Source: Acidiphilium sp. (GTDB lineage Bacteria > Pseudomonadota > Alphaproteobacteria > Acetobacterales > Acetobacteraceae). From it: a stretch of 34,693 nt of DNA. The stretch spans positions 1 through 34,693 of the forward strand of contig DAIDMG010000014.1 of NCBI GenBank assembly GCA_027449105.1. Direction: 5' to 3'. The translations under genes and the position numbers were made by a program. The notes beneath the pieces were generated by a model. That model saw nothing but the letters and a program-made list of their open reading frames with translations. It made no database searches and was not told the DNA's origin. Within the stretch, counting starts at the first letter, position 1. Every line of letters begins with the position of its first letter. Positions 1-34,693 of the stretch are shown in pieces.

Positions 1-2
1 TG

Positions 3-470
3 ACCCCGGTTTCCGTAGGGATGAAGGCTCCCGATTTTGATCTGCAGACTGTCGACGGGAAGAGCGTTCACCTTTCGGATTACCGGGGTCGTGTCGTCAT
101 GCTCAATTTCTGGGCGACCTGGTGCGCGCCCTGCGTCTATGAAATGCCGTCGCTGGACCGGCTGGCATCGAGCGGTAACACAGATCTGGTCGTGCTGCCT
201 ATTGCAGTCGCCGATGGCGGAAAACCGGCGGTGGAGGCGTTCTATCATAGGCTCGGCCTCACCCATCTGGGCGTCTATGTCGATCCCGACCAGCAGATCG
301 GTTTCTTCTACGAGAAGAATCCCGGCCACGGAATGTTCCCGCTCTATGCGCTTCCTGTCACCTATTTCATCGACCCGCGCGGGCAGATAGCCGGGTATGT
401 GCCAGGTGTCGCGCACTGGAACTCGCCGCAGGCAGCGGCGTTGATCCGATATCTTGCTGCAACGGGATAG
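3..470 (+). CDS. TlpA-like thiol:disulfide oxidoreductase, 5' end cut by window edge
   Basis: A thioredoxin-fold protein of the TlpA/redoxin type. The reading frame is open from base 3, and the ATG at 21 sits inside a conserved-looking lead-in (VGMKAPDFDL), so the real start and probably a signal peptide lie left of the window. Counting from the Met at 21, the active site is WATWCAPC with Cys35 and Cys38, followed by EMP, as in TlpA/ResA reductants. The tail PVTYFIDPRGQI contains the cis-Pro of the fold. It likely reduces periplasmic disulfides, in keeping with the DsbD-type genes opposite. It converges on the Lgt/TlpA fusion gene with only 13 bp between the stop codons. The family is certain; the substrate is unknown. 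Confidence 0.85.
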   Translation, partial: TPVSVGMKAPDFDLQTVDGKSVHLSDYRGRVVMLNFWATWCAPCVYEMPSLDRLASSGNTDLVVLPIAVADGGKPAVEAFYHRLGLTHLGVYVDPDQQIGFFYEKNPGHGMFPLYALPVTYFIDPRGQIAGYVPGVAHWNSPQAAALIRYLAATG

Positions 471-483
471 CCGAATTCGGCCT

Positions 484-1365
484 TCACCGCGCGGGGATTT
501 TCTGCAGATTCACAGCCAGCGTCGCCGCTGTCAGCTTGCCGACGTAGATCGCCTTGATGATGCCACGGCGGCCAACGAAAATCGTTGTTGGAACGGCGAA
601 ACCGCCCGTGCGGGCGAAAAGCGCTGTCGATGGCGATTTTGCCTGATTTCCTGCGGCATCGATGGGATCCACCCAGATGGGGTAGCTGACCGGCGTCTGC
701 GCTAGAAACGCCTGAACCCGCGATGCGGGTTCGGCGAGATCCACGCCGGCCAGCGCGAATTTACCATGTCCTTCGCGGGCGTAAGTGCGGCTGAGGAGAG
801 GCATTTCCTCGCGGCAGGGCAGGCACCAGGTCGCCCAGATATTTATGACCGCCGGGCCACCCCGCAATTCGGCAAGGTTGACCTGTCGGCCGCCGACGGT
901 GACGAAACCGGAATGCGGCAAGCGGCTCCCTACCCGGAGCTGGTCGGCCGGGCCGAATTGGCCGATCGTTGCCAGCGACGCGATGTAAAGAGCCGACAGC
1001 GGCACGCCGAAGGCGCTGATCAGACGCACCTGCTGCGGCGAAAGCCCACCTCGCCACATCGCCCATCCGAGATAGAGAATCGCGAAGACGAAGCCGCCCC
1101 ATACGGTGTAGCCAGCCTGCCAGAAATAGAACGCATTGAGAAAATGCGGGCGATAAGCGGAAAAATGCTCGCCGACATAGACGACGCGGGCGCCGACGAC
1201 GCCCGCCACGAACATCCGCTCCACCTGCCCGCCGAGTGCAGTATCGCCGCCACCCCAACGCCGGCCTAAACGGTTAGTCAGCCAGACCATCAGCACCGCG
1301 AAGACCAGGAGGGCGAGGCGCGGAGTCTGGATCAGCAGGCCTCCAAGGCTTATGACGGGTGGCAT
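484..1365 (-). CDS. Membrane-anchored TlpA-like thioredoxin with N-terminal Lgt-like membrane domain
   Basis: A 293-aa two-part protein. Residues 1-135 are hydrophobic with about four membrane segments, and GARVVYV near residue 59 resembles prolipoprotein diacylglyceryl transferase (Lgt). From about 145 a periplasmic TlpA/thioredoxin domain follows, with WATWCLPC (Cys181 and Cys184) and the cis-Pro segment VPTTIFVGRRG. The Lgt-like part is too short to be a working transferase and more likely serves as an anchor or electron-relay module (inference). It is the last gene of the copper/thiol operon, starting 1 bp after the methyltransferase stop. Its likely role is reduction of periplasmic thiols under copper stress, with electrons possibly coming from the neighbouring DsbD. 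Confidence 0.85.
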   Translation of the reverse strand: MPPVISLGGLLIQTPRLALLVFAVLMVWLTNRLGRRWGGGDTALGGQVERMFVAGVVGARVVYVGEHFSAYRPHFLNAFYFWQAGYTVWGGFVFAILYLGWAMWRGGLSPQQVRLISAFGVPLSALYIASLATIGQFGPADQLRVGSRLPHSGFVTVGGRQVNLAELRGGPAVINIWATWCLPCREEMPLLSRTYAREGHGKFALAGVDLAEPASRVQAFLAQTPVSYPIWVDPIDAAGNQAKSPSTALFARTGGFAVPTTIFVGRRGIIKAIYVGKLTAATLAVNLQKIPAR

Positions 1366-1366
1366 G

Positions 1367-2230
1367 CTATTTGCCGCCAGCCTCGGCCGGCTTGACGAAT
1401 TTCAGTGTCATGTCGTCGGCGGGGCCGATCGCCTCGTATTTGGAACGATCCTTGGCGCCTTTCATCAGCATGGGCGGCAAGTCGAAGACAGGAATATTAT
1501 GCGGGTCTTTAGGATTGGCGCTGATCTCCGAGGTGGCCGCGAGCCGAAAACCGGCACGTTCGGCCTGCCGGATGACGAATGCCTGCGGCAGCCTGGCGAG
1601 CTTGAAGCTCTGGGTAATCGGCATCGAATTCGGCGCCCGATGCGCGACCACACCGAGAATGCCACCGGGTTTCAATGTCTGAAACGCGTTGCGGAAGAAG
1701 CGGTCGATGATCACATCCGTTACGTCGCCATGCACGTTCGCGTACATGAAATCGTGCATGTTCAGGAACGTCAGGATCATGTTGGCGGAATTCGGTGCGC
1801 CGAGCGCCATGTAGGACGGTGGCTCGAAGGGCTCGAGCCTGATGCGGCCGTAGACTGCCGGATCCGACGCCAGCTTCCGCTGATATGCGATCGCTCCCTT
1901 GCGCATGAAGGGGTTGGGGCTGCTGGCCGCTGGCGTCGCTTCGATCAGGGTGCCGTGATCGTGCAGGAAGGGGGCGAGGATCTCAGTGTACCATCCCGCG
2001 CCCGGCAGAACCTCGACCACCCGCATGTCGGGACGGATGCCAAAAAATTCGAGGGTTTTCAGCGGATGGCGGTAGCGGTCGCGCTTGACGAAAGCAGGCG
2101 TCCGCTGCGGACCTTGGATCGCCTTCACGAGCGCGTCCTGCACCGCGGGCGGCGTCGCCGCGGCTGCCGATCTCGTGAAACTAGCAGCCAGCGGCAACAG
2201 GATCGCCAAGGCTAAGAACGATTTTTTCAC
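1367..2230 (-). CDS. Exported COG4798-type SAM-dependent methyltransferase-like protein
   Basis: A 287-aa protein starting with a clear Sec signal peptide (MKKSFLALAILLPLAA, then AAAATPP). The mature part has a Rossmann methyltransferase motif I (VVEVLPGAGWYTEILAPFL, near residue 95), and later segments fit class I methyltransferases (FQTLKPGGILGVVAHRA). This pattern matches the family of predicted exported methyltransferases COG4798. An exported SAM enzyme is odd because SAM is cytoplasmic, so the true activity is uncertain; it may bind another ligand. It lies between the DsbD-alpha-like gene (31 bp upstream) and the Lgt/TlpA fusion (1 bp downstream), so it is probably co-expressed with copper-handling genes. 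Confidence 0.8.
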   Translation of the reverse strand: MKKSFLALAILLPLAASFTRSAAAATPPAVQDALVKAIQGPQRTPAFVKRDRYRHPLKTLEFFGIRPDMRVVEVLPGAGWYTEILAPFLHDHGTLIEATPAASSPNPFMRKGAIAYQRKLASDPAVYGRIRLEPFEPPSYMALGAPNSANMILTFLNMHDFMYANVHGDVTDVIIDRFFRNAFQTLKPGGILGVVAHRAPNSMPITQSFKLARLPQAFVIRQAERAGFRLAATSEISANPKDPHNIPVFDLPPMLMKGAKDRSKYEAIGPADDMTLKFVKPAEAGGK

Positions 2231-2261
2231 AGCATACTCCCTGATTTGTCAAAGGAAAGAA

Positions 2262-2843
2262 CTAAGAATGATAGGGCAGATTCGATGTCAGCGTGGCCGG
2301 CGGCAGGCAGATGCCCTTATCGCTGCACGACTGCACCGTTACCGCCAGGATAAGGCTTCCGGTTGCCTTGAACCGATCCTGCGCCTGTCGTGAAAGCAGC
2401 GCCTTCAGGACTGTACCGTCATCGTAGACGCGGATCGCCGTGCCTTGCAGGACGATATGGCTGTTCCGCCCGCGCGGGTAAGCGATGTCGAGCGCTACTG
2501 GCTTGCCCGCGATAGACGCCTTCTCGATGGTCGGGATCAGAAAGGGCAGGGAGGCCGGGTTGGCGTTCACATGCCAGCCTTTCCGGATATCGAGGCGAAC
2601 CATCACGGCAGAAGACGCCGTCTGCCCACCGGCCGGTTCGATCCACGCGGTGATGCGGACTTTGTCGGCACTGCTCGGCATGTGAAAGCCACCGTTCCGG
2701 TCGCTGGATTTTGGGGCGGCGCCCACAGCGCCGGGTTGCGTTCGGGCTTCGCCGGAACGCGCACGCGAGGCATATCTGCCCCCCGCGACGATGGCGAAGA
2801 CGGCGACGATCGCCGCAGCCAAATGCCAATGTTTTCGTGTCAT
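2262..2843 (-). CDS. DsbD N-terminal (alpha) domain-like periplasmic protein
   Basis: A 193-aa protein with an N-terminal membrane or signal segment (residues 7-21) and an immunoglobulin-like DsbD-alpha domain. Recognition rests on WHVNANPASLPFLIPT (from 90) and the redox pair in SCSDKGICLPP (Cys173 and Cys179), which matches the N-terminal cysteine pair of DsbD. DsbD-alpha receives electrons from the membrane domain and passes them to periplasmic partners. In most DsbD proteins the domain is fused to the membrane part; here it is a separate gene overlapping the DsbD core gene by 4 nt. The two proteins together rebuild an alpha-beta-gamma DsbD in reverse genetic order. Confidence 0.85.
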   Translation of the reverse strand: MTRKHWHLAAAIVAVFAIVAGGRYASRARSGEARTQPGAVGAAPKSSDRNGGFHMPSSADKVRITAWIEPAGGQTASSAVMVRLDIRKGWHVNANPASLPFLIPTIEKASIAGKPVALDIAYPRGRNSHIVLQGTAIRVYDDGTVLKALLSRQAQDRFKATGSLILAVTVQSCSDKGICLPPATLTSNLPYHS

Positions 2844-4045
2844 CCGCTGATACCCGCGCGATCATGGGTGCTGCTGCGGTCGATCGCCCTGACCAAGGCA
2901 GCAGCGGTGAACAGACCCCGGAATATCCGTGTGATTTTACCTTCCGGATCGCGGATTTCAGCGAATGGCAGGCCGTCGCCGCCATCCTTTACCAGAAGCC
3001 GCTCGAAAGCCTGGTTCGGCCTAGTCAGATCGACCCGCAGAGCGACGAGATTCCGATGCCGAGCCGCCCGCACCACGGCGGTGTCGACATAGACGGTTTT
3101 TTCAAGGATCTTGCAGTTGATGCACCAGGCGGCGGTGAACTCCACCAGCGCGGGGCGATGCGCACGCCGCGCCGCCGCAAGCCGCGCTTCCGTGAAGGGC
3201 TGCCAATGCAGCGGGCCGCCTCGCGCCGGCATGAGCAGGCCGCCGGCAAAGGCGGTTGACAAGCCTAAGATCACGGTGCCGACTGCGACAATCCGAACCG
3301 CCGAGCCGCCGCGTCGGACGATGGCGATTCCCGCCCAGAGTACGAGGCCGAGAGCCCAGACCCGCCACAGCCACAGGGTTGTATGCGGGGAGAGCAGGCT
3401 TTGTGTGAAAAAGACCGCGCCGGCAAGGAGCAGAAACGCGAGAGCCTGACGCAGCCGGCGGGACCATTCGCCGGCTTTGGGTAGGTGGTCGAGCAGGGAT
3501 GGGCGCAGAAGGATCACGACATACGGAAAGGCGAGCCCGAGGCCGACGCAGAAAAACACCGCGACCAGAACCGCCGGCGCCTGGGTGATGGCGAAGGCCA
3601 GAACTCCGCCGAGAAAGGGGCCGGTACAAGGCGTGGACAGAATGGCGGCCAGAATTCCGGATATCAGCGGCTCCATATGCCGCCCGCCGCCGATGCGATA
3701 GGCGAAGGCCGGCACCGGCATGTCGATATCGAAGAAGATCATCGCCGCAAAACCGGCCATCAGCGCGACGAGGAACGCGATGACCGCCGGCGACTGGAAC
3801 AGGGCGCCCCATGTCCAGTGCAACAGCGCGCTGGCAGAACCGATCGCGAGGAAGAACAGCAGGGTTCCCGAGAGGAAAGCAATAGCCGCTTCCAGCCGAT
3901 GCCGGGGAGCGTCGCCGGCATGATGCAGAATGGTACGAACTTTCAGCGGGATGACCGGAAGAACGCAAGGAGTCAGGTTGAGTAGAGCGCCGGCTATGAA
4001 CGCCAGCGCGAGTTCGCCCGGAACACCTATGACGGAAGCCGGCAA
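2840..4045 (-). CDS. dsbD: DsbD-type membrane thiol:disulfide interchange protein (beta + gamma domains)
   Basis: A 401-aa inner-membrane protein with about eight membrane segments. The transmembrane beta domain carries the two conserved cysteines in NLTPCVLPVIPLK (Cys27) and STPCTGPFLGG (Cys140). The C-terminal gamma domain is a thioredoxin with TAAWCINCKILEKTVY (Cys308 and Cys311). It should move electrons from cytoplasmic thioredoxin across the membrane to periplasmic acceptors. The N-terminal alpha domain is missing here but is encoded by the next gene, which overlaps by 4 nt. The multicopper oxidase gene ends 11 bp upstream. The likely role is to keep periplasmic thiols, including copper-site cysteines, reduced during copper exposure. 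Confidence 0.9.
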   Translation of the reverse strand: MPASVIGVPGELALAFIAGALLNLTPCVLPVIPLKVRTILHHAGDAPRHRLEAAIAFLSGTLLFFLAIGSASALLHWTWGALFQSPAVIAFLVALMAGFAAMIFFDIDMPVPAFAYRIGGGRHMEPLISGILAAILSTPCTGPFLGGVLAFAITQAPAVLVAVFFCVGLGLAFPYVVILLRPSLLDHLPKAGEWSRRLRQALAFLLLAGAVFFTQSLLSPHTTLWLWRVWALGLVLWAGIAIVRRGGSAVRIVAVGTVILGLSTAFAGGLLMPARGGPLHWQPFTEARLAAARRAHRPALVEFTAAWCINCKILEKTVYVDTAVVRAARHRNLVALRVDLTRPNQAFERLLVKDGGDGLPFAEIRDPEGKITRIFRGLFTAAALVRAIDRSSTHDRAGISG

Positions 4046-4056
4046 GGTTTATTCCT

Positions 4057-5565
4057 CTAAGCCGGGACGCCGCGATAGCGGAATTCGGTCATCATGCCGG
4101 TCATCATGTGGTAAAGATTATGGCAGTGGAAGGCCCAGCGGCCGGGGTTGTCGGCATTGAAGGCGATACGCACGCTGCCCATCATCGGCGTGACCAGCAC
4201 GGTGTCGCGCACGGCACCCCGGATCGGCGTGCTGTTCACCGCGATCACTTGGAAAGCGTGGCCGTGCAGGTGCATCGGGTGCGCCATCATCGAATGATTG
4301 ACGAGGTCGATCTCGACCCTCTGACCGCGCTCCAGCATCAGCGGCGTGATATGCGGCCAGTATTCGCCGTTCAGCGACCAGGAATAGGGTTTCATGCCGC
4401 CGGAAAGTACGATGCGGTGGCGCAGATCGGCAGGACGTGGCGGCAGCGGCCGCATGGCCGTGAGACGTTCTTCCAGCGAATTGTCGACTGGCGGCGCCGG
4501 CTTCGCCGCGTCGGCGGCATGGAAGACCGAGGCGCTCTTCGTCGCCAGCACGATGCCGGTGCGGTGCCGCGTGCCCTCGACCTGAGCAAAAATCGGAAAG
4601 GCGCCGGTGGCCGGCAGGTCGAGCAATATGTCGAGCCGCTGGGCGATCGCCAGCGGGAAACGCCGTCCCGCGACGGAGCGTACCGGGTGCCCGTCGGTAG
4701 CGACGACGCGGCCGGAAAGCGCGCCGAGATCGATCCAGAACTGGCTGGCGGAGGCGCCGTTGATGATGCGCAGCCGTACCCGTCCCGAGCGTTCCACCCG
4801 CACGATCCCGGGATCGGCCAAGGTGCGGTCGTTGGCGAGGAAGGCATCGTAGTCGATGTCGTTCAGGTCGGCCGCCATGCCGGCGCCGTGCGCTATCGAC
4901 TGCGGCGTCATTGACGACATCGGCATGCCGCCCATGGACATGCCGGGCGCCGGTGCGTTGCGGGCCGGTGCCGGCACCGCCTCGGTCCTGCGTGCCATCG
5001 TATGCACTGCGGAGGGTGCGCCGCCGGTTAGCCGGGCGAGCAATTCGTCCGGCGCCGTGAAACTGAAATCGTCGAGCATCAGCACGACCTCCTGGCGATC
5101 CTCGCGCAACTCCGCCGTCGAGCGCACGATCAGCGGCGCGGTCATCAGGCTCTGCTCCTGCAGGCCCTGGTGCGAATGCATCCAGAACGTGCCGGGGATC
5201 GGCGCATAATCATAGCTTTCGACCACACCAGGGGACAGCGGCGGCGTCTGAGGCCAGGGAAACCCATCCTGCGTCCACGGTGGCAACTGACCGTGCCAGT
5301 GAATAATCGTTTTCTCGGCGGCGCGGTTGGCGAGATCGACCCGGAAGCGTTCGTCGGGGGCGAGCCGGATGCCACGCCGCCCCTGTCCGTCGAGCAGACG
5401 GAAAACCTTCCCGGCACGTCCGTTCACCTCCAGCACCGCAGTTTCGGCCGACAGCCGCTGCGCCGGGGGCGCTGCTTTCGCCTCGGCTGCGAAAGCAGCG
5501 GCGACACTCGCAGCCAGTGCGCCGTTGAAAAGTGTTCTGCGGGATATTGTTTCAAGCATTTTCAC
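4057..5565 (-). CDS. Multicopper oxidase, CopA/CueO-like, Tat-exported
   Basis: A 502-aa periplasmic copper oxidase. The N-terminus has a Tat-like signal (SRRTLFNG, then a hydrophobic Ala-rich stretch ending near AEAKAA). All four copper-ligand blocks are visible: HWHG (89-92), FWMHSHQG (127-134), HPMHLHGHAF, and WAFHCHNLYHMMTGMM (from 477) with the type-1 cysteine Cys481. A Met-rich insert (GMSMGGMPMSSM, roughly 207-218) resembles the methionine segments of CueO/CopA that bind Cu(I). It probably oxidises Cu(I) to less toxic Cu(II). It follows the copper chaperone gene by 48 bp and precedes dsbD, so copper control by the promoter upstream of copZ is likely. Confidence 0.92.
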   Translation of the reverse strand: MKMLETISRRTLFNGALAASVAAAFAAEAKAAPPAQRLSAETAVLEVNGRAGKVFRLLDGQGRRGIRLAPDERFRVDLANRAAEKTIIHWHGQLPPWTQDGFPWPQTPPLSPGVVESYDYAPIPGTFWMHSHQGLQEQSLMTAPLIVRSTAELREDRQEVVLMLDDFSFTAPDELLARLTGGAPSAVHTMARRTEAVPAPARNAPAPGMSMGGMPMSSMTPQSIAHGAGMAADLNDIDYDAFLANDRTLADPGIVRVERSGRVRLRIINGASASQFWIDLGALSGRVVATDGHPVRSVAGRRFPLAIAQRLDILLDLPATGAFPIFAQVEGTRHRTGIVLATKSASVFHAADAAKPAPPVDNSLEERLTAMRPLPPRPADLRHRIVLSGGMKPYSWSLNGEYWPHITPLMLERGQRVEIDLVNHSMMAHPMHLHGHAFQVIAVNSTPIRGAVRDTVLVTPMMGSVRIAFNADNPGRWAFHCHNLYHMMTGMMTEFRYRGVPA

Positions 5566-5613
5566 GGTTCCTGACGGCGCTTCGACGAGTGGAGCGGTGG
5601 CACGGCGGACGGT

Positions 5614-5826
5614 TCAGTGAACTTTGTAGCCTTCTTCCTCGATCGCCCGGACAATGGCGTTGCTTGCGGTCTGACCGTCGATTCCGGAAACTTTCACCAG
5701 CCCCTTCTCGAGATCGATCTCAACCTCTGCCTGTGGTGCAACGCCTCGCACCGCCCCAGTGACGGCGCGGACGCAGTGTCCACAAGTCATGCCTTCGACT
5801 TTCAGATTCAACTTCGCGACCTCCAT
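5614..5826 (-). CDS. copZ: CopZ-like copper chaperone (HMA domain)
   Basis: A 70-aa single heavy-metal-associated domain. The Cu(I) site is GMTCGHC (Cys15 and Cys18), and the rest matches the ferredoxin-like HMA fold (VEIDLEKGLVKVSG, then AIVRAIEEEGYKVH). The reading frame is open up to 5967, but the ATG at 5826 gives the expected length, and the upstream part contains the promoter, so this start was chosen. The product is cytosolic and likely hands Cu(I) to a P-type ATPase or regulator. It is the first gene of the copper operon. Confidence 0.9.
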   Translation of the reverse strand: MEVAKLNLKVEGMTCGHCVRAVTGAVRGVAPQAEVEIDLEKGLVKVSGIDGQTASNAIVRAIEEEGYKVH

Positions 5827-5864
5827 GATATTGGATCCCGGAACTGTCCGAAATCCAATGATCC

Positions 5865-5895
5865 TGCATAAAGATTGCCCTAATGGGAAGGTCAA
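5865..5895 (-). promoter_or_regulatory. CueR/MerR-type promoter upstream of copZ
   Basis: On the minus strand, TTGACC (5895-5890) and TATGCA (5870-5865) are separated by exactly 19 bp. The overlong spacer starts with TTCCC and carries an imperfect dyad, of which only the first half (ACCTTCC) matches the usual copper-regulator half-site well. A 19-20 bp spacer is the hallmark of promoters opened by MerR-family activators such as CueR. The start codon of copZ lies about 40 bp downstream. No cueR gene is visible in the window, so the regulator would act from elsewhere. Confidence 0.65.
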
Positions 5896-5934
5896 CTGCC
5901 GGCTGCGGGGTGAATCACGTTCAGCGGAGTCGTC

Positions 5935-6606
5935 ATGATCCATAACCTCACAACCGCGTTTCTTCACGCTCCGCTACTCGCTTTGTCGATGGGATGGGAT
6001 ATTCTTTGGGCGCTGATACTCGGCTTCATGCTGTCGGGCGCGGTTCAGGCGGTCGTCACCAAGGGCGAGATGGGCCGCCATTCGTGCTGCGGTCGCCTTC
6101 GTACCCCAGGATTGCATCCTCTTCCGCGACAGTATGCCAACAACATTAGGTTTTTCCGCTATGATGCGACCGGTGCCAAGGCCGATGATCACGCCGCGGA
6201 ACAGGCCGGCCTCGCACCGTTGATCGCCCGCCTGACCAACGGACTTCGCATCATTGTCGGTGAGCGTGGAATGCACTTGTCGGGCGGCGAGAAACAGCGC
6301 GTGGCGATCGTCCGCGCCATCCTTAAACGCCCGCGCATGTTCGTGCTCGATGAAGCCAACAGTGCCACTGAGCGAGCCATTCTGGAAAATCTGCGTGCTA
6401 CCATCGCTAGCGCCACCACCCTCGGTATTGCCCACCGGCTATCAACCATTTGCGACGCCAACGAAATCCTGATCATCGATCCTGGCCGCATCGTTGAGCG
6501 TGGCAATCACGCTACCTTGTTAGCGGGGAGCAGTCATTATGCGACTCTGTGGGCGGCTCAAATGTCCTTTCAAGACCGACTCCCCGTCGGCGGCGAGAAC
6601 CGATGA
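5935..6606 (+). pseudogene. Chimeric remnant: COG0701-type permease start fused to ABC-transporter ATPase end
   Basis: One open frame of 223 codons joins two unrelated genes. Residues about 1-48 (membrane segment GWDILWALILGFMLSGAVQAVVTKGEM) match the start of COG0701 permeases. From about 55 the frame carries the C-terminal half of an HMT1/Atm1-type ABC exporter: signature LSGGEKQRVAIVRAIL, Walker B MFVLDEA, H-loop IAHRLST, and DPGRIVERGNHATLL. The Walker A half is absent. Around 6078-6146 the true ABC frame is shifted: a different frame reads AIRAAVAFVPQDCILFRDS before rejoining at NNIRFFRYDA. The gene is therefore a deletion fusion plus a frameshift and is not expected to work. It diverges from copZ and is followed by a small overlapping frame and an IS element. 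Confidence 0.8.
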
Positions 6607-6740
6607 CTGTACTGAGAAGCCCAGTCATCGACGACGTCGGTTTGCACTCGGATCGCAATCATCGTGCCACGCCTATGCTGATTGCACGACAAGTGATTGA
6701 AGCCGGGGTAAAAACCATCGGTTTCCTTCCCTTGTCGTAA
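6603..6740 (+). CDS. Small hypothetical protein, 45 aa
   Basis: This short frame starts with an ATG that overlaps the stop of the ABC remnant by 4 nt, the usual spacing of coupled genes. It ends at a TAA that is itself the first bases of the IS target repeat. The product (begins MTVLRSPVIDDVG, ends VKTIGFLPLS) is not recognised. It may be a real tail gene of the old ABC operon or the start of a lost gene. Support is limited to spacing and frame. Confidence 0.3.
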   Translation: MTVLRSPVIDDVGLHSDRNHRATPMLIARQVIEAGVKTIGFLPLS

Positions 6741-6744
6741 GCTA

Positions 6745-7586
6745 CGGTCAGGACTCATTGATTGATCCAGAAGATAACGGTTGCGGCGATGACGATGGCG
6801 GACATGAATGTGTGAGCGCAGCGGTCGTAGCGCATGGCGATCCGGCGCCAGTCCTTGATCCGGCCGAACATGTTTTCGATCTTGTGGCGCTGGCGGTAGA
6901 GCGTGGCATCATAGGCGTGCTGGATTTTGCGGTTCTTGCGTGGCGGGATGCATGGGGTGATGCCCTTGCTGACCAGAGCGGAGCGAAACCGGTCACTGTC
7001 GTAGCCTCGGTCACCAAGCAATTCCTTGGCTGGTGGCAGGGCCCCAAACATCAGCCTCGCACCCTTGTGGTCGCTCATCTGCCCTTCCGAGAGCAGCATC
7101 ACGATAGGACGACCTTTGCCGTCACAAATCGCGTGCAGCTTGGAATTCAGGCCCCTTTGGTGCGCCCGATACGGCGGGGAACAGCCCTTTTTTAAGCAGG
7201 CTGGCAGCCGTGCGATGAGCTTTCAGGTGGGTGGCGTCGATCATGAGGCGAGCAGGCTTGCCGCCTTTGCCTGCCAGCGCCTCGAAAATCCGGTTGAACA
7301 CCCCCAGGCGGCTCCAGCGGATAAACCGGTTATACAACGTCTTATGCGGACCATAATCCGCCGGCGCATCCCGCCAGCGCAGCCCGTTGCGGAGAACAAA
7401 GATAATCCCACTGATCACCCGCCGATCATCAACCCTTGGAACCCCATGCGACAGCGGAAAATACCGCTCGATCCGCCGCACTGGCTCTCCGTCAACCAAA
7501 ACAAATCGCTCATGGCAGGCACCTCCCGCCATCTCCAGAATCACATCCCACCGCGTCGATACAAGAATTTTAATGGGTCCTGAACG
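6745..7586 (-). mobile_element. IS5-family (IS427-like) insertion sequence, 842 bp
   Basis: The element is bounded by imperfect inverted repeats: plus-strand CGGTCAGGACTCATTGA at 6745-6761 and, read on the minus strand from 7586, CGTTCAGGACCCATTAA (14 of 17 identical). Directly outside, TAAGCTA occurs on both sides (6738-6744 and 7587-7593), which looks like a target duplication. The length fits IS427-group elements. The single transposase gene on the minus strand is broken (separate entry). Typical IS427 duplications are 2-4 bp, so part of the 7-bp match may belong to the element or be chance. Confidence 0.85.
6755..7544 (-). pseudogene. IS5/IS427-type transposase, split into two frames
   Basis: The DDE transposase is spread over two frames. 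The first part (7544-7122) has the N-terminal region (RYFPLSHGVPRVDDRRVISGIIFVLRNGLRWRDAP) and the first Asp (MIDATHLKAHRTA). The second part (7102-6755) has the second Asp in LLGDRGYD and the Glu in RHKIENMFGRIKDWRR. Between them a third frame carries PRRIGRTKG, so two frame changes are needed: one at the AAAAAAG run near 7188-7194 and one at the AAAGGGG run near 7153-7159. One could be programmed slippage, as in some IS427 elements. Needing two suggests an inactive copy. Confidence 0.8.
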
Positions 7587-7736
7587 TAAGCTAAATCATC
7601 GTTCGATTCCATCAATTTGGGAGCCTCATGTTTCAGTGCTGACTGGCTGGCCAGGCCGCTCAGCTTGCGGTTCAAGGCTTCGCTATGGGCTAAAATCGTG
7701 CGATATAGGCGCTTATCGCGCATTTTGGAGGCGTTG

Positions 7737-8090
7737 ATGCTGACGACTCTTTTGACAGACATCCGCGAGAATGACTTCGTTTCGCCCCACCGGATGAGCG
7801 CGAGGATGTGCCTTCTGCTTGCGGAGTTGGCGCGACTGACGCACGTGCATTGCAACACGCTGACGAAGCAGCCCAATTCGGTGGTGGTTCAGAAGAGCCT
7901 TGAACCCGTCGTTCGCATACTCTTGGCCGCAGAAGAACTCACGGGCGATGCCGACAAAGCCATCTTGTGGTTTCGACATCAGTCGATCGCCGGCCATGAT
8001 GGTCAAACCGCCTTACAACTCGTCGAAGCCGGACATGCCCAAGCCGTGTCTGACCATCTCAATGACCTCCGCAACGGCCTTTACGCTTGA
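7737..8090 (+). CDS. Xre/MbcA/ParS-type antitoxin with DUF2384 toxin-binding domain
   Basis: A 117-aa protein whose C-terminal half (ILLAAEELTGDADKAILWFRHQSIAGHDGQTALQLVEAGHAQAVSDHLNDLRNGLYA) fits the DUF2384 toxin-binding domain of RES-associated antitoxins. The N-terminal half looks like a degenerate helix-turn-helix (LAELARLTHVHCNTL). A longer frame opens at 7617, but the ATG at 7737 has GGAG 6 nt upstream and gives the normal length, so it was chosen. These antitoxins bind and block an NAD-degrading RES toxin and repress their own operon. The partner toxin gene starts 9 bp after the stop codon but is broken. Confidence 0.85.
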   Translation: MLTTLLTDIRENDFVSPHRMSARMCLLLAELARLTHVHCNTLTKQPNSVVVQKSLEPVVRILLAAEELTGDADKAILWFRHQSIAGHDGQTALQLVEAGHAQAVSDHLNDLRNGLYA

Positions 8091-8099
8091 GTTGGCAGC

Positions 8100-8340
8100 T
8101 TGAAACTGCCGGCAGCACTGCCTCAACGGGATTTTCTAGCGAACGTTTGGCGCCGCAGTGGTCTTATTATCCATTATCAGGAGCGGGTGCCGCCCGCGTC
8201 GGCGGCTGCCCGGAAGACCCGGGCAACCCGCGCTCTACCTCGCCGAAAGTCATGCGGTCGCGATCACCGAATATCAACAGGATCTTCCAAGGCCGGGGAC
8301 ATTGGCGAGTTACGAAGTCCGGGTTTGTCAGATTCTTTGA
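8100..8340 (+). pseudogene. RES-domain toxin remnant, frameshifted and truncated
   Basis: Pieces of a RES NAD+ phosphorylase occur in three successive frames. A TTG-started beginning (KLPAALPQRDFLANV) is followed by APQWSYYPLSGAGAARVGG in a second frame and PALYLAESHAVAITEYQQDLPRPGTLASYEVRVCQIL in a third, which stops at 8340. The conserved RES order (PLSGAGAARVGG, PALYLA, then EY and LPRPGTL) is clear, but at least two frameshifts interrupt it and the C-terminal part is missing. An IS21 istB fragment follows at once. The antitoxin upstream is intact, as expected if loss of the toxin was harmless. Confidence 0.8.
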
Positions 8341-8349
8341 TATCAGCAA

Positions 8350-8456
8350 TCAAGCGGCATGCTGCCGATCCTTGGTGATATGGATCTTGCCGGTTCCGGA
8401 CCCGCCAACGAGCACAACATTGCCGGTGGCTCGATGAAGTCGCAAAGCTGGAGTTG
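8350..8456 (-). pseudogene. IS21-type istB ATPase remnant
   Basis: On the minus strand a short piece reads ATGNVVLVGGSGTGKIHI, the Walker A region of IstB helper ATPases (usually VVLVGGTGTGKTHLA). Just before it, in a neighbouring frame, QLQLCDF fits the preceding IstB segment. The Thr of the usual GKTH is Ile here, and a stop follows within 12 codons. Only about 100 bp remain, and no istA or IS21 terminal repeat was recognised. It marks an old insertion at the junction between the RES remnant and tnsE. Confidence 0.6.
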
Positions 8457-8563
8457 CCCGGCCCTTATTTGTTCCGGCTGAGGCGCGCACAGCCATGCTG
8501 GCCTTGTTTGGGCGCACTTTCGTTATCTGAATTGGGCTGAATCGGATAGAAAAAATTGCGTAA

Positions 8564-10204
8564 TCAGGTAATGATTTCCTCCTTTAGCCGCATTACCCAC
8601 CCCAGCACATACTGCTCATCCTCTCTCCGCTCCGTCATCCGTACCAGTTTTGGCAAGCGTTTGACAAAAACGTGGCGGGGTAACCGATGCTCATTGAAAA
8701 TATCCCAGTGTCCGTGTCGATCCACCATGGTGGCCAGCAGCAGGCGAACATGACCGGCGATTTCCGTCATCGGGGTGGCGGCGTCGTAGCGCAGTAGCAA
8801 TCCCGACAATCCTCCGGACAGGCCTGTGTGGTCCACGTCCAGCAGGACGCGCGGCAGGCGTTTGGGCGAGGTAAATACTGCTATCAGACAGGCCCGGCGG
8901 CGTCGGCCGACGAATGAAATCGCCCTCCCGGATTTCAGCGGCACCAGCCGCAAGGTCAAGGTTACGTCCGGCGTTGACTTCTCGATTCGCCACAGCACCA
9001 GTTCCAGCAAACTCAAATCGCCGATATGATCGGCCCCTACCTGATCCAGCGTGGAGAATTCGACGGGTTGAAGGCCGCCGGACAGTGCGGGTTCGCCGAC
9101 GCTGACCAGTTTGCGGACCAGCGTCGATGGCAAATCGGAATTGATGGGATGCCCGGCATCCGAACGAGTCTTGCGGCGCGACGCAGGGTCTTTTCCCTCA
9201 GTAACTGGTCTAGGCGGCAGCAGATGCTTGGTAACGCGGGATTTATTCACGAAACAACCGCGTTTTCCGCCCAGGAATATGACATCCTGATTGGCATTGC
9301 GTTGGCTATCCGCTTCGTCTTCCACCACATGCTCGAGCTCGTGCGCTGGGCGCCTTTCGCCGCGCTCGTGGCCATCAGAGACCGTGTGCTTACCGTCGGA
9401 GATGTCGGGGCTAAACGATTCGTATTCCGATGGATGGGACCAAACTATGTTGAGCGCCGGCTGTTTGCGTCCCGATAGAGATAAAATTTCCAGCACCAGC
9501 CATTGGCGGTTTCTCTTAACGCCGCGAAATTCCAGAAGACAGTCCTGGATCGGCGGCGGATCGAAGGTCAGGATGCGTGAGGTGCTGCGCCGCCGCACGC
9601 TATCCCAGGCTTCGCGGCCATCGGGATGCACGCTCAACCAAGCGAATTCGCGGATGAAATCCTCGCTCAGTAGGCGGCGGGGCATGTCAGATGTAAAGTG
9701 AATCTCGATTTCCCAATGTAATCCTGGAACCGGCGACACCGCCAACGTCTGTAGGCCCGAGGGAGTTAGCAGCGTTTGGGCCAGGGTACGGCTGTGCAGG
9801 AACAGGAAGCGGATCAGTTCAACGGCGGGAATCAGGATGGTCCAGTCGTTGGATTGGTAACGCAAGATCCGCTGTCCGCCACCTCGGTGACCGCCGAGAT
9901 AATATAATTCGGGGGAAATGGTTGGAATGACATCAATTTCTTCGGCGCCGGACAGATCGGACAGGTTGACCCGACCGTTCTTGCCGGAGGCCCTAGTACT
10001 CTGTAGTTCGCCTTGTGATACTACCAGCCCCGGCATCAGAAATGGAAGGTACGAAAAGGAGATTTTCTCTTGAAAATAGACTTGGTCGGCGCAGTTGCGG
10101 AAGCGTACGCGTAAGTATCTGTTGCGGTTTGAGTCTTGAAAATGCCCGCTCAGCCACATCAATTCGATATCATTACGATAATGAGTTAAGGAATTGATAA
10201 TCAT
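8564..10204 (-). CDS. tnsE: Transposition protein TnsE
   Basis: A 546-aa protein, close to the 538 aa of Tn7 TnsE. It matches the family in several places: VELIRFLFLHSRTL in the N-terminal half, the block LTFDPPPIQDCLLEFRG near the middle, a charged low-complexity linker (about 270-350), and GEPALSGG leading into the C-terminal DNA/clamp-binding domain. In Tn7, TnsE steers insertion to replicating DNA and mobile plasmids through the sliding clamp, as an alternative to TnsD. Its ATG overlaps the tnsD stop by 4 nt, so it is the fifth gene of the operon. The match is by recognised motifs and position; an alignment was not run. Confidence 0.88.
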   Translation of the reverse strand: MIINSLTHYRNDIELMWLSGHFQDSNRNRYLRVRFRNCADQVYFQEKISFSYLPFLMPGLVVSQGELQSTRASGKNGRVNLSDLSGAEEIDVIPTISPELYYLGGHRGGGQRILRYQSNDWTILIPAVELIRFLFLHSRTLAQTLLTPSGLQTLAVSPVPGLHWEIEIHFTSDMPRRLLSEDFIREFAWLSVHPDGREAWDSVRRRSTSRILTFDPPPIQDCLLEFRGVKRNRQWLVLEILSLSGRKQPALNIVWSHPSEYESFSPDISDGKHTVSDGHERGERRPAHELEHVVEDEADSQRNANQDVIFLGGKRGCFVNKSRVTKHLLPPRPVTEGKDPASRRKTRSDAGHPINSDLPSTLVRKLVSVGEPALSGGLQPVEFSTLDQVGADHIGDLSLLELVLWRIEKSTPDVTLTLRLVPLKSGRAISFVGRRRRACLIAVFTSPKRLPRVLLDVDHTGLSGGLSGLLLRYDAATPMTEIAGHVRLLLATMVDRHGHWDIFNEHRLPRHVFVKRLPKLVRMTERREDEQYVLGWVMRLKEEIIT

Positions 10205-12015
10205 GAGGCGGTATCCTCCGCCGCCCGCAAGATCGCTTCCACCGGGGCAACGCAGCGTTTCGGCAGTCCGGCCAACCGGCGCAGTCGCCAGACCTGCACC
10301 GGCAAATCGCGCCGGGTCAATTCATCTGTAGCCCAAGCGATGCGGCGGCATTGGAAAGCTTCCAGCGGTTCGGCAAGGAGGTTCAGGGCAGCAGCACTGT
10401 GTGGCAGCTTTTTCAGCCGTTTATCCAGCCAGTCCGACCGCCCCAAGCCGCGTGCCAGGGCAGCACGGGTTATTGATATCGGTGGGGATATCGCCTGCAG
10501 CAGGGCAGCAGAGGCATGCAGATCCCGTACTGTGGCGGTATCCACGGCGGCCCAGTGGCGGCGGGGCTTGCCGCCGGAGCGGCGCAGCGGATGAGGCGGT
10601 TGCGCCTCAAGCCATGCTTGATCATTCCGATAGAGCCACGCAAACTCTGCAGGCAGATGCTGGCGAAGTTGCTTGCGGTTCAGGGCCGGATTGGCCCGGT
10701 GGGTAGCAAGCCAGCGGGCGCGGACGGTTTCACGGTCGACGGGCGGCTGTCTCAAGCGTTCGGCGACAGGTTTCCAAGAGGTTGCGATGGCGAATTTGCC
10801 AACGTAGCGCAACACCGTCTTGGCATCCACATGCAAAGCTTTGGCTGTACCGCGCAGGCTGGTTTCGTTGGCAACCAGTACCCGCAGACGGGCTTCAAAC
10901 AGGGGGCCAAAATCGAGGATACGAAGGCGGGAGGCTGGTTCCGTGGCCATGCTGAAGGCATACCCACAGGCGCAGCGAAACGCGCCGATGGTTTTGCCGC
11001 CCTCTCGGTGCGTGGTGCAGTCGGCGATTACCGACTGCCGGTAATGTTCTGCCAGGGGATTGCGGCAGGGCCAAGGCCCGAGGCCGAAAGGTTGTGGGCG
11101 GGGATTGCTTAAAGGCAACGCCTCCAGCAGCAGGCGCAGCAGCAGATGGTGCAGCGGGGCGATGGCTTTGCGGTGTTTGCGACCCATATCCTCGAGCCAC
11201 GCATCAGGGGCGGCGTTAGGGAGGATGCTCAGCACTGGATCGAAATGGGCCAGATAGGCGCGCTGCAGGGCGTTCTGGTCGATGCGGGATGTTCCTTTGC
11301 CCAATCCCCGTGCCGCTAAGGCGTCACGATAATGGCCGCCCCAATAGGTCAATGGCTGTGCATCCGGCGGTGTTGACAGCAAAGCGGTGCTGGCCCTGCT
11401 GATATTCCACAGCAGCTTCATTGCTTCAGGTTTGGCTGCCCAGGCAGGCGGCGATGGAGCGGCCGGACAGTTGTTCTCATCGGCTGCTACGAAATTGTGC
11501 TGCCCTTGCTCTGCGGGGCGCACCAAACTGTCGGTCACTGGAACGCTGTGCTGGAGGCAGACCAGAACGCCGGGAAGCTGGAACTCCCGCCGCCAGTATA
11601 GTTCTCCATGCTGGGCCAGCATCTCGGCCCGGCAGGCGGGGCAATAGCGCAGGGCCACAGGCAATCGCACAGTGCCCGCCGCCAACCCGAGGCGGACATG
11701 TAGGGATTCGGCGGCGCCCCGGCTCATCGTCGTCATTGCCCAAGCGCGGACTGAGGCAGGCTGGAAGGCGGTCAGATAGGGAAACAGGGTCGTGTCCATC
11801 GCCAACCGATCCTCCGTCAGGCCGCGCTTGGGTGGAAGGTTGGTTGCCAATCGATGCAGATTGGTTTGCAGAAACGGGTGGGCGTAAACGGTACGGCGAC
11901 CAAAGGCCTCTTCAAGCATTTGCTTAGGGCTAAGAATGCCACCGTGGCGGCACAAACGCGCCAACAGGCTATAAAGCAGTTCGTCAGGCCGCAGGGCCGG
12001 AAGATAGGCCAACAT
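10201..12015 (-). CDS. tnsD: TnsD/TniQ-family target-selection protein
   Basis: A 604-aa TniQ-family protein, longer than Tn7 TnsD (508 aa). The N-terminus (LPALRPDELLYSLLARLCRHGG) is the typical TniQ opening. A CCCH zinc finger is visible: YCPAC (Cys125 and Cys128), then ELYWRREFQLPGVLVCLQH (Cys153 and His156). The C-terminal half has repeated helix-turn-helix-like stretches (LRGTAKALHVDAKTVLRYVGKFA and later TRAALARGLGRSDWLDKRLKKLP). It should bind the 3' end of glmS and recruit TnsC. The position of the transposon right after glmS supports a glmS-specific TnsD. It starts 9 bp after tnsC. Confidence 0.92.
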   Translation of the reverse strand: MLAYLPALRPDELLYSLLARLCRHGGILSPKQMLEEAFGRRTVYAHPFLQTNLHRLATNLPPKRGLTEDRLAMDTTLFPYLTAFQPASVRAWAMTTMSRGAAESLHVRLGLAAGTVRLPVALRYCPACRAEMLAQHGELYWRREFQLPGVLVCLQHSVPVTDSLVRPAEQGQHNFVAADENNCPAAPSPPAWAAKPEAMKLLWNISRASTALLSTPPDAQPLTYWGGHYRDALAARGLGKGTSRIDQNALQRAYLAHFDPVLSILPNAAPDAWLEDMGRKHRKAIAPLHHLLLRLLLEALPLSNPRPQPFGLGPWPCRNPLAEHYRQSVIADCTTHREGGKTIGAFRCACGYAFSMATEPASRLRILDFGPLFEARLRVLVANETSLRGTAKALHVDAKTVLRYVGKFAIATSWKPVAERLRQPPVDRETVRARWLATHRANPALNRKQLRQHLPAEFAWLYRNDQAWLEAQPPHPLRRSGGKPRRHWAAVDTATVRDLHASAALLQAISPPISITRAALARGLGRSDWLDKRLKKLPHSAAALNLLAEPLEAFQCRRIAWATDELTRRDLPVQVWRLRRLAGLPKRCVAPVEAILRAAEDTAS

Positions 12016-12024
12016 TGCCCGATC

Positions 12025-13629
12025 CTATCGAGCAATGCCTAGGAGCGGTGGCGCGACAATCCCCGCTTCACGCAAGGCGGCATGAGCGGTCTTGCCCGCC
12101 GCTTTTCCGGTTGCCACAATTTCAGCAAGCTGAGAAATCGGCTGTTCCCGGCGCGCCGCGGGTTTGGGCTTGCGCGAGTTCGGCCGCGGGCCGTCCCGGT
12201 TCAGTTCGGCTGAGACATGGCCAACCAACTCCAGCAGTGATGCGCCGGGATGTTGGGCCAATATCCGCGCCGCACTGACTTCGGCAATGTCGGCGGCAAG
12301 TCCCAACTCCTGAAGTTTTTCGACTAAAGTAGAGGAGGCGGGCTCGGCCTGGCGCGGTATGAACGTTTTCACTACGGGCAGCGGCGCGGGGGCAAGACGC
12401 AGTTGAGCAGCGTTCATAATCTGCTGCACATGCGGCTCCAGCGGGCGCAGATCATCATATTTGGCGACCTTACGGCGGTCGCCCGACTTCAGAGCCCCCA
12501 TCATTGGCTCGATTATCTTGAAATGTTCGGCGGCCACCTGCCGCAACAACCCGGCGTCCATCACTTCGGGGCGCTTACGGGTTACACCAAGTTCTATGAC
12601 CCGCAATTGTCCGAGCATGAAGAGTTTGACTAATACATCAATGATGCCTTGCGATTCTTCGTACAGCACTTGCCGGATATCGTCGGTCAGTGGCGTTTCC
12701 TCACGGGTCCACTGATACCTCCAGAGGAACTCGACGAAATGGTTCCACACCTGCCCGGGTTGTAGCCGCTCCCAAATGTCTGAGCCCAGGCCGTTGGCCC
12801 GTCGGGCTTGCCGGAAGTCGCCCTGGAGCACTTCCAGCGCGCCCATGGTGCCAATCACCACAACGGGGATGCCGATGACGTTGATCAGTGTCACCAGAAA
12901 ATTTAGTATGGCTGCCGGTCCGACGCCTTTCGCCAAGGTCAAATGCTGAATTTCATCGACGATCAGCACTCCCAAGGCATGACGGTTGGCGATTTGCGCC
13001 ATCTGGGTCATCATCAGATCCAAAGAACTACGGCTGCCCCCATGATTAGCAAGGAAGCGAGTTCCCAGAATCAGATCCATCTGCTGAAAGAAACTGAGGC
13101 AGAGTTGCTTCGGTGACCCTTGAAACGGGCAGTCCAGCTTCAGCCAAGTCACCTGTTGCATGCTGAATGGTTCGTCATGCTCGATGACTTGGGGATAATA
13201 CTCCAAAACGCGTTCGACGCCGGTGCTTTTTCCGGCTCCCGATGCGCCTAGCAGGGCGAAACCGGCAGCCGAACTGCGTACTGGATTGCGCACCGCCTGT
13301 AAGTCGCGAGCGACGATCCGCTCATGCCCGTCGCGAAGGCGCCGGATATAGTCTGTGGTCAAGGGATTGCGGTTGACGTAGCCCTGCCTCAGCAAAGCGG
13401 AAAATGCTGCCTCCAAGCGCAAATGGTGTTCCAGCGGCTCGAAACAACGGCCTAAGCGGTAGAGGCATTGCACGCGCATATGTGCAGGATAGTTGCGATC
13501 CGAGGGCGAGAAATCTGGTGGGTCGGAGAGAAAAGCCCAGGCCTCGCGCATGGACATCTGTGCCGGAAGGCGGTTAATGAAGGGGTTGTCACGGTATTCG
13601 GGCAATAGCAATTCGGATGATTTGTTCAC
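12025..13629 (-). CDS. tnsC: TnsC AAA+ transposition regulator
   Basis: A 534-aa ATPase (Tn7 TnsC is 555 aa). Walker A is GASGAGKS (128-135) and Walker B is VLIVDEIQHL with Asp225 and Glu226; a sensor-1-like segment VVVIGTMGALEVL follows. TnsC forms ATP-dependent rings on target DNA, links TnsD or TnsE to the TnsAB transposase and mediates target immunity. The start is GTG, overlapping the tnsB stop by 4 nt. The C-terminal 130 residues are Pro/Ala/Arg-rich and less conserved, a region that in Tn7 contacts TnsA and TnsB. Confidence 0.93.
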   Translation of the reverse strand: MNKSSELLLPEYRDNPFINRLPAQMSMREAWAFLSDPPDFSPSDRNYPAHMRVQCLYRLGRCFEPLEHHLRLEAAFSALLRQGYVNRNPLTTDYIRRLRDGHERIVARDLQAVRNPVRSSAAGFALLGASGAGKSTGVERVLEYYPQVIEHDEPFSMQQVTWLKLDCPFQGSPKQLCLSFFQQMDLILGTRFLANHGGSRSSLDLMMTQMAQIANRHALGVLIVDEIQHLTLAKGVGPAAILNFLVTLINVIGIPVVVIGTMGALEVLQGDFRQARRANGLGSDIWERLQPGQVWNHFVEFLWRYQWTREETPLTDDIRQVLYEESQGIIDVLVKLFMLGQLRVIELGVTRKRPEVMDAGLLRQVAAEHFKIIEPMMGALKSGDRRKVAKYDDLRPLEPHVQQIMNAAQLRLAPAPLPVVKTFIPRQAEPASSTLVEKLQELGLAADIAEVSAARILAQHPGASLLELVGHVSAELNRDGPRPNSRKPKPAARREQPISQLAEIVATGKAAGKTAHAALREAGIVAPPLLGIAR

Positions 13630-15776
13630 GATTCATCCTCATCGTCCTCGCGAAAACGGCGCAGTAATTCCGTGATGTCGGGCAAATTGTAATCATCTGG
13701 TGGAAGGTTGCCGGGAAAGGGCACCACATCAGCCTTTTCTTGCGGGGGCCGATCTACCCGCACGGCATCGCGGCGCTGCAAATCCTGCCGTTCTTCCCGC
13801 CGGTTGGCACGGATGTCGGCAGTTCGTTGGCGCTGGGACAGGTCTGAAGTGCCATGAGCCATGGCCTGAGCCTCCTTTACCACTGATTGGATTTGATCAA
13901 TCAGCGCTACCCGTCCTTGAGTCTGCTGTGGACGACCGGCGGCGACCAAGTCGCGGACTTCCTGGCGCAGTTGATCAATTTCCCATAGCGAACGGCCCTG
14001 ATGCTCGCGGCTGCGGTCGGTCAGGGCGCAGGGGATGAAGCGGGGTTGGCCGGGTTGCCCTTGCAGCCAGAGGTCGTCCATGCAGCGGGGATCGTAGGAA
14101 ACCCTCACCTTCCAATTGCTGCGTTGGCGGGCTTTATCGAACCAGTGTTTCTCGATAGCCAAAGGGCAGGAATAATAGCAGCCGAAGAAGCGGATGCCGT
14201 GTTTGGTGACGGTGGCTTCGTCGGAGGGCAGCAGGCTGAGGCGCACCAGCTCCGCCGGATAGGTCCGCAAGCGCCCACTGCGGCAGACGATGCCCCAATC
14301 CCAAACCTCTACCGGAATTGGCTTCACGCCGTCGCGGATCATGTCCGGATCCAGGGGATAGCCCTTCAGCACATGGGTGTTGTTGTAGGCCAGAACACAG
14401 AAGATCAGGATGCGCGTAAACTGATCAATATCCAGCGTTGCGTCCAAGCGGTAGTCGTTTCCGCCTCGCTGCCGGTAGTCTTCCTGAATATACCCCGGAG
14501 TGTAGGCCTTGAAGCGGGCGGGCAGCAGGCGGAATTGCTGTTCCACCAACCCCTTCCAATCGGCCCGGTAGGGGGCGGTGTTTTCCACATGCACCGCGAA
14601 ATTATGGATCAGGGTTTCCACCATCCGTCCGGCAAGCTCGCCCCGGTCGCCCAACAGACGTTCCGGCATTCCGACGCTCGGCCAATCTTCCTGAATAATA
14701 TCAATGCCGAATCGGCGGCAATAGTCCGTCTTGTCAAGGACGGCGTTGCTCAATGCTTCCATCGCCCCCACCCAGGACGGGCCCTCGAATCCGACATGAA
14801 TGCCGGTGATCATGTGGGTGAAGACGTCAATCACGACATAGAGAACCGGTCGCCCGACGACGCGGTCGCGATAATAGCGACTGACCAAATAGATGTCGGC
14901 GATGGTGGCGTCGATCTGATAGCGGGCTCCGGGGCCGTTGACCTGGCCGGTGGAGGTGCCCAACAGCCCCCGCATGTCCTTGTCATAAACGCGCGGCGTG
15001 CGGCGCCGCCGGGCGATAGCGAAGATGTCGTTGTCTTTTTCGTACCAATAACGGAACTGCCGCTGTGAGGGCGCACCAGCTCGAATCACCAGTTCCTGCC
15101 GTCCGTTCACCGGACTGATTCTCGAGTCTGAAAAGAACTGCCGCAGCAGGGCATGATAGCATTCGGCCAAATCGAACACTGGCTGGGAGGCATAAAAGCG
15201 GGTGACGGCAGTGCGGAACAGGCTACGTATCTCGACCGTGACGTTGAGCGAAGCGATTTCTGGATTTTTGGGTGGTCGTCCGCGCGGTTTATCCGATGCC
15301 GCTTTGTCCTTTCCGCGCCCGCCGCACTTGGCATAGTCGGGCAGCAAAGTATTGCGGGTCATGCCGCGCTGCCAGTAGCGGCGTAGCAGTCGATAAAGGA
15401 CAATATGGCTTTCGCCCCGCTGTTTCATTAGGGCGGCCACGATTTTACCCCGGCGATCCAGGTCGAAGATGGCCGGTTGTTGTTCCAGCAGTGGGGCGAT
15501 GCGGTCCCAGTTCCTATCCCGTCGTGCTCGGTGCTTTGGGGAGATAGAGTCTTCATTGGCGGGTAAGGAAAACGGATCATCAGAGAGTAATTTTAGCACT
15601 CCCCCCTCTGCTAGGGCTTCCAGCACGGCATGAGTTCGGAATAATGGCAAGGCTTTATCTGTTCGTATATCAATCAGAATGTAGCCTGACCGCACAGTTT
15701 CGACCCATAGCACCCGCTCGATGCGATCCTCTTCGGAAAAAGCCACAAGCTGGTTAACGGCTAAGAGCTTCATCAT
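13626..15776 (-). CDS. tnsB: TnsB DDE transposase
   Basis: A 716-aa DDE recombinase (Tn7 TnsB is 702 aa). Counted from the chosen Met, the catalytic acids are Asp289 in YQIDATIADIYL, Asp377 in ERLLGDRGEL and Glu412 in WKGLVEQQFRLLP. Upstream lie DNA-binding helices (ALMKQRGESHIVLYRLLRRYWQRG). It binds the terminal repeats and cuts and joins the 3' ends. The frame is open to 15905, but that would overlap tnsA by more than 130 bp; the ATG at 15776 overlaps the tnsA stop as ATGA and gives a normal N-terminus, so it was chosen. Confidence 0.94.
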   Translation of the reverse strand: MMKLLAVNQLVAFSEEDRIERVLWVETVRSGYILIDIRTDKALPLFRTHAVLEALAEGGVLKLLSDDPFSLPANEDSISPKHRARRDRNWDRIAPLLEQQPAIFDLDRRGKIVAALMKQRGESHIVLYRLLRRYWQRGMTRNTLLPDYAKCGGRGKDKAASDKPRGRPPKNPEIASLNVTVEIRSLFRTAVTRFYASQPVFDLAECYHALLRQFFSDSRISPVNGRQELVIRAGAPSQRQFRYWYEKDNDIFAIARRRRTPRVYDKDMRGLLGTSTGQVNGPGARYQIDATIADIYLVSRYYRDRVVGRPVLYVVIDVFTHMITGIHVGFEGPSWVGAMEALSNAVLDKTDYCRRFGIDIIQEDWPSVGMPERLLGDRGELAGRMVETLIHNFAVHVENTAPYRADWKGLVEQQFRLLPARFKAYTPGYIQEDYRQRGGNDYRLDATLDIDQFTRILIFCVLAYNNTHVLKGYPLDPDMIRDGVKPIPVEVWDWGIVCRSGRLRTYPAELVRLSLLPSDEATVTKHGIRFFGCYYSCPLAIEKHWFDKARQRSNWKVRVSYDPRCMDDLWLQGQPGQPRFIPCALTDRSREHQGRSLWEIDQLRQEVRDLVAAGRPQQTQGRVALIDQIQSVVKEAQAMAHGTSDLSQRQRTADIRANRREERQDLQRRDAVRVDRPPQEKADVVPFPGNLPPDDYNLPDITELLRRFREDDEDES

Positions 15777-16600
15777 GCCCGATCCCGCCGCTGTCGCGGC
15801 CTGTTGACCGACATAGCCGCCAACGGCAAGCGGTCGTTCAGCATGACCTGTTCCATGTCGCAGACCACCATCTGGGTTGCTAACAGATGGCGCAATATGG
15901 ACCAAGTGGCCCCTTGGGGCAGGTTATGCTGCTGATCCATCGCGGCCCTGACAGCACCAATGGACTGGTGCGGACGAGTGGCAATTTCGTCAAGGAGCAC
16001 CGGGATCAATGCCAATGCTCGCTCATCAAGACCTTGCTGGGAATAGAAGCCATGCACCAAGATGATGTTGTCGACCAGTCGCCGTGGCAGTTCGGCGCGG
16101 GTGACAATGCTCCAGGGAACATTGCGCGCCTGCCAGTAGCGCCATTCGATCTCTAGTTTGTGCAGCGTGCGCGGCTTTTCCAAATCTTCGGCGGTCTTGA
16201 CGGCGTAAGCCAAGGTTTCCAACCCGTTGGCCCCGCGTCGGTCCAGCATTAGATCTGTGGTCATCACCATTGGCTGGGGAGTGCGCGGCGCTTGCGGGTG
16301 GCGGATGTTCAATCGTTCGGCAATGTCCTGCGTGGCGTCAATATCCAGCGGGTACTGTTCGCGCAGATCGGCGGTAGTCGTTTGCCAGTCCAGTAGCAGG
16401 AACAAATCATGTTCCAGATTGGACAGGAAATCATGCTGTCGACCGGTGGTGATCCCCATCAAGCGGTGGCTGAGTCCGTGCGACGGTACGTCCCGAACAG
16501 TTAGCCAAGGTTTGTAATCGCCGCCGTCTCCTTGCCCGCGCCCTTCCTTCTCGAATTTTGCAGCTCGCTTTTCATCGATTGTATACCGACGACGGGCCAT
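15773..16600 (-). CDS. tnsA: TnsA endonuclease
   Basis: A 275-aa restriction-like endonuclease (Tn7 TnsA is 273 aa). The opening KEGRGQGDGGDYKPWLTVRDVPSHG is diagnostic. Catalytic residues are visible in SNLEHDLF (Glu63), TTDLMLD (Asp116) and AYAVKTAEDL (Lys135), counted from the chosen start. TnsA cuts the 5' ends of the transposon so that it moves by cut-and-paste. A start eight codons upstream (16624) is possible, but AAGGAGG sits 6 nt before the ATG at 16600, so that start was chosen. It is the first gene of the operon, 135 bp from the transposon terminus. Confidence 0.95.
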   Translation of the reverse strand: MARRRYTIDEKRAAKFEKEGRGQGDGGDYKPWLTVRDVPSHGLSHRLMGITTGRQHDFLSNLEHDLFLLLDWQTTTADLREQYPLDIDATQDIAERLNIRHPQAPRTPQPMVMTTDLMLDRRGANGLETLAYAVKTAEDLEKPRTLHKLEIEWRYWQARNVPWSIVTRAELPRRLVDNIILVHGFYSQQGLDERALALIPVLLDEIATRPHQSIGAVRAAMDQQHNLPQGATWSILRHLLATQMVVCDMEQVMLNDRLPLAAMSVNRPRQRRDRA

Positions 16601-16667
16601 CCGAACCCTCCTTGGGGCGGGCATTCATAGAATCTAATGATCTCGCTAGCGTAAGCGGGAGAAGAAG

Positions 16668-16696
16668 TTTGTACAAACTTTTTTGTCTATGTTCAA
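16668..16696 (-). promoter_or_regulatory. Possible tns operon promoter within the TnsB sites
   Basis: On the minus strand TTGAAC (16696-16691) and TACAAA (16673-16668) are 17 bp apart, an acceptable sigma-70 pair about 60 bp upstream of the tnsA start. Both hexamers lie inside the TnsB repeats, so TnsB binding would block it. This is a pattern match only; another -10-like TATGAA lies nearer tnsA. Confidence 0.35.
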
Positions 16697-16735
16697 ACTT
16701 TTTTGTCCATGAACAAACTTTTTTGTCGACAAACA
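16668..16735 (-). repeat. Tn7-like right end: TGT terminus plus three tandem TnsB-type sites
   Basis: Reading from 16735 on the minus strand: the terminal octamer TGTTTGTC, then three contiguous 20-bp repeats at 16727-16708, 16707-16688 and 16687-16668. All three share GACAAAAAAGTTTG and differ only in the last six bases (TTCATG, AACATA, TACAAA). An 8-bp terminus before the first GACAAA repeat is the same layout as in Tn7. The third repeat is part of a perfect 16-bp palindrome, AAGTTTGTACAAACTT (16665-16680). Confidence 0.88.
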
Positions 16736-16800
16736 CAACCACATGTGTGAGCGCTTGGATTATTCAACTGTCACCGATTTTGCGAGGTTGCGTGGCTGAT
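16736..16800 (-). other. attTn7-type target site at the 3' end of glmS
   Basis: The five bases next to the transposon terminus (16736-16740, CAACC on the plus strand) are the expected 5-bp target duplication. Their centre lies 22 bp from the last base of the glmS stop codon (16760), almost exactly the Tn7 distance. The glmS 3' coding end (protein ...PRNLAKSVTVE) is the conserved segment that TnsD reads. The partner duplication at the left end is outside the window. Confidence 0.75.
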
Positions 16801-18583
16801 CGACGTCGGTCCCTTTTAACACTGCAACCTGATATGCAAGCATTTGGACGGGAATGGTATACAGGAGTGGTGCTACGAAAGAGGAACAGTCCGGCAGAAT
16901 TACGGCATCGCTGGCGATTGAGGCCAGTCTTGCTGCGCCCCGTGCGTCGCTAAACACGATAATCTTGCCTCCTCGGGCTGATGCCTCCTGAAGGTTGGAC
17001 GCGGTCTTCTCGAAGAGTGGACCAGACGGGATAACAGCGATGACCGGAACGGCCGGATCGATCAACGCGATCGGCCCGTGTTTCATCTCACCTGCGGGAT
17101 ATCCTTCAGCGTGAATATAGCTAAGTTCCTTCAGCTTCAACGCACCCTCGAGCGCCACCGGCATCAGCGCCCCGCGCCCGAAAAACAGGACATCGCGGCT
17201 GTCCGCAATCGTGGCGGCAAGTTTGTGGATCGCGTCGCTGTCGGAAAGAATCTGCGCGGCCTTTGCAGGAACTTCCATCAAGCTAGCTACAAGGGCAGCG
17301 ATCGCCATGTCGTCCTGCACACCGCGGGCGCGTGCGACGCTAAGGCAAAGGCCGGCGAGAACGGTTAGTTGTGCGGTCAACGCCTTCGTGCTGGCGACCG
17401 AGATTTCAGGACCCGCAATTGTTTCGAGGACGAAGTCGCTCTCGCGCGCCATGGTGCTTTCGGGTACGTTGACCACTGACAGTACTCGGCACCCTTGTGT
17501 ACGCATGTAGCGAAGCGCTGCCATTGTGTCCGCGGTTTCTCCAGATTGGCTGATCACAAGACCAAGCGTTCCTGCGTCGATAGGCGGAGTGCGGTAGCGG
17601 AACTCGCTGGCCACATCTGCATCAACGGGAATCCGTGCAATCTCTTCAAGCCAATAGCGGCCGATCAGGCCGGCGTAGAACGCTGACCCGCAGGCGGAAA
17701 TGGTAATGCGCCGGATTGTCCCGAGGTCGACGTTCAGCGTCGGTAGGACCGGCATCCGCGTGGCTGGATCAATCATTCGTTTCAGTGTGTCGCCGATAAC
17801 GACAGGATGTTCATGCATTTCCTTTTCCATGAAATGCCGGAAATTTCCTTTGCCGATTGCAGCTCCCGTAAGCTGAGTCAGCTTGATCTTCCGTTCTACC
17901 GGTCGGTTATGTGCGTCAAAGAATAGGACTTCATTGGGCTTGACCATGACCCAGTCGCCATCATCAAGATACGCAATCCTGCGCGTGAGAGGCGCCAAGG
18001 CGAGGGCGTCCGAGCCAAGGTACATCTCTTCTTCACCGAAGCCGACCGCGAGTGGTGCGCCCCGTTGGGCACCGATAATGAGGTTGGGATGCCCTGAGAA
18101 AATCAGTGCAACGGCGAATGCGCCCTCCAGCCTGCCGAACGCCGTCGATGCTGCTGTAGGCGGCGCCATACCCTGCGAGAGGTACAAGTCGACCAATTGC
18201 GCAATCGTTTCGGTGTCGGTTTCGCTCGCGAAAACCTGCCCCGCAGCCTCAAGTTCTCCGCGCAGTTCCGCATGATTCTCAATAATTCCGTTATGGACAA
18301 CAGCAACGCGGGGAGTGCCGTGCGGGTGAGCATTGTTTTCGGTGGGTGCCCCGTGCGTCGCCCAGCGTGTGTGGCCGATACCCGTTGTACCTGCCAGCGG
18401 GCGCACGCCAAGGTTGGCAGCCAGTCGGGTCAGTTTGCCTTCGGCGCGTCGCCGTTCGATAGAGCCGGCAACCAGCGTGGCGATCCCGGCGCTATCGTAA
18501 CCACGATAGGCAAGGCGACCAAGCGCCTCAAGCAGAAGCGGGGCCGCCTCCTGAGTTCCGACGACGCCTACAATGCCGCACAT
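16760..18583 (-). CDS. glmS: Glutamine--fructose-6-phosphate aminotransferase
   Basis: A 607-aa protein making glucosamine-6-phosphate from fructose-6-phosphate and glutamine, the first step to UDP-GlcNAc for peptidoglycan and lipopolysaccharide. Cys2 (MCGIVGVVG) is the glutaminase nucleophile; GHTRWATHG follows in the N-terminal amidotransferase domain. Two SIS sugar-isomerase domains are seen (SACGSAFYAG and SQSGETADT; then FFGRGALMPVALEGALKLKE), and the C-terminus is the invariant PRNLAKSVTVE. The ATG overlaps the glmU stop by 1 nt, so the two genes are co-transcribed. Readthrough would enter the tns operon, since no hairpin followed by a T-run is seen after the stop. Confidence 0.98.
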   Translation of the reverse strand: MCGIVGVVGTQEAAPLLLEALGRLAYRGYDSAGIATLVAGSIERRRAEGKLTRLAANLGVRPLAGTTGIGHTRWATHGAPTENNAHPHGTPRVAVVHNGIIENHAELRGELEAAGQVFASETDTETIAQLVDLYLSQGMAPPTAASTAFGRLEGAFAVALIFSGHPNLIIGAQRGAPLAVGFGEEEMYLGSDALALAPLTRRIAYLDDGDWVMVKPNEVLFFDAHNRPVERKIKLTQLTGAAIGKGNFRHFMEKEMHEHPVVIGDTLKRMIDPATRMPVLPTLNVDLGTIRRITISACGSAFYAGLIGRYWLEEIARIPVDADVASEFRYRTPPIDAGTLGLVISQSGETADTMAALRYMRTQGCRVLSVVNVPESTMARESDFVLETIAGPEISVASTKALTAQLTVLAGLCLSVARARGVQDDMAIAALVASLMEVPAKAAQILSDSDAIHKLAATIADSRDVLFFGRGALMPVALEGALKLKELSYIHAEGYPAGEMKHGPIALIDPAVPVIAVIPSGPLFEKTASNLQEASARGGKIIVFSDARGAARLASIASDAVILPDCSSFVAPLLYTIPVQMLAYQVAVLKGTDVDQPRNLAKSVTVE

Positions 18584-19896
18584 CAGGGCTTCTTTCGTGC
18601 AAGTCGCATCACCGCGGCTCGTCCCGGTTTTTGCGTTTGCTGCCCGCGTGCGAGAGCCAGCGCATCGGCTTCGACGTCCTTTGTAATGACGCTGCCGGCA
18701 GCGATCATGGCGCCATCTCCGACGCGAACCGGGGCGACAAGAGCTACATTGGAACCGACGAAGACACCCGATCCTATGATCGTGCGATTCTTGGAAAATC
18801 CATCATAATTACAAGTGATAGTTCCTGCACCGATATTGGTACCCGCGCCGATATCCGAGTCGCCCAGATACGACAGATGATTGGCTTTACTTCCTGCACC
18901 AACCTGCGCGGCTTTGAGTTCGACGAAATTGCCAATGTGCACGCCAGTCTCGATCACCGTCCCGGGCCGAATGCGGGCGTAAGGGCCGATGACTGTGTTC
19001 GATCCAATTTGGCAACCTTCGAGATGGCAGAATGCGCGAATGACCGCACCACCACCAACTTCAACGCCCGGGCCGAAAATCACATTCGGTTCCACGACTA
19101 CGTCCGGTGCAAACGTCGTGTCAGCAGCAAAAAACACCGTTTCAGGCGCAGTCAGCGTTACGCCAGCTTCCAACGCCTCTGTACGCAACCGGATCTGCAT
19201 TGCCGCTTCTGCTGCGGCGAGTTCAGCACGGGAATTGACGCCTAGACATTCCTCCCAGGCAGCTTCGACAACACTTACTTGTGCTCCCTCTTCGTTGGCG
19301 ATACTGACGATGTCGGTTATGTAATATTCGGCCTTGCTGTTTTGATTGTTCACACGGTCCAACCAGCGTCGCAGATCCCTTGCACGAGCTGAAAAGCCAC
19401 CCACATTACAAAGCCCAACTGCACGTTCGGCTTCCGTGGCATGTGCGGCTTCTACGATCCGAACTGCTTGGTTGCCAACAGAAATGATCCGGCCAAAGCT
19501 GCTCGACACCGGTGCGCGTGTTCCGAGAAGGGCGAGGTCCGCCAGTCCTGCCTCTATCCGGTCGGTCAGGGCGTCGAGAGTTCCCGTCGTGAGCAACGGA
19601 TTGTCGCCGTAGATGATGGTTACAAGGCCGTCGCCGAACTCAGCGCTGGCGGTCAGCGCTGCGTGGGCAGTGCCACGCGGCTCCGCCTGGACGACAGCTA
19701 AATGCGGCGCCACGGCTTGTGCTACCGCCTCCGCGCTTGGGCTAGTTACTACCACGATGCGGTCAAAGCTTGGTTCCACGGCCCGAACGAGAAGAGAAAT
19801 CATAGGGAATCCCGCGATGCGGTGTAAAACTTTGGGGTGCTCGGATTTCATTCTGGTGCCGAGGCCGGCGGCAAGGATGACTGCGGATTTGTGCAT
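18583..19896 (-). CDS. glmU: Bifunctional UDP-GlcNAc pyrophosphorylase / glucosamine-1-phosphate acetyltransferase
   Basis: A 437-aa cytosolic enzyme that acetylates glucosamine-1-phosphate and then makes UDP-GlcNAc. The uridyltransferase domain opens with AVILAAGLGTRMKSEHPKVLHRIAG. From about 230 the left-handed beta-helix of hexapeptide repeats runs (VVVEPNVIFGPGV, IGPYARIRPGTVIETGVHIGNFVELK, then GAGTITCNYDGFSKN). The latter two stretches hold the acetyltransferase site. It is slightly shorter than E. coli GlmU (456 aa). It is the first gene of the glmU-glmS pair and diverges from gph, with about 70 bp between the start codons. Confidence 0.97.
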   Translation of the reverse strand: MHKSAVILAAGLGTRMKSEHPKVLHRIAGFPMISLLVRAVEPSFDRIVVVTSPSAEAVAQAVAPHLAVVQAEPRGTAHAALTASAEFGDGLVTIIYGDNPLLTTGTLDALTDRIEAGLADLALLGTRAPVSSSFGRIISVGNQAVRIVEAAHATEAERAVGLCNVGGFSARARDLRRWLDRVNNQNSKAEYYITDIVSIANEEGAQVSVVEAAWEECLGVNSRAELAAAEAAMQIRLRTEALEAGVTLTAPETVFFAADTTFAPDVVVEPNVIFGPGVEVGGGAVIRAFCHLEGCQIGSNTVIGPYARIRPGTVIETGVHIGNFVELKAAQVGAGSKANHLSYLGDSDIGAGTNIGAGTITCNYDGFSKNRTIIGSGVFVGSNVALVAPVRVGDGAMIAAGSVITKDVEADALALARGQQTQKPGRAAVMRLARKKP

Positions 19897-19969
19897 ACGT
19901 GAAGCGGTAGCGTCGTGCCTATTACCGTGTCAAAGGTGACATTGGTCAAATTAGATGTCGGAGTTTGTC

Positions 19970-20635
19970 ATGACTGTAGCAGTAGGACCAGCATCGCGCG
20001 GTGCGGTGTTCGATCTGGATGGCACGTTGATCGACAGCCTACCCGATCTCGCGGGTGCGCTGAACCGATCGCTCGCGTGCCATGGAAAGCCGCCGCTGGA
20101 GAGATCCGAAGTCGCGGCAATGGTTGGAGATGGAGCCACGGTGTTGCTTCGTCGTGGTTATGCGGCCCGCGGCCTGGAGCCAAGTCCGTCAGATCTCACA
20201 ATGTTTCTGAACGATTACGAAGCGCACGCCGCAGAGCTAACGGAACCATTTCCAGGCATTCCAGAGGTTTTGGCTGATCTCCGGGTCAAAGGGCTCGCAC
20301 TTGCAGTCTGTACAAATAAGCCGGAAGCGTCAGCCCGTAAGGTCCTGGCCGCCCTTGATCTCGAAGATTATTTCTGTGCGATCGTTGGAGGGGATGCGAT
20401 CCAATATCGCAAGCCGGACCCGCGTCATTTGCAGGCCGTACTGGCAGCGATCGACGTTCCGGCAGCCAACGCAGTGATGATTGGAGATCACCGCAATGAC
20501 ATGTTGGCAGCGTCCGGCAGCAACGTGATCGGCATTTTCGTCGCTTGGGGCTACGGCACCGCAGATGCAGTGTATCGCGTCGATCAGCCGGCGGATCTGC
20601 CGGCAACGATTGCCTCTGCATTGGAACATTCCTGA
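19970..20635 (+). CDS. gph: Phosphoglycolate phosphatase-like HAD hydrolase
   Basis: A 221-aa HAD-family phosphatase. Motif I is VFDLDGTLIDSLPDL with both catalytic Asp residues, motif II is VCTNKPE, motif III is around RKPDPRHL, and motif IV is MIGDHRNDMLAA. This arrangement and the cap-domain length fit phosphoglycolate phosphatase, which clears 2-phosphoglycolate from DNA repair or oxygenase activity. An ATG at 19955 is possible, but GGAG at 19960-19963 precedes the ATG at 19970 by 6 nt, so the latter was chosen. The exact substrate is inferred from family. Confidence 0.88.
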   Translation: MTVAVGPASRGAVFDLDGTLIDSLPDLAGALNRSLACHGKPPLERSEVAAMVGDGATVLLRRGYAARGLEPSPSDLTMFLNDYEAHAAELTEPFPGIPEVLADLRVKGLALAVCTNKPEASARKVLAALDLEDYFCAIVGGDAIQYRKPDPRHLQAVLAAIDVPAANAVMIGDHRNDMLAASGSNVIGIFVAWGYGTADAVYRVDQPADLPATIASALEHS

Positions 20636-20725
20636 AGAGTTTCCGGTGGCGCTTTGCTCTTGACGGATGGTGGCTTATGCCCCATTTCGAAACAGGACCG
20701 TGGTTGTCCGCAATCGAGGTAAGAC

Positions 20726-21193
20726 ATGCTCCGTTTATCACGCCTGACCGACTATGCGGTAGTGGTTCTGGTCCGGCTTGCCCAGACCGGAAACGTCGAG
20801 ACATCGCCGGGAATCGCCCAATCCGTTGGCATTCCCGAGCCGACCGTGGCGAAGGTGCTGAAGGGGCTTGCGCAGGCCGGGCTGGTCGCGTCGCAGCGCG
20901 GTGCTCGCGGCGGTTACCGATTAATCCGGCCGCTTTCTGTCATTCCTGTGTCTGCTGTGATTGCTGCAATTGATGGCCCGATTGCGCTGACAGCGTGTGT
21001 CGAAGGCACCCATGGCACCTGCGATAGCCAGTCACAATGTCCCATGGCGGGGCGCTGGAGCGTGGTCAATGATGCGATTAGCGAAGCTTTGTCGGCCATT
21101 ACGCTGGCGGACATGCAACGCACGACTCTGCCTGTCTCAACGCAAGTTGCGATTGGCATGCCAACGAGCGGCGCCTTTGTCACTCACGAATAG
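20726..21193 (+). CDS. Rrf2-family Fe-S regulator of the suf operon (IscR/SufR-like)
   Basis: A 155-aa winged-helix repressor. The N-terminal Rrf2 domain reads LTDYAVVVLVRLAQ, with the recognition helix around PEPTVAKVLKGLAQAGLV and the wing RGARGGYRL. Three cysteines, Cys91, Cys99 and Cys105 (ACVEGTHGTCDSQSQCPM), match the IscR cluster ligands in spacing (92, 98 and 104 in E. coli). It likely senses cluster demand and represses the suf genes that follow 9 bp downstream. GAGGT lies 5 nt before the ATG. The gap after gph (about 90 bp) has a TTGACG hexamer but no convincing -10. Confidence 0.92.
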   Translation: MLRLSRLTDYAVVVLVRLAQTGNVETSPGIAQSVGIPEPTVAKVLKGLAQAGLVASQRGARGGYRLIRPLSVIPVSAVIAAIDGPIALTACVEGTHGTCDSQSQCPMAGRWSVVNDAISEALSAITLADMQRTTLPVSTQVAIGMPTSGAFVTHE

Positions 21194-21202
21194 GGATCAT
21201 CT

Positions 21203-22654
21203 ATGGTTGCTGTGACCGAAACACTTCAAACGATTAACCAGCTCGCGGGAACCGGATACAAGTTCGGCTTTGAAACCGATATCGAAATGGATGTCGCCCC
21301 GAAAGGGTTAAACGAAAAAATTATCCGGCTCATTTCGGAAAAAAAGCGGGAACCGGATTGGTTGTTGGAATGGCGGCTGAAATCGTATCGCGCCTGGCTC
21401 TCTATGGAGGAGCCGGCTTGGGCGCGAATTGTGCATCCAAAGATCGAATACCAGGAATTGCACTACTACGCGGCACCCAAAGGGCCGGCGCCAAAATCAC
21501 TCGCCGACGTTGATCCTGAACTACTCAACATGTACGATAAGCTCGGTATCCCGTTAAACGAGCGGGCGGCTTTGGCCGGTGTCGCGATTGACGCCGTATT
21601 CGATTCGGTTTCGGTTGCCACCACCTTCCGCGAAAGTCTTGCCAAGGTCGGAGTGATCTTCTGTTCGATGTCCGAGGCGGTGCGCGAGCATCCGGAACTG
21701 GTTAGAAAGTTTCTTGGCAGTGTCGTTCCGGCCGGTGACAACTATTACGCAGCACTAAACTCGGCGGTCTTTTCAGACGGCAGCTTTGTATTTGTTCCCC
21801 GTGGCGTGCGCTGCCCTATGGAACTCTCCACCTATTTCCGGATCAACGCGCGCAATACCGGACAATTTGAGCGGACGCTGATCATCGCCGAAGAAGGCGC
21901 TAGTGTATCGTATCTTGAGGGATGCACGGCGCCGATGAGAGATGAAAACCAGCTGCATGCGGCGGTTGTGGAACTCGTGGCGTTGGACGAAGCGTCGATA
22001 AAGTACTCGACTGTCCAAAACTGGTACCCGGGCGATGCTCAAGGTAATGGTGGAATTTACAACTTTGTTACGAAACGCGGCGCTTGTCGCGGGCGCAAGT
22101 CAAAGATCTCCTGGACACAGGTCGAGACAGGATCGGCGATTACATGGAAATATCCTTCGTGTATTTTGCAGGGCGAGGGCGCGGTCGGGGAGTTTTATTC
22201 CGTTGCGGTCACTAATCATTTTCAACAGGCCGATACCGGTACGAAGATGATCCACCTTGCGCCGAACACCACGAGCACAATCCTTTCAAAGGGAATTTCT
22301 GCTGGGCGGTCCAGCAACACTTATCGTGGATTGGTACGGGTCATGCCACGCGCCGCGAACGCTCGCAATTTCACCCAATGTGACTCGCTTCTGATCGGCA
22401 ATCACTGTGGAGCTCATACCGTTCCATATATTGAGAGTCGGAATCAAAGTTCAAAAGTAGAACACGAGGCGACGACATCAAAAATTTCGGACGACCAGCT
22501 ATTCTATTGCCGCTCGCGTGGCCTTTCGGAAGAGGACTCGGTTGGCTTGATCGTCAATGGTTTCTGTCGTGACGTGTTGAAAGAGTTGCCGATGGAGTTT
22601 GCAGTAGAAGCCCAGAAGTTGCTCGCTGTGTCACTCGAAGGTTCGGTGGGGTAA
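21203..22654 (+). CDS. sufB: Fe-S cluster assembly scaffold SufB
   Basis: A 483-aa cytosolic protein forming the SufBC2D scaffold on which Fe-S clusters are built. The typical SufB opening ([30 protein letters not shown]) is present, followed by the beta-helix core ([34 protein letters not shown]) and the conserved C-terminal block [28 protein letters not shown]. The Cys in [11 protein letters not shown] is part of the usual scaffold region. The length is normal. It starts 9 bp after the regulator and is followed 8 bp later by sufC. Confidence 0.98.
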
Positions 22655-22662
22655 GGAATAAC

Positions 22663-23406
22663 ATGTTAGAGATTAAAGGCCTGCGTGCTGCTGTCGGTGA
22701 CAAAGAAATTCTGGCGGGAATTGATCTCACTGTTCCAGACGGCGAAATTCACGCGGTTATGGGGCCAAATGGCGCAGGCAAGTCAACTCTGTCTTACATT
22801 CTCTCCGGTCGAGACGGCTATGAGGTGACCGGTGGGGCAGTCAGTTTCGATGGTGAGGATCTGCTGGCCATGGCGCCTGAAGCCCGGGCCGCAGCCGGTA
22901 TTTTTCTGGCTTTTCAATATCCGATTGAGCTGCCTGGTGTCGGCAACGCGAATTTTATCCGAACCGCGGTCAATGCAGTCCGGCGAGCGCGCGGTGAAAC
23001 CGAGATGGATACAGTTGCTTTTCTTAAGGAAGCACGGAATGCCGTCAAGGCCTTGGCAATGCCCGACGACATGCTCAAACGCAATGTCAACGTTGGCTTT
23101 TCCGGCGGCGAAAAGAAGCGCAATGAAATTCTGCAGATGACACTTTTAAAGCCGAAGTTGGCATTGCTTGATGAAACGGATTCTGGCCTTGATATCGATG
23201 CGTTGCGAATTGTGGCCGGTGGAGTCAATGCCGCGCGCGGACCAAAGTTCTCTGCGCTTGTGATCACGCATTATCAGCGTTTGCTCGATTATATCACGCC
23301 CGATCGCGTGCATGTTCTGGCCGCAGGGAGAATCGTCCGTTCAGGTGGCCCGGAATTGGCTGTTGAACTGGAGCAGCATGGTTACGGGGGATTGGGGGCG
23401 GCATGA
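22663..23406 (+). CDS. sufC: Fe-S cluster assembly ATPase SufC
   Basis: A 247-aa ABC-type ATPase powering the SufBCD scaffold. Walker A is GPNGAGKS (34-41), the signature is GFSGGEKKRNEI, and Walker B plus D-loop is LALLDETDSGLDIDAL. The GEKKRNEI signature separates SufC from transporter ATPases. A good ribosome site (AAGGAA) precedes the ATG by 5 nt. It overlaps sufD by 4 nt. Confidence 0.98.
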   Translation: MLEIKGLRAAVGDKEILAGIDLTVPDGEIHAVMGPNGAGKSTLSYILSGRDGYEVTGGAVSFDGEDLLAMAPEARAAAGIFLAFQYPIELPGVGNANFIRTAVNAVRRARGETEMDTVAFLKEARNAVKALAMPDDMLKRNVNVGFSGGEKKRNEILQMTLLKPKLALLDETDSGLDIDALRIVAGGVNAARGPKFSALVITHYQRLLDYITPDRVHVLAAGRIVRSGGPELAVELEQHGYGGLGAA

Positions 23407-24617
23407 GCGGGACAGCGTATGCCACGAAATTTCTCGACCGGATTGACGTAGCATCTTTGCCGGGTGATCAAGAGGCGCGCCAGTCTGCGCTGGCAGCCTT
23501 TTTTTCCACGGGCTGGCCGGATCGCAAGCATGAGGCGTGGCATTATACAGACCTGAATGCGCGAATGCGTGGCTTTGCGGACGAGGCGCTTGCGACCCGG
23601 ATGCTACGCCCCGAATTGCCATCTGTCGATATTCCTCGATTGGTCTTTGTCAACGGTGTTTTGGACAAAACTCTTTCAAGTGATGCTCTGAACTTCCTGC
23701 AAACAAGGGGAATTCCTGAACAGAAAACAAGTAGCTTGCCAATTGTGGCGTTGAACGCTGCCATCACCTTGGGTGGCGCCGATTTAAAAGTCAGCGCCGG
23801 CCAGAACGCTGGCACAATTCTGTTAGTTTCCGTTGGATCGGGCGATGGTCTGGCGATCGCGCCGAGACATCGGATTACCCTAGAAAAGGGGTCAAACCTA
23901 ACGGTGATAGAGGTCATTCGTGGCGCCGGGAGATATCTGCACGTACCGGTGACGGAAATAAACGTAGGAGACGGTGGAACCCTGCGTCATTTTCGGCTGC
24001 AAGAAGAGTCGCGGGATTCTGTTCATGTCGCAACCGTCCTGGCGACTATTGCTGAGTCTGCGACCTATGAAACGTTCACTTTGGGGGTTGGCGCGTCGCT
24101 TGCGCGGAGCGAATTTCATGTGACGTTGGGAGGTGGCGGGGCTGACGTTCAACTCAACGCGGCGCAGCTGCTGACCGGTACACAGCATGGCGATGTTACG
24201 ACCATTGTTGCTCACGAGGCGCCGGGCTGTACGTCAAGACAGACTGTAAAATCGGTGATTGACGGCTCTGCGCGCGGGGTCTTCCAGGGCAGAATTGAAG
24301 TTGCCCGTATTGCTCAGAAGACAGACGGTTATCAGATGAACCAAGCGTTGCTGCTTTCGGATTCTGCGGAAATTGACAGCAAGCCGGAGCTCGAGATTTT
24401 TGCCGATGATGTCAAGTGCAGTCACGGAGCGACTATCGGAGCACTAGACCCTGAGCAGATTTTCTACCTCCGTAGCAGAGGTGTGTCGGAAAAGGATGCG
24501 CGAGCCATCCTGATCCGGGCGTTCCTACATGAGGCGCTGGAACCCATTACCGATTATGTCGCACGGCCGATATTCGAAGCGGCAATCCAGTCCTGGCGCT
24601 GGGGAGCATCGGGATGA
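23403..24617 (+). CDS. sufD: Fe-S cluster assembly protein SufD
   Basis: A 404-aa paralogue of SufB completing the SufBC2D complex. The N-terminal WPDRKHEAWHYTDLNARM is the usual SufD opening (RKxExWKYT-like). The C-terminal block is KPELEIFADDVKCSHGATIGALDPEQIFYLRSRGVSEKDARAILIRAF, with the conserved Cys and His in DVKCSHGAT. It is in the same coupled operon, overlapping sufC and sufS by 4 nt each. Confidence 0.97.
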   Translation: MSGTAYATKFLDRIDVASLPGDQEARQSALAAFFSTGWPDRKHEAWHYTDLNARMRGFADEALATRMLRPELPSVDIPRLVFVNGVLDKTLSSDALNFLQTRGIPEQKTSSLPIVALNAAITLGGADLKVSAGQNAGTILLVSVGSGDGLAIAPRHRITLEKGSNLTVIEVIRGAGRYLHVPVTEINVGDGGTLRHFRLQEESRDSVHVATVLATIAESATYETFTLGVGASLARSEFHVTLGGGGADVQLNAAQLLTGTQHGDVTTIVAHEAPGCTSRQTVKSVIDGSARGVFQGRIEVARIAQKTDGYQMNQALLLSDSAEIDSKPELEIFADDVKCSHGATIGALDPEQIFYLRSRGVSEKDARAILIRAFLHEALEPITDYVARPIFEAAIQSWRWGASG

Positions 24618-25855
24618 GTGTGGCAACAGCGTTGCCCGGCTTGGATGTCGAACGGATTCGAGAGGACTTTCCCATCCTTGCAGAGCGCGTACACGAAAAG
24701 CCGCTCGTGTATCTCGACAGTGCCGCATCAGCCCAGAAGCCCCGCGTGGTCATGGACGTCATGGCGCGGACTATGGAAAAGCAATATGCGAACGTCCATC
24801 GCGGCTTGCACTGGCTAAGCGAACGTTGTTCGGATGCGTACGAAGGTGCTCGCGACAGGGTTGCTCGGTTTCTGAACGCAGAGCGAGAGGAAATCGTGTT
24901 CGTACGCAATGCGACCGAGGCGATAAATCTAGTTTCGTATACTTTTGGTCATACTGCTTTGGAACCCGGCAATGCCGTTGCAGTGAGCCAGATGGAGCAC
25001 CACGCAAACCTCGTGCCTTGGCAGATGCTTCGCGACGCGCGAGGCATTGAGCTGCGAATTGTCAGAGTCACCGAGGCTGGTGAAATCGACTTCGGTGATC
25101 TGGAGCGGGTGTTTGCCGATCGCAGGGTCAAGCTTCTGGCCATCACCCATATGTCCAACGTGCTTGGCACCTATACTCCTGTCGAACGTCTTGTCGCGTT
25201 CGCCCATGCACATGGCGCCCAGGTTCTTGTTGATGGTGCGCAGGCGGTTGTTCATCGCCGTGTCGATGTTCGCGCCTTGGGTGTCGATTTTTATGTGTTC
25301 TCCGGGCATAAGCTGTATGGGCCGACGGGTATCGGTGTGCTGTACGGTAAGCGTACCCTGCTGCAGTCGATGCCGCCATTCCTTGGTGGCGGAGATATGA
25401 TTGGCAGCGTGTCATACGAGAGATCGACGTGGGCGGAACCTCCCTACAGGTTCGAGGCAGGTACGCCAGCGATTGTCGAAGCGATCGGTCTTGGTGCTGC
25501 TATCGATTACATCGAAGCTATCGGATTTGACGCGATTGCAACACATGAACGCGTACTGACGGACCACGCACTGAGAACGCTGTCGGACATTTCCGGCCTG
25601 AAGATCATAGGTAATGCACAGGATCGGGGTGGAATTGTCGCATTCACGCTCGATCGCATCCACGCGCACGATGTAGCCACATTGCTGGACAAGCAGGGCA
25701 TTGCGGTTCGGGCCGGGCATCATTGTGCGGAACCGCTTGCTCGTCGTTTTGGGGTCGATAGCACTGCACGTGCTTCCTTCGGAATCTACACTACACGCTC
25801 GGAGATTGATCTGTTGGCCGCGGGTATCGAGCGGCTGAAGAAGGTTTTTTCCTGA
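24614..25855 (+). CDS. sufS: Cysteine desulfurase SufS
   Basis: A 413-aa PLP enzyme of the group II cysteine desulfurases, releasing sulfur from cysteine for cluster assembly. The PLP lysine is Lys233 in YVFSGHKLYGPTGIGVLYG, the catalytic cysteine is Cys371 in RAGHHCAEPL, and EHHANLVPW is the conserved PLP-site stretch. The length equals the family norm. It overlaps sufD by 4 nt and the sufU start by 1 nt (TGATG), suggesting coupled expression with its sulfur acceptor SufU. Confidence 0.98.
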   Translation: MSVATALPGLDVERIREDFPILAERVHEKPLVYLDSAASAQKPRVVMDVMARTMEKQYANVHRGLHWLSERCSDAYEGARDRVARFLNAEREEIVFVRNATEAINLVSYTFGHTALEPGNAVAVSQMEHHANLVPWQMLRDARGIELRIVRVTEAGEIDFGDLERVFADRRVKLLAITHMSNVLGTYTPVERLVAFAHAHGAQVLVDGAQAVVHRRVDVRALGVDFYVFSGHKLYGPTGIGVLYGKRTLLQSMPPFLGGGDMIGSVSYERSTWAEPPYRFEAGTPAIVEAIGLGAAIDYIEAIGFDAIATHERVLTDHALRTLSDISGLKIIGNAQDRGGIVAFTLDRIHAHDVATLLDKQGIAVRAGHHCAEPLARRFGVDSTARASFGIYTTRSEIDLLAAGIERLKKVFS

Positions 25856-26304
25856 TGGAAGACACGGTTGAGGATCTATATCAGCAGTTGATCATGGAGC
25901 GGGCACGGGCTCCGCACTATGCGGGTCGCCTTGTCCGTATCGATGGTGAGGCTGAAGGCGACAATCCGATGTGCGGCGATCAGGTTCACGTGATGTTCGC
26001 GAGCGGTGACGGTGACGTGGTTCAAGAGTTTGCTCACCAAACACGCGGTTGTGCGATCTGTATCGCTTCCGCTGATTTGCTTGGTGATGTCGTCCTGGGA
26101 CGGCACTTGGATGAGATCACGTCCACCGTAGATGCATTTGAAGAGATGATCAGGACAGGTACGCGACCGACGCGGTCGGAATTCGACAAACTGGCAGCAT
26201 TCGCAGGAGTTCACGCCTATCGATCGAGGCGCCGCTGTGCCACGTTGGCCTGGCAGGCGGCTCGGTCCGCCATTATCCGAATGATGGAGGCCCATCATGG
26301 ATAA
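25855..26304 (+). CDS. sufU: Sulfur-transfer protein SufU
   Basis: A 149-aa IscU-like protein. The zinc/sulfur ligands are Cys40 in DNPMCGD, Cys66 in TRGCAICIAS and Cys127 in RRRCATLAW, and the 18-20 residue insert that marks SufU against IscU (FEEMIRTGTRPTRSEF) is present. It takes persulfide from SufS rather than serving as a scaffold. The usual alphaproteobacterial suf operon often lacks SufE, and SufU fills that place here. Confidence 0.95.
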   Translation: MEDTVEDLYQQLIMERARAPHYAGRLVRIDGEAEGDNPMCGDQVHVMFASGDGDVVQEFAHQTRGCAICIASADLLGDVVLGRHLDEITSTVDAFEEMIRTGTRPTRSEFDKLAAFAGVHAYRSRRRCATLAWQAARSAIIRMMEAHHG

Positions 26305-26677
26305 AGGAACAACGCAGATGTCAGCTGGCGCGACGAAGCCAGTGACGACCTGGACGCCCGATGGTGAGGCGGGGCCGGTGATACGCGAGGGGGATGTCAT
26401 TGCAGCAATTTCGACCGTGTACGATCCGGAAATTCCGGTCAACATATTCGAACTGGGCCTGATTTACGCGATTGAGGTCGAAAGCGGGGCAGTCAAGGTG
26501 GAGATGACGTTAACGGCGCCGGGGTGCCCCAGCGCCCAGGAACTACCCGAGGCCGTACGTCTTGCCGTTGGTGCGATTCCGGATGTCGCCGAGGTTGATG
26601 TTAAGGTGGTGTGGGATCCGCCGTGGGACCCGAGTCGGATGAGTGATGAGGCGCGGCTCGCACTGAATATGTATTGA
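26297..26677 (+). CDS. sufT: SufT-like DUF59 (MIP18) Fe-S assembly protein
   Basis: A protein of up to 126 aa with a DUF59/MIP18 domain: VIAAISTVYDPEIPVNIFELGLIYAIEV, then MTLTAPGCPSAQELPE with the conserved Cys, and VVWDPPWDPSRMSDEAR. This is the standard suf-operon DUF59 protein, thought to help cluster maturation or delivery. The ATG at 26297 overlaps sufU by 8 nt; the ATG at 26318, preceded by AAAGGA, is an equally good start and would remove seven residues. Confidence 0.93.
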   Translation: MDKGTTQMSAGATKPVTTWTPDGEAGPVIREGDVIAAISTVYDPEIPVNIFELGLIYAIEVESGAVKVEMTLTAPGCPSAQELPEAVRLAVGAIPDVAEVDVKVVWDPPWDPSRMSDEARLALNMY

Positions 26678-26700
26678 ACAATGAACATTGGGGTTTTGCT

Positions 26701-27072
26701 ATGAGTGTTCATGAGTCAGAAAAGAGGACGCGTTTGCAGAATCTGTCCCCATTGTTGCGGCTAACCGATGCAGCAGCAGAACGGTTGCGCCTGCTCTATG
26801 AGAAGGCCGACAACGGGAAGCTGTTGCGTGTGGCCGTCGCGACCAAGGGGTGCTCGGGCATGTCCTATGAAATGGAATGGGCCGAGGCGCCAGCGTCAAC
26901 GGATGAAATTGTCCAGGACCACGGACTAACTGTGCTCATCGATCGCAAAGCAACACTGTTTCTGATCGGAACGGTGATGGATTACCAATCGGATAGGTTC
27001 TCTTCTGGTTTTACTTTTGAAAATCCGAACGAGAAGGGACGTTGTGGCTGCGGGGAAAGCTTTCACATCTGA
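26701..27072 (+). CDS. sufA: A-type Fe-S carrier SufA (HesB/IscA family)
   Basis: A 123-aa carrier protein. The three ligand cysteines are seen in [13 protein letters not shown] and in [11 protein letters not shown] near the C-terminus. A TTG 27 nt upstream keeps the frame open, but the ATG at 26701 gives a normal A-type N-terminus and was chosen. It is the last gene of the suf run. Its stop codon lies inside the 3' end of hisI on the opposite strand (10-bp overlap), and no terminator is seen. Confidence 0.94.
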
Positions 27073-27467
27073 TCGATGGATCCGTCTTCCGTGACTGTTC
27101 GGAAGAAACAGTTGTGTGCGCCAGTATGACAGGCCGGTCCAGTCTGGTCGACGAGGAGCAGCAGCGTGTCGCCATCGCAGTCGACGCGCATTTCGACAAG
27201 CCGCTGTCGGTGACCAGATGTTTCGCCTTTTCGCCAAAGCGCCGACCGACTTCGGCTGAAATAACAGACCTCCCCGGAGAGCAGCGTCTCCCTGATTGAC
27301 TCCACATTCATCCAAGCTAACATGAGGACCTCACCCGTGTCGTGCTGTTGGGCGATTGCGGGAACGAGACCGTCAGCGTTGAATTTCACGACGTCAAGAA
27401 CGGTTCTCATCGGTTTGCGTCTTCGGCCCCGCTGTTCCTCAAGGGTTCGTGAGTATGGATTCATCAC
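27063..27467 (-). CDS. hisI: Phosphoribosyl-AMP cyclohydrolase
   Basis: This is the third step of histidine synthesis, opening the purine ring of PR-AMP. Family blocks are clear: [43 protein letters not shown], the metal motif DCDGDTLL, and [11 protein letters not shown] with the zinc-site cysteines. The open frame is 134 aa; a Met at codon 20 (27410) would give a 115-aa protein nearer the family core, and neither start has a strong ribosome site. Its 5' end overlaps the lyase gene if the longer form is used. It overlaps sufA tail to tail by 10 bp. Confidence 0.94.
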
Positions 27468-28659
27468 GGACGGTGCTGGAATGACTGCGGAGAACGGCTA
27501 AACCAGCCTTTAGGTCGGTGATCAAATCCTCGGTGTGTTCCAGGCCGATTTGTAGACGTAACATTTCACCACCGAAATTACCAGATCCTTCCGTCCGGGT
27601 GATTGTGAAGCTGGTAGGCAGCGCAAGACTCTCGTACCCGCCCCATGATGCGCCAATTCCGAACAGTCGAAGCGCATCAACCATCGCCGTGACTGCCTGA
27701 TAATCATATTGTGGGGCGAAGACCACGCCAAAGAGACCGCAGCTACCACTGTAGTCGCGCATCCAAAATTCATGGCCGGGGCAAGATGGTAGAGCGGGGT
27801 GAAGGACGCGCTGAATCTCTGGTTGGTCAGCGAGCCAGCGGGCGATTTTAAGCGCCGACTCGCCTTGGCGATCAAGTCGAACGGCCAGAGTCCGAGCTCC
27901 GCGGAGCGCGAGCCAACAATCGTCCGGCGACGCGTATTGGCCGAGGTCCAATACCCCGTGGCGCAGCCAAGCCCAATCTTCTTCCGAAGTTACCGTGATT
28001 GCGCCGAGAAGAATGTCAGAGTGTCCGCCAACGTATTTCGTCAGAGACTGGATCGAAACATCGACGCCGTGGCGAAACGGCTGAAACGTGCGAATGCCCC
28101 AAGTGTTGTCCATAAATACCTTTGCCCCGACTTCATGAGCAACCTTGGAGATCATGGGCACGTCCTGAACCTCGAAGGTATGGCTTCCGGGACTTTCGAC
28201 CATCATGACGCGGAGGCTCGAGGGAATCAAACTGCGTAGTTGGTGCTCGCTGATCAGTGGATCGTAATAACGGGTCTGCACACCATACCGCCGCAGGATT
28301 GTATCGCAGAATCGGCGCGTCGGGCCATAAACCGAGTCGGGCACGAAAACAGTGTCTCCAGTCCGGAGATAGGCGAGCAGCGGCGCTGTGATCGCGGCTA
28401 GGCCAGTCGAGACAATTTGACAGCGCGTGCCACCTTCGATTTCCGCAACCAGGGCTTCGAGCGCAAAATGGGTCTCGGTCCCGTAGAGGCCGTAGATCTC
28501 CTCCTGCTCGAGGCGGCGCGCACCAATTGTTTGCCGCTGCGCGCAGTTTTCATACAAGACCGTTGAGCCTCGCACGAGCTTCGGATTTACGAAGCCGTGG
28601 CTCTTGGTCGGCGGGCGCCCACGAAGGATCAGGCGCGATTCGAAGTCATTTTCGTTCAT
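27439..28659 (-). CDS. metC: Cystathionine beta-lyase-like PLP enzyme (MetC type)
   Basis: A 406-aa Cys/Met-metabolism PLP enzyme. The PLP lysine is in [21 protein letters not shown], the upstream Asp is in [18 protein letters not shown], and [22 protein letters not shown] is the phosphate/substrate region. These resemble bacterial cystathionine beta-lyase, which yields homocysteine, pyruvate and ammonia. A related gamma-lyase activity cannot be excluded. It overlaps the sulfurtransferase gene by 4 nt. Confidence 0.88.
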
Positions 28660-29519
28660 TCTGTCCTCTCGATAGGGGTGTCGTCACGGCTTCCCCATTC
28701 GGCCCAAGAGCCGTCGTAAAGTGCACCGGTCGGGAGGCCGGCAAGCGCCAGGCCAAGGGTCAGCACTGCAGCCGTAATGCCGGAACCACACATTGTGACC
28801 GGGCGGCAAGCGTGGGTAACACCGACGGCGCGAAAGATTTCCTGCAATTCAGGTGGCGGCTTCATTGTTTGGTCAACGTTCAGTAAGCTCGTAAACGGCA
28901 GTGAGACTGCTCCCGGAATGTGGCCTGAATGTACGCCGGCGCGCGGTTCCGGCATTGTTCCGGAAAACCGGCTAAATCCGCGTGCGTCAAGAAGCCGTTC
29001 GCAGCCAGATTCAAGATTGGCCATGATCGCAGCTTGGTCACGCACAAGTTCCGGATGGAAGCGTGGGATGAAAGTACCTTCTACAGGCGTCGCGGGGAGG
29101 CCTGCTTCAACTTCTTTCCCTTCGGCCATCCATTTTGGGAGACCGCCGTCAAGCACGGTCACGTCGTCATGCCCAAAAACCCGGAACATCCACCAGGCCC
29201 GAGCGGCGGAGAACAATCCACGCTGATCATAGACCACGACCCGGGAGTTATTCGATATACCAAGTGCGGCCACTGATTCAGCGAATTCGTCCGTTGCCGG
29301 CAACATATGTGGGAGTGGCGTCTCTAGGTCAGCAATCTGTTCAAGATCGAAGAATTGCGCGCCCGGTATCCTACTGTTCACGAAAACTGCAAAGGCATCA
29401 TTCTTCTCTGTGGGCAGATAAAACGATGCATCGAGAATCACGAGATTCGGCTGCCCTAGGTGGGACGCTAATGTGTCCACGGATACGAGAGGATATTTCA
29501 TCAGCGACACATAACGCAT
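28656..29519 (-). CDS. sseA: 3-mercaptopyruvate/thiosulfate sulfurtransferase
   Basis: A 287-aa protein with two rhodanese domains. The first (VSVDTLASHLGQPNLVILDASF) is inactive; the second has the catalytic loop CGSGITA, the mercaptopyruvate type rather than the CRxGxR thiosulfate type. IPGAVSLPF and LYDGSWAEWGSRDDTPIE are conserved. The annotated ATG at 29519 lies six codons before a second Met (MKYPLVSVD), which is an alternative start. It sits between the Xre regulator and metC in one direction, so this is a small sulfur-amino-acid unit. Confidence 0.92.
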   Translation of the reverse strand: MRYVSLMKYPLVSVDTLASHLGQPNLVILDASFYLPTEKNDAFAVFVNSRIPGAQFFDLEQIADLETPLPHMLPATDEFAESVAALGISNNSRVVVYDQRGLFSAARAWWMFRVFGHDDVTVLDGGLPKWMAEGKEVEAGLPATPVEGTFIPRFHPELVRDQAAIMANLESGCERLLDARGFSRFSGTMPEPRAGVHSGHIPGAVSLPFTSLLNVDQTMKPPPELQEIFRAVGVTHACRPVTMCGSGITAAVLTLGLALAGLPTGALYDGSWAEWGSRDDTPIERTE

Positions 29520-29551
29520 TAGAAAGATGCTGTCGTGCCTGGCACTATAAG

Positions 29552-30424
29552 CTACACGTCGACCAGCATCTTACGAATGAGTTGTGCTGCCGCCGTACCT
29601 TTGGCAGCGTCGCGCCATGCTTGCTCGGCTACACGCTGATGGGAGACTATAGCGTCTTCCGCGCTGGTAATCATAGCGACGCCCGTTTGGCTGTTCGGAA
29701 GGCAATCGGTCGGGAAGGGATTGATCGCCAGTGAAGCGCGGGCGCCGTTACGCAAGAGGATAAACTGGCTCGATACCTCGGTGCTGGTGTTCATACCAAT
29801 TTGCAGACCTATTGGCTCGCTTTCCATAAGATCAGCCATTCGCTCCACCTCTCGCCGTGCCACATCTCGGCACTGGGCCCGTAAGCGCTCTGACAAGACC
29901 AGCACACCTCCGATCCCGTTCCGAAGGAGGCGCTGTAGCGGACCGGTTGACATGACGGTGATTACCGATGGCCGACGGACGGCGAACATCTGCTTGCGCG
30001 TCTTTAGGGCGGTTAACACCTGCTCCGAGGCGGCTTCGACCTTCGTGCGATCTGCTGCAGACTGGCTTGCTATTTCCTCAAAAATTTGGGCGATCGTTGC
30101 GTCATAATAATCTGTGGTTGTCAGATAACAGAGCGTTTCACCAATGTGCAGGATCTGGTCAGCACTTTCCTCCATTTGCCGCAATCGCTCGAGAAAACCT
30201 ATCGGACGACTGTAATACTCGACCCCGATACCAAGCAGCGTGAGCGGCGAAATCTTCAGGAGCTCGGCAAGGCGCTTGACCGTATCAAGTTTGATGACCT
30301 CGCCTTTTTCATAGCGATATAAAGCGGCGCGCGACACGCCCAAGCGGGCCGCAATTTCCTCAGCCTTCAGGCCCGATTCCATCCGATAGGCACGAAGCTG
30401 TTGTCCGATCTCACTGAATTGCAT
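29552..30424 (-). CDS. Xre-family transcriptional regulator
   Basis: A 290-aa protein with an N-terminal helix-turn-helix of the Xre/Cro type (IGQQLRAYRMESGLKAEEIAARLGVSRAALYRYEKGEVIKLDTVKRLAELL, residues 6-56) and a long C-terminal domain of unknown ligand. AGGA lies 9 nt before the ATG. As the first gene of the run leading to sseA, metC and hisI, it may control sulfur-amino-acid metabolism (inference from position). A -10-like TATAAC is at 30518-30513 on the minus strand, in an A+T-rich stretch. Confidence 0.85.
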   Translation of the reverse strand: MQFSEIGQQLRAYRMESGLKAEEIAARLGVSRAALYRYEKGEVIKLDTVKRLAELLKISPLTLLGIGVEYYSRPIGFLERLRQMEESADQILHIGETLCYLTTTDYYDATIAQIFEEIASQSAADRTKVEAASEQVLTALKTRKQMFAVRRPSVITVMSTGPLQRLLRNGIGGVLVLSERLRAQCRDVARREVERMADLMESEPIGLQIGMNTSTEVSSQFILLRNGARASLAINPFPTDCLPNSQTGVAMITSAEDAIVSHQRVAEQAWRDAAKGTAAAQLIRKMLVDV

Positions 30425-30803
30425 TGTTTGCGTCCTGAGAGAGGTTCGCGTTCGTCAATTCATCACGGCAATTTTGAGGATGATCAATCAAAAATCGGAA
30501 CGTTTTCGGTAAGTTATACATTTTTCCGCAATTTCCAATTTTTGTGGCAAGTTCTGATTTTCTTTGTTTTGTTATCTGGAAATTGTCCTCTTCGCAATAC
30601 GTGAGGAGGTTGAGGAGGCGGCGCCTCGTTCATGGATTTGCGCCTTCAGAGCCTTGGGACCGTTGCGTTCGTCTGGCTTTGCGCTTTTGCGGGATTTTGG
30701 GCCAGCAAACCATCACGAAAATTTGAGCGGTATTGTTGAATAGGAGGGTGAGCTGAAGCCACAGGGATTTGTCCGAAATGCCCAGAAGGAGTCCTGGGTG
30801 TCG
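30425..30803. other. Gene-free stretch between the Xre regulator and the pnp terminator
   Basis: No convincing coding frame was seen on either strand. The part at 30470-30600 is clearly A+T-rich compared with its surroundings and probably holds the promoter and operator of the Xre regulator; GGAAC and TTTTC motifs recur there. Nothing recognisable was found in 30610-30800. Confidence 0.5.
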
Positions 30804-30833
30804 AAAAATCCCACCCGGCGGCCGGGTGGGATT
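30804..30833 (-). terminator. Intrinsic terminator of pnp
   Basis: A perfect 12-bp stem (AATCCCACCCGG paired with CCGGGTGGGATT) with a 3-nt loop lies about 35 bp after the pnp stop. Read on the minus strand, the stem ends in a run of T, as expected for a Rho-independent terminator of pnp. Confidence 0.92.
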
Positions 30834-30867
30834 AGTCTGTCGCTGGTTAGGTTATCCTGAAATCGGG

Positions 30868-33021
30868 CTATTGAGGCGCTGTCTCGTCACGTCGTGTGCC
30901 CTTCGCACCGACCTGATCGGAGATATCCGAGCCTGTCAGTTGGTCGACCACCCGCATCGAGAGTTTAACTTTACCTCGGTCGTCGAGGCCGATCATCTTG
31001 ACCTTAACCACGTCACCGGGCTTCACAACGTCGGTAGTGCGGGCGACTCGCCCTTGGGCGAGCTCGCTTATGTGAACCAAACCGTCGCGGTTTCCAAAAA
31101 AATTAACGAAGGCGCCGAAATCCGCGACTTTGACGACCTTGCCCGTATAGATCGTACCCACTTCTGGTTCCGAGGTAAGGCTCCGGATCTTGTCGATTGC
31201 TTTTCGGGCCTGTTCGTCGGACGTTGCGGCAATTTTGATAGTGCCGTCGTCTTCAATGTCGATTTTGCATCCGGTTTGCTCAACGATTTCGCGGATCACC
31301 TTTCCCCCCGTACCGATGACGTCACGGATTTTTTCCTTCGGGACGTTGATGACGGTGATACGCGGCGCATTTTGCGATACCTCATCGCGAGCGCCTTGGA
31401 GGGCCTTGGCCATTTCGCCAAGAATGTGAAGTCGCCCTTCACGCGCTTGGTTAAGAGCGATACGCATGATCTCCGGCGTGATGGAGGTGATTTTGATGTC
31501 CATCTGCAACGCGGTGACGCCCACGTCAGTCCCAGCAACCTTAAAATCCATGTCGCCAAGATGGTCTTCGTCTCCGAGAATGTCGGAGAGCACGGCAAAA
31601 CCACGATCCTCTTTTATCAGGCCCATCGCAATGCCGGCTACCGGGCGTTCCAGCTTCACGCCTGCATCCATAAGAGCAAGTGAGGTGCCGCAAACCGTTG
31701 CCATTGATGATGACCCGTTACTTTCCGTGATCTCGGATACCACCCTTATCGTGTAAGGAAATTTCTCCTTGCCGGGCAGCAGCGGATGCACCGCGCGCCA
31801 AGCGAGCTTGCCATGCCCAACTTCACGTCGGCCAGGCGAACCGATACGGCCAGTTTCGCCCACAGAATATGGCGGAAAGTTATAATGCAACATGAAATAT
31901 TCTCGGTACTCACCCTCAATCGCATCAATGATCTGCTCGTCCTGTCCGGTGCCAAGGGTTGCCACTACAAGCGCTTGCGTTTCGCCGCGCGTAAACAGTG
32001 CTGAGCCGTGCGAGCGGGGCAGTACCCCGACCTCGGCAACGATCGGGCGGACTGTTCTCGTATCCCGGCCATCGATACGAATTCCGTGGTCAAGAATTGC
32101 GTTGCGCACAATATCGGCTTCAAGTTCTTTGAACAGTCCCTTTGCCTTTTCCGCATCGAGGCCTTCAGCAGCCAGCGCTTCGGTTACTTTCTGTTTCGCA
32201 GCACTGATTTTCTCATGGCGAAGTTGCTTTTCGCGTTCGGCATAGGCGTCACGAAGCGCGTCCCGCGAAAGGGTGTCGACTCGGGATTTTAGAACGCGTT
32301 CATCTTCGCTCTCTTCAGGAAGATCCCATGGATCCTTCGCCGCATGTTCGGCTAACGCGATGATCGCTTCAATTACCGGCTGAAATTGTGCATGACCGAA
32401 GGTGACGGCACCGAGCATCACGTCTTCAGAAAGCTCCTGCGCTTCGCTTTCAACCATGAGGACGCCCGCGTGCGTTCCGGCCACCACGAGGTCAAGTTCG
32501 CTGGCCTCGCGTTGCTCGGCTGTCGGGTTCAGCACGTACTCGCCCCGAATGTAGCCAACCCGTGCTGCCCCGACTGGCCCTTGGAAGGGGATGCCGGAAA
32601 GCGTCAGAGCGGCCGATGCTGCCACCATTGCTACAACATCGGGATCATTTTCCAAGTCGTGGCTGAGTACGGTGACAATGACTTGGACCTCGTTACGAAA
32701 CCCTTCCGGAAACAGTGGCCGGATCGGTCGGTCGATCAGCCGGGAGACCAAAGTCTCCTTTTCGGTTGGCCGCCCTTCACGCTTGAAAAAGCCGCCCGGG
32801 ATTCGACCGGCGGCAAAGAATTTTTCCTGATAATTCACCGTCAGCGGAAAGAAATCCTGTCCCGGTTTCACGCCTCGAGCGCCAACAGCCGTGGCAAGCA
32901 CGACCGTGTCTCCATAGGAGGCTATAACCGCACCGTCCGCCTGACGAGCGACTTTGCCTGTCTCCAAGATTAGCTTTCGACCACCCCAGTCGAGTTCTTT
33001 GCGAAAGTATTTGTCGAACAT
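30868..33021 (-). CDS. pnp: Polynucleotide phosphorylase
   Basis: A 717-aa exoribonuclease that degrades RNA 3' to 5' with phosphate. Two RNase PH domains are seen (first from [35 protein letters not shown], second around [21 protein letters not shown]), then a KH domain ([36 protein letters not shown]) and an S1 domain ([30 protein letters not shown]). The length is normal. AAGGAC precedes the ATG by 7 nt. A strong terminator follows. The usual upstream partner rpsO was not found. Confidence 0.98.
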
Positions 33022-33784
33022 TGGTCAGTCCTTACAATAGGGGATCAGACTGGCTGGCAGCTCGGAGCGCGGTGTGGGAGACGGCGTCTCGGGCCGCATG
33101 GGGCGGGCTGTGGGAGAAAACTCATCACAGCCACGGGCCATGTGGCCGGAAACGCCGATGGAAGTCCCAGCATAGCGCGCAACCGAACGACTAAAGCCGT
33201 TCCAATCGCACCAGGGAACAATTCCCCCGTTTCAAATGCGCCATCATAACGCGCAAATATATCATAGCGGAAACAAAGCGACTCCGCTACTCCGACATCC
33301 CAAAATGCCATTTTGCCTTCATGTGAAGATGCGACAGCATTTCGCGAAGGGTAACGGACGAAACATGGCAGCTTCCCGCTTCTTGGGAACAGACCCTAAG
33401 AAACGCAATAAAAGCGGGCAGGGATGAAAAAAAGGAGGCAGGCGTAAAAACAGAAGGCACCAAGACCGCACGATCGCTTTTATCCATCCCGCGAGCATTG
33501 TGTCGTGGCAAAGTTTCCGGACAGCCTCTGGTGAGCGGCACGTCGAATCTGAAAGCGCCCCGATATCATCCATGGCCCTTAGATCTTTTTCGGCTATGTG
33601 CAAATCGCGGTTGAATCTTGACCGTTCATCGTAGCCATACGGGGTCCCGTAGCGTGCAACATCTGGTTGACATTGATGGGCGGCCTGATTAGGCTGTTTC
33701 GTGCAACAAATGGTTGGATCGCGGCATGAACCGCGACTACGGAAGCTCGGTCTCTTTATGGCCGAGTGTGTTCACTTTGAACTG
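33022..33784. other. Roughly 760-bp stretch without a recognisable gene
   Basis: The short frames here (for example 33045-33311 minus and 33287-33541 minus) have unnatural composition and no family motif. Translating the minus strand gave no S15-like sequence. A small inverted repeat CAAAATG/CATTTTG lies at 33301-33315 without a following T-run. The region presumably holds the pnp promoter and may be a rearrangement scar next to the decayed hipA. Confidence 0.45.
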
Positions 33785-34646
33785 CTAGAATGACCCGGGC
33801 GCCATGTCGTCGGCGACATTTGGTTGCGCATGACCATCATCATTATTGTCATTGACCCGGAGATTCGCGATCACGTCTGCACATCGACGACTGATGGCAG
33901 ACGTGAAGCTTGAAAGCATGGGGTGAGTGCCAGCAGGCATTGCTTCGACCATGACACGGGCTGACTCGAGATTAGATAATACAATCTCCGCTATTTGTTG
34001 CACCCTGCGAATGACAGCCGATCCGTTAAGACCGCATTCATGCGCCATTCGGCGCCAATGTCTTTGATAGATATGCTTTCCGCGGCGTTGACCGCCAATG
34101 TCTTGTGAAAGGTTTTTGGTGATGCCGGGCCACTCATCCCCACACATCAGATCGTAAAGAGGGGCAAGGGACGCCCCACGACCCTTAAGCATGATCGAAT
34201 AGTTTTTGGCATGCGAATCTACATTGGTGATCAGTACGTTGAAGATCACTGCATCGATCAGGCGAGAGATGTCGGTTGCCATCATATGGCGTCGCACGAG
34301 ACCAAAGAATTCTTTCAACCCCGGTCCTGACCTTCCTGTCTGGTTGTATTGATATTTTGCGACCAACCTCCATGATCATGGCGATAATATCACTTGGTGC
34401 ATACCCGAAACGCTTGCTGATGGTTTGCAGTGATGCCCCCTCCGGCAGCAAATTTGCTAGCCATGGAAGGATAATTTCCCCACTTACCGGAGATGGGCCA
34501 ACAGGCATTAGGACAGACACAGGAAACGATCCTGGTCGATCAATCCAGCTTGGATCGTACGTGAACGTCACATCGAGCGACGTTGTGGCGATCGAGCCGA
34601 GATGAATATTTTCGTACGGAACTCTCGAATTGACTAAGCGGAGCAC
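33785..34646 (-). pseudogene. hipA: HipA-type toxin kinase, internally deleted and frameshifted
   Basis: Two pieces of one HipA protein lie in different frames. The N-terminal piece (from 34646, GTG start) has the Couple_hipA-type domain: VTFTYDPSWIDRPGSFPVSVLMPVG, then PWLANLLPEG and ISKRFGYAPSDIIAMIMEVGR. The C-terminal piece (34366-33785) has KYQYNQTGRSGPGLKEFF, the catalytic loop VIFNVLITNVDSHAKNYSIML, and LAPLYDL. Joined at about 34340-34366, they lack roughly 150 residues containing the ATP-binding N-lobe, so kinase activity is not expected. The 150-residue estimate comes from comparison with a typical HipA of about 440 aa. A hipB would lie right of the window and is not visible. Confidence 0.85.
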
Positions 34647-34693
34647 AACATGCAGAACAAAGCATGAACCTGTCGCTGCGCGCCTTCAACGAG

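Follow-up and report, generated by a model that had tools for sequence, protein, structure and literature searches.

A complete Tn7-type transposon beside glmS in an alphaproteobacterial metagenome-assembled genome, and its apparent recent entry into two species-level relatives

Background

Tn7 inserts just past glmS, as a passage of an earlier study records (PMC2918618), and a passage of a review describes type I-B1 CASTs whose TnsD targets glmS (PMC11406308). For TnsE, the same review states that no mechanistic information exists beyond prototypic Tn7 (PMC11406308). Two published surveys use the Pfam profile PF18623 by name, and one of them cautions that the spread of this gene might be underestimated owing to its weak conservation (PMC8649781).

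Here we describe a Tn7-type locus in a window (the whole stretch of DNA analysed, 34,693 nt) from a metagenome-assembled genome (MAG), a draft of 388 contigs (G000). We conclude with considerable confidence that attTn7 of this alphaproteobacterial MAG is occupied by a canonical-type Tn7 transposon, one and the same copy of which came into two species-level relatives very recently.

Results

Positions 8564-16735 contain the genes for TnsA to TnsE in the Tn7 order, adjoining glmS and with all five ORFs open (Table 1), which bears out the preliminary description of a complete TnsABCDE system at this site. Its assignment of the host to the alphaproteobacteria agrees with the host GlmS, whose best 10 plasmid-record matches all come from organisms of this class. 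Such a gene set next to glmS is ordinary for glmS-targeting elements and of a kind already known. The emphasis formerly placed on TnsE retention together with the glmS pathway could not be upheld. In the light of a review passage we rejected the proposal that an element keeping TnsE at glmS is out of the ordinary, since according to that passage it is usual for glmS-targeting elements (PMC11406308).

Table 1. Features of the transposon and its surroundings, in window coordinates
Feature	Coordinates	Strand	Remarks
DsbD transmembrane and N-terminal proteins, unassigned ORF 1367-2230, ResA/TlpA-type protein	484..4045	-	Probable cargo
Tract without a single difference from G001 (HSP2.bin25)	2073..16734		14,662 bp
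Multicopper oxidase (4057-5565) and HMA-domain protein (5614-5967)	4057..5967	-	Probable copper cargo
ABC-transporter ATPase fragment	5935..6606	+	Cargo
IS5/IS4-type transposase fragments	6748..7583	-	Cargo
Xre/MbcA/ParS-type antitoxin-like ORF	7617..8090	+	Cargo
tnsE	8564..10204	-	546 aa; divergent branch missed by PF18623
tnsD	10201..12015	-	Long form: TniQ and complete PF15978
tnsC	12025..13629	-	
tnsB	13626..15905	-	Likely start near 15776
tnsA	15773..16624	-	Likely start 16600
Three TnsB-type end repeats, GACAAAAAAGTTTGNWCA	16670..16727	-	Spaced 20 bp; 0.08 matches expected by chance
Right tip, reading TGTTTGTCGACAAAAAAG inward	16735..16735	-	24 nt past glmS stop; identity with G001 ends there
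Presumed 5-bp target duplication, glmS side (GGTTG)	16736..16740	-	Left partner absent from G000 assembly
glmS	16760..18583	-	TIGR01135, E 1e-225; 3' end is the expected target-recognition site

Sequence searches matched TnsA (E 8e-43), TnsB (E 6.5e-125), TnsC (E 8e-93) and TnsD (E 8e-26) to the solved Tn7 proteins, and residue alignment with Tn7 confirmed the intact catalytic motifs that had been claimed for these four. TnsA keeps E71, D124 and K143, TnsB keeps the DDE residues D332, D420 and E455, the Walker A and B motifs of TnsC lie at 128 and 221, respectively, and the zinc finger of TnsD consists of C125/C128/C153/H156. As in Tn7, TnsA and TnsB form a heteromeric transposase type with its catalytic residues, TnsC is an AAA+ regulator, and TnsD joins TniQ and TnsD domains to the zinc finger. 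One residue counts against the preferred explanation: TnsA has A141 at the position of Q130 of Tn7, so that the Tn7 glutamine is absent. Because homology begins at residue 9 of TnsA and at residue 45-50 of TnsB, the listed starts of both genes are probably too far upstream. TnsD had rightly been called about 100 residues longer than that of Tn7 (604 aa versus 508); the long protein is the complete Pfam TnsD form, with no special addition, the Tn7 protein being a short form.

The right boundary drawn earlier, at 16735, proved to be the same tip that we found. The distance from the glmS stop to the right end is 24 nt here, 25 nt in HSP2.bin25 (G001), a second same-genus MAG classed as a separate species, and 24 nt in a one-contig genome of the same class as the host (G337, its glmS named from the 3' sequence), which corresponds to the ~20-25 bp of Tn7. 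A left end was found only on contig C67 of G001, and 20 of the first 22 bp of the right tip are identical to it. TnsB sites lie at offsets of 10, 30 and 50 at the right end versus 10, 76 and 131 at this left end, and the asymmetric ends, repeated TnsB sites and TGT...ACA tips are those of Tn7. The left end does not lie within the window, and none was found in G000 by a search for the end repeats (up to 3 mismatches) or with the left-end DNA of G001. No distal junction was found through the gene that follows glmS in relatives devoid of the element, presumably Bax-inhibitor-like as judged by eye; in G000, G001 and G003 this gene lies on other contigs with other neighbours. TTTGT, a candidate 5-bp target duplication, stands outside both tips in G001, the tips being on unlinked contigs.

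The gene set, the right end, its place and the sequence identities are direct observations, upon which the biochemical steps can be laid by homology. TnsA and TnsB would cut the element out and TnsB would join it to a target licensed by TnsC; TnsD would bind the conserved 3' end of glmS and set the right tip at 24-25 nt beyond the stop codon. TnsE would open another path, leading to DNA that is replicating or undergoing conjugation.

In G001, the matching left end, on the separate contig C67, immediately adjoins a second Tn7-like element at the right end of the latter; contigs C11 and C67 are not joined in the assembly, another point against the preferred explanation. Because of this abutment, Tn7-like elements appear to stack at one site, and in one relative an older Tn7-like element appears to lie behind the present one at that site. 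We claim no novelty for tandem Tn7-like insertions.

Comparison of the window with G001 revealed 0 differences along the 14,662-bp tract. On its left (103-2072) there are 80 differences in 1,970 bp, much like host DNA, and on its right 156 in 3,469 bp; the right flank past the tip has 575 in 11,452 bp (95.0% identity), and elsewhere the identity is 95.6% over 6.9 kb. The right edge of identity is the transposon tip, at which the junctions differ (24 versus 25 nt; GGTTG versus TTTGT). These data suggest a very recent arrival of one and the same copy in two species-level relatives. In view of the identical tract, the 5% divergence of host DNA past the tip and the unlike right junctions, the two entries were most likely separate insertions. 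The previous remark that the element may still be mobile is thereby strengthened. Shared decayed copies, which would have spoken otherwise, were not seen: tns DNA is present in 2 of the 13 same-genus genomes, and among the 397 genomes of the family two, G000 and G009, have it in full length.

At 2072, the left limit of identity lies within a cargo ORF (1367-2230) rather than at one of the transposon ends, a position that simple transposition does not explain and that counts against separate insertion. Homologous recombination between relatives already carrying the element, in place of new transposition, would account both for this edge and for the host-like divergence to its left. As the route by which the identical 14.66 kb spread we nonetheless find it rather unlikely, since a chance crossover on the transposon tip is improbable and the two right junctions differ. 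Still less probable is an artefact of metagenome assembly or binning that joined the transposon of one population to the flanks of the other. G001 is a MAG whose HSP2.bin25 contig title gives a coverage of 2.57, and among the 388 contigs of G000 two (C42 and C75) begin inside tnsE genes, a sign of repeat-broken assembly; against this, the two contigs differ in their junction sequences, and divergence at the host level continues consistently beyond the tract, over 11.5 kb to the right and some 2 kb to the left. Separate recent insertion is the reading we retain, and these two natural hosts, in which the element DNA is identical, offer a good opening for tests of TnsD spacing and of TnsE function beyond prototypic Tn7.

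In sequence searches TnsE, alone among the five Tns proteins, matched nothing in Pfam, NCBIfam or the PDB. The Pfam TnsE_C profile PF18623, which finds 5 of 6 comparison TnsE, yielded 0 families at E up to 10. Failure of profile searches had been named beforehand as evidence against a TnsE; it did occur with Pfam and NCBIfam, but was overruled by profile-profile comparison with five TnsE (probability 99.4, E 6e-22, 489 columns; control with a TnsD alignment, probability 0.2, E 0.33), a PF18623 match being a detection tool for TnsE and not its definition. This comparison shows full-length homology to TnsE and places the 546-aa product as a divergent branch of the family. In tblastn the protein matches TnsE annotated on plasmids (E 1e-7 to 1e-4); its identity in the alignment is 17-21% to Tn7-group TnsE and 33% to the TnsE-position gene of an Azospirillum element. 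A four-row profile lacking the R721/Tn7 TnsE found nothing in the PDB at E up to 10. The PDB match of a nine-row alignment to Tn7 TnsE was not counted because that alignment contains the R721/Tn7 TnsE, and a single-sequence structure prediction (pLDDT 30.5) was set aside. Low identity to the Tn7 group and the missing database matches would suit a protein of another kind, or a degenerate one, standing where a working TnsE is expected, but the 489-column match with its clean control, the Azospirillum similarity and an intact ORF in the same operon place make this highly improbable.

A megablast search of plasmids with 2073-16735 as query gave 28 matching records, none of which extended over 80% of its length; among the 20 of these 28 that were listed, the IS5 stretch accounts for 19 and a tnsB stretch for one (Azospirillum argentinense). 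A scan of viral contigs for the right-end repeat found nothing.

Discussion

The locus clearly illustrates a complete Tn7-type element with probable copper/redox cargo and an apparent recent entry into two species-level relatives, and it supplies a concrete TnsE example invisible to the Pfam profile. A wider picture, which we offer only tentatively, is of an alphaproteobacterial Tn7 branch whose TnsE lies beyond the survey profile, so that TnsE elements would be undercounted; it would be moving between species now and joining older Tn7-like elements in a stack at a single glmS site, and the replication target that its TnsE reads may be somewhat different.

Type I-B1 CASTs resemble this element in that their TnsD targets glmS, according to the review passage (PMC11406308); unlike them, the present element has TnsE, and no cas gene occurs among the proteins tested here. 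The Tn7-like element of G337 likewise has tnsABCDE directly at glmS and the same spacing of its right tip, but its TnsE has the standard PF18623 domain and its TnsD is short (522 aa). Our reference for Tn7 is the copy on plasmid R721, which we take to be Tn7, the label being our own. It shares the gene order tnsABCDE, the catalytic residues and, as judged by eye from the R721 end repeats, the end type, with identities of 38% for TnsA, 34% for TnsB, 41% for TnsC, 29-33% in two blocks for TnsD and 26% over a part for TnsE; it differs from the present element, in which TnsD is about 96 aa longer and the cargo is metal/redox. The closest relative found is the element on Azospirillum oryzae plasmid unnamed3 (NZ_CP054617; TnsA 43%, TnsB 55%, TnsC 49%, TnsE 33%). 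That element resides on a 728-kb plasmid and has a 311-aa short TniQ instead of a full TnsD, but its TnsE, like the one described here, is missed by PF18623.

The tns operon and its insertion at glmS

In the draft genome (2.77 Mb, 388 contigs, completeness 88%), of which the window is one entire contig, five minus-strand ORFs adjoin glmS in the Tn7 gene order. Judging by their coordinates, adjacent tns genes overlap or lie at most 10 bp apart in an operon-like arrangement, and a suf operon lies beyond the glmU-like gene. The assignment of the host to the alphaproteobacteria is supported by GlmS, whose ten best matches among plasmid records are all alphaproteobacterial, headed by Azospirillum at 60%.

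Positions of the tns genes and of the neighboring genes in the window
Feature	Position	Strand	Remark
tnsA	15773-16624	-	ORF
tnsB	13626-15905	-	ORF
tnsC	12025-13629	-	ORF
tnsD	10201-12015	-	ORF
tnsE	8564-10204	-	ORF
glmS	16760-18583		past the tns genes
glmU-like gene	18583-19896		after glmS

Insertion at glmS, as proposed in the preliminary description, is borne out by the right (R) end, which carries three sites at 20 bp spacing (chance expectation 0.08 matches) and whose tip at 16735 lies 24 nt beyond the glmS stop. Site scoring outside these three sites did not locate a left end within the window: the best score, 15, falls right beside the R sites and the next is 11, while the true sites score 22-28.

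TnsA, TnsB, TnsC and TnsD each match their solved Tn7 counterpart (E 8e-26 to 6.5e-125). The second-best match of TnsB is the Tn6677 protein at E 2e-17, and the window TnsB thus groups with Tn7 itself. The catalytic residues align with those of Tn7, except that TnsA has an alanine where Tn7 has Q130. The greater length of TnsD, put earlier at about 100 residues, amounts to ~96 surplus residues relative to Tn7, around 325-420, where a CxCG motif and a helix-turn-helix-like stretch can be discerned by eye. The window TnsD spans the entire Pfam TnsD profile, PF15978 (1-355, E 1e-72), whereas the best stretch of Tn7 TnsD reaches only 232-351 (E 3e-25) and that of comparison genome G337 only 235-355, which makes the long form the complete domain. 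Other plasmids also encode proteins aligning over at least 90% of the window TnsD (for example Staphylococcus sp. 693-2, 99%).

A divergent TnsE

As a single sequence, the window TnsE has no match in Pfam, NCBIfam or PDB. The Pfam profile PF18623 (TnsE_C) matched five of six comparison TnsE proteins with E-values no higher than 3e-31. It did not match the remaining one, from Azospirillum oryzae, nor the two C-terminal TnsE pieces on contigs C42 and C75 of the window's own genome. A query profile built from the TnsE of the window, Azospirillum, C42 and C75 was aligned with a target profile of five TnsE (R721/Tn7, Acidithiobacillus caldus, Shewanella, Salmonella and G337), giving 489 columns, a probability of 99.4 and E 6e-22, while the same query against five TnsD/TniQ proteins gave a probability of 0.2 and E 0.33; these values are single comparisons of shallow alignments. 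The claim that a TnsE is present thus failed against the Pfam and NCBIfam profiles and held in the profile-profile alignment, and with its clean control this match identifies the 546-aa product, by profile comparison, as a TnsE of a divergent branch. PF18623 is named as the TnsE profile in two surveys (PMC10293859, PMC8649781). The former used additional TnsE seeds as well, and for that reason we do not claim that it overlooked this branch.

An identical copy in a second species-level genome

A scan of genome contigs with TnsE returned one locus, in the metagenome-assembled genome HSP2.bin25, which is classed in the same genus but as a separate species. Over 14,662 bp (window 2073-16734) the two genomes show 0 differences, where about 730 would be expected at 5% divergence. 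To the left (103 to 2072) the count is 80 differences over 1,970 bp, and between the tip and 20203 it is 156 over 3,469 bp. Followed from the tip as far as 28187, the right flank shows 575 differences over 11,452 bp (95.0% identity); identity in an unlinked 6.9 kb is 95.6%. The right junctions differ, with ...ATGTGGTTG ahead of the tip in the window and ...ATGTGTTTGT in HSP2.bin25. We read these sequences as pointing to one element that reached two species-level genomes recently, most simply via separate insertions. The left edge of the identity falls inside a cargo ORF, so that a further event is needed besides insertion; recombination of the cargo with a related older copper cluster would be one, as yet unproven, example.

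Cargo and other Tn7-like elements

The stretch left of tnsE, read as cargo, comprises an antitoxin-like ORF, IS5-type fragments, an ABC-transporter fragment, an HMA-domain protein, a multicopper oxidase, DsbD-type proteins and thioredoxin-like proteins, and the contig ends before the cargo limit. The multicopper oxidase region has DNA matches of 69-74% in several same-genus genomes; in G008 about 1.9 Mb of a single contig separates it from glmS, which is consistent with the window's copper cluster at glmS being carried cargo.

Other contigs of the window's genome hold further elements. C42 (1-17471) begins within another TnsE gene, 33% identical to that of the window; homologs of SspA, SspB and SspC and a DndB-like protein come next, which places defence genes beside the second TnsE; HSP2.bin25 has no second TnsE of this type. 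C75 (1-10080) begins within a third TnsE gene (34%), after which come a 403-aa protein that partly matches Argonaute profiles (E 1e-14), an ATPase-like protein and genes for type III restriction-modification. The tnsB genes of these two elements were not found in the bin. C64 (1-6674) carries TnsB/TniA-type, TniB and TniQ genes that belong to a different Tn7-like family, with an IS66 transposase adjacent. On a 728-kb plasmid of Azospirillum oryzae (4220-11605), tnsABC are accompanied by TnsE and a short, 311-aa TniQ, and that tns set contains no full TnsD; in A. argentinense, tblastn matches to TnsE and to the N-terminal half of TnsD are adjacent.

Apparent stacking of two elements at one site

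Contig C67 of HSP2.bin25 contains a transposon left end with three spread sites, and the first 22 bp of this end are identical to the R tip at 20/22 positions. It is followed by TTTGT, the same five bases that lie ahead of the R tip at glmS in that genome; the two contigs concerned are not linked in the assembly, and a 5-bp match on its own would arise by chance once in 1,024. Directly after TTTGT starts the end of a second element, and across this junction a 110-bp stretch shares 84% identity with the end directly at glmS in another genome, G003. This order of ends places the window's transposon (element A) in front of the other (element B), and from these sequences element A seems to have inserted at an attTn7 that the older element B already occupied. 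A search for relatives of the window Tns proteins came up empty in both C67 and the G003 contig, so element B may be a remnant. In G003 (contig C3, about 3038-5498), the element-B end at glmS is followed by a cation-efflux-like gene and a metal-regulator-like gene, both read by eye.

Distribution

The glmS site was surveyed in 13 same-genus genomes, the window's own included, by reading the ends and checking the marker. Element A occurs in two, the window's own genome and HSP2.bin25, and element B in one (G003); two others (G005 and G008) have other Tn7-like repeats, recognized by eye, with an additional 38-residue TnsA remnant in G005. The site appears empty in five, where a single convergent gene lies some 80 nt beyond the glmS stop; two have other sequence there and one a contig edge. 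Full-length tns DNA was present in 2 of 397 family-sample genomes, and 17 further ones gave tns matches of at most 83 bp. A protein search for TnsE across the class, which begins with a loose first look and which distant TnsE may escape, found it in 3 of 385 genomes, including the window's own; the match in G335 is short and has an internal stop. In G037 (contig C76, 9242-9364), about 0.8 kb past glmS, a second stretch resembles the last 41 glmS codons (78%) and is perhaps a duplicated target end.

Conclusions

The window element is a new and well-formed representative of the Tn7 family. Two features make it noteworthy: the identity of its copies in two species-level genomes whose junctions differ, and a TnsE branch outside the Pfam profile PF18623. 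The one-contig genome G337 has tnsABCDE and glmS laid out as in the window, and a complete TnsABCDE set is to be expected of glmS-targeting elements (PMC11406308).
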